NCBI GenBank assembly: GCA_949316235.1 | Contig: OX438753.1 | Span: 18,408,801-18,472,800, forward strand | From: Oegoconia quadripuncta | Lineage: Eukaryota; Arthropoda; Insecta; Lepidoptera; Autostichidae | Length of the DNA stretch: 64,000 nt | Direction: 5' to 3' | Shown: one piece after another, positions 1 to 64,000 of the stretch | Layout: each line of letters begins with the position of its first letter | Position numbering within the stretch: position 1 is the stretch's first letter | The notes under the pieces: model-generated | Seen by the model: the letters and a program-made list of their open reading frames with translations, nothing else | Database searches by the model: none | What the model was told of the DNA's origin: nothing | Made by a program: the position numbers and the translations under genes

Positions 1-548
1 TTGATATTCCTAAATGCCATTAGTCTTAGAAAACGTGTTGTCGAGTTTGTAACTCGTTATCATAAACATTCGATTTGGTTTACGACGTCTGGAACATCCA
101 ACAACTGTTTCTAGTATTGAGTGTCGAGTCGATTACTATTGCCTAGATAACTTTGCTTTTCAAAAATCTAGTAGGTAAAGAGTCAACAATAGATAATAAA
201 TATAATCTTTATCTCCACAAATATTTGCACATTGTTATGACAAAAATAAAACAAAAAAAACTTTGATAGAGACCATTCGTGGCTCAACTAAGTAAAGCCG
301 TTTATTTGAGGTACCTGTGGTCTCCACCTCCGAAGTGGTCACATGAGCTGTAGTAGTGTTCAATTCCAATTCAATTACCTTATTAAAAATTAAATTCTAT
401 TTTTAATTAACATACACTTTATATTTCATCCAATCTAACTGGTCTAATTAATATTTGGATGTTTGTTTTTGTTTGTTGCTCAATACAGCGAAACGGATGA
501 ACGGATATGGATGAAATTTGGTATATAGATAGAATATACAATTTGGTT
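1..548. other. AT-rich stretch, no gene seen
   Basis: No open frame with protein-like composition and no RNA gene is visible. Around 476-535 there is a short stretch reading like the widespread lepidopteran dispersed repeat that mentions a 'cgaaacggatgaacggat'-type motif; it is too degraded to delimit. Confidence 0.4.
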
Positions 549-775
549 TGTGGTAGGACATTTGTTCACCTGACTAGCTACCACCATCTTATCTAAATCT
601 GCCGCCAAGCAGCAATGTTAATAACATTGTTGTGTTCTGGTTGTCAAATATAAGATAGCCAGTCCCCCAAATGTGTTGGGGTTTCCGGGTAGGTAACGCT
701 TCCACCTTCGACCTCATCTTCACTTAACATTAGGTGTGATTGAAGTCATGTACCACCCGTTGTGCATAAAAAAAA
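549..775 (+). mobile_element. SINE family A, partial copy
   Basis: The body matches, in the same order, the copies at 2708-3030, 17848-18010 and 57912-58215: a stretch with GCCGCCAAGCAGCAATGTTA, then a GGGGTTTCCGGGT block, then a CTTCACTTAACAT block, ending in a short A-run. The tRNA-like head seen in the 2708-3030 copy is missing here, so this copy is 5'-truncated or diverged at its start. Confidence 0.7.
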
Positions 776-2700
776 TATACCCTCGATCAAGACATAGGAT
801 ATTTTTTATCGCGATAATGTGAGTAGTTTTTTTTTTGGTATTTAAATGTACCTTCCTTATTTAAACAATAAAGCGTATTTGATTTGGCATTTTTTTTTTC
901 AATAAAGATTACCAAAAATATTGTATTTACTGACGATTTATTTTTCAAACATTATATTGATATTTATCGTTGTTATGTTTCTTATTGTTGTACAATAAAG
1001 AATATTTTGTTTGATAAAATTTATCTATTATTTATTCATATATAATTTATATATCATTTATTTAGTTCATTTCAATTGATAAAATATTCAAAGATTCTTA
1101 AAAATACGATATCTTATTGTAAAATTTATTTTTGGAGAACACTCTAGCACACGAGCTTCTATATCACTTATAGAACTCATATGTGATATGTGCACATTTT
1201 TTCAAGACCGTCTAAAATTACAGCCTAAAGGTATAGGGATTTTGTTACGTGAAATGAACTCAATTTCTCCGTAATTTGTGCTGGGACACATGAAACAATT
1301 TATATTCGGATAATCGCTAACCACACCTCTACCCGTTCGGAACCTACCCGTCTCTTACCGTTGGGTGCCACAAAATAGCGACTAAGGGACTAAACTTTTA
1401 ATGGAATGGCCATTTGGGATAAAGATCGTGGCGTTACGTATGTATGTATGTTTGAAACCACGACTGAGGCTGTGGTGACTCTTTGTTTGGACCTTAACCC
1501 ATGCAATATGTAGGTACCGGCAAATTCGTTAGAGCACGCACACATCCACATTAGGTAATATTTAATAGTGCAGTGTTTGTAATGTATTACAAGTATACGT
1601 CCGAACATGAGTCATATTTACGTTTGTATCTACTTAATTTATTGCTACTGTAAACATCAATCATGTGGGTGGATCCAAAAGTGATAAATTTCGATTGCCG
1701 AGCCAAGAATCTTAGATGGGTTGTACAAATTTAATCCATTTTACTTGTAACAGATCTAACAGCTTAACATTTATGCATTAGGTTATTATTACTCTTGTTT
1801 ATTTTTCTTTCGTCATAATTACATCTGTAATTTCGAAATTGGTGAAGCGACTCTGAATGAATATACTACATGTATGTAGGTAAACTGACGAGCAAAAACG
1901 ACAGTTCACCCAATAAATCATACAACTCCTTGTATTCTAGTTTTACAAACTAGTAAATATTAATATTCCTGCACTAGAAGATGACAGCTCATCTGCTCTA
2001 GAAGCATGCCAGGCGCGATAAAAGTTGATGTCGCGCAAGTCTCTGCCTACCCCTACGGGAAACAAGTGTGACTCTATGTATGTATGTATTTACAAGGAGT
2101 AACGTGAAAGCAGAGCAATCGAATAGGTTTTATCGCGATATTTGGTAATAGTTGGAAATTAGTTTAGGATGGATATTGTGACCTTGCCGACCCAAGGCCC
2201 TTCGTCCACGCGTCGACTCGTTTTCGGATTCGTTTCATACGCGACTGCGACTCTACTTCGCGTATGCTACTTGTTCTCGAGCAACACTCATACACGCGTC
2301 GACCTAGATATTAGTGGCTTTTCCTTTCTTTATATTAGTTTTATAATATAAATTTTGAAAGAACAAAAAGTGTACAAGATGATAATACATTTTTGTTATT
2401 CTACAAAATGTCGAAAGAACTTACTATTTGTATTTGGTATTACTCACATATGCATATCAACATATATTTTCCCCACTTCATGCATATACAATAAACATTA
2501 GTTTATTTGTTTCCAATAGTGCTCGACGCAATTCTGTGATACCCAAGTATGCATGCGACTATCACAGCGCGCAACTGCACTAGTGTATGACTAGCGTGTA
2601 TGAAGCATTTGATGAGAGTGGAAGAAGCAAAAGTAGTATGTCAGGATCGTTGCAAGTGGAAATCAATAGGCTCTGCCTACCCCAACAGGCGTGAGCGTAT
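776..2700. other. Intergenic or intronic, AT-rich, with small repeat pieces
   Basis: No gene is recognisable. 838-890 is a retroposon 3' tail (ACAATAAAGCG followed by a TTGA-type run) that recurs at 8245-8296 and, reversed, at 3095-3127. 1990-2080 carries a dispersed repeat with GCTCTAGAAGCATG and GGCGCGATAAA that recurs at 3290-3330, followed by a TCTCTGCCTACCCC piece. Confidence 0.4.
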
Positions 2701-2707
2701 TTTTTTT

Positions 2708-3030
2708 TTATTCACGACGGGTTCGTACTTGACCCCAATCATACCTGATGTTAAGTGAAGATGAGGTCGAAGGTAGACGCGTACTGACCCGGAAACCCCA
2801 ACACATTTGGGGAACTGGCTATCTTATCTCTGACAACCGGAACTCAACAATGCTATTAACATTGCTGCTTGGCGGCAGATTTAGATAAGATGGTGGTAGC
2901 TAGCCAGGCGGACATTTAAAATGCCCTACCACCAACCAAACCGAGTACTTAAACATGTACCCCGCTGGGGATCGAACCCGCGACCTCCGAATCGTAAACC
3001 CAATGTTGTTTACATTGAGCCACGGAGGCG
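2708..3030 (-). mobile_element. SINE family A, near full length
   Basis: Read on the minus strand, a tRNA-like head with a Pol III B-box core (complement of GGGATCGAACCCGCGACC at about 2970-2987) leads into the family A body, which ends near 2708 next to an A/T run. This is the best copy for defining the family. The tRNA-like part is a retroposon promoter, not a functional tRNA gene. Confidence 0.8.
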
Positions 3031-3284
3031 GTTAAAATTATGTACGGTATGTATTTTTAAACGACTCAAAAAATGTTCGTCTGTATTTGTTTTTCAAATC
3101 AAATACTCTTTATTGTTTAAATAAGGATATGTTCACCCATATTTTCGTCAATTGTTAACCGATTTTGATAATTGTATTTTGATTTATCAATCAAAAAAAC
3201 CAGAGTGGCCCTATAATTGGTTAAGATCTGATGATGCATTACGGAGATGGAACCTTACTGAAGTCTGTTATTTGCGGTTCAATT

Positions 3285-3480
3285 ATCATCTGCTCTAGAA
3301 GCATGACAGGCGCGATAAACGTTTATGTCGCGCGAGATGTTTGTCCTGCTCATTCGCTTGAACGAAATATACAACTATCCCACTCTCACTGCTACGTCGC
3401 GCGCGACAAACGATGTCATGCTAAGGGAGCATGATATACGCGCGTATGACATGAGCGACGCGTATGATATCGTGAGCAAG
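3285..3480. repeat. Dispersed repeat with CG-palindromes
   Basis: Shares ATCTGCTCTAGAAGCATG and GGCGCGATAAA with 1990-2030. It is rich in CG-containing palindromes such as TCGCGCGCGA, which stand out against the AT-rich surroundings. The family is not identified; a non-autonomous DNA transposon or Helitron end is possible. Confidence 0.4.
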
Positions 3481-3537
3481 TCGGTACGGAGATCAAGTAC
3501 CCTAACACTTTAAAAGAAAAAAATCTCAATAACATAC

Positions 3538-3635
3538 TTATGGTGCTTGATGGCCCCGCGGCGCGCGGTGATGCGCCTGCCTCGGGAGCGGCGCACCTCT
3601 CCCTCGCCGGCGCCGCAGCCCCCGCCCGGAAACCA
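3538..3635 (-). CDS. Candidate protein kinase C exon (pseudosubstrate region)
   Basis: This GC-rich 98-nt block is bounded on the minus strand by a TTTTCAG acceptor and a GTATGT donor, and is open in the frame that starts at the acceptor. It encodes 32 codons plus two bases (the exon enters in phase 0 and leaves in phase 2). The translation is glycine-rich, then arginine-rich, and ends ITARRGAIKHHK. In novel/conventional protein kinase C a basic pseudosubstrate of the form RRGAIK with alanine in place of the phosphorylated serine sits just before the first C1 domain and holds the kinase inactive. The family match rests on that short motif only. No C1 or kinase exon was found in the window; they would lie beyond the left edge on the minus strand, so most of the gene is outside. 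Its base composition contrasts strongly with the flanking AT-rich DNA, as expected of an exon. Confidence 0.55.
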
Positions 3636-3841
3636 CTGAAAACCATCAACCACATCACCGTCAATAGACAAATCGGAATAGGAACGCCAATACTATGTTA
3701 CAATACAATGTTGCTAATGCATACTATACTAAGTATAGTCTATGTATATACGTATCTCACAGTGCACAAGCAATATGTGTGTTGTAAGGGCATCTGTCGA
3801 CTGCTACATTGTAGGAGGAATAAGTACAAATTATTTATAAT

Positions 3842-4095
3842 TATGGCGACCTGTTGGTGTCGTTGTTAGAAACACTGACTGCTATACTATAAGGTTGCGG
3901 GTTAGAATCCCGCTAGGAGTATATGTTTATCTGATAAATATGGACATGTGTTCTTGAGTTATGGATGTTTTCATTTATAATATGTATATATTAACAAACA
4001 TAAAAGTAATTATGTAGTATATAAACGATCTGGTATCCATAATACAAGCCTAATAGTTGCTTAATATGAAACTAGATGAGGTATGTTCAAGTAAC
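3842..4095 (+). mobile_element. SINE family B, tRNA-derived
   Basis: The head resembles a tRNA (ACCTGTTGGTGTCGTTGTTAG, then GGTTGCGGGTTAGAATCCC as B box). The body contains GAGTTATGGATGTTTTC, then CTGGTATCC and GAAACTAGATG, as in the copies at 17225-17640, 49820-50105, 52235-52700 and 60570-60765. It is a diverged, older copy. Confidence 0.75.
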
Positions 4096-6061
4096 TGAGG
4101 GTATATTCAAGGATTTTGATTTATTTATAACTTTGCGGATTTCCGCAAAATAACGCTTGATTCGATTAGTCAGAATTAACTATACAGAGTGTAAATTTAA
4201 ACGCTTTGAAGGCTTAGACCACGTACATTTTTAGTTTAGTACATTTCAATAAACCCAAAAATTGTAAAAAAAGAACAAAAAAATATATGAAAACAAACTT
4301 AAAAAAAGGACAAAAAGGCAAAAAACTACGAACTTCCCGTGTAACGTAAAAATGTTCTTTGTTTAGTATTTCTTTTGGAATGTAAAACAAATACATTAAA
4401 ATACTTTCTACATACAATTTCTCAATATAATACATCGCTAAAGGCTTAAACGTAGCTTTTAATTTAAACCCTGACATACCTACTCATTCACATAGGGTGA
4501 TCCAGTGTTATTCATCGTAATGATATAGACATATGTTCAGCAGTGTGTGCGTTACTCAGTGGTAAATAAACACAATCTAATGTATTCAGCGCTATAGCTG
4601 TTGAGTCGCAGTATTAGGTACGTGTCCTCGGTTTTTTTAAAGTGTACTCCGTTAACATTGACCTAGAAAGGAAACAGGCGGACGGCGCGGCGACTCTCGT
4701 CAGCTTGATTATTTACAATATATTTCGCGGAATAAGTCGTACCCCTGTATCACTGTGTAAAAAGTTAAGTCATTCTGACGCTATGTAACGTCGAAGGAGA
4801 AAGACAAATAAACACATTTTCGCGAATACACCAATAAACAGGAATTTCACGAATTCAATTTCATCCTGTATAATAACTAGCTTTCCGACTGCGGTTTCAC
4901 CCACGTTGAATTACTTTATTGCGGAGCTTTTCGACATGAAAAGTAGCCTATGTCTTTCTTCGGAATTTCCAGGCTACCTCTCTGCCAAATTTTAATAAGA
5001 TCGGTGAAAGATTAATATTTGTTTTATTTATTTATTAAGGATAAGCACAGAGGATGACTAACCAAATTCCGCATACTATGAGCCGCCAACAACGCAGTTG
5101 TACATAGTGCATGCGCCGCACCGCGACATGAAAATAAGTATATTTGTAGAGGTAAACATTTACAATAATTTTGAATGGAATATTATGGTCGAAAATTAAA
5201 AAAAAAAGGTTAAAAGGAAATTGATACTTTCCAGAAATGAGTACATTGAATTGAATTTAGAAGAACCTGCAACGATAAAATTATACACAAATAATGGCTG
5301 TGCTTTGTGGCTAGGACAGACGGACTGAAGGTCACCCTACTGATTCTTAAGTACCTACCTATGATTTCTGTTTGTATATTCTCACACGAAACACTAAAAA
5401 GACAAAAGCAAGTCTAAAAATGTTATAGCATAAAATACCTACTATTCCTGAATGTCCTGAACATTTCATAAAGTAAATTTTTCGGACAGCAAAAGTAAGT
5501 TTATTTGTATCAGATTCTTTAATTATTTCTCTAAATCTCTGTTAGTGGGAGACCTCGTTTTATTGTTCCTAAAATATTTGCCTTAATGTCTACCAGTACA
5601 AAATATTTTACAAAATTCGTAAGGGAACGATAGTTTCTCGCATATTTTTGGTTATAGGTAGATAAGTAAATCAAAACTAATTGGCCCAAAAATAAGTCAA
5701 TAATTAGTTTTAATAGATCGTATTGTTTCACTTTTAAAAACCCCATTATTTTCAACCCCAATTTGAAATAATTATACTTATTTCATACTTCATTTAACTG
5801 TAATATAAGTAAATATAATTTTAAAAATATATATAAATTTTTGTTTAGCAAAGACGAGCCGTTCGTGCCACCAACTGAGACCTGCAGTGTCATATAGAGA
5901 TAACTTTAAATAGTATAATATTCTCACCTTCTCATAAAATTAAATATAGTGCGTGTAAGGGACAACCCGACATTCCCTTTATGGGCATGTTATTTAATGC
6001 AAAATAAATCTAAATCCGAAATCCAAATTATTTACTTCGGTCGTAAATAAATATCCAAATA
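4096..6061. other. Intergenic or intronic, no gene seen
   Basis: AT-rich sequence with no convincing coding frame. 4870-5010 contains a dispersed lepidopteran-type repeat (blocks ATAACTAGCTTTCCGACTGC and CCAAATTTTAATAAGATCGG), probably a degraded non-autonomous element. Confidence 0.4.
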
Positions 6062-6265
6062 CGACCACCCTGTGGAACGGACTTCCGGCAGCGGTATTCC
6101 CGAACGAGTACGACATTGGAACCTTCAAGAAACGAGCCTACACCTTCCTCAAAGGCCGGCAACGTATCTGTGACCCTTCTGGTGTTGCGGGTGTCCATGG
6201 GCGGCGGTGATTGCTTTCCATCAGGTGACCCGCATGCTCGTTTGCCGCACTCTCATATAAAAAAA
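6062..6265 (+). pseudogene. CR1-type LINE 3' end, fragment
   Basis: Encodes the extreme C-terminus of a LINE ORF2 ([12 protein letters not shown], then [14 protein letters not shown]), followed by a short 3' end with GTCCATGGGCGGCGGTGATT and an A-rich tail at 6258-6268. The same coding stretch recurs at 19560-19668. It is a 5'-truncated insertion of about 200 bp without an independent function. Confidence 0.75.
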
Positions 6266-8502
6266 AAATCGAAGAAAATTACTCTTAACATACACTATAG
6301 AAATTTCAACGGCTATTGACTGATTGGTAGGATGGTACATAGATGGCGTAATTCATTCTTTAACTTGATACAAAATTACATTTAAGAGGAAGCTTACACT
6401 AGAATACGTAATTAATTTGTTTTTTTTTAATGTAGCTTAAAAAATATAAAATCTGACTATTTTAAATGTACCTACAAAATAAAGCATTTTTGACTTTGAC
6501 TTGACTATGGTCAAATACAAATGGTTTCTATATTTAAAATTGTTATAGCAACTGAATAAATTATTTATCTATCTACAAATAAGAACCTCTTAAAATATTT
6601 TTATAACAGTTATTGAAATCCCAGCACTACATATAGATCATAGGACTTGCTCTTATAAGTTTTCATATATAGTTTAATTGATCATAAATGTTGTAATAAA
6701 ATATGCTTTTTACACAATATGCGCTTCACATGATCTACGAGAACTAAAGTCTATTTACGTGTCTGGGGTATTTCAATGTTTTTCTTGGTCGGATGTGGTA
6801 GATGTAATCACGTCATTAGGTATTTGTATAAGGAATCTGGAAAAACATAATAATGAAGAGGGCAGACATAATAAAATCTTTTTGACCTTTATGTGATCTA
6901 AACTGGCATTATTCGGCTTCGATCCCTATGTTATGGTACATAACATAAAACAGCCTACCAAAATGAAACCCGCGACACAAAATGAAAATGGTGAAATTTA
7001 TATTTCGAACGTAGAGTCAAAGTCGAGTATGGATTTCAATAAGCATTCCAACTCTCCATTGATTAGCCATCACTGATACAATACAATATAATACAAAGAC
7101 ACATACATTATTTCACAAATAAAATATACATTTTACAAACAACAATAATAATTATTTAAAAAAGTATTTTCAGACAGTATATTTTGTATTTTTGCGGCCG
7201 CCATATTGGATTTTTTACCTTAAAATGTATCTGACACTCTAAGGATCACGAGGAATCGCACGAGACGTCGCACTTCTAAATCGATCAAGCCCTTTAGGCT
7301 ACAAGAGGTTACTTAGAAATCTAAACACATAGGTACTTAAATATACTCGGAAAACATAACCCTCCTCATTGAGGCAGCGGGGTAAAAAGAGTACAATTAT
7401 ATTATTGTATTTAAATCAGGGCCACCGATTGATCTAGCTAATAGTTACGACTCAATTTTCAAAACAGAGGTTGCTTTTCGAATCCGAATGCTTTTAGGCC
7501 TAAATATTTGCGTGATTGTATTGTCTACTTATACACTATTAATTACCGGAATTAAACAACTTGCAATAAAGGCAAATCCCCAGGTACAAATCCCGCGTCG
7601 TGTCTTAGATTTTTGCATTCAGTTTTTCTAAAATTGAACACATGGTTATTTACAGCAATAGTAACAAAGTGTTCAATTTTGGAAAAACTAGGAGGAAAGG
7701 AAAAGGAGTCAGTAGTAAATAGGAATTAACACGAATAAAATTTCACCCTGAATGGCGCACATTTTCTGCATTATAGGAAATTGCGGTACGAATCAATGAT
7801 GACACTGCGTGGGTGTCCGCTGCAGTATCCAAAGGCGCCTTAAAACATAATCTATCCAAACCACTCTGACCAACACAGCTTTATGTAAAATTGGATATGG
7901 AATATATACGATATAGGCATTCAATTTAATCATTAATTCAACGATCTGCCTATCGAAAACATATGTACCACCATAGTACTGAAGGGCTTTCAAAGAATTT
8001 GCGGTAGATAACCACAGCCAGGCTGACCGTCGTGACCAAAAGGGGAAGGCCGCCAAACATTGGACTTGGTAGAGACAGAGTTTATGTGATCCGACTTCCT
8101 ATCTGGATACAGGGCGTCCTTGAAGTCGTTGGATTAATTTCTGCAAAGTGTTCATCATCATATCAGCCACATCCACTGACGAACTATGTATGCTCCTTCA
8201 CATCACATCAAATTGTAAACCTAATTTGTAGTTTCTATAAGATACTTAAATGTACTTTCCTTATTTAAACAATAAAGCGTATTTGATTGATTGATCAAAT
8301 CAAAAATGCTTTATTTTGTAGGTATACAGGGCACACTTAAAATAGTCAGATTTAAAATTTTTAAAGCTACTGCTTGTTCAAAAAGCAATTTTCCCATGAG
8401 AAGAACAAGCAAGAAAATCGAGAGGTTGCTCTTTAAAAAAAAAAGGTTTTTATATTACAAAAAGGCACAATAATATTTCATTATTAATTGTGAAATACAT
8501 AG
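6266..8502. other. Intergenic or intronic, no gene seen
   Basis: No recognisable coding region. Points of note are a near-perfect hairpin at 7621-7689 (listed separately), a retroposon 3' tail at 8245-8296, and an A/T-rich retroposon-like piece at 8290-8430. Confidence 0.4.
7621..7689. repeat. 21-bp inverted repeat, hairpin
   Basis: Arms 7621-7641 and 7669-7689 are complementary at 20 of 21 positions; the exception is a G-U type pair on one strand. The loop is 27 nt. The size resembles a microRNA precursor or a very small foldback element. No expression evidence is possible from sequence alone. Confidence 0.6.
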
Positions 8503-11082
8503 GGGTCAATATCCCACCCATAAATTTTACGTGTCCAAGCTGAGAATTCGTGTGATATGTTATTGCAGATGTTTTATAATTTTTTGTTGTGCACTATGGT
8601 TGATATATTGATTGGGGCAAAACAGAAATAATGATAAATAAACATAGGTTAGTTATAAAAAAATTGTAAATAACAAAATTCAAGCCTTGGTGGCGTGTCC
8701 CAATCCGTTTTTTTGTGAATGTACTGTTTATTGAAAGGTTTATAATAAAAATATAAAAAATATTTTAATGCTATAGCATTTGCTATGAAACGCTTGAGTA
8801 AATAAAAGTTTGATTACAGCAGATAAGTGTTCCATACCATGGAGAGGTGTTAACAAAGTTTGTCCCAGTATAATTTTCAAAATTGGTGGCGTTTATTCAA
8901 CTTGTTACTACGTGTTGCGACAAGGCATATGACACATCCCCTTTCTATATAGTACTTCGATCATTCACGCACCAGCTCTTGCGATGTAAAGACAGTGTCA
9001 CTGCCCTGCATTTTCCCGCCAAACACGTAAATACTCTGTTAGGTGGCGCAGGTAGACACAAATTCATAAAGTTTGGTGGTTCAATTGGGAGGTCATTTCT
9101 TTAATGTATTTAGAGACGATTGGATGTCAATAATAACGTTTCGGGTTGTACTTTATTGACTAATTTTAGTTAAATTATAATCCAGATGATTTAATTTTTG
9201 TGTATTTTCAAATTTTGGTGCCTCAATTTTGGTGGATTCGGTGGCGTTTTTTACGCCACCAAAATTGAAATTATGCCACCAAACCTTAAGCGATAAGTAT
9301 TTTTATTATGTTGGGCTATATAGTTTAACGAAAAAATATTGTAGATACATTAAAACATTAAAGTTTTGAGAGATTCACTAACACCTAACGAAAACATTGT
9401 ATAGAGATAGTTTCAGCAACGGTTTTTATTGTTTGTTTACTTTTAACTTATTATCCGTTTTTTTAACATTTCATAGTTTTCCTTGGTTTATAAAATGCCA
9501 AAAAGAAAAAACAAACAAGGGAAGAAAGACTAGAAAAAAATAAACTGGCAGAAAGAAGACGAAAAGAAAGAATAAAAAATTAACCAGAGAAAGTTGAAAT
9601 GTTAAAAAAATATAAAGAGATCGGTACCATCGTAAAAGACAGCAGAAGAAAATTTTACTTATAAGTGAATTACCTCCACGCGTACGTAGACAAATTCAAA
9701 GAAGAAATAAAAATTTTACATCATATCTCAAATTCCTATTGCCAAAAAATTACTTATGTAGCATGGCATTACTGCGAGTGTGGCCACGGAAAAGGAGCCC
9801 CAGTTGGTGTAGGAGGGGTTTTAAAGAGAACCGCGGATCAGTTGGTGGCTTACTGTAAAGATATATCTGACATTGAAACAATTCATTGAAAGTCTCGAGG
9901 GTTCCATCAAATCCGTGAAAATTATGCGTGTAATGGACTACGAAATCATTGAGAAGGACTGGCTTATTCCTAAAGAGTTAAAACCATTTGCCGGCACTAT
10001 GAAGGTTCATCAAACTGTATGGACCAAATCTTCTACCCACAGATTGGCACTACGTAGTTTATCATGTATACAACTCGATCCTATGTTCTCATGACAAACG
10101 CTTAGGATTTTAGTAAAATACCTGTCATGTCAACATATGGTGTGTTGCTACTTATTCTGATTATTTGCACGATTGACTTTTGGAAGCTTAATTTTCTATC
10201 TTACAAAGTTATAACTTTAATTTACTTCATTGGTTTACAGTACAATACGTATGAAGCGTTAAGCGGTAAGCTTAAGCCTGGTGTCTGACCACTCCTGACT
10301 TAGTCAGTTTTATTGAATATTATAATTTAAAGTTTAAAGCTTTGTGACAAATAGAATCATGGTAACAAATATTAAGACAATCGAGTAAGATAACATTGCA
10401 AAATAATGTATATCTCTTTTGTGAATATGACCGAATAAAAATCTTAGGTTCAGGAGATAGAAGTACCAGCAACCATGGTCAACAACTTGGTGTAATGGGA
10501 TATCTAACATAGGTTTGTTTTGGTTGATTACTTTTTACTTACACTGATTAGTATAATTATATTAATCTTTGTAATATCTTAAAATAATAGGAATAAAAGC
10601 ATTGCTTTACGTAGGTGGTTGGTAGATAATGTTGTTAAGACTATCAAGCAAGATACGACTCCTAAGTAGAATCCTAAACCTTGAAATTTTGTGATTGTGG
10701 TAGAATGAAAATAGGGATAGATAAATCTTTCTCAAGATTATTGATTAATGCACGTTTTATTTAACCCCCTGGTTAATAAAAATAATTGATATATAGCAAT
10801 CTCGTGTCATTAAAAACAATAGTGGAGATATTTCAAGTTTGGTGGCATGTTTGTAAGTTTTGGTGGACAATTTAAATTTTGGTGGTCAGGTTGAAATTTT
10901 GGTGGCTTCACAAAATTTTTCCTTCAAATAATTTAATAGCTAGTGGGGTTATACAGTTGCCAATTACATAACTATTAAGAAAATGCTTTTAAACTTAATG
11001 TCTGTAGTATAGTTTCGTAAAAAACGTTGAAAAAAATTCGCCACCAAAATTGACGAAAATTTCCACTTGTTGAAATCGACCC
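8503..11082. mobile_element. Decayed DNA transposon with subterminal TTTGGTGG repeats
   Basis: The motif TTTGGTGG or its complement recurs near both ends (8688, 8884, 9217-9285 on the left; 10838-10910 and 11040 on the right) and not elsewhere in the window at such density. This is typical of transposase-binding subterminal repeats. A decayed transposase-like reading frame lies between (9495-10094). Possible termini are GGGTCAAT at 8503 and, complemented, GGGTCGAT ending at 11082, flanked by ATAG on both sides (8499-8502 and 11083-11086). The termini are short and diverged, so the boundaries are tentative. Confidence 0.5.
9495..10094 (+). pseudogene. Broken transposase-like ORF
   Basis: Starts with a lysine/arginine-rich N-terminus (ATG 9495, MPKRKNKQGKK) that is broken by stops. 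Two open pieces follow, 9665-9889 and 9873-10094, in different frames. The first contains CGHGKGAPVGVGGVLKRTAD, a signature I recall from a family of arthropod DDE-type transposase proteins whose final acidic catalytic residue lies close by. The second contains a KPFAGTMKVHQ segment typical of the same C-terminal region. The middle catalytic domain is absent, so this is an internally deleted, frameshifted remnant. The superfamily is not assigned. Confidence 0.55.
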
Positions 11083-11131
11083 ATAGCATGGTTATGCGAA
11101 CGAGCTAGTTATGTCCATGAATGTTTATCAT

Positions 11132-11690
11132 CTAATTAATCTGATATTTTATAATATGCTTTCTTATAAGTTTCTGGTTTATAGTATCTTTAAATTTATT
11201 GAAAAGAAGATTTTGTATATCAACAGGAACCTTATTGAAAAAGTGTATACATACTTTGAATGAATTACTGACTTCGCGGAGGAGACTTATGATATGACCC
11301 GCAAGTTTATCTTTATTTATCACTATTTTTCCTAAATGATGCTATATTTGTTTGACATATATTAGATTTTCAAAAATGTACTGTGACGAAAAGTTTAGAA
11401 TATTATACTCTTTAAGTCTATCTCTAAGTGACACGGCAGGTCTCAATTGATAAAATATACCAATCTAGCAGTAGTTACGTCCGATATTTGTCTAACTTTT
11501 TTTACTGCATACGCTGCAGAGCTGAGCTTCTTCGCCAATTTATGGATATGAGGACCCCATTGTAATTTGACGTCCAAAGTAATGCCCAAATATACAGTGG
11601 AATCAACAAGGTCAAGAGTGAATTTTTTTATCATTATATTTGTGGGCACCTCCCTTACATTAGGCAGTACCCTGCAGTTAGTATCCTACC
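11132..11690 (-). pseudogene. Jockey-type LINE ORF2 fragment
   Basis: Two open pieces on the minus strand correspond to the end of a Jockey-clade reverse transcriptase protein. 11649-11443 has VYLGITLDVKLQWGPHI and LSSAAYAVKKVRQ, closely similar to the Jockey LINE at 54824-55930. 11323-11132 resembles the C-terminal FYNKIP region of the same protein. The part between is partly deleted and frameshifted. It is a decayed 5'-truncated copy. Confidence 0.7.
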
Positions 11691-11773
11691 CATATAATAT
11701 CATCAATTTTCACTGGGTGAATTCTCAAATCAAATATACATACCTAATATCACGACCTATGAGCTAAATTAAG

Positions 11774-11826
11774 GTGGTCAGAGATATACCAAATGTGCGC
11801 ATTTGGGTGTTCCAATCATTTGGGAA
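11774..11826 (+). repeat. Repeat with central hairpin, copy 1
   Basis: GGTGGTCAGAGATAT, then a small stem (CCAAATG/CATTTGG), then GGTGTTCCAA. The same frame with a different stem sequence occurs at 49685-49735 and, more diverged, at 41690-41740. Confidence 0.5.
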
Positions 11827-14094
11827 GATAAAGCTTTAGGCAACATCTATACGGTTCACCTAAGGGCAGATCTAGCGTAGCGACGTAGCGAGCGGCCTAG
11901 GTTAACCACTGCTAATTTTTTAAAGTTTTTGTATATTACAACCTATATATTATATAACCTAGACTAAAGGTTAATTTAGAGAAACAATTTACGTAATAAT
12001 ATTTACAATGTATGACGGAAAACACGTGACCCCCGTGTCTTGAAGGCTGGATCCGGCCTTTGGTTTTATCGAAATTGCAGAAATACACTTGCTTGTACCC
12101 ATCGCCGTAGAAACGTGCAAATCTGTAATGGTTTGTGGTGTAGATAATCCCTTAGTCGCCTTTTACGATACCCAGAAGAGACGGGTTAGTTAGTCTTTTT
12201 ACGTTCGGGAAAGCACACGTACATTTTGGTCGATTAGATACTTGTAGAAATGTTGATTTCAATTTAGTAGCCTAATGAGAAGATCACTATTTTACTAGTT
12301 CATTCGCTCGTTGGTTTCTTTTAAAGACGTGGTTTGTATCAACTGTTTACGTTAATGTTCGAGGTGTCAACACTGATTACTGCGACTTGACTGATTGCCA
12401 ACAATGCGGTCACGTTGGGACTAAAAGGAACCGCTAGCTGTGAGTCAATGAGGCGAGGAAACATTAGCTACATACAGAGTTATGTTTCGAAATATAAATA
12501 TAAATATTCACACATAAACACAAGAATGTATTTTTCGAACACGTGATCGAACGGCTCATAGAGCGATTTAATCAGCTCATCTATCCGCTGCTCTCGACAC
12601 TGTGCCGAATTATTATCAACATACGCTTTCCTCAGATAACAACGCAACGAAGCCGTAAACACAGTTGTAGCCAAAAATTGGCGCGCACACATAGAATCTG
12701 TGCAACATACCCAAAACCACGATGACATCTTCCACCTCTGGTGCCCGGATACATCGCCAATTCACACGTCATCACAACAGAAAAATGGCATGGCCAAGAA
12801 AACGGTCAATCTTGCCCTACGAGTAACAGCTGAGACGCTACTAGTTGCATCGGTATTCGCATAGAAAACGACGCCGGCCCAAGGTCTCTTTTGTGAATTC
12901 CCTGGCATGAGCACTACTATTACAGCTCCGTATTATAGATATATATGTGACAAATAGCCAAAATTGAGAATTAGTTAGCCCGGACGCGACCGTGACTCGG
13001 TTCATTCACAGAAACCCCGTAGTATGAACGTTGTCTACGCACATTGGCCGCGCATAGACTTTATGACGCGCTATACATACAGACCCTTGACCAATGACCA
13101 CGTCAAACGAAAATAATGCAAGTACTTTTTGTGAGTTCCTTTACTTAGTCTCTTCACTTTTTAGGGTTCCGTATCCAAAGGCATGAAATGGAATAGCCAT
13201 GTCCGTCTGCATGACACAGGTATTTTACTCGCAGACTACTACAACTAAGCTGAAATTTGACTTGAAAAAACAAATTACATACATAGTATTTTTATTTTTA
13301 TAATTTTGTACTCTATCGCGTAGGGTATCATTGAATAGGTATCTATTTGAATAATATGGGATGTTGTCTTGTCTACTTTTTCGACACAGAATTCCGTTTA
13401 AGAAGTATTACTTAAGTAATCTGTGGTATTACGTTTTAAAATAGTGATTTTTGGGTAAAGTTACTTCAAATTAAAAGGAAAATTGTCAAATATAAAGGCA
13501 CTACTACTTTACGAGTTGATAGTAATAGTCAACGAACTTGTAATTGGGCATGTAAAAAGTTTATAGAAACTTACAAAATCAAATTTATTGAACTGCAAAA
13601 ATAACTTCGTATTTTAAAATGGCTGCGGAACTCTACCGACTTCGGTTAAAATAGGTCAATTTCAGTGTTTAATCGTTAGAGAAGACTCTATAGAAGAACC
13701 TTCCACATGACACAAAGCATGAACTTTTAGCCTCCTTTGCCATCAATTGGATTCGCTAGTGGGTATGGTCCTATCTAACTTCTTAGGTAGATATATCAGT
13801 CATATCGTGGTCTACACGCGGCCCTCTGCGCATTTACATGCGGCCTGCCAATCTAATTTTAAGAAAATCCTACTCTTGCGAAATGTTCGCGAGTTTGTCG
13901 AAAAACTTTTCGAAATTTACAGTTTTGAAGTTAATTACGTAGATAAAATGACCGCCCAAATTAGTTACCGCCAATTAATAATCCTTTCTTTTCCTGCTCT
14001 TAAAACTTAATAAAATAAAATAATTTTACCAAACGATTGCCGTGCTACACTACGGTGCAATGACTTTTATTTCTTTATGGGCTTTGCGCATAAG
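11827..14094. other. Intergenic or intronic, no gene identified
   Basis: No recognisable family. An 82-codon minus-strand frame at 12480-12728 is open but has no identifiable domain or splice context, so it is not called. 12860-13120 is somewhat richer in GC without further signal. Confidence 0.35.
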
Positions 14095-14337
14095 GAGCGT
14101 CGTTGGCAGAGGTCACGGTCTCCCAATTTAGGAGGTCCGAGTTCGATTCTCAGGCAGGCCTTGTACCAATGAGTTTTAAATTTAATTTAATTACTTATGT
14201 GCATTTATCCGACTGCCCTTAAGCATCGTGAGCAAACCGGCATGCCTGAGAAATAAAAATTCTAAGGCATGTGAAGTCCCCAACCCGCAATGGGCCAGCG
14301 TGGTGGACTATGGCCCATACTCCCTCATATACAAGGG

Positions 14338-16071
14338 CCCCCCATACAACATTTAGATAAGGCCCCCGGCCTGGACAAAATAACAAATAGAATGCTTGTA
14401 GTGGCGGTGCGGGCAGCACCGGAATCTATTCTCGCTGTTCTTAATGAGTGTTTGAAGGAAGGTGTTTTCCCGGCGCTTTGGAGGAGAGGTTCACTGAGAA
14501 TAATTCCAAAAGGGGGAGATAAACCTCCAGACGATCCTAAATCGTACCGCCCCATTACTCTTCTCCCGTCTTTGGGAAAGTTCTTGGAGCGACTAATGGT
14601 TCCTAGGCTGCTACCGGGAGGCGTTAGGTGTCATGATAGGCAATTTGGATTTGTCACGGGAAGATCTACTGTAGACGCTGTGCTTCATGTTAGGCGCGAC
14701 GTGCTAGAATCTGATTGCAAATATGTTTTGGGTATTTTTCTGGACATATCTGGTGCTTTTGACAACGCGTGGTGGCCAATAATACTGTCAAAACTTAAAA
14801 ACCGCGGCTGTTATCGGAATATATACAGTATGTTGCTAGATTATTTTCACAATGGCAAAATTGAACTCCATCTTGGCCGCTGCACGTTGACAAAATCTCT
14901 TTCTAAAGGATGTCCACAAGGTTCTGTTCTTGCCCCTGTTTTGTGGAATATCGGGTTTGATGATTTTCTTGAACTTCCTTTTCCAAAGGGAAGCCACATG
15001 GTAGGTTACGCAGACGATGGACTCCTCGTAATTCATGGTAACTCGAGAGCACAACTGGAAAATACTGCTAGTGAAGGCCTGGAATTGATTAATCAGTGGG
15101 GTGTATGTAATCGACTAGACTTCGCTGCACATAAAACTCACCAAATGCTTCTGAAGGGGGACTTAAAAGTACCACCACGAATAAGTTTCCGTGGCGTAAC
15201 CGTAACATCAAAAAAGAAAGTAACTTACCTTGGTTTTGTGATGGAGAGAAACTTGACTTTTAACGAACATACCGGCGCGGTAGGTGAACGGGCACGAACC
15301 AACTTTTATGCTCTTTCCGGGATCTCGCGAGCTACCTGGGGGCTAAATTATAAGACGTTGCTTATCATCTACAAAGCTACTTTTGTGGCCACTCTATGCT
15401 ACGGTGCGCCAATTTGGTCAGATCGCGCTACTATAGGCACGGTCCGCCGGAAGATGCTTCAGAGTCAGCGAGTGGCCCTTCTCTTTCTGTGCAAAGCGTA
15501 CCGAACCACAAGCACCGATGCTCTACCTGTACTTGCTGGCGTCTGGCCATCTGATCTCGAACTTCAGCGATTAGCTAATGCTTACTATGTAGCCAAGCAA
15601 CTCTCCTGGGCGGAACTTAGGTTAGGTGAAAGACAACGTACTGACAGGCTTTTTAACGGTGATGCATCCGAGGCACTTCTTACAGAATGGCAGGAGAGGT
15701 GGGACCTTAGTCATAATGGGAGACACTTGCATTTATTCTTTCCGTGTGTCCGCACAAGGCTCAAAAGCTCCTGGATCGAGATAGACCATCAGGTGTCCCA
15801 ATTTCTGACAGGACATGGTAATTTCAGGGGTAAGTTGTACTCTATGCAACTGGTTAACTCATCGGAATGTGAGTGTGGTGCAAGTAACCAGACTGCACAC
15901 CACATACTGTGGGAGTGCCCGAGATGGACAGAGGAGCGTAAACTCATGTTATCAAAATTAAATGCGAATAGCCATCCAGTGTACTACGGGGATCTGGTTG
16001 CAAATCGTGATAGCTTCCGTGCTTTTAAGTCTTTCTGCCATTCGTATTACTGGCATTACTACACTAAGTAG
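14338..16071 (+). CDS. R1-type reverse transcriptase (5'-truncated ORF2)
   Basis: Reverse transcriptase of a non-LTR retrotransposon, which copies the element's RNA directly at a nicked chromosomal site. The open frame runs upstream to an ATG at 14290, but its first 16 codons belong to the SINE; element-coded sequence starts at 14338 just before KAPGLDKITNRML. Visible motifs are FLDISGAFDNAWW (palm motif with the first catalytic Asp), GCPQGSVLAPVLWN, and YADD at residues 240-243 of the 593-codon frame (second and third Asp). A C-terminal zinc-type cluster reads CECG-x6-HH-x4-C. The wording GAFDNAWW points to the R1 clade. The upstream endonuclease and ORF1 are missing, so it cannot mobilise itself. 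Confidence 0.85.
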   Translation, partial: PPIQHLDKAPGLDKITNRMLVVAVRAAPESILAVLNECLKEGVFPALWRRGSLRIIPKGGDKPPDDPKSYRPITLLPSLGKFLERLMVPRLLPGGVRCHDRQFGFVTGRSTVDAVLHVRRDVLESDCKYVLGIFLDISGAFDNAWWPIILSKLKNRGCYRNIYSMLLDYFHNGKIELHLGRCTLTKSLSKGCPQGSVLAPVLWNIGFDDFLELPFPKGSHMVGYADDGLLVIHGNSRAQLENTASEGLELINQWGVCNRLDFAAHKTHQMLLKGDLKVPPRISFRGVTVTSKKKVTYLGFVMERNLTFNEHTGAVGERARTNFYALSGISRATWGLNYKTLLIIYKATFVATLCYGAPIWSDRATIGTVRRKMLQSQRVALLFLCKAYRTTSTDALPVLAGVWPSDLELQRLANAYYVAKQLSWAELRLGERQRTDRLFNGDASEALLTEWQERWDLSHNGRHLHLFFPCVRTRLKSSWIEIDHQVSQFLTGHGNFRGKLYSMQLVNSSECECGASNQTAHHILWECPRWTEERKLMLSKLNANSHPVYYGDLVANRDSFRAFKSFCHSYYWHYYTK

Positions 16072-16137
16072 ATTAGCTACTTACCAAGAACTCACTGCGT
16101 CCCTTGGCGCCGTCCGTGGTGTATTCTATACTCATTA

Positions 16138-16160
16138 GGGACTGAGCCTCACTCAGTCCC
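16138..16160 (+). repeat. Perfect 9-bp hairpin in LINE 3' UTR
   Basis: GGGACTGAG and CTCAGTCCC pair around the 5-nt loop CCTCA, 66 nt after the ORF2 stop. Stem-loops in LINE 3' UTRs can be the recognition signal for the cognate reverse transcriptase. Here that is inference from position. Confidence 0.5.
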
Positions 16161-16470
16161 CTTTACCCATTTAATTTTAACCTCATTCGAGGGTATTCTC
16201 CTTTCCTCTGGCTACACTCCCATTTGTAAAGGGGAAGGAGGAAATAATTTTATTTTTCCTTCTTTAAACCCCTTTTTCTTCTTCTTAAATAAATTTGGGG
16301 CCCAAGGTAGCGTAAAGTCTTTTCTCGGGACACGCTTACTTTCAGTAGGCGACGTTCAGTTGTACCGCTGTTGATCCTGGTTACAGGAGTTGCAGTGGGA
16401 GGGTGTGGAGGCGGGTCATATACAAGGGGAGGCCTATATCCCTGCAGTGGGATGTTTACGGGCTAATGAT

Positions 16471-17224
16471 GATGATGAGCTTTTCGGCCCAAGGATTTCA
16501 TGATCTTTATACATTTGGCCCACCAATGACTTAAAATAAATAAATAAAAGGTAACTATTAACCACAAGGTTAATATAAATAAGTAATTTACAAAGAAAAT
16601 AGGTTAAGATAAAACTGTGATGAAAAGGTAGGGACTCAGCAAATTAGCTGATTTTGAGTCCCCCCGCAGTAGAGTAGTTGTTGCTACCAAGAAATAGGCA
16701 ACGGGCGAATCATCCAGTAGAAACCTTTCGGAAAACAATAGGCCTATAAATAGGGTGTGAAGTACCCGGTCTCACCTATACCTACGACTTGTAACGAAGA
16801 AGCCGCAACCGGGTAATAGGGGCCGTGGTATGTAATTTTCGTGTAGAATGTAGAATAGGTGACAGGTGAGTTAAAGTGTATTTAATTTGAAGTCGTCATT
16901 GTTATGTACAATACATTAGTCGATGTCACTGGCGACCCGAGAGCTGGCTGCTTCCTCGTTGCACCCAGCGAGGAAACGCTGCCAGCGTTTCGGGTACCTT
17001 GCAACGCGGTCCCAATTTTTTTACATTTGTTCTAGTTTATATTTAAATTCCATATCTTTATTTGTTACTGTTTAAATAAATATATATATATGTATATGGT
17101 ATATCAAGCTAAATAAAATACATACGAAGATATTTATAAGGGATGTCACGAAACAAAATAAAAAGTTATAACTAACTACTTTTTGTATGAATAATTAAAT
17201 ATTTTGTGTTTGAGACTTCGTATA
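16471..17224. other. No gene; LTR-like block at 16630-17015
   Basis: 16630-17015 is richer in GC than its surroundings. It has a hairpin (GGACTCA ... TGAGTCC, 16634-16664), a TATA-like CCTATAAATAGGG at 16742-16754, and TGGCGACCCGAGAG at 16930-16943, which resembles a retroelement primer-binding site. This combination suggests the end of an LTR retrotransposon, but a second LTR or internal coding region is not visible, so the call is weak. Confidence 0.3.
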
Positions 17225-17640
17225 TATAAATAAATAAATAAATAAATATCCTTAGCTTAGACACACACAGCGCCATCTAGTTCCACAGTAAGCAACTATA
17301 TGCTTGTCTTGTGGATACCAGATGGTTGTTATACTACATAAATACATTATTTTTTTTGTAAATAAATACTTATTATAAATGAAGACATCCATACTCGGGT
17401 ACACATTCCAGACCGAAGTAGACCGGCAAATCAAACCATTTACCGTAAGTTGGAAATTAAATCGACAAAACCTTATTAGAAAACCCCATAATAATAATAA
17501 ATCTGATTTTATGCCGTTGCAATGGTTTACCTAGTCGCGGGTATGTCCGTATTCATCACACAAACATTTACCCCCAGCGGGATTCGAACCCGCGACCTTT
17601 TGGTATAGTGGTCAGAGTGCTACCCACTACACGTGTCATT
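17225..17640 (-). mobile_element. SINE family B, split copy
   Basis: Minus-strand copy. The tRNA-like head (B-box complement GCGGGATTCGAACCCGCGAC) is at 17545-17640 and the tail with CATCTAGTTCCACAGTAAGC is at 17265-17410. About 135 bp of unrelated sequence (17411-17545) separates them. No clear target duplication bounds the insert. Confidence 0.7.
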
Positions 17641-17847
17641 ACATTCAATGATAATATCTGCTTGCTCTTCATTCGGCTTCTAAGGGGTATTTTGTTACTC
17701 TTTGTATAGTTGATATCAGCCACTGGTATTGACTATTTACAACTTGTTGCCGGAAGTACTCCCAATGCGTAATCGACATCCTAAACTTTTTAAAAGGGAA
17801 TGGGCATTTTGTTTAAACTTGATGTTATCTACATTAGGAGAAGCATT

Positions 17848-18010
17848 GTTAATGGCAATGTTAATAGCATTGTTGTGTTCCGGTTGGCAGAAATAAGATA
17901 GCCAGTCCCTCAAATGTGTTGGGGTTTCCGGGTCAGTACGCTTCCACCTTCGACCTCATCTTCACTTAACATCAGGTGTGATTGAGGTCAAATACCAACC
18001 CGTTGTGAAT
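17848..18010 (+). mobile_element. SINE family A, partial copy
   Basis: Contains the family A blocks (GCATTGTTGTGTTCCGGTTG, GGGGTTTCCGGGTCAGTACG, CTTCACTTAACATCAGGTG) and ends in an A-run at 18010-18020. The head is absent. Confidence 0.7.
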
Positions 18011-18020
18011 AAAAAAAAAA

Positions 18021-19084
18021 TCATAGACGGAAGGTGTGAGTTAAGGTAGAGTCTGCAGATATAGATAAGTATTAGTAGTGGCAAAAACATGCTGTAAAAC
18101 TGATGTAAAAGGACGATCTATAATTTTTTCTTTAGTTGGTAGTATCGTGCACCCTACCTGTTTTCCTACCTAAAAATGTCCCATTTGTGGGTTGTCTGGA
18201 AGAGATTATAGTGATAACACCGCCTAATTGTAATGTGTTCTATTGTTATCATCAAAAATTATTGTAAATTATTTTGCGCAATAAAAAGTATTTGTATTGT
18301 ATTGTATTGTAAAAGGAAGAAATAAGTTGCTGCAAGGTTGCCCGTATCGTTGATCGCAGTAAATGCACGGGTATAAATAGTGGGAACTAACCGCGCACGC
18401 GCACAATAAACGGCTGATGGAACTGGCCCATCAATGTGTGCGTCATTCAGGTGCCTCCGAGTAACATTTTAGTTGTGAATAATCGTGCTGTTTACATCTG
18501 CGGTATGGAAGTTGCAAACTAGATTATCATGGATGTATGGATACGTCATCGTACCGCTTTTGAATTCAATTGCTTTGCGATAAAGTCCAAAAGTGATCAG
18601 GATCTTTGTGTGATTCGATGTATCCGTCGTATTTTATTTTGTTGTTGTATAACACATGTACATATCCGCAGTTGTGGATGAATTGGCCTTGCCATCGTTT
18701 TGTTTCTTTGTTTGCAGTGAAGATGTATGATGTGTACCTAACTCCCCTTTTAAACCTCGACCAAAAACAACGGGTGTTATATGTTTGGAATTGTGCATGT
18801 GGGTGTCTAGTCTTTGTCCGGATGTATCTGAATAATGCGAAGTTTGATAAGAAATTTTCTTATTAAGATTAAACTAGGGGAAAGGGTGTTAGGTATGTTT
18901 AATGAAAAGAAATGCTATTATAATGATTTCTAAATTTTAAATTTATGTTATTATTAAGAACTGTCTATTGTGCTATTAAATGTCCACAACAATAATCTAG
19001 GTATTTCTTTTATTCCTGTCACAGAGCCTGATGTTCGACTTTAAGGTAAGATCGTCGGTCCACTTAGCTGTTGCGTTCCTCACT
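18021..19084. other. Intergenic, no gene seen
   Basis: No coding signal. 18230-18312 is a retroposon 3' tail ending in a (TATTG)n pentamer run, the mirror of the tail at 37520-37560. Confidence 0.4.
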
Positions 19085-19270
19085 ACATTTTCTTTACACT
19101 CAACGGGTTAAGTTGAAAATAATGCCGAAGGTGGAAGCGTATACTGGGTCAGTATTTTATTTGGGGGACTTATCTCTGACAACCGGAATACACCAATGCT
19201 ATTAACATTGCTGTAAGATGGTGATAGCTAGCCAGGTAGACATTTAAAATGCCCTATCACCAACCAAAAG
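19085..19270 (-). mobile_element. SINE family A, diverged fragment
   Basis: Reversed family A blocks (CCGAAGGTGGAAGCGTATAC, CAATGCTATTAACATTGCTG, TGCCCTATCACCAACC), with a deletion in the middle. It abuts the CR1 fragment that follows. Confidence 0.6.
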
Positions 19271-19272
19271 AC

Positions 19273-19685
19273 AGGACCTCAGTACCAGCTTCTTCCTTTT
19301 GACCGCGTTCAACGTCGCGCAGTCCGAATTGTTGGCCAAGATAGTCTCACTGACCGGCTAGATCCCCTGGCGTTGCGAAGAGACGTCGCGTCCGTCTGCA
19401 TCCTCTATCGCATATTTCATGGGGAGTGTTCTGAAGAACTGTTCGAGCTAATACCCGCTGCTCAATTTAACCGTTACACTTCTCGGCGAAAATTAAAATT
19501 CCATCCACATCACCTGGATGAGTGGAAGTCTACCACTGTACGTTTCTCAAGAAACTTCCTACACCACGTACGACCACCCTGTGGAACGGACTTCCTGCAG
19601 CGCTATTCCCGAACGAGTACGACATTGGAACCTTCAAGAAACGAGCCTACACCTTCCTCAAAGGATCTGTGACCCTTTTGTTAGT
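19273..19685 (+). pseudogene. CR1-type LINE ORF2 C-terminal fragment
   Basis: Encodes the end of a CR1-like reverse transcriptase protein: FDRVQRRAVRIVGQ, then LALRRDVASVCILYRIFHG, then LIPAAQF, then TTVRFSRNF. The frame shifts near 19556, after which [16 protein letters not shown] continues in another frame. It also lacks the RT catalytic region, so it is a dead fragment. Its last 110 bp are near-identical to the fragment at 6062-6165. Confidence 0.75.
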
Positions 19686-20593
19686 GGTTAAAGTTCATTT
19701 TTGCTAACTTCCAACAAATTTTAGGCACCAGCAATACATTACTTATTCTGTGGTACTAGTTAGAGATATCGTTTTATTTTTCCTGTAATAGGTAATTCGC
19801 ACTAAGTGGTTTGACTCATCATTCATAATGTGAACAGCCAAGGCGTGAAACTCCCTTTTATATACAATTGTAACAAGTACAATCTTGTGTTTTAGGCTTT
19901 ACAATCTTGGGATCTTCAAGAGCAGGGTGAATAGGCATTTACTTAGATCGCGTGCTTCTTCTTCGACCACATTGTCACTTTCTATCAGGTGAGATTGTGA
20001 TCAAACGCGTATCCAGTCAACCATATCGAAAATTATAATTACAATGTTAAACCTCGATTAACTATTTTTTTTTTATTTAAATTTTGTGTGTTCGTCAACA
20101 TTGACTATGTCGCTGATTGTCAATCAACTCTAATTATTTCTTCTCCCATTGCAAATTTCGGTATTTTTTACCCGACAGCCCCAAAAAAGAGGGTTATGTT
20201 TCTCGAGTGTATGTATATATGTAGATTTCTATGTAACCTCCTGTAGCCTAAACGGTTCGACCGATTTTGAAGTGAAAGGTGTCGTTCGATTCGTCTTGAT
20301 CCCTAGAGTGTTATAGCATCTTATTATGATTGGTAGGAGGTTTTATAGTAAAAAAATCCAACATAGCGCCCGCAAAATATAAAATATGCTGTCGGTTTTT
20401 TTGGTTTTTAAATACTTATTTAGACATAAACAACATCACAAGTCGATAACTATTGACTTAAAAGGAAACGAAAATACATACCATACCTGTGTGTGGAGCC
20501 CAACTGCAACTGATGAATCGACAATAATTTATTTTAAAGTCCGTATTTCCCGCATTTCCGCATTCGCTTATTCGTTATCGATTAGTAAAGTTA
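19686..20593. other. Intergenic, no gene; dispersed repeat at 20160-20410
   Basis: 20160-20410 is a widespread type of repeat with CCAAAAAAGAGGGTTATG, TAGCCTAAACGGTTCGACCG and ATAGCGCCCGCAA blocks. Diverged parts recur at 54245-54300 and 56400-56540. No coding signal. Confidence 0.45.
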
Positions 20594-20729
20594 AACAATG
20601 TCTGGCGCAGTCAGTCCTTGGATGGGTGACCAGACCACTGGTGGCATTTTAATGCGAGTACTTCAGAGGCACGGTAAATGTCGGTGCCAGTTGTTTTCAA
20701 TTGAAGGCAGTCGTTAAACTAAGTCGGTA
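20594..20729 (+). mobile_element. 5S-rRNA-derived SINE, left half (Polinton target)
   Basis: GTCAGTCCTTGGATGGGTGACC matches the internal control region of 5S rRNA as used by 5S-derived SINEs. The body then runs GTTTTCAATTGAAGGCAGTCG up to TCGGTA at 20724-20729. The right half resumes at 35735. The related copy at 59990-60195 shows the two parts joined. Confidence 0.75.
20724..20729 (+). repeat. Target-site duplication TCGGTA, left
   Basis: TCGGTA lies directly before the first element base. The identical hexamer follows the last element base at 35729-35734. Six-base duplications are the norm for Maverick/Polinton integration. Confidence 0.93.
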
Positions 20730-21467
20730 AGTAGTACGTATTCGAGAGTTCTGGACCAGCCCCGGGCCCTCCCCCTAAAAAAAAGGTCACCACGGTGTGT
20801 TCCCCCTTTCACGGTCTCATTGGCGGCTTTAATTGGGTCGTTATTGACGGATTTGCCAGTTAACTTTGTTTGCTAATTATAATGGCTAGTAAAAAATTGT
20901 CCTTATCTAACCTAATAATAGGTTCACACATAAATCAAGTGGACGATAACTCCTCGGCTTTTGGCGCTTTTGTGTACCTACAACTGATACAAGTCTGAAC
21001 TTGTTCATGGTAAGCATAGCGATTACAGCAGGTGTATGTTTTTAATATGGAAAAAAATTAAATTTATTGTCAGCAATGAAACTGCCTTTCCATTATTCTT
21101 TTATTTAGTTTTCTAATTTATGATCAATTTATATTTATGGCAGTAGTCGACAAAAAACATGCACCTTTTACGGTGAATAGAAACTTCGTAATTTAAGTTA
21201 TTTCATTATAGTATACCATTTTTTCCTAGTAAGATTTGGAAACAGGTGAGACTTTTTTGCTCGTCACGTTGGAATGTGTACGCCTTTAGATGAAATGATA
21301 ACGATCACCCACTGTCAAATTTATTTATGTTAGTTATTCTTTAGATCGCCATCTGCGGCATACGCAGTATTTTTTCTTAATTTTTTAATTCGATTCAATA
21401 ATAAATATGTAGGGTTAATTCTTAATAGCTACTACGTATGTGGTATCACCACTCTACCTGGATAGGG

Positions 21468-21503
21468 TATTTAAAGCGAGACGGCTTGTACAGCACCACA
21501 GTC
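21468..21503 (+). promoter_or_regulatory. TATA box and initiator of the left TIR gene
   Basis: TATTTAAA at 21468-21475 is followed about 30 bp later by CACAGT (21497-21502), close to the arthropod initiator consensus. The spacing fits an RNA polymerase II core promoter. It lies 78 bp upstream of the ATG at 21581. Confidence 0.6.
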
Positions 21504-21580
21504 CAAATTCGATCGCCCGCCTCGCCTCGAGACACAGTCGTACATTTCATAGTGAAAAGTGTTAAACTACGCTTTCTGTC

Positions 21581-22157
21581 ATGTCGGTAAGTTTTTGTCT
21601 GTAACTACATTGTTTATGTGTTGTCTACTTTACCTGGACGATCTGTTTCGATGCAATTGCTTGACCTAACCTTCGTTTTCTGCTCGTTTCAGACGTCGAT
21701 TCCTGACAGTGATTACACCTTTAAGAACTATTACTTTCCTACTGCCGATCTAAGCGACGATGATGAAACTCAAGATCCTCCTGCCTTGAAGGTCAAGCAA
21801 AACATTGCTAAGAGAAACATTGATTGTTTCTTTGAGAAGCCCAAGAAAAAGAGGGTCCGACTACAGTCTTCCAATATTGCCCAAGCTAACGGAGAAGGAA
21901 CTTCATACATTTCATCGAATAATGATGACGGATCCTCAGCGAGTCATCTCATTAAAATAGAAGTGTATGAGATGAAAAAGTTGAAAGATGTTCAACCAAT
22001 TGATTACTGGAAATATGCAGATGTTCGTGTTAAATATTACGCCTCAGAAGACGACAAGCATTACCGAAATGTAAGAGATTTAATTTACAATATAACAAAA
22101 CAGGTGGCAACGAAGACCGACTGCACAAAGTACTACATAACAGCGGATAAGAAATAA
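21581..22157 (+). CDS. TIR-encoded nuclear protein, spliced, left copy (unknown function)
   Basis: I do not recognise the family. Exon 1 is only ATGTCG (21581-21586). A GTAAGT donor opens a 106-nt intron that ends in TTTCAG, and exon 2 is 21693-22157, giving 156 residues. Without splicing the only in-frame ATG lies inside the intron, so the spliced form is preferred. The protein has an acidic patch (DLSDDDETQD), then FFEKPKKKRVRLQ, which contains the PKKKRV core of a classical nuclear localisation signal. A serine-rich linker and a lysine/tyrosine-rich C-terminal domain follow. A TATA box and initiator lie just upstream. The gene is wholly within the terminal repeat, so the element carries two copies that read inward from both ends. 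A regulatory or host-interaction role is inference from nuclear signal, position and separate promoter. Confidence 0.75.
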
Positions 22158-22367
22158 TTCCTGGAATAGCCCGTTTCTTGCGACTCCCAATAGAGCAACG
22201 TTATAATTTATGGGTTTCTTCTTAGCACATTAACTGTCGCGACGCAGACTCTACTGAAAAACAGCAATAAATTTTTCGTTCCCCACCGTTTTATACCTGT
22301 CTATAAGATACACCTCATATAAGCCACATGCCACCGAGAGATACATTTGTCTAACGCAGGCAGAAGG

Positions 22368-22499
22368 ATGGCACACTTCGAAACTCAATACGATGACCAA
22401 CTGGTACGACTGTGTCTCGAAGCCGAACAAGACGAAATCGACCGACAACTCTATGAACTCTACGATGATGTCGCAAACCAAGGACCAACAAAATCGTAA
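22368..22499 (+). CDS. Small ORF crossing the left TIR boundary
   Basis: The ATG at 22368 opens a 43-codon frame. Its first 30 residues (starting MAHFETQYDDQLVRL) are identical to the start of the 103-residue protein at the right end, because both lie in the terminal repeat. After the repeat ends (22457) the left frame runs only 14 more codons to TAA. The stop overlaps a GTAAGT donor-like site (22496-22501), so splicing to a further exon is possible. The function is unknown. It may be a truncated by-product of repeat expansion. Confidence 0.4.
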   Translation: MAHFETQYDDQLVRLCLEAEQDEIDRQLYELYDDVANQGPTKS

Positions 22500-22668
22500 G
22501 TTTTTTTTTCCCTTGTTTTTATTGTTATGATTCTATACCCGAACGAGTAACTTGTATGAACATGTACCAAACTAATGTAGAGGGGGCGAGTATGGGTCGG
22601 TATATAAACGAGTTGTTCTGGGGTATTGGTATCACTAACAATTAATTCGTAGTTTTGAATTTAGAACA
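22500..22668 (+). other. Short spacer before the polymerase genes
   Basis: Unique element DNA between the left repeat and the polymerase. It contains TATATAAAC at 22600-22608, about 60 bp upstream of the ATG at 22669, a possible TATA box for the polymerase transcript. Confidence 0.35.
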
Positions 22669-23646
22669 ATGTTGTCTTTGTCGACTAATGAAATACTATC
22701 ATTAAATAAATTACTTATAATAAGTAAATTTCATCGTTGTATTAGAATGTGGTATATTAGTCACAAACTGCCTAATGCCATGTTGGAGGACTTAGAGATT
22801 ATGCCCTATTATACACCTTGTCGTGGTCATTCAAAAAAAAATTATGTGACTACTGGAGAGACCGATGAAATTGATGGTGTTATGCTAATGCAAGCATATT
22901 GCAAGCTGTGCAATGTGAGTATTATAATCGAGTTCTCGATTGTAATATTAATTTTGAATGTTTACTTTAACCTATACTTATTAACCTATGCACCTCTTTA
23001 CAGATCGAGTTCTCAAGTTGGCGGGAAAAGAAAATCGGAATCATGTGAAGGAACTGCTTCGAAGACTCGTCGAACACTAGAATGTCAAGATTATCAAGAA
23101 CCATCAACATCAAGAATAGTGCCCCCAACTGTGAGTTACTTAGATAAACTAATAGTAGAATGTACCATATGTAAAGTGTCAGTCAGCAAGCGATATTTTT
23201 CTAGCCATTTAAAGAGTAATTTACATAAAAATAATTTAATTACTGTTCACGATAACTTAGCAAATGTTCAGGTTATTGAGAGTGCATTTGGACAAAGGGT
23301 AAAAACTTACCGAATAACTTCAGACTCCAATATATTACATTTAGAAGTCGAAACGCCTGAATCATTTCTATTAGGAATAAAATCCACTTTATTACAACTG
23401 ATGAGCAAATGCATTAGTGATTTAACCCTCATCAAGGTAAATTTTATTTTACATGCCGATTTTGTGCAACAAACAAAAGATTTACACAATTCTTTTGACT
23501 TTCAAACTTTTAATTATAGCTATTGCGTGGGGGATGATCCTGATAGCATAATTTCATTAATTTTTAAAGAAATTTCTGAAAAAGTTAGTAATTTTGAAAA
23601 GAAAGACAGCGGTTGGAGTTTGGAGAAAATTCATATCTTGATATGA
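22669..23646 (+). CDS. DNA polymerase B, N-terminal part (frameshifted from rest)
   Basis: A 325-codon frame from ATG 22669. It holds a C2H2-type zinc finger (CTIC-x12-HLKSNLH) and the conserved region ending KKDSGWSLEKI that in Polinton polymerases runs straight into the segment LDMNVNKFNPLRG. Here that segment is in the frame of the next ORF, and this one ends in ATATGA at 23646. The expected join is therefore lost by a 1-nt (or +2) shift near 23635. Residues 83-111 are hydrophobic and come from a stretch bounded by GTGAGT (22915) and TTTACAG (23003). Removing it as an intron would bring an early stop, so it was not called as an intron. The true start of the polymerase is thus uncertain. 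Confidence 0.65.
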   Translation: MLSLSTNEILSLNKLLIISKFHRCIRMWYISHKLPNAMLEDLEIMPYYTPCRGHSKKNYVTTGETDEIDGVMLMQAYCKLCNVSIIIEFSIVILILNVYFNLYLLTYAPLYRSSSQVGGKRKSESCEGTASKTRRTLECQDYQEPSTSRIVPPTVSYLDKLIVECTICKVSVSKRYFSSHLKSNLHKNNLITVHDNLANVQVIESAFGQRVKTYRITSDSNILHLEVETPESFLLGIKSTLLQLMSKCISDLTLIKVNFILHADFVQQTKDLHNSFDFQTFNYSYCVGDDPDSIISLIFKEISEKVSNFEKKDSGWSLEKIHILI

Positions 23647-26600
23647 ATGTTAATAAATTTAACCCTTTACGCGGTTCCTCCTATATAGACTTGCCTCTTG
23701 ATATAAAACACAAAAAAGCCATCGTAAATGTTAAAAATAATGACCAACAATGTTTTCAATGGGCTGTACTTTCCGCACTATATCCAGCTGCTCAACATTC
23801 TGACAGAGTAACGTCATATTTAAGTCATAAAAACAAATTAAATTTCACAAACATTCCTTTCCCGATGAAACTTAAAGATATTCATAAATTTGAACAGCTA
23901 AATAATATCAGCTTAAACGTTTTCGGTTTAGAATATGTTGCTAAAGAGAAAAAAAACCAAATCATTGGGCCTTTATACTTCACGAAACATCGAAAAGAAA
24001 CTCACATTAATTTATTATATTTGAAAAATGGTGCTAGTAACTGTGGCCATTACTGCTACATAAAGAATTTATCTAGATTAGTTAGTAATCAAATCACTGC
24101 GAGACACGGCGCTGTTTATATCTGTGACGGCTGTTTGCTGTATTTTCCAACACAGGAACAGTTAAACAATCACTATCAGTTCGATTGTAATCATATAAAA
24201 ACTGATTTACCAAATGACAAGCCGAGGAAAACCATATGGTGTGGAGAACCGCTACCTAATAACAGATTAGCCTTCAACAATTATGAGAAAAAATTAAAAA
24301 TTCCGTTTGTAGTGTACGCAGATTTCGAATCATTTTTAAAGCCCATACAAACATGTAAAAACGACCCATCTAAATCCTTCACAGCCAATATACAAAAACA
24401 CGAAGTGTATAGTTTCGGCTATTATATTAAATGTTCATACAATGATCAACTTTCTGTTTATAGAAAGTATACGGGTGAAGATTGTGCCCAGGTTTTTATG
24501 AAATTTCTTAAAAATGATTTAATTAACATCTGTCGAAAAAACTCCTTTCAGATATGTCCAGTGCCATTGACCACCGAAAATAATCGGGATGTGTTACAAA
24601 GTAGGGTATGTTTTATTTGTGAAAGTGAATTGAAAAATGATTCCACGGTATATTGTGATTGGTATACTGGCTTGTACAAAGGAGTTGCTCACTCGATGTG
24701 TGCTTCTAATTATAGAGCTCCCCGGTTTGTTCCTGTCTTTTTGCACAACTTAAATAATTATGATGCACATTTCATTGTTCACGCGCTGAATTTTGATGAG
24801 GGAGATATTGAAATAATTCCCCAAAACAAGGAAAAGTATATATCATTTTCAAAAAAAATTAATGTTTTAAATAATACTATGACCTTGAGATTTTTAGATT
24901 CTTTTAAATTCATGTCGTGTAGTTTGGAAAAGTTAGCACAAAATCTTAAAACCGACAAATTTCATGAACTCCATAAAAATTTTCCGGATCAAGAAGATTT
25001 TAAGCGTTTGACTAGGAAAGGCATTTTCCCTTATGAATATATGACTTCATTTAATATATTAAAACAAGATTATCTTCCAGCCCAAGATAAATTTTATAAC
25101 TCGCTGGTAAATGAGCATGTTTCACTGGAAAGTTATAAACACGCAGAAGACGTATGGAATCATTTTAATTGTAAAAATATGTCTGATTACTCAGATTTAT
25201 ATTTAAAAACCGACGTCTTATTACTAACTGACATATTTGAGAATTTCAGAAGTTTATGTTTATCTACTTATGATTTAGACCCTGCTCATTATTTTACTGC
25301 GCCCGGTCTGAGTTGGGATGCCATGTTGAAGTATACAAAAGTAAACCTAGAACTTCTGACCGATTTTGCCAAAATTGCGTTCATAAAAAAAGGTATTAGA
25401 GGCGGTATTTCTCAATGTAGCAATAGACACGCGAAAGCTAATAATATGTTCATGGAAGACTACAATAATGAATTACCTTCATCCTATTTGATCTACCTAG
25501 ATGCAAATAACCTGTACGGTTGGGCTATGTCACAATATCTCCCCATCGGTGAGTTTGAATGGGTTGATGTAAATACTAATTTCAACGTTTCAGATGATTC
25601 AGAATATGGATTCGTGTTAGAAGTTGATTTACAATATCCTGATAATTTACACGATTCTCATTCCGATCTACCTTTCTGTCCGGATAATTTATGCTCTGAA
25701 AATAGCAAAGAAAAAAAATTAATACTAAATTTAAACAATAAAACTAAATACATCATCCATTATAGGAATCTAAAACAATGTTTAAAATATGGTTTACAAT
25801 TAACGAAAGTACACCGAGTACTTAAATTTAAACAAAGTATATGGCTGAAAAAATACATCGATTTAAACACAAATATGCGTACTTTAGCGGTCTCAGACTT
25901 TGAAAAGGATTTTTATAAACTAATGAATAACTCTGTCTTTGGAAAAACTATGGAAAATATCGAAAAACGGGTTAATGTAAAACTACTCACACATTGGGAG
26001 AATCGAGGTAAAGTTGAAGGTGCTCAATCATTAATATCGAGGCCTGAATTTCACAGTCTTTCAATTTTCTCAGAATCGTTGGTAGCTATACAATTAAGAA
26101 AAACTAAATTGCTGTATAACAAGCCTATATATTTAGGTTTTTGCATATTAGATATTTCGAAAACATTAATGTATGACTTTCACTATGACTATATGAAAAT
26201 TAAATTTCAAAAGAATTTAAAACTACTTTATACTGATACCGATAGTCTTATCTATCAGATATATAGTAAAAATATATATTATGACATAAAGCCCGATTTA
26301 TTGACTTACTTTGATACATCTGATTATCCCATGGATAATAAGTATGGGTTACCGCTAGTTAATAGGAAGAAACTAGGTCTCTTTAAAGATGAAAATAATG
26401 GAAAAATATTTAGAGAGTTTGTTGGATTGAGATCAAAAATGTATGCGATTGATGTAGACCACAAATTTACAGCAAAAGCAAAAGGTGTCAATAAAAATGT
26501 GACAAAGAATTTTAATATGGAGCAATATAAAAGTTGCTTATTCCAAAAAAAGATTCACATTTCTGAGATGTTGCGATTCAAATCTATTAAACATGTAATT

Positions 26601-26723
26601 TATACCCAAAAAATTAATAAGATTTCTTTATCGCATAATGACACCAAAAGGCATTTACTGGAAAATTGTACTGATACTCTAGCTTGGGGACACTATAAAT
26701 TAAGAAAAAGTGAACACTTTTAA
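23613..26723 (+). CDS. Protein-primed DNA polymerase B, catalytic part
   Basis: Replicates the element genome from a protein primer at its ends, by the family model. The open frame starts at 23613 and its first ATG is 23643. In residue numbering from 23613 there is a C2HC zinc motif at 171-192. Exonuclease motifs are Exo I YADFE (D237, E239), Exo II HNLNNYD (D384) and Exo III YLKTD (Y530, D534). A cysteine-rich insert lies at 333-363. Polymerase motifs are A LDANNLYG (D630), B KLMNNSVFG (K769) and C YTDTDS (D875, D877). All catalytic acidic residues are present. The length is in the family range only if the upstream 325-codon ORF is counted as the missing N-terminus, so a frameshift separates the two. 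About 720 bp of non-coding DNA follows. Confidence 0.93.
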   Translation: MEFGENSYLDMNVNKFNPLRGSSYIDLPLDIKHKKAIVNVKNNDQQCFQWAVLSALYPAAQHSDRVTSYLSHKNKLNFTNIPFPMKLKDIHKFEQLNNISLNVFGLEYVAKEKKNQIIGPLYFTKHRKETHINLLYLKNGASNCGHYCYIKNLSRLVSNQITARHGAVYICDGCLLYFPTQEQLNNHYQFDCNHIKTDLPNDKPRKTIWCGEPLPNNRLAFNNYEKKLKIPFVVYADFESFLKPIQTCKNDPSKSFTANIQKHEVYSFGYYIKCSYNDQLSVYRKYTGEDCAQVFMKFLKNDLINICRKNSFQICPVPLTTENNRDVLQSRVCFICESELKNDSTVYCDWYTGLYKGVAHSMCASNYRAPRFVPVFLHNLNNYDAHFIVHALNFDEGDIEIIPQNKEKYISFSKKINVLNNTMTLRFLDSFKFMSCSLEKLAQNLKTDKFHELHKNFPDQEDFKRLTRKGIFPYEYMTSFNILKQDYLPAQDKFYNSLVNEHVSLESYKHAEDVWNHFNCKNMSDYSDLYLKTDVLLLTDIFENFRSLCLSTYDLDPAHYFTAPGLSWDAMLKYTKVNLELLTDFAKIAFIKKGIRGGISQCSNRHAKANNMFMEDYNNELPSSYLIYLDANNLYGWAMSQYLPIGEFEWVDVNTNFNVSDDSEYGFVLEVDLQYPDNLHDSHSDLPFCPDNLCSENSKEKKLILNLNNKTKYIIHYRNLKQCLKYGLQLTKVHRVLKFKQSIWLKKYIDLNTNMRTLAVSDFEKDFYKLMNNSVFGKTMENIEKRVNVKLLTHWENRGKVEGAQSLISRPEFHSLSIFSESLVAIQLRKTKLLYNKPIYLGFCILDISKTLMYDFHYDYMKIKFQKNLKLLYTDTDSLIYQIYSKNIYYDIKPDLLTYFDTSDYPMDNKYGLPLVNRKKLGLFKDENNGKIFREFVGLRSKMYAIDVDHKFTAKAKGVNKNVTKNFNMEQYKSCLFQKKIHISEMLRFKSIKHVIYTQKINKISLSHNDTKRHLLENCTDTLAWGHYKLRKSEHF

Positions 26724-27445
26724 GTTATTTTTTACGTCAGGAACATTTTTTAGTTTTATATAAAAAAGTTATTATTCACACGTCGTAGCCTTATATAATT
26801 AATTAACCTATTGTGTCAAATTTTTATTACATGCGTATGTAGCGTGTAGCACTATTTTTGCAATTTGTTTCGCTTCATTGTATGAAAATAGTTTTGTAGT
26901 CGTAGTATAACGTATATAGTATTTTGTGGGGGGGTCCTAGAACTCAGGTTGTTGAGCAACTAATGTGTATAGAAAATCTAAAAATGTATAAGTAAATTAA
27001 ACATAGTTAATTATTATTTTTGTAATTTTAAAATGAAAGATAATACTAATTGAGATGTTAAATTGATTTTATTGTTTTTTTTTTTTTACTTTGATAATAT
27101 GCTGATATATGAGGGAGAGGAGGCCTTTGTCCAGCAGTGGGACATTGGGAGCTTATAATAATAATATATGCTGATAAAATCAAAGTAAAAATTAAATGAA
27201 ATTTCTGTGTATATGTGGGAAGTATATGAATATATTTATCGACACTCATATAATAATAATACTGTATGATGACTAATTTTAAAAGATGTGTTGTTGTGGA
27301 GTTTCTTAGGTCGCTTCTTCTCCATAGCCATAACACCTTTTTGAAGCGATATAGTAAAAAATTTAAAGTTTATAATAAGTGTTTTATTGTTTTTATTCCA
27401 TTCCCCCATTCTACAGCCTGCAAGTAACACGCTCAATAATGAAAA
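26724..27445 (+). other. Non-coding gap between polymerase and ATPase
   Basis: 722 bp, AT-rich, with a GTGGGGGGG run at 26925-26934 and a long T-run at 27075-27088. It contains a nested 58-bp retroposon (27108-27165). It is the longest gap in an otherwise tightly packed element and could hold a late promoter or the remains of a lost gene. No coding signal was found. Confidence 0.5.
27097..27176 (+). mobile_element. 58-bp retroposon 3' fragment nested in the Polinton
   Basis: 27108-27165 is flanked by ATATGCTGATA on both sides (27097-27107 and 27166-27176), an 11-bp duplication. The insert carries GGCCTTTGTCCAGCAGTGGG and ends in an AATAATAAT tail, the 3' end of lepidopteran non-LTR elements/SINEs seen elsewhere in this window. 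It is a severely 5'-truncated insertion that arrived after, or in an ancestor of, the Polinton copy. Confidence 0.8.
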
Positions 27446-28108
27446 ATGATTCATTTCATACACCCCTTCACAGCTATAGTAGCAGGTCCTAGTGGGTGTG
27501 GTAAATCAAACTTTGTCACTAATTTTCTTAAATTTATGAAAGAAATATGTAACACTAATTTTTCACGAGTAGTATGGTGTTACGATGAAATGCAACCTTT
27601 ATATAATTTGAACAACGTCGACTACAGTCAAGGTATACCGGATTTAAACATGTTTGATGGGAAGCAACCACAATTACTTATAATAGATGATCTTATGAGA
27701 GAATCCGATGGTCGTATAGTGGACATTTTTACTAAAGGTAGTCATCATAGAAACCTTAGCGTGTTTTATATAACACAAAATTTATTTCATCAAGGCAGAG
27801 GACAACGTGACATTTCTTTAAATTCAAGTTACATAGTATATTTTAAAAATCCCCGGGATAGAACACAAATACGCCATTTAGCGCGCCAAGTGTTCCCAGA
27901 TAACTCTAAGTTCGTAGAAGAAGCTTATAAAGATGCTACGTCAGAAGCACATGGCTATCTAATGATTGATTTAAAGCAAAATACAGACGATATGTGTCGT
28001 TTTAAGACTAAGATATTTCCCCTCAATAGCAATTGTGTAGTTTATGTATCGAAAAAGGGTTATAAATATAATACGTATCGTGATAAAATTACAGTTAACA
28101 GTAGATAA
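27446..28108 (+). CDS. Genome-packaging ATPase (FtsK/HerA, A32-like)
   Basis: A 220-residue P-loop ATPase that, by family knowledge, drives DNA into the capsid. Walker A is AGPSGCGKS (residues 13-21) and Walker B is LLIIDD (77-82). A downstream FYITQNLFHQGRG segment is the sensor/arginine region typical of A32-like packaging enzymes. The start at 27446 gives MIHFIHPFTAIVAG, placing the P-loop near the N-terminus as usual. Its TAA overlaps the next ATG by one base (TAATG). Confidence 0.93.
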   Translation: MIHFIHPFTAIVAGPSGCGKSNFVTNFLKFMKEICNTNFSRVVWCYDEMQPLYNLNNVDYSQGIPDLNMFDGKQPQLLIIDDLMRESDGRIVDIFTKGSHHRNLSVFYITQNLFHQGRGQRDISLNSSYIVYFKNPRDRTQIRHLARQVFPDNSKFVEEAYKDATSEAHGYLMIDLKQNTDDMCRFKTKIFPLNSNCVVYVSKKGYKYNTYRDKITVNSR

Positions 28109-28326
28109 TGTCTGAAGAAGCAGTGACACGAGATCGAGAGTTAGTTTTACAAGTACTAACACCTAAATATCGCAAAGCTCTATTAAAAGAATGTACTGAT
28201 GACAAAATAAATCGTATCTGTGAAAGTATTTTAGATACTTTGGATGAAATCCCCATAAAGGAAGTCCGGGAATCAAAATTTAGCTTCTTAAATCTACATT
28301 GTTTCTTTTCAACAAACATTGCTTAG
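28108..28326 (+). CDS. Small virion-associated-type protein, truncated paralogue 1
   Basis: 72 residues starting inside the TAATG overlap with the ATPase stop. The core LTPKYRKALLKECTDDKINRICESI aligns with LKPKYCTALLKVCKDEEINCLCECI in the next ORF, so the two are tandem duplicates. Unlike its neighbour it lacks the basic and hydrophobic C-terminal tail and ends in a different stretch (FSFLNLHCFFSTNIA). It may be a truncated or diverging copy. The function is unknown; in related elements one such gene sits at this position. Confidence 0.65.
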   Translation: MSEEAVTRDRELVLQVLTPKYRKALLKECTDDKINRICESILDTLDEIPIKEVRESKFSFLNLHCFFSTNIA

Positions 28327-28377
28327 TATTTGCTTCTAATATTAACAACATTGTAAAAATATTATCAGTCGTTTACA

Positions 28378-28707
28378 ATGGTTGGTAGAGTGACGACGCA
28401 TCTAGACTTATTAAAAGCATTACATACACTCAAACCTAAGTATTGTACAGCTTTATTGAAGGTTTGTAAGGATGAAGAAATAAATTGTTTATGTGAATGC
28501 ATTTATAATATTTTAAATGGTAAAATTCCTCTGAAGAATCAAGATAAATCCAAGTTGAATAAATACAAAACTATATTGAGAAAATTGGTGTCTAAAGGTA
28601 AAAGTAACTCTCGAAAACGAATTATTATACAGAAAGGTGGAGCATTCCTACCCATTATTTTAGGTTCCGTTCTCAGTGGATTACTAAGTTCGTTTCTAAA
28701 TAAGTAA
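28378..28707 (+). CDS. Small basic/hydrophobic-tail protein, paralogue 2
   Basis: 109 residues: a helical core with PKYCTALLKVC and a CECIYNILNGKIPL segment, a lysine/arginine-rich stretch (KGKSNSRKRIIIQKGG), and a hydrophobic C-terminal tail (FLPIILGSVLSGLLSSFL). I recall this architecture as a common small protein of Polinton/adintovirus genomes, next to the capsid genes. The basic part followed by a membrane-active-type tail suggests a minor virion or DNA-condensing protein, by inference. It is the full-length member of the tandem pair with 28108-28326. Confidence 0.7.
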   Translation: MVGRVTTHLDLLKALHTLKPKYCTALLKVCKDEEINCLCECIYNILNGKIPLKNQDKSKLNKYKTILRKLVSKGKSNSRKRIIIQKGGAFLPIILGSVLSGLLSSFLNK

Positions 28708-28715
28708 AAATTACA

Positions 28716-29483
28716 ATGGAACATACAAAGAAAATGATACTTGTGGAACCCCACATCCTAGAAAGGATTAGAGACAGTAACCATGTTCATGAAAAGCCCT
28801 TATCCCGTCTTGATGAGGAAATGAGTAAAATCTTACACAGTAAAATTGATGATCGTGAGAAGTGGACACAGTACTCGCAAATTTTACAAAGATATTTACA
28901 TTTTGCTAATAAAGAACGTCATCCCATTAAATTACCAATAGTTACAGATGACTCTATGTATGATGTTTTTAAGACTATTAAAAAGGAAGAAAGTGATGTT
29001 AAAACAATAGTTCCAGAATTGCCAAGAATAGAGGAAGACGTAGCAGCGGAAAAACATATCTCATCACGTTACACTCCAAATTATTTATTTAAGTATATAC
29101 CAAAAACATATAAAAAGAAGGGCGAGTTGTTATTGGAAGGTATATTGGATCATGAAAATATTATTAAATGGGATACCAATGGTCATGTTGTAATCAATGA
29201 CGAAGTTATTGATAACAGTAATATTGTGGATTTAGTGAACGATGCCCTAAGACCATTACGACGCCCAAAACCATTAGGCTGGGAGAAGTTTGCTTCAGCT
29301 TTAAGGGATATAAAAATACCGTTATCTTGTATAGGTAACCCAGAAACGCTTGAATATATTAATAATATTCATTCATCTGATTTAGAGAAAGACGATCCAG
29401 CTCAAATTAAAACGCCAAAGCAAAAACCTGGTGGCTTGTTTCACAAAAGAAAACTTGACTGGGAGAAATGGACTCCCATATAG
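28716..29483 (+). CDS. Conserved Polinton protein of unknown function
   Basis: 255 residues. MILVEPHILERI at the start, then LDEEMSKIL and WTQYSQILQRYLHF, a glutamate/lysine-rich middle, and a C-terminal KPGGLFHKRKLDWEKW. I recall this N-terminal pattern (positively charged start, 'LDEEM', 'Y.Q.LQRYL') from unannotated proteins of many invertebrate Polintons, always beside the integrase. No enzymatic motif is visible. It starts 8 nt after the preceding stop, and its last 16 nt overlap the integrase start. A structural or capsid-linked role is inference from position. Confidence 0.7.
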   Translation: MEHTKKMILVEPHILERIRDSNHVHEKPLSRLDEEMSKILHSKIDDREKWTQYSQILQRYLHFANKERHPIKLPIVTDDSMYDVFKTIKKEESDVKTIVPELPRIEEDVAAEKHISSRYTPNYLFKYIPKTYKKKGELLLEGILDHENIIKWDTNGHVVINDEVIDNSNIVDLVNDALRPLRRPKPLGWEKFASALRDIKIPLSCIGNPETLEYINNIHSSDLEKDDPAQIKTPKQKPGGLFHKRKLDWEKWTPI

Positions 29484-30550
29484 ATAATATAAATAAAATT
29501 TATTATGATGTCTCTCATCCAGCTGGATACAGTAGCATTGAAAAATTGACGAAAGCTATGCAAGGGAAAATGAATGAAAAGGATGTAAAGAAGTGGTTAC
29601 AATCCCAAGAAACTTATACTTTACATAAACCTGTCAATAGGCGATTTCCTAGAAATAAATATATTTTATCTAATTTTAATGAACTCTGGCAAGCAGATTT
29701 AAGTGACATGCGAACATACAATCAATATAATGATGGATTTAATTATATTCTCTGTGTTATTGATGTGTTTAGTAAGTATGCATTTGCGAGACCTATGAAA
29801 AAGAAAAATTCTAAAACTGTAAAGATATGTTTTGAAAGCATATTTATTGAAGCGAAAGCTACTCCTAGACATATACAATCTGATAAAGGTACAGAATTTG
29901 TTTCAAGAGATGTAAACCAGTACTTCAAAAAGAAAAATATTAATTACTATACAACTAACAATCCGGACATAAAGGCCAGTATTGTGGAAAGATTTCAAAG
30001 AACCCTAAAAATGAAAATGTGGCGATATTTCACACATAATAATACGTATAGGTATGTTGATATTTTACAAGATTTATTATATTCTTATAATCACAGTGTC
30101 CATTCAAGTATAAAAATGTGTCCAAGTGATGTGAATTCCAGTAATATAATGACAGTATGGTCTAATTTATATGATAGGTACAACTTAAACACTTCAGACC
30201 GATTACCATTTAAAGTAGGTGATTATGTTAGAATAACGAAATATAAACACATTTTCCAGAAAGGTTATGAAACAAATTGGTCCGATGAAATATTTGTAAT
30301 AGAATCCATTGTAAAAAGACTTCCTTGGTTGGTTTACAAATTAAAAGATCTACAAAATGAATCAATAATTGGTACATTTTATGGAAGGGAATTACAAAAA
30401 GTAATCTATGACCCCACTATTACCTACAAAATAGATAAAATAATACGCACTCGCTATTCTGGCAACAGAAAGGAAGTGCTAGTCAAATGGAAAGGATATC
30501 CTAATAAATTTAATAGTTGGATATCCGCATTAAACTTAGAAACAATATGA
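29468..30550 (+). CDS. Retroviral-type integrase with C-terminal chromodomain
   Basis: A 360-residue rve-family integrase. It joins the element ends to chromosomal DNA and is responsible for the 6-bp target duplication seen here. The catalytic triad is D77 (WQADLSD), D139 (QSDKGTEF) and E174 (ASIVERFQR), with 34 residues between the second Asp and the Glu. A chromodomain occupies about 320-357 (YKIDKIIRTRYSG, VLVKWKGYP, FNSWI). Chromodomains in Polinton and some Gypsy integrases may guide insertion to marked chromatin. The ATG at 29468 lies within the end of the previous gene. The ORF is complete and apparently functional. Confidence 0.95.
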   Translation: MDSHIDNINKIYYDVSHPAGYSSIEKLTKAMQGKMNEKDVKKWLQSQETYTLHKPVNRRFPRNKYILSNFNELWQADLSDMRTYNQYNDGFNYILCVIDVFSKYAFARPMKKKNSKTVKICFESIFIEAKATPRHIQSDKGTEFVSRDVNQYFKKKNINYYTTNNPDIKASIVERFQRTLKMKMWRYFTHNNTYRYVDILQDLLYSYNHSVHSSIKMCPSDVNSSNIMTVWSNLYDRYNLNTSDRLPFKVGDYVRITKYKHIFQKGYETNWSDEIFVIESIVKRLPWLVYKLKDLQNESIIGTFYGRELQKVIYDPTITYKIDKIIRTRYSGNRKEVLVKWKGYPNKFNSWISALNLETI

Positions 30551-31326
30551 CGGAAGATAGTTTTTATCTTACTTTGCCAAGCAATAGTTCAACTGCATAT
30601 TTCCCCCAAAATACAACCGCCAACTTTGTAACAAAGTTACCTAAAACTGTTCAATTGGAAGGAGAATGGGTTGTAGGATTAGCTGAATTTCATTATCCCT
30701 GTGCTATATTTAACGTCCAAGAAAATGAGAATATTCTTTTCGTCAAGAAGAAAGTAATAGTCGAAGGAGATGACGAATCATTAATATCAGTGGAATATAA
30801 ATCCCAAATTCCTTCATTTCCTTATGATAACATCAACAATTTTCTAAAAGTATTTAATGAAAATAGCCTCCTACAAAATCAAGTGGCATTCCAAATTGAT
30901 AACGACTCGAAACTTATCACTGTTACGAACTTAACTCGCAGTGTATCATCGTTGATTTTGTCACCTACATTAAATCTTCAACTCGGTTTCGAGCCATATA
31001 CAAATTTAATTGCGGATCCATACGCTAAATACCCAGCGAACTTACAATTAGGATTACCATCACAGCTATTTATTTACTCTGATATTATTCATCCTCAAAT
31101 AGTTGGAGATGTAATGACCTCATTATTTAGAATCATACCGCTAGATCCATCAAAATACAACTATGGTGCTTATAAAATGCACGTATTATCTCCAATTCAT
31201 TATCTTCCAGTAATGCGCAGAGAATTTGACATAATCGAAATAGATATAAGAACAAGCATTGGTAATAGAGTTCCATTCCAGTTTGGAACTGCATGTGTTA
31301 AACTACATTTTAAACGAATAAAATGA
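30547..31326 (+). CDS. Penton-like minor capsid protein
   Basis: 259 residues from the ATG at 30547, which overlaps the integrase stop as ATGA. The frame is open further upstream, but only non-ATG codons lie there. The start FYLTLPSNSSTAYFPQNTT, then GEWVVGLAEFHYP, and the ending MRREFDIIEIDIRT, VPFQFG, VKLHFKR are the pattern I recall for the penton/minor capsid protein of Polintons (single jelly-roll, capsid vertices). It precedes the pVI-like and major capsid genes, as expected. The assignment is from remembered family pattern and context; it is not proven by a motif. Confidence 0.75.
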   Translation: MTEDSFYLTLPSNSSTAYFPQNTTANFVTKLPKTVQLEGEWVVGLAEFHYPCAIFNVQENENILFVKKKVIVEGDDESLISVEYKSQIPSFPYDNINNFLKVFNENSLLQNQVAFQIDNDSKLITVTNLTRSVSSLILSPTLNLQLGFEPYTNLIADPYAKYPANLQLGLPSQLFIYSDIIHPQIVGDVMTSLFRIIPLDPSKYNYGAYKMHVLSPIHYLPVMRREFDIIEIDIRTSIGNRVPFQFGTACVKLHFKRIK

Positions 31327-31772
31327 ATTATAAGCGTGATAATATCGTTTGTCCTTATCATCATTATTATTCTAATCAAGCTGGATCAGGTGTAGGTATC
31401 ATATACAGAGGTGTACCGCATCAACGTGGTCACGGCATTGGAAGTTTTTTGGGCGGACTATTTAGATCTGTATTTCCACTCATAGCAAGTGGTGCCAAGA
31501 CAGTCGGGAAAGAGGCATTAAGCGCAGGAGTAGGTTTATTATCAGATATGGTCAGGGCACAACCAATGGGGGAATCAATTAAGTCTCGACTCAAAGAAGC
31601 AAGTGCTAATTTAAAACGAAAAGCGGATAACAAAATTGATTCGCTTATGTCTGGCTCAGGGTATAAAATCAAGAGACTTCGAAAGAAACCTACCATTTCA
31701 TTGAAACCATCTAAGCGAAGAGGAGTTGACAGGAAGAAAAAAAGTAATATAAAAGATATATTTTCAAATTAA
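31323..31772 (+). CDS. pVI/pX-like small virion protein
   Basis: 149 residues. A glycine-rich amphipathic segment (GIGSFLGGLFRSVFPLIASG), then AKTVGKEALSAGVGLLSDMV and a strongly basic C-terminal part (KIKRLRKKP, KPSKRRGVDRKKK). This layout matches the adenovirus protein VI / pX type of internal capsid proteins, which carry a membrane-active helix and bind DNA or the capsid interior. Its start overlaps the previous stop as ATGA, and it ends 2 nt before the major capsid ATG. GSG-type sequences (about residue 110) could be sites for the element's protease, by inference. Confidence 0.75.
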   Translation: MNYKRDNIVCPYHHYYSNQAGSGVGIIYRGVPHQRGHGIGSFLGGLFRSVFPLIASGAKTVGKEALSAGVGLLSDMVRAQPMGESIKSRLKEASANLKRKADNKIDSLMSGSGYKIKRLRKKPTISLKPSKRRGVDRKKKSNIKDIFSN

Positions 31773-31774
31773 CT

Positions 31775-33088
31775 ATGTCGTTTCTTCATAATAATTCTTG
31801 TGAGTGTGTTAAATCAGAGTTAGATCTTTTTGCTATACCATCAACACAGACAAGTATTGAGAGTGGGCAATGGATTCATTGTACACCGATATCATCGCTA
31901 AGTGATGAAGGACCAATTGAATTTGTTATGCCAGGAAGTGGAGATGACTACATTGATTTGTCACACACCCTCCTTCATGTTAAAGCTAAAATTATAAACC
32001 TAGATTCTACCACTCCTCCCCCTGATGAGAAGACAGCACCTGTTAATAATTGGTTGCATTCACTTTTCAACCAATTAGATGTTTATCTAAATCAAAAACT
32101 TGTATCACCTCCTAATAACACATATGCTTATCGGGCTTATATTGAGACTCTACTTAATTATGGACCAGCGGCAAAACAATCACACTTGACTTGTGGTATG
32201 TGGTACGAAGATACAGCTTCAAAGATGGATTCATGTGATGACAACAACAAGGGCTTTCACAAAAGACATCAACGGGTAAAAGACGGCAAATCAGTTGAAA
32301 TGATTGGACATTTGCACGGTGATCTATTTAATCAAGAAAAGTTCTTAATAAATGGGGTAGAAATACGTGTTAAATTAGTACGTAACAAAGACACTTTTAA
32401 TTTAATGTCATCATCAGTGAATTCAAAATATAAAGTTCAAATTGATAGCGCTACTCTTATATTGCGAAAGGCAAGAATAAATCCATCCGTTTTACTCGCT
32501 CATCAAAAAGTTTTAACCACTACAACTGCAAAATATCCAATTACTCGCGCTGAAGTTAAAGTTTTAACTATTCCATCAGGAGTCCGTGGAAAAACAATTG
32601 ACAATGTATTTCTTGGTCAGGTGCCGAAAAGATGTATTATCGGATTTGTTGATAATGTTGCTTTTAATGGTACTTTCAATACCAATCCATTTAACTTCGA
32701 TAATCATGATATAAATGTATTTAGCTTGTATGTAGATGGGCAACAAATTCCTTCTAAAACCCTAATGCCATCATACCGTAGCGGTGTGTTTACGAGTAGT
32801 TACCATACGTTATATACTGGAACAGGTATTCACTTTTTGAATGAAGGCAATTCCATATCGATTGAGGACTATGCAAATGGATACTGCTTAATGGCATTTG
32901 ATTTAACTCCTGATCTATCTGCTAACTCAAGTTCCCACTGGAATTTGATAAAACATGGGTGTGTTAGAATAGAAGTCCAATTTGAATCAGCTCTTGCAAA
33001 AACTCTTAACTGCATTGTGTACGCAGAGTTTGACAATGTTATAGAAATTAATAAAAATAGAGATGTGAGTGTAGATTATAATAGTTAA
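31775..33088 (+). CDS. Major capsid protein (hexon-like, double jelly-roll)
   Basis: 437 residues. The N-terminal DLFAIPSTQTSIESGQW, PIEFVMPGSGDDYIDL and WLHSLFNQLDVYLN segments are those of the invertebrate protein group often annotated 'F54H12.2-like', which I recall is the Polinton/adintovirus hexon, the main capsid building block. The middle has PNNTYAYRAYIETLLNYGPA, another hallmark. The ORF is intact. It follows the pVI-like gene by 2 nt and precedes the protease by 109 nt. The double jelly-roll fold is established for the family and is not visible directly here. Confidence 0.85.
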   Translation: MSFLHNNSCECVKSELDLFAIPSTQTSIESGQWIHCTPISSLSDEGPIEFVMPGSGDDYIDLSHTLLHVKAKIINLDSTTPPPDEKTAPVNNWLHSLFNQLDVYLNQKLVSPPNNTYAYRAYIETLLNYGPAAKQSHLTCGMWYEDTASKMDSCDDNNKGFHKRHQRVKDGKSVEMIGHLHGDLFNQEKFLINGVEIRVKLVRNKDTFNLMSSSVNSKYKVQIDSATLILRKARINPSVLLAHQKVLTTTTAKYPITRAEVKVLTIPSGVRGKTIDNVFLGQVPKRCIIGFVDNVAFNGTFNTNPFNFDNHDINVFSLYVDGQQIPSKTLMPSYRSGVFTSSYHTLYTGTGIHFLNEGNSISIEDYANGYCLMAFDLTPDLSANSSSHWNLIKHGCVRIEVQFESALAKTLNCIVYAEFDNVIEINKNRDVSVDYNS

Positions 33089-33197
33089 GTATTCAGCATT
33101 TTTGTATCTATTATAGTATATAAGATTTCCATATAATATTTTTCATCATTATCCGTTAAACTACCTTAATGTATGTATTTAAGAAAGTATTTCAATA

Positions 33198-33635
33198 ATG
33201 GATACACACGAAATTAGACTATTTATGAAAAAGATAAATCACAGTCTAGAATTTAACGTGTTCCCTGCTAACAGAATACCAATGTACATAGAAGCACCCA
33301 CTTACTTTATTTCTAACTTGGATCCTGATACAAAATCGGGATCACATTGGGTAGCCATTCATATCAATGCTAATGGTATCGGTGAATATTTTGATTCATA
33401 TGGTAGAAAGCCTACCGGCCACCATAAATCGTTTTTGAAAAGAAATACTCGGAAATGGTTTTACAATAATAAAATTCTTCAAAGTCACTTAACTTCTGTT
33501 TGTGGTGAATACTGTTTAGTGTATCTGTACTTTAAGTTTATGAATATGAGCATGTCAGAGTTTTTAAGAGATTTTTGCGATATTCCTTTGTATAACGATA
33601 TATTCATAAATAAAATATTTAAAACCATTTTTTGA
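33198..33635 (+). CDS. Adenain-type cysteine protease
   Basis: 145 residues. It matures capsid proteins, by analogy with adenovirus protease (C5/Ulp-like). The catalytic set is visible: H50 in SGSHWVAIHI, D66 in EYFDSYG, Q95 in LQSHLTSVCG and C102 in VCGEYC. The spacing and order H-D-Q-C match the family. It is short compared with adenain (about 200) but normal for Polintons. The ATG at 33198 follows a spacer with TATAGTATATAAG (33111-33123), a plausible TATA region. Confidence 0.9.
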   Translation: MDTHEIRLFMKKINHSLEFNVFPANRIPMYIEAPTYFISNLDPDTKSGSHWVAIHINANGIGEYFDSYGRKPTGHHKSFLKRNTRKWFYNNKILQSHLTSVCGEYCLVYLYFKFMNMSMSEFLRDFCDIPLYNDIFINKIFKTIF

Positions 33636-33778
33636 AATAAATTTATTTTACCAATTATCTGTTTTTTATTTACATTATCCTATTTTGATATAGAAGAGTG
33701 AAGATAATGAAACATCAGAATTACAGTTTTACTTTATTTATTTTCTAATTAAACATTATAATACAATATTGTAGCTAA

Positions 33779-34090
33779 CTAATCTATCTGCGGGGTTGGA
33801 CTATAGACACCCGGTGATAATGAAAACAATTTTTCAGACGCCCACGACGTTTCATAAACTTCTTCTTCCTGTTCCAATGACATGAGTGGGTTCGCTGGCC
33901 GCTGCAGAAATGTTAGTATAGGGGGAGGTGAGGGTCTTGAATACCCACCATAATCGTAATTGGCCCACTGGCGGAGATTATTTAGGTTTTCTTCATGGAA
34001 TTCATAGAGTTGTCGGTCGATTTCGTCTTGTTCGGCTTCGAGACACAGTCGTACCAGTTGGTCATCGTATTGAGTTTCGAAGTGTGCCAT
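33779..34090 (-). CDS. Unknown small protein crossing the right TIR boundary
   Basis: 103 residues on the minus strand from ATG 34090 (the frame also opens 7 codons upstream at a TTG, which is not a likely eukaryotic start). The first 30 residues are coded inside the right terminal repeat and match the start of the short left ORF. The remaining 73 (including RPSPPPILTFLQRP and a glutamate run) are coded in unique DNA. It follows the spliced TIR gene in the same direction. Not recognised. The left end carries only a 43-codon version, so this appears to be the complete gene. Confidence 0.55.
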   Translation of the reverse strand: MAHFETQYDDQLVRLCLEAEQDEIDRQLYEFHEENLNNLRQWANYDYGGYSRPSPPPILTFLQRPANPLMSLEQEEEVYETSWASEKLFSLSPGVYSPTPQID

Positions 34091-34300
34091 CCTTCTGCCT
34101 GCGTTAGACAAATGTATCTCTCGGTGGCATGTGGCTTATATGAGGTGTATCTTATAGACAGGTATAAAACGGTGGGGAACGAAAAATTTATTGCTGTTTT
34201 TCAGTAGAGTCTGCGTCGCGACAGTTAATGTGCTAAGAAGAAACCCATAAATTATAACGTTGCTCTATTGGGAGTCGCAAGAAACGGGCTATTCCAGGAA

Positions 34301-34877
34301 TTATTTCTTATCCGCTGTTATGTAGTACTTTGTGCAGTCGGTCTTCGTTGCCACCTGTTTTGTTATATTGTAAATTAAATCTCTTACATTTCGGTAATGC
34401 TTGTCGTCTTCTGAGGCGTAATATTTAACACGAACATCTGCATATTTCCAGTAATCAATTGGTTGAACATCTTTCAACTTTTTCATCTCATACACTTCTA
34501 TTTTAATGAGATGACTCGCTGAGGATCCGTCATCATTATTCGATGAAATGTATGAAGTTCCTTCTCCGTTAGCTTGGGCAATATTGGAAGACTGTAGTCG
34601 GACCCTCTTTTTCTTGGGCTTCTCAAAGAAACAATCAATGTTTCTCTTAGCAATGTTTTGCTTGACCTTCAAGGCAGGAGGATCTTGAGTTTCATCATCG
34701 TCGCTTAGATCGGCAGTAGGAAAGTAATAGTTCTTAAAGGTGTAATCACTGTCAGGAATCGACGTCTGAAACGAGCAGAAAACGAAGGTTAGGTCAAGCA
34801 ATTGCATCGAAACAGATCGTCCAGGTAAAGTAGACAACACATAAACAATGTAGTTACAGACAAAAACTTACCGACAT
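34301..34877 (-). CDS. TIR-encoded nuclear protein, spliced, right copy
   Basis: The second copy of the gene at 21581-22157. Exon 1 is 34872-34877, the intron is 34766-34871 (GTAAGT to TTTCAG on the minus strand), and exon 2 is 34301-34765. The coding content is the same: 156 residues with the PKKKRV nuclear signal. It reads inward from the right end and is followed by the 103-residue gene in the same direction. Confidence 0.75.
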
Positions 34878-34955
34878 GACAGAAAGCGTAGTTTAACACT
34901 TTTCACTATGAAATGTACGACTGTGTCTCGAGGCGAGGCGGGCGATCGAATTTGG

Positions 34956-34990
34956 ACTGTGGTGCTGTACAAGCCGTCTCGCTTTAAATA
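34956..34990 (-). promoter_or_regulatory. TATA box and initiator of the right TIR gene
   Basis: The mirror of the left promoter: TATTTAAA (34983-34990 on the minus strand) with a CACAGT initiator about 30 bp downstream. Confidence 0.6.
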
Positions 34991-35728
34991 CCCTATCCAG
35001 GTAGAGTGGTGATACCACATACGTAGTAGCTATTAAGAATTAACCCTACATATTTATTATTGAATCGAATTAAAAAATTAAGAAAAAATACTGCGTATGC
35101 CGCAGATGGCGATCTAAAGAATAACTAACATAAATAAATTTGACAGTGGGTGATCGTTATCATTTCATCTAAAGGCGTACACATTCCAACGTGACGAGCA
35201 AAAAAGTCTCACCTGTTTCCAAATCTTACTAGGAAAAAATGGTATACTATAATGAAATAACTTAAATTACGAAGTTTCTATTCACCGTAAAAGGTGCATG
35301 TTTTTTGTCGACTACTGCCATAAATATAAATTGATCATAAATTAGAAAACTAAATAAAAGAATAATGGAAAGGCAGTTTCATTGCTGACAATAAATTTAA
35401 TTTTTTTCCATATTAAAAACATACACCTGCTGTAATCGCTATGCTTACCATGAACAAGTTCAGACTTGTATCAGTTGTAGGTACACAAAAGCGCCAAAAG
35501 CCGAGGAGTTATCGTCCACTTGATTTATGTGTGAACCTATTATTAGGTTAGATAAGGACAATTTTTTACTAGCCATTATAATTAGCAAACAAAGTTAACT
35601 GGCAAATCCGTCAATAACGACCCAATTAAAGCCGCCAATGAGACCGTGAAAGGGGGAACACACCGTGGTGACCTTTTTTTTAGGGGGAGGGCCCGGGGCT
35701 GGTCCAGAACTCTCGAATACGTACTACT

Positions 35729-35734
35729 TCGGTA
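35729..35734 (+). repeat. Target-site duplication TCGGTA, right
   Basis: Matches 20724-20729 exactly and directly follows the last element base. Confidence 0.93.
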
Positions 35735-35905
35735 GCCTACAGTATCGGCTTAAAAACACTCTCAGGTAGGCACTAGCCTGACACAAATCTACCAATCTGT
35801 GCGAGCCCGCGTGGTGGATTATAGCCCATACCCTTTCCTAGTGAGAGAAGGCTGTGCCCCAGCAGTGGGGACGTGTAAGGCTGTTCATGTCTGTTTGTTA
35901 TTAGT
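35735..35905 (+). mobile_element. 5S-derived SINE, right half
   Basis: Continues the SINE interrupted by the Polinton: GCCTACAGTATCGGCTTAA, GTGGATTATAGCCCATACCC, and the 3' end CCCAGCAGTGGGGACGTGTA. The order agrees with the copy at 59990-60195 plus the tail at 59890-59930. Confidence 0.75.
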
Positions 35906-37434
35906 TCCAAGCGGGTTTTAATTTATGAAATAACAATCATACGCCATGTAACCAGCTATAGAAGAGCGGAGTGTCCTACAGTCCTATAGTATCCTATAGT
36001 AGAGTGTATTTTAATATACTTTAAAAGGAACCCACGTCCATTTTTATTTATTTATTAATGTACAAATGTAGGACTTTCATAGTAATATTCCACTTAAGCT
36101 AGTATCCCCATTTTCAAATTTGGTTCACACCATTTCGGTTCTTTTTGTGACGAAAATAATTACAATAAAGATGGGCAATTATTAAAACTATTTCAAATTT
36201 GTAGTCTAGCATAGTTGCTGAAATAAGCAGCTGGGGCAGCTCGTCGGGATGGACGAACTTATAGTCATGGTTTTGGTGTCTCTACATCGTTTTGGTAATT
36301 CATCGTTTACAACATTAATTACTCTTATTTTTTTTAAATAACATTCATGTTCAATATTATATCTTTTTTATGTAAAATTTGCATTTAATTTTTTTTATAC
36401 CTACACCTGGAAACACTCGTAAGCTGAAGAATTATTTTTACTCGCCCTAAATTTCTCCACGCGCGAACGTCTCGTTTTACACATATAATGCCCTTTTTAC
36501 CCGCCTACGGCGAAGCTAATATATACAATATCTAGCTATATACAATATATATACAATATCTAGCTATACAATATCACAATCTACAGCCTCAATGGCGCGG
36601 GCGATTTTAGACATAGCAACTTTTAATCAGTGCCACAATACATTGTACAGAACCACAAACAAATATAAAAGCTCGCCTTTTGTATATTTTAATATTCTCC
36701 TGTTTTTTGTTTTGTTTGACGTGTATGCTTATATACAATAAAGTGTTAAATAAATAAATAAATAATATTATACAGGAACAAATCTTACAATGATGTACAA
36801 TATAATTGTAGCAATTAAAGAGCTTGCTGGCTCAGCTAACGCTGCAAACACTGAATGCGCTTACAACACTTATAATTCTGCCAGTGCCTCAAGTGGAAAG
36901 TCACGTTCAGCTTAAAACAGAACTTTGGAAATAAATAATTAGGGATGGTAGTTGTTGTAAATTGTACATTTGTTAGAAAAGCGTGCTGGGTTAGGTTAGT
37001 AATAATTGATGCATGTATTTATAATATTTTAAAAGTAATATTTTAGGCTAGCTAATATTATAATTGTATATAAACGGAAGTTTCACGCCTTGTCTGCTCG
37101 CATTATGAATGAATAGTCAAACCGCTTAGGGCTAATTACCTGTTACAGGAAAAATAAAACGATATCTCTAACTAGTACCACAGAATAACTTATGTATTGC
37201 TGGTGCCTAAATTTTTTTGGAAATTAGCAAAAATCTATTACAATCAAACTTCGTTATGCGGTCCAAAAATGGCGCTAAAGACACCTGTCTGTCCTTTGAC
37301 AGCAGGACAATAGGTTTAATGTCAAAAAACATTCTTGAAAATTATTTAAATTTTATTTTAATTATTTTAACAGAACGCCAGCAGGACCGCACCTATCAGC
37401 TTCTGACAATTCCGCGGCTACGCACTTCTATCTC
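35906..37434. other. Intergenic, no gene seen
   Basis: AT-rich. 36520-36575 is a short tandem repeat (TATACAATATCTAGCTATA twice). 36735-36775 is a retroposon-like tail with TAAATAAATAAATAA. No coding signal. Confidence 0.4.
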
Positions 37435-37801
37435 TAAGGCCCGTATCAATAAACCGTTCTTGAGATTGAGATCGCGGCTCAGTCTCAATACTGTTTTTCT
37501 TTACTGTTTTAATATACAATACAATACAATACAATACAAATACACTTTATTGTACAAGAGGAGAACATACATTTTACAAAACACAATACTGATAAGAGTA
37601 CAATTAGGCGGCCTTATCACTAAAAGCGATCTCTTCCAGGCAACCTTTGGGTGTAGGAGTTAACTTTATAGAACAGGCAGGTTGTGCAAAATACGGATGC
37701 AGATATGAAATACCTACATAATATACAACAACTCTCAAGCGTCAACTCATTGTAGATGATCTCTAATGAAAATTGAGAACGGTTTATTAATACGGGGATA
37801 A
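37435..37801. mobile_element. Harbinger-type MITE, interrupted by a retroposon
   Basis: Element 37438-37798 is flanked by TAA (37435-37437 and 37799-37801). The terminal inverted repeat starts GGCCCGTATCAATAAACCG and its mirror ends CGGTTTATTAATACGGGGA. A 200-bp insert (37520-37719) splits it. Related copies are at 45735-45881 and 62513-62658. The 3-bp TWA duplication is characteristic of PIF/Harbinger. Confidence 0.8.
37520..37719 (-). mobile_element. Retroposon inserted in the MITE
   Basis: Flanked by AATATACAA on both sides (37511-37519 and 37720-37728). A (TACAA)n run at its left end is the tail of a minus-strand retroposon, followed by the complement of an AATAAAGTGTA polyadenylation region. 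It is younger than the MITE it sits in. Confidence 0.75.
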
Positions 37802-38618
37802 ATGGGCTATTGTTGAGGTTGTATAACAACAGCTTTTAATCGTGGCTAGTTCGCAAGGTGTTTGTGGGTTGATGCCGGTTGTCATCTGTCACTCTCCCGG
37901 TGAAAAGTTCTACGTCTATCGTAAATATTATTTAAATCTTCTATTGCTGGTATACAATTGGTTCCAATAGCTATGACGTTTAAGGGGCTCGGAATCGCGG
38001 AGGCATAGTACAGGTTGACCCCCAGAAAATTCGAAATGAGTGACAAGAGTTTAGTTTGGCTCCTGATATATTTTAGAGAGACTACAATGTTTTCAACAGT
38101 TTTTAGAGTCACAAGGTCACCACTTTATAGGTAGCCACGAGTCTAATCGTTCCCGTGCAGGTGTCTGTCCCTCATATTCAAAAACTTCCGATGTCTCTGG
38201 TGATGTTACGCTCTTGGTCGCCTTTGGGGACCTTAGGATCTTAGGAATACGACGAATTGGCTCAGTTCTATTCTCTCGCAAACTAACCAACCCATCCTAC
38301 CTACACTCCTGCAATCGACGCACCTAATTTCCTACAAATATGAAACCTAACATTGTTTTTAATATGTACCTATTACTAAGAGTGCCGGTTAGTAATATAA
38401 ACTCATAAACCTAGAAACTAGTGTTTTATCTAAGTATTCAAGATGCCGTAAAATTAAAACATCTGCGCCCGCGGCCCGCCTTCGTAATGAATGAACGAGT
38501 GAGTAGGTAAATAAACACTCGCGACAGTTATATGACTGAGTTGAAACGCGAGAGAAACGGGGCTATTTCCATTTAATCGCTACTCAAATTAACTGACATT
38601 AGTCATAAATTGTAAGTA
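37802..38618. other. Intergenic, no gene seen
   Basis: No recognisable coding sequence. The region leads into the CpG-rich block at 38619. Confidence 0.35.
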
Positions 38619-39010
38619 ATTGTATAAAATTTCGGCGTCGGTCAACAGTTCAACGCTGAACATCAACATGGAATGGAATGCGAGAGGGACTCACGTAGTC
38701 GGCGTCGGAGCGCTGGGCGGGCGGGCGCGTGTTGGGTCGCGCGCGGCGCGCGGGCGAGGTGCGGCGGCGCGCCCCCCCGCCCGTGAATATCATCGGCGCG
38801 CGCGCATGCCGCCGTCGCAGGCGCCGCCGCCGCCGCCGCCGCTACCGCAGCCTCGCGCGCTGCCGCCGGTCCAGCTCGCAGCTCTCCGCGCCGCCGCCCG
38901 CACTCGCGTATTTATAAACGAAATTCCACGCGCACTCGCGCTATTCGCGGCCGGATACAACTTTTTACACGACTTTCGGCACTTACGTCGTACGCAGCAC
39001 TGAAGAGGCG
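38619..39010. promoter_or_regulatory. CpG-rich block with TATA boxes on both strands
   Basis: 38690-38905 is extremely rich in G, C and CG dinucleotides, unlike all its surroundings. TATAAAA at 38623-38629 faces right, with a candidate start about 30 bp downstream. TTATAAATACG, read on the minus strand near 38905-38915, faces left into the same block. It could be a host promoter with first exon, possibly bidirectional. A 111-codon + frame from ATG 38671 (MEWNARGTHVVGVG) is open across it but is low-complexity (Ala/Arg/Pro), so its coding status is unclear. Confidence 0.5.
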
Positions 39011-40147
39011 TTCCGGCCTCCTGGATTGTCTGGCGGAGCCCGCGTGAGTCAACGCGCCGCCCGAACGAAACTTTAAGCGATTTTACGGTGCTTAAAATAA
39101 TTACAAGCTTACCAGAATACTGCTACGGATAAATTATATGATAAAATTTATTTTTAGTTGACCTGAATGTTTGTCGCTACTTTCAACAATACACAATGAA
39201 CTGTATCTGCAAGCTGACGGGCGTCGAATACAGCTTTATTTTAATTTGTTGTTCGTTTTTTTGAGTTAATCAATCATCATAGAAGTTCCTTGTTGGACAG
39301 AAGACTCTCCCATGGTACGATTTGTATTTTTACTCTGGAGAGGCGTATTTGTATTTTATTTTTATTTTACGTATTTGTATTTTTACACTTTACAGTGTCT
39401 CATTTCACAGATAAAATTCATTTTTATAAAAAATTGTTGCCCTCTAGCTCATTCCAAACACAATCCATCATGAGGTGTTAAACATCGTCTACAATTTTAC
39501 ATTCATTGCAGTTAGGCGATGTGGAAAGCTGAAACTAATTAATGGACTTTCCTCCCATCAAATCAGGGGAATCTATACAGAGTGGGTTGAATCATCCTGT
39601 ACCAGATTCCCCTTGTTAGTGGCGTTTCATCAATGTATTGATGCCAATTATTAACGGTCTGTTCTTTCGCCAGTTGAATCAGAATTGAGAAATGAGGTAT
39701 CTAACCGGGATACCATTTGTAGTCGCTTCTTTCTCCATCAGGTCTACCCGTTCATTATCAACAGGTCCAATATGGACAAGTAGCCACTGTAGCATGAGAA
39801 AACTTACCAACCAAAAAAAAATCCAGTCTGACACAACAAAATAGACGTCGATAAACAAAAGTCTGTATTTTTAAGTGAAATGACCGGCCAAGTGAGAGTA
39901 TGATTCGCGCACCGATGGTTCTGTACAAACAAATATGCAAATAGTTCGTCTATCACAGGCCGATGCCCGTGTTAGACGTTAAATTTCTCGACTCGACAGT
40001 CGAGAAATATAAATAAGTTTCTAATCGCAAGAAAAACTACAAATGATTTTCGGATTTTTTCCTTTCCTTGTGCTGTGAAACCTTGCTTCTTGCAAAATGT
40101 CATGATTCTAGGTCAACAGGAAGTGGCCAGGTTATGTGCGAGTGTCA
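39011..40147. other. Intergenic, no gene seen; hairpin at 39983-40008
   Basis: No coding signal. ATTTCTCGACT and AGTCGAGAAAT (39983-39993 and 39998-40008) form a perfect 11-bp stem with a CGAC loop, directly followed by ATATAAATAAG. Confidence 0.4.
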
Positions 40148-40806
40148 AAATATACCGGATGAGTTTTTAAACGTAAGGAAAAAAATAGGGCATGATGATG
40201 ATGCTTCCGACCGATTTCGGCCATTGCGACTGCTTCGACTCCTAATCAGTATGGCGCTGGTGCAATCGAAGATGGTTAACATAGCTGATCTTTGCGGTGG
40301 ACCCCTGCGGTGTAAGCACACCTTCCACGTAGTGATAATGAATGGCAGCGGGCGGACGGGTTTTCAGCTCGCCGCGTTTAGCGTCAAGGTAAGCTTTACG
40401 CTGCTCCTCGAAATCGCTTACTCTCCCATGCACTACCCTGCGCCATTCAGGGCATATTAGGTAAGTGAAATAAAAGGTATTGGCATAGGTAGTTTAATTA
40501 TTTTTTTTCAAAACCATCATTGACGCGTTCGCCAGTCTGAGATTGATATGCGACTGGCGGGATTCGTATGTTCCTATCATGCGAAATTAATTTAGAACTC
40601 ATATTTTCTCCGAGTTTTTTTTTATTTATTTAATTTAATGATGTAATTAAGTGCAATAGGCTATAAACGTGACCGTCAAATGACACAACACTTTACTAAA
40701 CGATGGTTTTGGAAAAAAAAACTACCTATGTCAATACATTATTTCACTTACCTAACATGCCCTATTTTTTTCCTTACGGTAAAAAACCTCAACCGTTAGG
40801 TATATG
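40148..40806. mobile_element. Foldback element (inverted repeat) with nested insertion
   Basis: The left arm (about 40148-40193 plus 40449-40525) and the right arm (about 40700-40806) are inverted copies, sharing CGTAAGGAAAAAAATAGGG and TTAGGTAAGTGAAATAA. The left arm is split by 40194-40448. The family is unknown; probably a non-autonomous DNA transposon. Confidence 0.65.
40194..40448 (-). mobile_element. 255-bp retroposon inside the foldback arm
   Basis: Flanked by AGGGCAT (40187-40193 and 40449-40455). Read on the minus strand it ends CGAAATCGGTCGGAAGCATC followed by CATCATC, a retroposon-type tail with a trinucleotide repeat. A short open minus frame within it (40242-40433) is probably a LINE or SINE body and not a gene. 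Confidence 0.65.
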
Positions 40807-42068
40807 TATAATAAATATAATAAATGCCTCTATTTTTTTGCTGCTTTGACTTACAAGGTTGATTTTTTTACTGCTCCAAACGACCGTAGACCGAAGCACT
40901 TAATATTAATGTCGACTTGATACCTTGGTTCCTGAGAAAAAGGGTCTTGACAGACAGACGACAACGAATTGATTCTATAAGGTTTGAGGTACGGAACCCA
41001 ATAAACAAATAATCGTTATTTTTTTATACACTTACCTAAATAAACCTATATTTATAATATAGAACAATAAATGACTGAGTTTGAGTTACAGTATAATAAT
41101 CTCAGTCGGCGTCTCGGTGTCATAAAGCAACAATAAATAGACGCAATAATTCAAACGGTGGTCAATTTTACGAGCGACCTCTGATAGTTCGCCTCGGGAG
41201 AACTATTCGCGCCTCAATCGAAATCGGGTCGTATTACGATGCATGTATATGTATACAGTACAGTATTATATGTATAGTATTCTCTTAGAAAATTTAAAAG
41301 TATACTTGGAAGTAAACGTTTTCACTCTAAACAAAGACACCTGCGGTACACTTTGCAGAATCCAAAACTGAATTCAGGCATTACTTACGAATATCAAGGC
41401 AAATCCGAACTTTTCCTTAATGTTTCAGAACGGGAATCGAACCTGCGGCAGCCGTGCAGTCACTAAGGATGGCAACACTTTTTTGTATTTCGATACTGAT
41501 AGGCACGGTTCGTATCCAGTTAAATCACATGAAGCTAAATTTTCTCCAACCTTGCGCCTCTATACCGCGGCCGCCATCTTGAATATCTGAACGCCAATAA
41601 CTTTCCTCTGAAGCCACACTATCCACCTTTCATTTGAGTATTTACATATATTCGTGACTTCGATAACATCACTCCTTTATCCCAAATGGCGTGGTCATAG
41701 ATATCCCAATCATATAAGCGTTTGGGATTTTCAAACATTAAAAGTTTAGTTCACCATTCCAAATATATAGAAATGCATACCTACGTTAGTTACGTTAGTT
41801 CACCACCGTTAAAACGTGCTAACCTGTATACCAATGTCTTTTTTGGTGTAAAGTCCCTTAGTCACCGTTTCCGATACTCAGGGGACGAGACTTGTTGGTT
41901 CTATTCTTTTTACGCGCCGGAATCCACACGGTACAAACTATATTTCCACAGGTATAAAACATACAAAAATGTGTGTGCTAAAAGTTTATTTTATTGAAAT
42001 AATTTTGTACACCTGCGTTAATATAAATAAATAAAGTTTTATTGCTGCACTGTTGACGATCTCTGATT
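40807..42068. other. Intergenic 3' of the odorant receptor
   Basis: No gene. 41425-41465 contains a tRNA-like B-box complement (CGGGAATCGAACCTGCGG), a SINE relic. 41690-41740 is a diverged copy of the hairpin repeat at 11774 and 49685. 42010-42040 has a retroposon-like AATAAATAAAG tail. Confidence 0.4.
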
Positions 42069-45000
42069 CTATTTCCGATCTAGAAAAGTGAACAGCGTGT
42101 AGGATGCTCTCAACACCTGCAGCGAATAAAATTATAACAACAATTAGGAAATTGTTTATATAAATACTTCAGATCCAAGGCGTTTTCTAATATGAGCATT
42201 GCTATTTTCAAATCTCGTGTGTAGTTAGTTTGTATGTTCGTGAATAAACACTCATGGGATTCGTATTTATTAAGCCTCAACGAAAAACGGCGTGTGTTAT
42301 GTATTTGAAAGTGTTATGTGTGTGTCTGTTCGGTCTTTATCATATGCGTCAGATTTTACGGTGGTTACTTGAATAGGCCCCCCTATTCAAGTTCAGTCTT
42401 TGTCATATGCGTCAGATTTACTGCCTACTTGAATAGGGGGGCCGGGGGCCGATCGCTCTAAGTTTGAACGATAATGGTGTCGATTCGGATGTACACCAAC
42501 TAAACTAAACTAAACTAAAAGTTTTAAAGTAGTTTCTCCCTGGAACAGTATCATGCGACGGCACCACTCCAAAACTGGTTTTAATTTAGTTGGTGTACAT
42601 TCAATACCAAACCTAAAACATAACCAAAAACGTTACGTTAAGCACATTTCGTATCGCGCTAATCATTTGAACGGAAATTAAAATAGTTCTTTTTTAATAC
42701 TCGTGGTTAGCTCTAAACATTTTGGGTTTGGTTTACTTTGGTAGCGTCAACGATTCACAAAAAATAGCGCGATACCATTTTTTACAGCATCTAAACTAAA
42801 GCTAAACCAAAAACGTTCCGTTCGAACGGTAAAACCGTTGTAAAATAGCGCGATTGGTCCCCAGATGCTATGTTTAATGAAAATCGGCTAAGCCGTTTCG
42901 AAGATATTTAGGTTTTACACAGTTTTTTGGTGTATTTTGATGATATTACCCATGAAATTGGCGTTTTGTATGAAGAATTTCATTAAGACTGTTTTCTCCA
43001 TACAAACATTTTTGTTTTTTTTGGGAACGGCAAATCCAAATTTAGCTAAAGTTTGTGTGTATTATCGGATAACATTAAGTTAATAGGCAGCGTTAATTTT
43101 TAAAAGTAACCGCTATATAAAAGTTTCAGCGAATCTAAGAAATGATTATGGGAAGCACATGAAAAGAGCTCTGTTCAAATTTTTTTTATTATGTGATTTA
43201 GCCCAGAAATTAAAAAATATTTCATGTGAAGCTTTGAAGTAATATTCCATTTTCCAAATAAAAAACAAATTTGGATATAGCTTTGAAAATCGCAGGAATT
43301 GGTACATATGCATGATTAACGAAGAAAAAACACTCCAATTTCATAGGTAAAGACCCAATATTTATTTATTTCCGAAACATGCCACTAATTATAATGAATT
43401 ATCTCTGAAGGTCTTGCAGTATTTATAATTTTAAGTGACTCGATGAACATTATGTTTTATTATTTATAGACGATATGTTTGTTAGCAATTGACATGCACA
43501 CCTGATGTTAAGTGAAGATAAGGCCCAAGGTGGAAGCTGACCCGGAAACACACTTTTAAAAATTAACGCTGCCTATACTTAACTTAATGTTATCCGATAA
43601 TACACACAAAGTTTAGCTAAATTTGGATTTGCCGTTCCCAAAAAAAAAACAAAAATGTTTGTATGGAGAAAACAGTCTTAATGAAATTCTTCATACAAAA
43701 CGCCAATTTCATAGGTATAAAGGACCTAATATAATAATTTAAATTCACTGCGGATGGAAAAATGCAGCACAGATTTAATAATAGGATGCGAGTTACTGAA
43801 CAGACTTGCACATGGCAATAAATCGTGTGATGAGGTCACACAATGCGAGTAGCTAGTACTACAGTAATAATACCAACTCGCTCACTAGCACGCACTGTGT
43901 ACCCTCGGCTTTAGCCATTCGGAGACGATACTTACCGTTATATAAGTATTCAAAGATATAGGTACAACGTAAGCAACACGTAGATTGATAGTCCGGGAGC
44001 ATTTCTCCATCACCAGGATAAGCTGGCGACGAAATTTTGGAGCCACCGATAACCAGTCACAGCAGTACACCGACTGGTTTACAAAACCACTCTGCAGTTA
44101 AAGCACATATCATTGTGATTGTCAGTCCAGTTAAAATCCTGCGTGGTAAGTCCTATGTATCGCTGATGAAGTCTTGTACAGTCGGCAACACAATTAAGGT
44201 AGCAGGTTTAATTTTTATGATATTGTTAGGTGAATCTTGGTTGGATTTTGTTTGTTATATTTTCTTTTACACCTATCATGTCATCATGTGATAGATACAT
44301 ATCAGTTAAACTTGAATAACAATTTCCCTTTAGACTTTTTCCTACGTAAAGACCTGCGACCTTAATTATGTTGCCGACTATACACCAGTGGACCTATAAA
44401 CTGGTAAAGTTGTTACATTGATTAATTGCACTAGGTGTTTCTACCGGTCCTGTCTTAGGCAGCGCGGCACGATACAATTTTGAAAAATTTTGAAGGTTTT
44501 TTCAACAAATTAAAAAGTTTCAATTTCATAATGGGACCATGAGCTTCGACGAAGAACATAAGGATGGATATGAGCGTGATGGGCGCGCAGATAGGTAAAT
44601 CTTTTTTATATTTCGTACACTTACACCAATCATCTAGTCCCAATCTAAGCAAAGCTTGTGCTATGGATACTAGATAACGGATAAACATACATAAATATTT
44701 ATATAAACATCCAAGACTCTGGAATAAATGTTCGTATTCATCACACAAACATTTACCCCTCGCGGGATTCGAACCCGCAACCTTAGGTTTCGCTGATAGG
44801 GTAACTATCCACTACACCAATCGGTCGTCAATAAGTCGTCAATTGAATAAAGTATATACATACCTCATGAGATACTTGCGTCCCATAATAACAGTAAATG
44901 AAAAGCTGAGCCAACATGCAGCCCAAATAATTTGCCATTGATATAAACTCGACCGAAAGCAAGCTCAACTGAAAACAAAATACCGTTACATGTCTTAGCG

Positions 45001-48000
45001 GGAAAATTAACATCAGTCTTGCTTGATATTCAATATTTAACTAGTAGACAGCAAATTTCTTGCTTACAAAAAGGTTAAGTATGGAATAGCCCTTTCGTTA
45101 ATGATCACAATTAAAGGTTCGCTATAACATGTTACATGCTTCGAAAATGAGTTACAACAATCAATTTTTGAATTCTTATCATCGCATATTTCTCAAACTC
45201 AGAAAAAATTGTACAGGTAATTCCTGTCTCTCAGAGCGTCGATGGTGTCTCCCAATTTAGGAGGTCCGGGTTTGATTCCCATGCAGGCCATGTACCAATG
45301 AGTTTTTAAATTTAATTTAATTACTTATTACATTTATTCGACTGCTCTTAAACGGTGAAGGAAAACATCGCTAGGAAACCTGCATGCGTGAGAAATAAAA
45401 AATCAAAGGCATGTGAGGTCAACAACCTCCATTAGGTCAGCGTGACCCGTGGGACTATGGCCCATACACTCCCTCATATATACGAGAGAAGGCCTATATC
45501 CCTTCAGTGGGGTATATACTGAAGATGAAATCTCTAATCATTCTAATGTTCTTGAAAATGAAAACTATATCTTAAACGTACAAGTCTCGATCTAGGGGCT
45601 ACTTCGTGAAAATAATAAGCCAATTAGTGGCGCGGCCTGCTATTTGTATTTCTTTCCGACCCATTTATAATGTTGATAAGGGACAGAGAGAGATACCAAG
45701 TGCACATCAATTAATCTACAATTCACTTCACTTAGGGGTCGTAACAATAAATCGATCTGGAGATTGAGATGGCGTCTCAGTCTCAATACAAATTTTTTTG
45801 ATACTGTTTTAACATGCAACCTATTCTCAAGTATTAATTTAAGCTCATCTCAATATTAAGAACGAGTTATTAATACGGGCCTTAGTGTAGAAACTCGGTA
45901 CCCAGCACTCGTCTGCGTTGTTCTTGACTTGAATGAGAAAGAACTCGCTACATTTTGTGAAACAAGTCTTTTACCACATTATCACAGTAATATTATAAAA
46001 CACGTGTTTAGTTATATAAAAGATAAAATATCTTCTAGTTTTTAAACGATTTTATTTTGCTTCACCCCGCATGTCTAACATGAAATTAAAATACAATCAT
46101 ATTTTCGCCATAACTGTTTGAAACAATTTAAATGAATTTCAAGATTGTTGTGGTGGGTAGTGCTAACAGGCATTGAAGCTGCACATACTGCATGGTTAGT
46201 GTTAGATATCATGATATAATTATATTATGCATGTGTGAGTGTATGTAAGTATTTATTATTAACGTCGACCGATAGATTTCATGATTTAACTTACCCCAAC
46301 TATCTTATATACGGTCATACAAATAATCCAAGCAGTAACGAAAAATTGAAAGATTAAGGCCTCTGCGAATAAGGATTGAACTTCTTTGACGAACCTGTGG
46401 AAATTAAGAATTCATTCACACCGTTATATTCGATCATTTAGAATGTCGCTGGCTCAGCGGTTAAGACGCGGTCTCCCAATTTGGGAGGTCCGGGTTCGAT
46501 TATCAGGCAGGCCATGTACCAATGAGTTTTTGAATTTAATTTAATGTACATTTATCCGACTGGAAAATATCGTGAGGAAACCTGCATATCTCAGAAATAT
46601 AAATTCTAAGGCATGTGTAGTCCCCAACCCGCATTGAGTCAGCGTGGTGGACTATGGCCCATTCTGCCTCATTATACGAGGGAAGGCCTATATCCCTGTA
46701 GTGGGATGTGTATGGGCTGATGATGGTGATATTATATTCGGCGAATATTGTTGAAACTAAACATTTTAAGAAAGGCTCCTCTTGTAGCTCTTAGATGTTA
46801 ACAGAGGGATTATGCTTAACCGTCACCTCATGCCACAAGCCGCTGTTTGGGGAAAATTTTAATTTTATACCTATTGACCACCAGTGTAGTGGTGGCTTTT
46901 GGGAATGTCATTTCTAAAGTCGTCTTAATCTTGGTGGCACAAAATGGTGGTAACCGCTGGCTATGGTAGTGGGTAACGCTGTTTTGCACGTCAGGTTTAA
47001 AGACTTTAGCACCACAACGAACTCTCGAAACTATTTATTCGTGGATTATCCAACTGTCAATATCAATCACACCAGTTTTATTACATTACAAATACCTATT
47101 GAAGTATATCATCTACGAAAATCGACCACAGGTGGCGGCATTAAACTTTTCCCATCCACCATCAGTGATGATGTGATGATGGAAACTTTATTTAAGATTT
47201 ATTTATTCCCAACGGCCATCAGATATTGAAGTCACCACCGATCTTATGTTCCAATTTCCAGAGGATAAGCTCGCAGAACGGCATCTAGTGCCCGCGGCAA
47301 CTTTTTCCATAATAGCATTACTGAAGTCTAACTCTATCCAATTATTCCATACTAGCTTTCGTTCGCGACTCCGCTCTTATAGATTTTTTTTAACAGGCTA
47401 AGATCTGGCCTATGGCCTTCTCAAATTAACTCTGCTTATGCAATAAAATGTGAAGCTCCGTAACGACGTCAAATAAAACATTTGGTATTTATAATACCTG
47501 TTGGTTACGATGCAGGCCGCTTTCAACCGGTCTCTCTGGAAATCTATGGAGAAGCAGTGAACTTACTGTGGCTGTTATGATCAAGAACATGATGACGATT
47601 TATAATATTAAAGTATGAAGGTGCTCGGATGTAAGCTGAGTTTTAAATACTCTCAAAAGATCGATTCGCCGCCACTTTGACAGTTTGCCTGCACTGCATT
47701 GCTTTGGCTGTTGTAAAGCATGCTGCAGCTTTGCCAGCAACACATAATGTAGGTATACCAATTATGTAGGCGATGACGCCGGCACAAGGTGGGTGGCGCC
47801 ACTCAATAAGCCTAACAATTGTAATATTAATGGTAATACTGACCATAAAATCAGCTGATGATGTTGCACACAATTAACCAATTTTTTCTGAGCAAGGTCT
47901 GTTCTATCTCTTCTATATTTCGTATCATTATGATTGTCACGTCCATCTATATCTTTACCATTTTCCTCGATACGGTTATCGAAATCCGCGACATGTTCCA

Positions 48001-51000
48001 GATTATACCTGAACATTTGCAGTTGTAGTTTAGCTTGAGCATAGAATGCTGCAATCGTACAATCCATAGTAACGTGGGCATACGCTTGTACTGTTATTAG
48101 GATAGACATATAAGCGTGGGCCAGGTCGAACCTGTAAATTTCATTAGTCACATATAAATACTTCCATAAAAAAGGGTACAATACTTAGGTCCCTAAAATG
48201 TTTTAAAAAGTGGTTAAAATCATTAAAGAATTACCACTAAAATGCTAATTGATTTTTAAGTTAAGGGGCTAACGCTCCACCAACTGAATAATTTACCATC
48301 ACCATCAGCCGAAAGACGTCCACTGCAGGACAAAGGCCTCCCACAGAAATATTTATAATCCATCCAACTTCTGAAAAAACAAGGCAGCGTGAAAATTTAC
48401 ATATTGTAGCGTGTAGGGTTTGTCGGTGGGTTAGTGAGCCCTAAATGTAGGTTATTTCAAGCAAACGAGTAACGTTTAACACCTTTAATTCGTAATTATA
48501 AACACAAAGTACGGCCGACAAGAAACAGTTGATCCGCAAGGGCGAGACAAGCAACGAAGCGCGGGAATAGCCGCGCGCGCGCAGCCCTTCGGCGTAAAAG
48601 CTTAGGTCCGACTGACGACCGATAATTCCGCCCGAAGCGAGGCAAAGCCGGGGTGAGGGGAAAACGCCCACGAAAGGTGGCGTGACCCCGAAGCTTGCCG
48701 AGCGCGCCCGACTACTCCACGAACCTCCAAGGCCTCTTGCCTCGTGTCGTTCGTGCCGGGAGCTTACTAGGAGCAGGAACACACGCTACAATATACATTT
48801 ATTGTTGTTTAAATGCATGTCCAATACTTATCATGTATTTTTGAAGTTACTGTTGTAACTGATAGCACTTCTTTTCTAAAATATTAATTGGCTGCTATTA
48901 CCTCATTAATACTGGACTTACCAAATGGGGGAATAAGTACTACTAGCAGTTATAGAGAATCGAAGACTACTACGATTCAAATAAGAAAACATTGTGCGAA
49001 AGAAATTAATATGGGTGCATACGTAAGATACGTGGTACCTACCATTTTGTTGAATGTCAATTTAAATATACTGGAGATAATAAAGGGCTTAATTCATTTA
49101 TCTGTCAGTCAGTATGAAATCTACTACCGCTTCGGAAAGGCAAATCATCTGTGGGTAACTAACTAAACGGCGCAGAAACCCACAGGATCATTGTTGTTCT
49201 TTTTCTTTAATAAAAAATTTTCATCCATCTGATGAACCATGATCAACTTCGCAAATATGATTTACACTCGAAAAATCGTTTTGGAGGTCAAACGTGGAGA
49301 ATTTTTGTAGGATTAATATATAAGACATGGACGATTCCAACTTACGCTGGTGAAGTAGTAGTATCGAATGGAAAATAGGCGGTGAATTCTACTTTTATTC
49401 CGAGCGCTTTGTTCACTAACGGGAATATAGTCCACAAAGCCCCACAACCAAAAACAGATGCTTGATAGAATAATAAGATGTGACGCATCGTTACTGCATT
49501 TTTTTTCATCACCTCAGTATGGTAGTGGGTCTTAGGAGCAAATTTTGGCCCTGTAAAGAGAAAAAATCGTATAATATAATTACCACGTTGGGAGCCATTT
49601 AATAAATATTTACTACCCCTTCTGAAGTTGAACAAAGATGCAGCAACGGATAACATACATACATAACGTCACGAACTTTATCCTAAGTCGGGTGGTCAGA
49701 GATATCCCAAACACTAGTGTTTGGGTGTTCCAAATATTAAAATTCATCATCATTCGCGCACATCAATTTAGCATATTCCTGATGTGAAGAAATAATAAAT
49801 ATATCCGTTATAAGTTTAACGACCTGTTTGGTGTAATGGTTAGCAACTCTGACCACTATACCAAAAGGTTGCGGGTTCGAATCCCGCTAGGGGCATATGT
49901 TTGTGTGATGAATACGGACATGTGTACCCGAGTTATGGATGTTTTCATTTATAATAAGTATTTATTTACAAAAAAATGTATTTATGTATTATATCAACCA
50001 TCTGGTATCCACAACACAAGCATATAGTTGCTTACTGTGGAACTAGATGGCGCTGTGTGTATGTCTAAGGATATTTATTTATATTTATCTAAGGATATTT
50101 ATATCCACTTATCCATAAATTATTAACATTTGGGGCATTTACTGGTTATTTTTTATCCTTATCAACAGCATGTAGGAAAGGGGCAAAGATTCTTCGTCTT
50201 AGTCCTAAGTTGGGAGTCATTCAGAATTTCATATTGTGTATGTAAACCAGATTAAATACTTGGACTTTGTCAACCGAGTCCTCAGGGCGCATGTTAGTTT
50301 TGATTGAGATTGAAATCAGTAGTAGGTACTCCACCCAGGTGTACCAAAGGTCAGAACAAGTGCCCACAGTTCACCCAGGCGAACTTGTCAGGTGGACCCC
50401 GGGTAAGGAAGGGTTAAAGGGAGGTTGGTTAAGGGTCTTAAACAATTACAACTCCCACATTGGGCGCCTTCCTGATATTCTTGCAGTTGATTGCATATAA
50501 ACCATAATCTGGTAATTCTTCTTAACTCCATTACTTAAAATTCTGCTTGGGCGCAAGCCACACTTCACTCTTCGGTAATTTACAATTGCCTATAGGTATA
50601 TAATTTTAACCAATATCTTCTCAAGTGTTATTAGGTTTAGAATCAAACTTAAGTAATGCTTGACGAGTTTCATTCCATGGATATCTCATTGGAAATGGTT
50701 CCCGATGTGGGACTGTAAAAAATTTACGGACTTTTGTGAAGTTCTATGAATAGACGCTTTACACAAAATACTTAGCTACTCATGTCACATCATCCGATTG
50801 CTTTCTCGTCTCATATTTTTGAAATGTCCCACGATTGGGCGCCAGTTTGAATTATAGTTTTCAGATATTTAGAATTGCTTACATGTTAAATATAACACAC
50901 ATATAGTGATGTTTAAGTTTAAATCAATCTGAAAGTGTTATTATTGACAAGGGTCATAAAATTATAAATTGTACCTAATTGGCGCCCAACGTGGGATCAG

Positions 51001-51928
51001 TGCATTCGAATCAGACTAGTCTCATATTGAAATGTTCAAGTAAGGCGGAATGTAGAGCAGTGTTGAAAGGACTCCACCGACAAGAGCATAGCTCTTAAAT
51101 TAAAGAGAGAGAAGCGATAAAGGACAATAGGTATCGAGTGAATTGTCCCTTTAAATAATCATGTCTGGGATTTTAGAAATGGTGACTATAATGATATTGG
51201 AAAAACCGCACAATGTTCTATTCACTCGAAAATCGTATTTTATGTCTACATCCACGAGAGTGGTGGCCATGATACTAACCATTTATAACGCTGATGATAT
51301 GATCGATCCGACGGCTCCTCAGATTGAATGATAGTTGTTTTCCGAGGGTATTCAGAGTGGTGAGCAAAATAAATAACGTGTCCACGAGGCGGTCAGTATT
51401 GTGGCGATCCTGGTGAAAAGTAACCTTTACATTATATGTAGTAACAAAAGGAGAATATCTGGAGGTCTACCAAAGTACGAAGGGCGCTGAAATAAAAAAT
51501 AAATTACTTACGACGCGCAGAAATTAACTTGAGATATCAAAATAATCGCAATAGGTACTCGTAAAACGAGTTTTTGCTATCCGTCTTACGGATCAAATGC
51601 GCGAGCGGTAAGCGGCGCGGTGATCAAGAGGGATAGCAAATTTCGCGCTAGTCTCAAGCTGATCTCTGCGCGTTGAACAATGGAAAAAACACAACACAAC
51701 AAAGTTATGAATACTGGATACTCTCACCTTAACAACACGCATGATATGTTGCAAATTGTACATAATAACAGCGATCCATACAAACATTCGGTACGCTTCA
51801 AACAAAGCATATCGGATACGAGATAACGGTCTCATGACAATTTTAAAATATCCAACCCTGGCCAAAGCGTTGAAATGGGGCCTGAAAGCATCAAATGCTG
51901 AATAATCAGTAGCAATCACCTCATCCAT
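42069..51928 (-). CDS. Odorant receptor (7TM_6 family), complete, eight exons
   Basis: An insect odorant receptor: a seven-helix ligand-gated channel subunit of olfactory neuron membranes that works with the Orco co-receptor (family knowledge). Minus-strand exons: 51928-51728, 51409-51280, 49550-49346, 48131-47844, 46394-46295, 44968-44864, 44073-43936 and 42116-42069 (stop TAG). Every intron has a GT donor and AG acceptor, all phases agree, and the sum is 1,215 nt (404 residues), the usual length. Key segments are RVGYFKIVMRPLSRIRYALF and FVWIAVIMYNLQHI (first helix), LFILLTTLNTLGKQLSFNLR, FYQASVFGCGALWTIFPL, TAYFPFDTTTSPA, YMSILITVQAYAHVTMDCTI, then the C-terminal LGCMLAQLFIYCYYG, and ASYTLFTFL in the last exon. 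Start: ATG 51928 (an upstream TTG is in frame but unlikely). The exon 4 donor is GTCAGT, weaker than the rest. Introns hold many repeats, but no coding damage is visible. Subfamily and ligand cannot be told. Confidence 0.92.
42367..42392. repeat. Perfect 11-bp palindrome in OR intron 7 region
   Basis: ACTTGAATAGG and CCTATTCAAGT around a CCCC loop. ACTTGAATAGGGGGG occurs again at about 42427-42441, and CATATGCGTCAGATT occurs twice alongside (42340 and 42404), so a short duplication produced it. This lies between exons 8 and 7 of the receptor gene. Confidence 0.6.
42490..42599. mobile_element. 110-bp MITE-like element
   Basis: TGTACACCAACTAAA (42490-42504) and its exact complement TTTAGTTGGTGTACA (42585-42599) bound a 110-bp unit. 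A target duplication is not certain. It is intronic. Confidence 0.55.
42952..43712. repeat. Large inverted repeat, arms about 156/161 bp
   Basis: Arms 42952-43107 and 43552-43712 are inverted and near-identical (for example CCAAATTTAGCTAAAGTTTG against the complement of CAAAGTTTAGCTAAATTTGG at 43607). The spacer of 444 bp contains a family A SINE scrap (43497-43550). Either foldback transposon termini or an inverted duplication. It lies in the last receptor intron. Confidence 0.75.
44618..44835 (-). mobile_element. SINE family C, tRNA-derived
   Basis: The minus-strand head has the B-box complement GCGGGATTCGAACCCGCAAC (44764-44783), and the body has CCAATCATCTAGTCCCAATC and GATACTAGATAACGGATAAAC. 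A shorter copy is at 56850-56945. It lies in receptor intron 6, just downstream of exon 6. Confidence 0.75.
45225..45530 (+). mobile_element. SINE family D
   Basis: Head TCTCCCAATTTAGGAGGTCC with GGGTTTGATTCCC. Body with AAGGCATGTGAGGTC and GACTATGGCCCATAC. 3' part GGCCTATATCCCTTCAGTGG. It is intronic in the receptor gene. Confidence 0.75.
45735..45881. mobile_element. Harbinger-type MITE, copy 2
   Basis: 147 bp, flanked by TTA (45732-45734 and 45882-45884). The left terminus is diverged (GGGGTCGTAACAATAAATCG) and the right terminus ends TTATTAATACGGGCC. The interior matches copies 1 and 3 (GAGATTGAGATGGCGTCTC, TCTCAAG). Confidence 0.75.
46445..46735 (+). mobile_element. SINE family D, full length
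   Basis: tRNA-like head (GGCTCAGCGGTTAAGACGCG as A-box region, GGTCCGGGTTCGATTATC as B box). The body is as in the copy at 45225, and the 3' end GGGCTGATGATGGTGAT is a TGATG-type tail. The best copy for defining the family. Confidence 0.8.
48297..48347 (-). repeat. Retroposon 3' tail fragment
   Basis: CATCACCATCAGCCGAAAGA then CTGCAGGACAAAGGCCTCCC is the complement of the common LINE/SINE 3' end (GGCCTTTGTCC-type with a GATGATG tail). Confidence 0.55.
48405..48790 (-). mobile_element. Solo LTR (386 bp) in odorant receptor intron 3
   Basis: Begins TGTAGCGTGT and ends ACACGCTACA, a 10-bp perfect TG...CA inverted terminus, flanked by ATAT on both sides. It is GC-rich against its surroundings, with AATTAAAGG and TATAATTAC near the minus-strand 3' third. 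No internal retrotransposon genes are adjacent, so it is a solo LTR left by recombination. Orientation is inferred from the polyadenylation-like signal. Confidence 0.65.
48990..49190 (+). repeat. Dispersed repeat, copy 1 of 2
   Basis: Shares CATTTATCTGTCAG, CTACTACCGCTTCGGAA, AATCATCTGTGGG and AGAAACCCAC in order with 57095-57250. Probably a retroposon body. It is intronic. Confidence 0.5.
49685..49735 (+). repeat. Repeat with central hairpin, copy 2
   Basis: GGTGGTCAGAGATAT, then a perfect palindrome with arms CCCAAACACT and AGTGTTTGGG (49707-49726), then TGTTCCAAAT. Confidence 0.6.
49820..50105 (+). mobile_element. SINE family B, well preserved
   Basis: A box TTTGGTGTAATGGTTAGCAA and B box GGTTGCGGGTTCGAATCCC. 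The body runs to GAACTAGATGGCGCTGTG, followed by an ATTTAT-type tail. The reference copy for the family. It lies in receptor intron 2. Confidence 0.85.
50826..51060. other. Two opposed retroelement primer-binding-site-like motifs
   Basis: TGGCGCCCAACGTGGGATCA at 50983-51002 (+) matches the complement of the 3' end of tRNA-Lys used as a primer by Gypsy-type retroelements. A second one, TGGCGCCCAATCGTGGGACA, reads on the minus strand at about 50827-50846. About 136 bp separates them. No LTR or gag/pol is visible. It is intronic. Confidence 0.4.
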
Positions 51929-52234
51929 TTTCAAAAAGATGTTATATCTGATGTAGTGATTAGGTTATGAATTTAGATGGAAAGTGATTTATGCGGCCGA
52001 TGTCAACTTATATATGAGAAACTGTCATGATTAATTAAATTAGTGTACAGAAACTACAGCGTGTTTCATTTTGAAATGTAATTTCTATTGATATCTACAT
52101 ATTGTAACGGTGTCCAATATCATGCTTGGAACCGTAGGGACGTAACTTAATAATATGTCTATTAAATTTAGGTATTTTTGCATCACAACTTCAGTCTCAC
52201 AGACGGAGTAATTAATAAGTACGTGCATACTATT
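51929..52234. other. Upstream region of the odorant receptor
   Basis: About 300 bp 5' of the receptor ATG, AT-rich. CTTATATATGAG (52005-52016) could be a TATA element on either strand. No other gene is visible. Confidence 0.35.
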
Positions 52235-52700
52235 GACGACCTGTTTGGTGTAGTGGTTAGAAACAGGGCTTGTAACCGGTTTCCAAAATACCGGTATACA
52301 AAGGTTTATACCGGATTTTAAAAAGGTTTCGTTCAGTGCACGTCCGAAATGACAGCGCTACCTAAAACCTTAATAAACCGTTTAATAAAGACAGTGCACG
52401 TTTAATTGTCGTTTAAAGTGATACGGCATGCGTCGTCGTAAGAGCGAAATGAAAATTACGAAGAAATTACATTCCGTCAAGTATACATCAAGAGTGTTTT
52501 ATTCAGGTTTGTCTCTACCTTAAACTTAAATAAAGGTTGTTGTTGCTCTGGTTAGAAACCTTGAATGCTATGCCAAAGGTCCCGGGTTCGAATTCCGCTA
52601 GGGGCTTATGTTTGTATGATGAATCGGTATCAGAGTTATGAATGTTTTCAATGATAAGACTATGAAATATATTTACAAAAAAAGTACTTATTTTTTTATA
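52235..52700 (+). mobile_element. SINE family B interrupted by another retroposon
   Basis: The A-box part GACCTGTTTGGTGTAGTGG and the B-box part CCCGGGTTCGAATTCCGC are split by 284 bp. TGGTTAGAAAC is present on both sides of the insert (52254-52264 and 52549-52559), so it is its target duplication. Confidence 0.85.
52265..52548 (+). mobile_element. 284-bp nested retroposon
   Basis: Starts AGGGCTTGTAACCGGTTTCC, rich in ACCGGT pieces, and ends AATAAAGG followed by TTGTTGTTG, a polyadenylation signal plus trinucleotide tail. No tRNA or 5S head recognised. A diverged relative may be at 60345-60410. Confidence 0.75.
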
Positions 52701-53938
52701 AAATCCAATTTACCGAAAATGTAATTGTTAGTTGTATATCCACCCCCAATGTAAGTGCGACGCTCACGACATTCATATCATCATATCATTCACTTGGAGT
52801 GGATGGGTGCATGCAAGATTTTATTGTTTACGTTATCTTTTCTCTTATAATAAAAAAACCGAATGACTTATGGAAGTATTTATTTTGGAAATGACACAGT
52901 TCATAAAATGTCGATTACCTATTTTTAAAGGACCCTATATTTAATAAAAAAAAGTGAAATGACATCTCAAATGGCGTCCACTCAGCTCGTGCTTTAGCAA
53001 GAAGTGCAATGCTATAGCATGTGCATAAAACTGTTTAATAAAATTCCTAAAAATATCAGGAACCTGTCGCTTAAGCTCATGAAAACAAAATTCTACCAAT
53101 GGCTCTTGAATTTCTGCTTTTATAGTGTTAATGAATTTTTAAGTATACAATAATCCTAAATTGTAATAATGGCTCTCGGATTCCTGTTTTATAATATAAA
53201 CGAATTTTTAAATGGATATTATTATTAAATTATATTTTATTACTGAAAGTTATATTTGCATGCTATTGTATTTCAGCTGAATGGAAGAGACTTATTTATG
53301 TAAAATAATTGTAACACCTAGATATTATGTACCTACCTATTCACAGCAAATAAATTCTATTCTATTCTATGTTAAAGCGCTGTTATTCTGTGGAGCCAGT
53401 GCGATATGTGCGAGACAACGCAATGTCGAGCAACAATTATTTGTTATAATAATAATATAGTCGTAAAACTGTGAATGTGCGTGATATAACTGTCAAGATC
53501 AATCCTACATTATGCGTCACATACACTTGAAAAACATTACCCTCCTTCCTGGGACAGTTGGGTAAAAATAAGTGATCACCACCGTAACCAATTGCATTCG
53601 AATTAATAAAATTCACAACTAAGTAACATGCTATAGTTTAATTATCACAACAGCAATAGTGTAGGTGTTAGTTTTGCAAACGGATAATTAATTCCTATCG
53701 CGTTGGTAATTAAGGGGACAATCATGTCGCTCGATAAATAAGCACTTCTGTAAACACCCAAGTGACGATTTGGTTATCAATTTTATATGATGTCTAACGC
53801 GACAAGCTGTGGTGACTAATCACGTAAATTAACTAATTATACTCTATTTACGTTGGATTGCCGGGTGACAGCTATTTAGCAGTATTGTAAGATGGCATGA
53901 GCGTTTAGGGGTAGGCCACACGATGCAGTACTTTTTCA
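52701..53938. other. Intergenic, no gene seen
   Basis: Two degenerate tandem copies of about 70 bp at 53095-53145 and 53167-53215 (AATGGCTCT ... GAATTTTTAA). A retroposon-type AAATAAATTCTATTCTATTCTA run at 53348-53370. No coding signal. Confidence 0.4.
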
Positions 53939-54235
53939 TCATCATCTGATTTTAGAGCCATGCTCTTGTCGGTGGAGATTTTTCCATATCTCTCTGCTCT
54001 CCGCCTTCCTCTTGACCTCCTGATACGACACGACATTCAACTTCTCTTTTATTTGCTGCATGTAGCTTATTCTCGGTCTTCCTCTTTTTCTTTTCCCCTC
54101 TATTCTTCCTTCTATTATGGTTTTGATGAAATCATCGTATCGTATAAGGTCTCCCAGCATTTCCCCTCTTCTATTCTCAACTACTCCCAACAATTTCCTT
54201 TTTTCCTTTACTATTTACCTTTAATATAAAACGAA
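53939..54235 (-). pseudogene. LINE ORF2 C-terminus, fragment (RTE-like)
   Basis: The minus frame 54193-53942 encodes LIRYDDFIKTIIEGRIEGKR, then GRPRISYMQQIKEK, and ends LHRQEHGSKIR. This is the C-terminal tail typical of lepidopteran RTE-type reverse transcriptase ORFs. The RT domain is absent and the upstream sequence is interrupted. A dead 5'-truncated copy. Confidence 0.7.
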
Positions 54236-54244
54236 CTTTATTAC

Positions 54245-54370
54245 TCTACAGTCCCAAAAAGAAGGGTAATGTTTTTCAAGTGTATGTATGTAGATTTCCA
54301 GTAGCGTGCCCTCCATACAAGCAGAAAGGCGGTGCCTACCCTAGCAAATTGTAAGTTTTCCTCAAAATGC
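54245..54370 (+). repeat. Dispersed repeat fragments
   Basis: 54245-54300 matches part of the repeat at 20160-20410 (AGAAGGGTAATGTTTTTCAA). 54305-54360 (CCCTCCATACAAGCAGAAAG, CCTACCCTAGCAAATTG) recurs at 61512-61560. Confidence 0.5.
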
Positions 54371-54586
54371 ACTGTCAAGACAGCTGATTCATACTGATAT
54401 GAACAGAAAATATTCTATCAGTCGCGATATAAGAGTAAGTTATTATCCTTTATTGCCCGTGGTCCGATCGCCGAGTTCTACTGATCGATCTATGGGTAAT
54501 ATTTTTTGCCTGTGGTTCTATCAATCGGTCAATCATTATAAAAATATGAAATTGTATTGGTACTGGATCTACTGGAATAGTCAAAA

Positions 54587-55935
54587 ATCAAAATCAAAAA
54601 TATTTTATTCAATGTAGGATACAAAAATATCACTTATTGAAAGTCAACATGCTATTTTTCTTTTTTTAACTACATCGCTTCACAAGGTGTTATGGTTAGG
54701 GAGAAGAAGCGACAAGAAACTCCGCAACAACACATCTTTTCAACTAGTCTCCATCCTTACAACAATACTAAGTACATCTTATATTACATATTACAAAACA
54801 ATAGCAATTAACATAACGACCAGCTAACACCAGACCTCCTTATCGCCTAAATAATCATCTATCCTGTAATAACCCTTCTTACACAGAGTTTCTTTAATGT
54901 GGCGTTTAAATTTCTGCTCTGTTAAACTCAATACATGTTCTGGTATTTTATTGTAAAAGCGTATGCTGTGTCCCACAAAGGATGTGCTAACCTTGCTAAG
55001 TCTAAATTGTGGAATTTCAATTTTATTTTTGTTTCTAGTATTCAAATTATGATTATCAGAATGTTTGCGAAATAGGCATATATTTTTGCGTACATACATT
55101 ATACTGTCATATATATATTGGGATGCAACAGTTAAAATACTTATTTCTTTAAACAGATCTCTTAGAGAATTACGGCAGCGTAATTTATATATTGCTCTGA
55201 TTGCTCTTTTTTGTAGAACAAATATTGTTTGAATGTCTGCACCTCTACCCCACAGTAGTATACCATAAGACATAATGCTATGAAAGTAGCTAAAATAAAC
55301 GAGCCTCGCTGTTTTAATGTCAGTAAGTTGTCTAATCTTACGAACAGCATAAGCAGCTGAACTGAGCCTGCTCGCAAGTGTCTCAATATGCGACCCCCAC
55401 TGTAGTGTGGAGTCCAAAGTGATGCCAAGAAAAACAGTGTTCTCAACAAATTCCAATGGTTCACTATTCAACTTTAGGTTGTTTTCCCCCTGCCTTACAT
55501 TAGGTAAGGAAAACTTAATACATTTGGTTTTCTTAGCATTTAGAACTAAATTATTCACAGTAAACCAGTTCGAAACCTGTGAAAGAGTATCGTTTACATC
55601 GTCAATATCATTCGACCCTCTCTTTATTTTGAATATAAATGAAGTGTCATCAGCAAACAACACAATATCAACCAGGTTCCGAACTAAATAAGGCAAGTCA
55701 TTAATATAAACTAAAAACATAAAAGGACCTAGAATTGATCCTTGAGGCACTCCCATTTTCACAAAGGATCCTGAAGATTTTTCCAGATTTACTTGAACTT
55801 TTTGAATTCTATTTTCTAAATAAGAAGTTAATAAGTCGAGGGCTTTGCCGTGCACCCCATAATGTTCTAATTTAAATAAAAGCGTTTTGTGATCCACACA
55901 ATCGAATGCTTTTGAAAGATCGCAAAACACACCGA
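54587..55935 (-). mobile_element. Jockey-clade LINE, 5'-truncated
   Basis: A minus-strand copy of about 1.35 kb. The 3' end at 54587-54605 is a (TTTTGA)n-type tail preceded by AATAAAATA. The 5' end is cut near 55932, within the reverse transcriptase domain. A target duplication was not identified. Confidence 0.8.
54824..55930 (-). CDS. Jockey-type reverse transcriptase, partial, open
   Basis: 368 codons without interruption. FCDLSKAFDCVDH (motif A), GVPQGSILGPFMFLVYINDL (motif B), VLFADDT (motif C with two Asp), then VFLGITLDSTLQWGSHI and the C-terminal FYNKIPEHVL region. The first codon in the open frame is GTG (55930), so translation from an ATG is not available: the sequence starts where the insertion was truncated. 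It lacks the endonuclease domain and ORF1. The intact frame suggests a recent insertion. Confidence 0.85.
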   Translation of the reverse strand: MFCDLSKAFDCVDHKTLLFKLEHYGVHGKALDLLTSYLENRIQKVQVNLEKSSGSFVKMGVPQGSILGPFMFLVYINDLPYLVRNLVDIVLFADDTSFIFKIKRGSNDIDDVNDTLSQVSNWFTVNNLVLNAKKTKCIKFSLPNVRQGENNLKLNSEPLEFVENTVFLGITLDSTLQWGSHIETLASRLSSAAYAVRKIRQLTDIKTARLVYFSYFHSIMSYGILLWGRGADIQTIFVLQKRAIRAIYKLRCRNSLRDLFKEISILTVASQYIYDSIMYVRKNICLFRKHSDNHNLNTRNKNKIEIPQFRLSKVSTSFVGHSIRFYNKIPEHVLSLTEQKFKRHIKETLCKKGYYRIDDYLGDKEVWC

Positions 55936-57911
55936 TTGCATCGCTGCGATCTTCCCAGGCATTATAAATATTTTAAATTAGAGCATTTAGTAGTACCAAG
56001 ATAAATATTTTTACCCATGGTACTATTATTAACATTATTAAGAAAGAAAAAACTACTTAATCACATGAATTAAATTTATTGAAAACTTTTTTAAGCAAGA
56101 CGATCTAAAAAAAATTTTTGTTTCTTAAAAACTACATGGAACTAAAAATATTATGCTTTAAGTATTTAATTATAATATCAAAACAGTATCTTTTAATAAC
56201 GTAGCTTGTCCAATACATGTCAAATATTTATGTGGGAATTCCATATTTTATATTTGTAATTGCCTCTATGTCGTATGATTTTGAGGAGCCGTTGCAATGT
56301 AATTATTTTGTACCTATATGTATTTTTTTCTCATTTAATAGCAAGTTTTATCATTCTGCCTACCCTGAGACAAAACGCTGTGCACGCCACAGTACCTACT
56401 ATATTATCTCCTGTACCCTAAACGGCTCGACCGATTTTGAACAGCAAGGTCTTGGTCCTCAGGGTCATAGGATACATTTTATAAAAAAAAATCCGATATG
56501 GCGCCCGCAACATATGCTATCCGGTTTTTTGGTTTTTAAATACTTAAATTGTTATTGCCTATGACACTGCTCTAAGGCCATAAAGGTCTTCTTCAGCAAC
56601 GGGTGAAGGCAAGGTGCTTCGTTCATTATACGAGATTTTACCGACAAAATATTTATGATCGATGATTTTCCTTATGTTATGGCAGTCATCGCCACTCCTG
56701 ACAGTTGCAATGACCCTGAAAGCTGCCGATTCAACTACCTACACTCAACGGAGCATAGACGTGCGTCGTTAGAAAACGCTTCAATAATCATCGCCCGTCT
56801 GCAAGGTAATATGCAGACAATAATCAAATTAATAATAATAAATATATGTATACTTACACCAATCATCTAGTCCTAAACAAACTAAGCAAAGCCTGTACTA
56901 TGGATAATAGATAACTATACACTACCCCAATCGGTCCTCGACAGTTATTTATTAACTTTAAAATCGTCGTCTTATAGCTGTTTAGGAGTTATCCTTTAAA
57001 GTCGTTTTGCGGCGTAGGCATTGTGATCAAAAAGGCTCCAAATCATTATCATATATATTTTCCACCATATCAAACTTCAAGCATTTATTTCAACGGATAC
57101 ATGATATCATTTGTTGAATGCCAATTTAAATCGACTGGAAATAAAAAAGGTTTATTGCATTTATCTGTCAGCCGGTATGTCCAAGCTACTACCGCTTCGG
57201 AACGGGGAATCATCTGTGGGAAAAGAAGCGGCGCAAGAAACCCACTCTGTATTTACTATGCTGTTTGATACAGAGAAACGCAAAGCCTTGGGAAATAAAG
57301 GCTTTATTCAGCTTTAGAAATAAACCATTAAATTGAATGACAGACATGACATAGTAACATAGAGTAGAAAGTTCACAGAGAAACATAGATTATCTCGTAC
57401 AAGTTTTACAGTAAACTTAGTATGTTCGCTCTTATACCTAGCGAAATCCTTTCTCACAGACGGAAAATTATTATTTCGGTCAACACCCTCCACCTCCTAT
57501 GGCCATACCACCGTCTCGGTATAATGGCCGAATCAAGAGGATGCACGAGTTACTGCTCGAGTCCTGTTTCCTCGTGCGCTTCCTGATCCCGCCACAAGTT
57601 ATTTTCTAACTCGTCCCTTCTTCACAGCTGGGAGAGCTGGCCTGTATGCCACACCATGTCTTCGCTCCCGGACAGTTTATTTACAATTGGCAGTCACAGA
57701 TTTTTATTTCGATCAGTATTCACCATATACAAATTGTTATCTGCAAGTTTTCCTAAAACTAATAAAATATCAGCCACAGAACGTCTACTCCTGAACATAG
57801 GCCTTTGTACACTTCATTATCTATGTTAAATGTTCTTTGTATTTTATTTTTGTGTGCAATAAAGAATTTAATAATAATAATAATAATAGGCCTCCCTAGA
57901 GCGACCGGTAT
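55936..57911. other. Intergenic, no gene; several repeat fragments
   Basis: 56400-56540: copy of the repeat at 20160-20410 (CCTAAACGGCTCGACCG, TGGCGCCCGCAACATATGC). 56850-56945: family C SINE with an internal deletion. 57095-57250: second copy of the repeat at 48990-49190. 57840-57890: retroposon tail ending in (AAT)n. Confidence 0.5.
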
Positions 57912-58215
57912 TTAACGCGTTAGTACTTGACCTCAATCACACCTGATGTTAAGTGAAGATGAGGTCGAAGGTGGAAGCGTACTGACCCGGAAACTCCCAA
58001 CATATTTGGGGGACTGGCTATCTTATCTTTGACAACCGTAACACAACAATGCTATTAACATTGCTGTTTGGCGGCAGATTTAGATAAGATGGTGGTAGCT
58101 AGCCAGGCGGACATATAAAATGTCCTACCACCAAACAAACCGAGTACTTAAACATGTACCCCGCTGGGGATCAATCCCGCGAGATCTGAATTATTTACAT
58201 TGAGCCATGTAGACG
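57912..58215 (-). mobile_element. SINE family A, near full length
   Basis: Minus-strand copy with the B-box complement GGGGATCAATCCCGCGA at about 58167-58183 and all family A blocks down to CACCTGATGTTAAGTGAAGA. Close in sequence to the copy at 2708-3030. Confidence 0.8.
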
Positions 58216-59472
58216 GTTGGACTCGGCCTGCATCCAGCGATTATCTTCAGGTAGAAAATCAGATTAATTTTTTTCACTAATTTTAAGTTGGTACCACCGC
58301 AAACTGTAACGAGAGTAACTCCGTTTGAGGCCTGAACCTACCTGAACAAAAAATGAAATACCTATGTACATTCTGCTCCATAATTAACCATACAGTCTAA
58401 TTTTACAGGATCAGGCCATTTTAGAGAGAACTGCGGTTGGTACAGTTTGAATAGGCATCATGCTATCATTAATAATATATAACGGCGTCTGTACATCAAA
58501 CCCGCATTAAAAGGTGTGTCAGCTTCTTTGAAGGACACACTGCCGTTTACAAATCTAACAAAATTGTCTCATTTCGGGTAATAGCAGTGACGTTTTATAA
58601 GGGGAGCAGAGTATATGCAATTTTTGGAAACATTTTAAACACTTGACGCCTCTGCGACTCAACTGGTAAAATCAGATACATGAGCGTACAGTTGACTCTA
58701 CAATTAATCATAAATTATATAATTTGCTACATAATCTGAAGAGCTCTAAAATAATAGTCTAGACGAGACGGTAGCTCTAGCTTGAACAGACGTCACGTGC
58801 TACCATTAATCATGTGGAACAGCTCTTTATGAATAACTATGACCCCGACTGTACAAGGAGGTTGATTTAGTGGTATAGATGATTCAGTTGGTAAGAGATT
58901 TTTGTTCAGCCAATAATGTACACAAAAGCCTTGCATGAATATTTTGGAGTTTATTTTAGATAGGCCGCTGCGCCGCCTTGCATGCAATTGTTTATATGAC
59001 CTTTGTTAAATTTGCCTGTTAAAGTATCATTATCATGACAATAGCCGGCAAAAACATAAAATTCATAGATTCGTAGTTGGTGTAAAATCATCTTTATTGT
59101 TATCATGATCAGAAAATAAACCACATTGGTATTCCATTTATTTGGTAATCAGCTCTGGTCAAGCATGCCACGCAAATCATCAACTTTACAAGAATTGGAA
59201 TGTAACCAAGCTTCCTTTCTATTATACAATGCTATATTTGTACCTATATGATGATGTGGTCAACGTAAAACAAAAAATGGATTCACCATTCAGCAATAAT
59301 TAACAAACAATGGATTAAGCTATATTAATTTAATCATAAATATTCCTACATTTATCTCTTTAGTTTTTACATAAGATTTCCATTGTACCCAGAGCTTACA
59401 GCGGGGAGTTGAACTAACGAACCATGTCCACATTTACATCACAAACACTGTATTTAGGAGTTTTTAAAAATA
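58216..59472. other. Region 3' of RanBP3
   Basis: No coding signal. It probably contains the RanBP3 3' UTR and polyadenylation site, since that gene ends at 59473 reading towards this region. Several AATAAA/ATTAAA-type hexamers are present, and none can be chosen. Confidence 0.35.
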
Positions 59473-62400
59473 TCACTCTATTAAAATTTCAGGGCACTGT
59501 CTTTTGGTCGACGTCGTGTCTTCATCGGCCGGTTCTTTTCGCTTTAATGCTTTTGCGTTGTCATCATTTGAATCGTTATCTACATGGGATTCTTTCTCGT
59601 CAGTCTTTTGTTCTGCGGCTTCTAGTCTTTCGAGTGGTTCATTTTCTTTGTCAACGGCTGAGTGCCTATCGTGGCGAGTGTCATCTTGGCTGCAAGTGTC
59701 GTCGACGGATTTGTCTGTGAATTCGTCGTCGTCGGCGGCCGCTTCCAGGCGTTCGGCGGCTTTCTGTGAAGTGGTGTTCTGCGCGCAATTTATGGTACGT
59801 TTGCTGACCGCGATGCGCGCTATGAGGGCTCTGTGCAATTGAACTATGTCTCCTGGGGCACCCTGGAAAATAACAACAAATCAATGAGAGGACGCTATGG
59901 CCCAACAGTGGGGACGTGTAAGGCTGTTGATGAAGCAATGGAAACATGAAGCACTCGAGGCGCATTCGTTATTTTTTTTTTCGATTAGATAAATTAAACA
60001 ATGTCTAGCACAGTCAGTCATTTTAATAAATGAGTAAAATAATCGATCCTGGTTGTTTTCAACTGAAGCCAGTCGTCGGTGTCCTACAGGTGACACTAAT
60101 TTGACACGCACTAATTTGCACTGGGCTGGGTGATGGATTATGGCCCATATCCTCTCCCAGTGAAATGAGGCAGTGCCTCAACAATCCCACCTCCACATAC
60201 CTCCCACTGTAACTCCCTATAAGCTAGGATCAACAGTGATACTCGATACACCTCCTACTGATGAAGACGGTGCCTTACGTGATTCTATTGCTACTACTAC
60301 CCCATACTAAATAAAGAAAAAGGATTTTTTTTGTTACAACAAAACTGGTACACCGGTTTAAAAATCTAAATCCCGATTATACCGATACCTATTGAAAATA
60401 TCGTGACAGGTGACTTTTATTTAATTTTCTTCATTTTGTTTCCATAATATTTTAACATAATTAAATAATCCTGTAATTCAACCAATTATGACATCTATGT
60501 ATAATGTTATTGTTTTATATTTGACAATCGCTTTTATTTTAGACATCATTAATTTACGAAACTGTTATGTATGTACTCTCTGACCACTATGCTAAAAGGT
60601 TGCGGGTTCGAATCCGCGTACCCGAGTTATGGATGTTTTCATTTATAATAAGTATTTATTTACAAAAAAAAATGTTTTTGTGTAGTAGATCAACCATCTG
60701 GTATCCACAACACAAGCCTATAGTAGCTTACTGCGGAACTAGAGGACGCTAGGTGTGGATATTTATTATTATTTATTTATTATATGATATTGTAAAAGTG
60801 AACTAAATAAATCTAATCATAAACAGCCCTTAGATTACGTAACTTCATCGATATCGTTATCGATTACGCCGACCAATGAGAAACCGTCAAATTGCCGAGC
60901 GAGCGACGAGCCAGCCAATCACATGTCACAACGTAACCGACAACGATGAATTTGTGTAATAGAACCCTAGATCTGCGCATAATCCAGTACATCGCACTCA
61001 CCATAATAAGGAACAGTTTGACTTGCTGCTGGGCATCGGCGGCGGTGATCCTAAGCGACTTGGTCCCGGCGCGCTCGACGACCATGTCGGGCCACAGCTG
61101 GGTGTTGAGCACGACCCGCAGCGAGCCCGCCACCCGCGCCACGAGGCGGGCCGCGCCGCCCGACGCCGCGTCGTTGAGGCGCAGCACGCCGCGCCCGCGC
61201 TCGCGCCAGCTGCCCGCCTCCCACGCGAACAGGCGGCACGATACCTGACAAGTTATCACCCAATACGTCACACATACGCGCATACTACACGCAACATCAC
61301 ACACTATTTAAATTAATTGGATCATTATACACTAGACAGACAGGCCCAACTTCGAGAGAGCAATCGACGAATCCAACTCGGATGGGCAGCGTTCGAAAAA
61401 CTGCGTAACGAATTCTCGTCCAAAATACCTGCCCCTAAAGACGAAAGTCTTTAATCAATGTGTTACCAGTACCTAATACTTATGGCACTGAAAAATGGTC
61501 CCACTCGGTGGCGTGCCCTCCATATAGGCACAAAGGCAATGCCTACCCTAGCAAATTGTAAAAGAAATACGAAATATTCTACACAATTGCGAAAATTGCT
61601 AAAAGAGTAAGTTATTATTTTGTACTCGATTTTTTCTCATTTAATCCACAATTTAATGCATTTTAATTTCTCTGCAAGTAAATTACCTAAGTAATCGTAT
61701 TTTAATGCCAAGTATTAAAATACGATATTTCGATCTATTCTACTTCTACCTTAACCATGTTAGCTACAATACATAATAATTAATTTGTAAAAAGTCTTAT
61801 TGAAATCCCCAAAACAGTTGTCGAACAATGGTGTATGACTGAGTTCCCCTTGGTTCCAAACTCTCGTTTGCTCCGCATGTAGGGTGCAGAGTTTCTAGAA
61901 ATGTGAAGTACCAATAATTGCTAGCTCTAAAAACATAATTACATTCATCAAACATATCTAGGGCATGCCCTCCTCTGAAACCCTTGGCACGCCACTGTGT
62001 TGATGTCATAATAAAAGAAATTTGATAATGTTAACTTGAAGTACATGTTACTTGCCATCGAAAAATAGACGATATAATACCTGTAAGACGTTGATCTCCC
62101 CCTCTTCGCCGGTCATGGTGTAGTTGGTAGTGGGGGGCGGGGGCCGGGCGTGGGAACGCTCGTATTCGGCTGCAGCAGCCGCTAGTCCTTCGCCTCCGCT
62201 GTTTGTCGGCTCGCTTGGACCTGCTTCTTCCTGCGAAGGAATATTGTTTTGATTAATGTGTATGTATATCTATATTCCGCTTCACTGTTATTCCGACAGT
62301 AATGTTTTCTTTAAACTGTAAATTTGATCTACTTCTAGCACTGGATCATATTTTCAGTTTAATTATTACTGATTCTATTACGTAATGCCAGCAGTCAACT

Positions 62401-63688
62401 TTCAAGCAAAACTTCGGATTTTTTTATATTGAGAAAACTTCAAGGAATCGTGTTTTGAGACAATATATGATCAGTATCAGAAGCATTGTTGACAAAACGG
62501 GACTGGTTCTAAGGCCCGTATTAATAAACCGTTCTGAAGATTGACATGGTCTCAAGTTGATGCTTGAGAATCTGTTGCATATAAAAACAGCATCAGAAAA
62601 AATGGTCTTGAGACCGAGACGCGATCTCAATCTCAAGAACGATTTATTAATACGGGCCTAAGTCACGTGAGATCTAATTAATACTTTACTTCCGCTTACA
62701 GCTCCGTCCGTGTGGGATCTTTTTAATCGGGGATATAAAAGTACCATATATGCTAACGAATGCGCAGCGTACCACGTCTACCCACAACGTGTACCGACGA
62801 CCTAATGAAAGTCGCCGAAAGTCACTGTTTGCAGGCCGTTTTCAATCGGCGCTCTGGATATCTATGGGGAATGTCCAAATGGTAAACCTCCGGAAGAATA
62901 ATAGAGCGAAATTACAGATGCATTAAAATTGAGGCCTCAGGGTGACAGGTGTTTAGTGACTCCCATATTTAAGACTGATAGTGTGAATCTGACTTTGTGA
63001 GGCAGCAGGTTCAAATTATAAATTTTTGGAGAGGTCTCATACTAGTAATTTATATTATTTACATGAGGTCTGTTGATTGTATATCGATCATTTAGTAAAG
63101 TTTACTTTATGGATAAGAAAAGATTGCATTTATCGAAAAGAGGCCACAAGGATAATGATTGTTTTTATTTTATATTTCTACTTACCTACTTGTAGTCTTT
63201 GCTGAATCGTGATAATGTTTTATTTCAATAAGTACTGCAAAAGCAATACATGTAAAACAATGCATTCTTAAATAAATGAAAATAGAATTACAGATCACTA
63301 ACCTGTATGTTTTCCTTGACTGACGCCGCAGCGCTTGTAAACAACAACTCCGTTGTTCCATTAGTAGAACTATGATCTACTGGTGATGCATCACCGTTGT
63401 TCACATTCTCCATTATTACCACCCTCTCGCTCAGATTCTGCCCGAAGACAAACCCTGAAGATGAACTCGCAGGCTGCGCGGGTACCGGATTGGATGTTCT
63501 TGGGGTAACGTTGGCAGACCCCAACGGAACAAACTTTGGGGCTTCAGCTTCATCCTTCGCATCTTTCAATCTGTCCTCTACAGGTTCAGCCTCTTTCTCC
63601 TTCTCAGTATTTGTGGCCTCGGTTGGTTCAGATACTTTTAGAAAAGGATTGCTTCCAGGTTTTAGCTGTGATGGGCGCAACAGTGAAC
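59473..63688 (-). CDS. RanBP3: RanBP3 (Ran-binding protein 3), 3' four exons
   Basis: A nuclear Ran-GTP-binding cofactor of CRM1-dependent export (family knowledge). Minus-strand exons: 63688-63303, 62230-62081, 61244-61002 and 59862-59473 (stop TGA). The first enters in phase 1 and the rest are phase 0. All have AG acceptors and GT donors (GTTAGT, GTATTA, GTGAGT). The first exon has SGFVFGQNLSERVV, the FxFG-type motif of the family, in a proline/serine-rich region. The second ends YTMTGEEGEINVLQ, where the Ran-binding domain begins. The third, GC-rich, encodes its core (WRERGRGVLRLNDAAS, GSLRVVLNTQLWPDM, KSLRITAADAQ, VKLFLIM). The last has GAPGDIVQLHRALIARI and an acidic, lysine-rich tail with KRKEPADED and TKRQCPE, a possible bipartite nuclear signal. 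5' exons lie beyond the right edge. No defects seen. Confidence 0.92.
59880..60195 (+). mobile_element. 5S-derived SINE, rearranged copy in RanBP3 intron
   Basis: 59990-60195 carries AACAATGTCTAGCACAGTCA, GTTTTCAACTGAAGCCAGTC, TCCTACAG and GATGGATTATGGCCCATATC, the same family as the Polinton target. A 3' tail piece (CAACAGTGGGGACGTGTAAG, 59893-59912) lies upstream, so tail and head are adjacent, as in a tandem arrangement. Confidence 0.65.
60570..60765 (+). mobile_element. SINE family B with internal deletion
   Basis: B box AAAGGTTGCGGGTTCGAATC runs directly into CGTACCCGAGTTATGG, missing about 40 bp found in the 49820 copy. The tail part with CATCTGGTATCCACAACAC is complete. Intronic in RanBP3. 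Confidence 0.75.
61245..62080. other. RanBP3 intron with repeat fragments
   Basis: 61512-61560 matches 54305-54360. 61870-61995 is another dispersed piece. No exon-like signal. Confidence 0.4.
62513..62658. mobile_element. Harbinger-type MITE, copy 3 (reference copy)
   Basis: 146 bp, flanked by TAA (62510-62512 and 62659-62661). The termini GGCCCGTATTAATAAACCG and, complemented, GGCCCGTATTAATAAATCG are nearly identical. Intronic in RanBP3. Best preserved of the three copies. Confidence 0.85.
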
Positions 63689-64000
63689 CTAAAAGGTGAA
63701 GATACAAACAATGAAATACGATATTATGCGAGAATTTGTCGTTATTATTACGATAAACAGGCGGGCGATCACTGATTTTTAGAACGTCGGCACTCGATGT
63801 AGCTGCACATAAAGCCCATAATGCTCATGATGAATCCCCGAGAATTCCGACAGACTAGGAAACTTGCGACGTCGCGTTAGTTGACCACTAAATGACGCCG
63901 AGCGCAAAGTAAAACATGTCCACAGGTGCCATATAACGTTCGTCTGTAGGAAATAGAAACCAGTCGCCATTTGCGACATCCACTGGAAGAGACGAGTTGT
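63689..64000. other. RanBP3 intron or 5' region, undetermined
   Basis: Upstream of the first visible RanBP3 exon on the minus strand. A 66-codon minus frame at 63779-63979 is open but shows no RanBP3-like sequence or acceptor/donor pair that fits phase 1. Not called as an exon. Confidence 0.3.

What the first reader, a model, noticed from the sequence alone, without database searches (positions are those of the whole stretch)
20730..35728. A complete 15-kb Polinton/adintovirus-like element with intact ends
Termini (5'-AG), 6-bp duplication TCGGTA, 1,728-bp inverted repeats and an uninterrupted integrase, ATPase, protease, major and minor capsid set are all present in one copy. Such structurally complete copies are the best candidates for recent mobilisation or virion formation.
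Basis: partly seen in the sequence, partly recalled or inferred. Interest (0 to 1): 0.9.

Follow-up and report, generated by a model that had tools for sequence, protein, structure and literature searches.

The report
Fresh burst of an insect Maverick
This is one of more than a hundred almost identical copies of a virus-like jumping element in an insect genome; this copy has perfect ends but a split DNA-polymerase gene, and small differences between copies suggest how such elements copy their DNA.

Summary
The element is real: 14,999 bp, perfect 1,728-bp inverted repeats, AGTAGT tips, 6-bp duplication TCGGTA. It is an insect Maverick/Polinton in the gene order described for vertebrate Mavericks, all core genes on one strand; predicted models support both capsid folds. 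Two corrections. And it is not alone: capped searches find 116 loci in the same genome with integrase and/or capsid gene, every listed match 100% identical (rounded) without stops. Of 83 copies whose ends I read, 77 had both ends found and 75 of those have a 6-bp duplication. In 20 copies compared, 9 of 10 right-repeat variant bases also stand in the left repeat of the same copy (0 of 20,000 shuffles). 14 of 83 copies carry tandem arrays of the terminal 62-256 bp; four of five junction types start inside what looks like a further AGT. This fits protein-primed, jumping-back replication, which the papers I saw only predict for Mavericks.

The parts
20724..20729 (.). left target-site duplication TCGGTA
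20730..22457 (+). left terminal inverted repeat, 1,728 bp, tip AGTAGT
   Evidence: 0 mismatches to the right repeat
21591..22157 (+). 188-aa ORF inside the left repeat (mirror image at 34301-34867 on the minus strand); function unknown
   Evidence: no family
22639..23646 (+). frame with the N-terminal part of the DNA polymerase gene (cut off from the rest in this copy)
   Evidence: homologues of the polymerase are about 1,240 aa long
23598..26723 (+). family B (protein-primed type) DNA polymerase, main frame, 1,041 aa
   Evidence: 7,978 homologues; relatives called DNA-directed DNA polymerase; relative P0216 matches PF03175 E 2e-27; the window protein itself gives no PF03175 match
27443..28108 (+). 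packaging-type ATPase, P-loop protein
   Evidence: PF00910 E 2.5e-4; Walker motifs by eye
28357..28707 (+). 116-aa ORF in the place of Maverick PM
   Evidence: position only
28704..29483 (+). 259-aa ORF in the place of Maverick PZ
   Evidence: position only
29459..30550 (+). retroviral-type integrase with C-terminal chromodomain
   Evidence: PF00665, PF00385
30517..31326 (+). minor capsid (penton-like) protein
   Evidence: model m23534e70e4fc; Foldseek top mavirus penton 6g41 E 6.3e-9, then adenovirus penton base
31314..31772 (+). 152-aa ORF in the place of Maverick PW
   Evidence: position only
31748..33088 (+). major capsid protein, double jelly-roll
   Evidence: model m074e7ba4735d; Foldseek top Sputnik virophage 3j26 E 1.2e-16, then PBCV-1, iridovirus, mavirus capsid proteins; 1,969 homologues
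33183..33635 (+). adenain/Ulp1-like cysteine protease (weak)
   Evidence: PF02902 E 0.026, below cut-off; residues by eye
34001..35728 (-). right terminal inverted repeat, tip ACTACT
35729..35734 (.). right target-site duplication TCGGTA

Best explanation
An integrated copy of a recently multiplied Maverick/Polinton of an insect (probably a moth or butterfly). Shown: ends, 6-bp duplications at different sites, near-identity of copies, capsid-type folds, concerted variation of the two repeats, terminal tandem arrays, a split polymerase in this copy. Inferred: the element multiplies as linear DNA by its own protein-primed polymerase, which starts at the AGT repeats and jumps back; the two repeats are copied from one another in each cycle (for example through annealing of the ends of a displaced strand); the replicating end probably carries a third AGT of which the integrase leaves two; slips or template jumps at the end leave arrays of the terminal 62-256 bp; the integrase then inserts the DNA at a weakly palindromic site (A-Y-R-T in the middle four of the six duplicated bases, T three bases before, A three bases after). 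Whether DNA travels in capsids between cells or only within the germ line is open.
For: Ends and duplication; families and folds; 116 loci, 91 with integrase and capsid gene at exactly the window's spacing; 75 of 77 copies with both ends found have a 6-bp duplication, 70 different ones among the 71 found automatically; weak palindrome at 71 sites: third and fourth duplicated base exceed random window sites in 2,000 of 2,000 and 1,999 of 2,000 draws, the four other positions at p about 0.01; host repeats run across 11 of 51 rebuilt empty sites; 9 of 10 right-repeat variant bases shared with the left repeat of the same copy, shuffles mean 0.75, maximum 7 in 20,000; arrays in 14 of 83 copies, same unit at both ends in 7, and a 1-2 base remainder that equals the end of AGT at four of five junction types; two left ends with three AGT; one copy (C2:23703246) whose left repeat runs at least 229 bp on into right-side sequence.
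Against: The fifth junction type (256 bp) has no extra base; a single T is a weak signal (about 0.3 by chance). Six arrays are on the left end only, five of them the same 107-bp type, which complete homogenisation in every cycle would not predict if they descend from one event. Two of 77 copies lack the duplication (C12:23382229, C13:19039501). The window protein has no Pfam polymerase match and the ATPase and protease matches are weak. No extrachromosomal DNA, RNA or protein was seen.
Confidence: 0.75

Rival explanations
1. The repeats are made alike after insertion by gene conversion within the chromosome, not by replication.
For: It would also give variants shared by the two repeats of one copy.
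Against: One shared variant (repeat position 157) stands in both repeats of three separate copies, as expected if already homogenised DNA was inserted; eight unshared events show that copies do not quickly become alike after insertion.
Confidence: 0.15
2. The terminal arrays come from integrase: one end of an element was joined into the repeat of another (or of itself) before insertion.
For: Gives the right order, outer unit joined to a complete tip; 256-bp type has no extra base.
Against: Integrase joins (AGT)2 directly to the target in 75 of 77 copies, whereas four of five array junction types have 1-2 extra bases before (AGT)2; identical units at both ends in 7 copies still need copying from end to end.
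Confidence: 0.2
3. The many identical copies and perfect repeats are an artefact of assembly (one element copied into many gaps, or haplotype duplicates).
For: Identical repeats cannot be told from collapse without reads; three copies lie on small contigs (C26, C39, C44).
Against: Different flanks and different 6-bp duplications, private substitutions (26 singletons in 19 copies), copies on 20 large contigs.
Confidence: 0.03
4. The copies spread by repeated infection of the germ line by virions rather than by intracellular transposition.
For: Capsid, penton-like protein, ATPase and protease frames are kept; all 95 capsid matches listed are without stops.
Against: Nothing here separates it from transposition: copies this young would look intact either way. 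No relative was found in the viral contigs.
Confidence: 0.35

Closest known systems
Sf Maverick 1 and 2 of Spodoptera frugiperda cells (PMC5803895; I read section 11, part 1, and passages)
   Same: Lepidopteran Mavericks with polymerase, ATPase, integrase with chromodomain and protease; nine frames.
   Different: Their fourth small ORF is a parvovirus-like CAP with a phospholipase domain, and its authors found no PY (capsid) homologue; here the corresponding genes are a penton-like protein and a double jelly-roll capsid protein. No sequence comparison with their records was made.
Vertebrate Mavericks (PMC8097293; I read section 7 and passages)
   Same: 6-bp duplications, (AGT)2 tips, core order polB-atp-pm-pz and int-minor capsid-pw-major capsid-pro; size range 12.7-24.6 kb.
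   Different: All core genes on one strand (reported there for Xenopus tropicalis); repeats of 1,728 bp against 46-1,447; 116 near-identical loci against at most 38 intact copies in one genome.
Nearest proteins in the database
   Same: Capsid protein 88% and polymerase 83% identical to unnamed sequences from read archives; named relatives at 69-78% are moths and butterflies (Plutella, Parnassius, Bicyclus, Melitaea, Cydia).
   Different: No DNA of these relatives was compared.
Maverick-Polintons of Trichomonas vaginalis (PMC10120064; passages)
   Same: High copy number: 2,224 and 4,841 capsid genes in two assemblies.
   Different: A protist; in Paulinella the same paper found only 49 identical copies among 2,678 capsid genes, whereas here every listed match is 100% (rounded).
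Adenovirus and mavirus
   Same: Penton-like and capsid folds; terminal trinucleotide repeat as in adenovirus (recalled; the parallel is drawn in PMC8097293).
   Different: Retroviral-type integrase and chromosomal insertion set it apart from adenovirus; the length and end structure of mavirus were not compared.

Membership tests
[quoted passage not shown]
[quoted passage not shown]
   homology to PF03175-positive relatives; the window protein itself has no Pfam match and its gene is split in this copy
Polinton/Maverick (class Polintoviricetes) | retroviral-type integrase | tested here: met
Polinton/Maverick (class Polintoviricetes) | A32-type packaging ATPase | tested here: inconclusive
   P-loop family just above cut-off, no A32 model matched
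Polinton/Maverick (class Polintoviricetes) | Ulp1/adenain-like protease | tested here: inconclusive
   PF02902 E 0.026, below cut-off
Polinton/Maverick (class Polintoviricetes) | double jelly-roll major capsid protein | tested here: met
Polinton/Maverick (class Polintoviricetes) | jelly-roll minor capsid (penton) protein | tested here: met
   (E 6.3e-9, TM-score only 0.40)
Polinton/Maverick (class Polintoviricetes) | core gene order as in vertebrate Mavericks | tested here: met
   order against PMC8097293 section 7; PM, PZ, PW by position only
Adintoviridae | criteria of the founding paper | not testable with these tools
   PMC8502044 is not held
Adintoviridae | formation of virions | not testable with these tools
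   needs an experiment

The most novel reading that the evidence does not exclude
The copies are a fossil film of the Maverick replication cycle: the replicating form is linear DNA with (AGT)3 ends, the integrase trims one AGT so that (AGT)2 is inserted, the polymerase slips or jumps at preferred places (61, 106, 113, 129 and 256 bases from the tip) and builds terminal arrays, and each round copies one end onto the other, with more change at the left end (arrays 6 left-only against 0 right-only; extra AGT 2 against 0; unshared repeat events 7 against 1). It may still be active in the living insect.
Probability: 0.35. Interest if true: 0.75.

Novelty: new member of a known kind. Interest (0 to 1): 0.6.

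Why it matters
In the papers I saw, replication of animal Mavericks is predicted from sequence and virions have not been observed (PMC8097293, abstract and passages). A family with more than a hundred almost identical copies gives many independent records of single cycles, so jumping-back, end trimming and repeat copying can be tested by reading ends, and a species with so young a family is a place to look for extrachromosomal DNA or particles.

Tried and rejected
Relatives in the viral contigs and phage records: none. Sequence search of solved structures with the polymerase (none) and with the capsid alignment (8 hits to ribonucleases, taken as chance). PHROGs and NCBIfam: no convincing match for the ATPase, protease or the small ORFs. 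Rfam and tRNA scans of the window: nothing. First thought that C7:9440810 had inverted host flanks: wrong, the flanks are a 256-bp array of the element's own end. First thought that every array junction has GT: wrong, remainders are T, T, GT, GT and none. One right end counted as (AGT)3 (C5:13485955) is better read as (AGT)2 with duplication ACTAGG. A nested 20-bp inverted repeat inside each repeat arm was not followed. The left bias is weak: five of the six left-only arrays are the same 107-bp type and may be one lineage; categories were pooled after seeing them. Capture-recapture gives 117, but both lists are capped and the capsid list has no row on C20, C26, C39 or C44, so 116 is a lower bound. 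A count of copies with an open polymerase over the whole genome was tried and not answered. Nine further copies fetched in part (C1:16667075, C2:7194237, C20:17409557, C20:42188521, C20:43176410, C26:25141, C11:3677634, C11:3691495, C19:4685024) were left out of the 83 because an end lay outside the stretch or the copy is rearranged.
Full report
Observation. The element is 20730-35728, 14,999 bp. On the plus strand it carries, in order, two overlapping frames of a DNA polymerase, a P-loop ATPase, two small ORFs, an integrase with chromodomain, a penton-like protein, a small ORF, the major capsid protein and a weakly matched protease. Each repeat also holds a 188-aa ORF without a family match.

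Identity of the genes. Integrase and chromodomain are clear Pfam matches. The 1,041-aa frame has no Pfam polymerase match, but a search with residues 400-1041 found 7,978 homologues, several called DNA-directed DNA polymerase, and a relative matches PF03175 with E 2e-27 over nearly the whole profile; five other relatives scanned, among them the closest, do not. The capsid protein model (29 sequences, pLDDT 74.3, pTM 0.78) has the Sputnik virophage capsid protein as best PDB match (E 1.2e-16), followed by algal virus, iridovirus and mavirus capsid proteins. The penton-like model (35 sequences, pLDDT 79.9, pTM 0.63) matches mavirus penton (E 6.3e-9, TM-score 0.40) and adenovirus penton base. The order equals that of vertebrate Mavericks in PMC8097293 (section 7 read); PM, PZ and PW are named by place only.

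Host. The nearest named relatives of capsid protein and polymerase are moths and butterflies at 69-78%, with beetles next at about 64% for the capsid protein. A short exon-like frame at 47765-48184 resembles an insect odorant receptor (E 7.1e-6, 0.1 bit under the cut-off). The species is not known to me.

This copy's polymerase is split. Of 20 other copies with the left 3.5 kb read, 17 are open from the first frame into the second and up to the end of the stretch; one has an early stop, one another frameshift, one a deletion over the place. The 19 copies that cover the place all lack the window copy's one-base difference. I read this as damage in the window copy and not as a programmed frameshift. 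I did not read the rest of the gene in the other copies.

Copy number and age. A protein search of the 622.6-Mb genome gave 112 integrase matches (112 of 1,606 candidates scored), each 100% identical when rounded (five score slightly lower) and free of stops; the capsid protein gave 95 (95 of 205 scored), all 100% and free of stops. 91 capsid matches stand at exactly the window's spacing from an integrase match; the union is 116 loci. These are lower bounds, and lists of best candidates cannot show older, decayed copies. Over 6.48 kb, 19 copies differ by 26 singleton substitutions, 2.1e-4 per site and copy; 4 of 19 have no private substitution; mean pairwise difference in unique sequence is 4.7e-4 to 5.9e-4. 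With a butterfly rate of about 3e-9 per site and generation (recalled), this is at most some 70,000 generations, fewer if replication or assembly errors contribute.

Insertion. Ends of 83 copies, the window's included, were read (82 fetched; nine more, fetched in part, were dropped). Six lack one end in the stretch. Of 77 with both ends, 71 show a 6-bp duplication automatically and four more by eye where an array or the AGT count had misled the script; two show none. 70 of the 71 are different. At 71 sites there is a weak palindrome, strongest at the third (Y) and fourth (R) duplicated base (0 and 1 of 2,000 random draws as high), with A and T beside them and T/A three bases outside (p about 0.01 each). 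Of 51 rebuilt empty sites (one of which, C7:9440810, was later seen to have an array as flank), 21 resemble repeats in the window and in 11 the resemblance runs across the insertion point: empty counterparts of the filled sites.

The two repeats vary together. In 20 copies, setting aside one A-run that differs between the window and all others, the right repeats hold 10 variant bases and 9 of them are in the left repeat of the same copy; shuffling left and right among copies gives 0.75 on average and never 9 in 20,000. Unshared events are seven on the left and one on the right. One copy has a left repeat that runs at least 229 bp on into right-side sequence.

Terminal arrays. 14 of 83 copies have extra units of the terminal 62 (1 copy), 107 (7), 115 (1), 131 (4) or 256 bp (1). 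Seven have the same unit at both ends (once 2 and 4 extra units, once 2 and 2, else 1 and 1), six on the left only, none on the right only, one has its left end outside the stretch. Units follow the repeat for 61, 106, 113, 129 or 256 bases; then come T, T, GT, GT or nothing, then AGTAGT. Two copies have three AGT at the left tip. I take this as traces of a replicating end with a third AGT. The support is moderate: a single T is common by chance, and one junction has no extra base.

Mechanism. PMC8097293 states that repeated end motifs allow jumping-back in protein-primed replication of adenoviruses and tectiviruses and would be expected to do so in Mavericks (passage). The present copies show marks of such a mode: variable AGT number, arrays that begin at the tip, and repeats copied from one another. 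Steps inferred and not shown: linear extrachromosomal DNA, strand annealing, trimming by the integrase. A left-right difference is suggestive only (arrays 6 to 0, p 0.03; pooled 15 to 1, p 0.0005), as categories were pooled afterwards and five arrays may be one lineage.

Setting. Listings for a record of terminal arrays or jumping-back in Polintons and for Lepidoptera or recent Mavericks showed me none beyond the prediction above, but most subscription papers are not held, the founding Polinton and adintovirus papers among them. Large Maverick families are known: thousands of capsid genes in Trichomonas (PMC10120064, passages), and database clusters of 164 capsid proteins and 57 polymerases from Parnassius mnemosyne suggest that this insect is not unique.

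Noticed in passing
14275-16068 (+) and 54827-55972 (-): Reverse-transcriptase frames (PF00078, E 5.5e-35 and 1.7e-20), remains of retrotransposons beside the element.
   Followed up: no
47765-48184 (-): Exon-like frame resembling an insect odorant receptor (7tm_6, E 7.1e-6, just under cut-off).
   Followed up: no
60867-61307 (-): RanBP1-domain frame (E 4.2e-7).
   Followed up: no
about 560-775, 2699-3010, 17855-18021, 57914-58191: Host interspersed repeat of some 200-300 bp; other Maverick copies lie in or beside its relatives.
   Followed up: partly
L070-L073 (C11:3667800-3701800): Two copies in tandem: the outer ends share the flank AACAAC, the inner left end of one is lost and about 625 bp of unknown sequence lies between.
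   Followed up: partly
L027 (C2:23694317-23697300): Copy whose left repeat is lengthened by at least 229 bp of right-side sequence.
   Followed up: partly
21524-21543 and 22404-22423, mirrored in the right repeat: A 20-bp inverted repeat nested inside each terminal repeat, 860 bp apart.
   Followed up: no
protein hits P0021 and P0152: Database clusters of 164 capsid and 57 polymerase sequences from Parnassius mnemosyne suggest a second young Maverick family in another butterfly.
   Followed up: no
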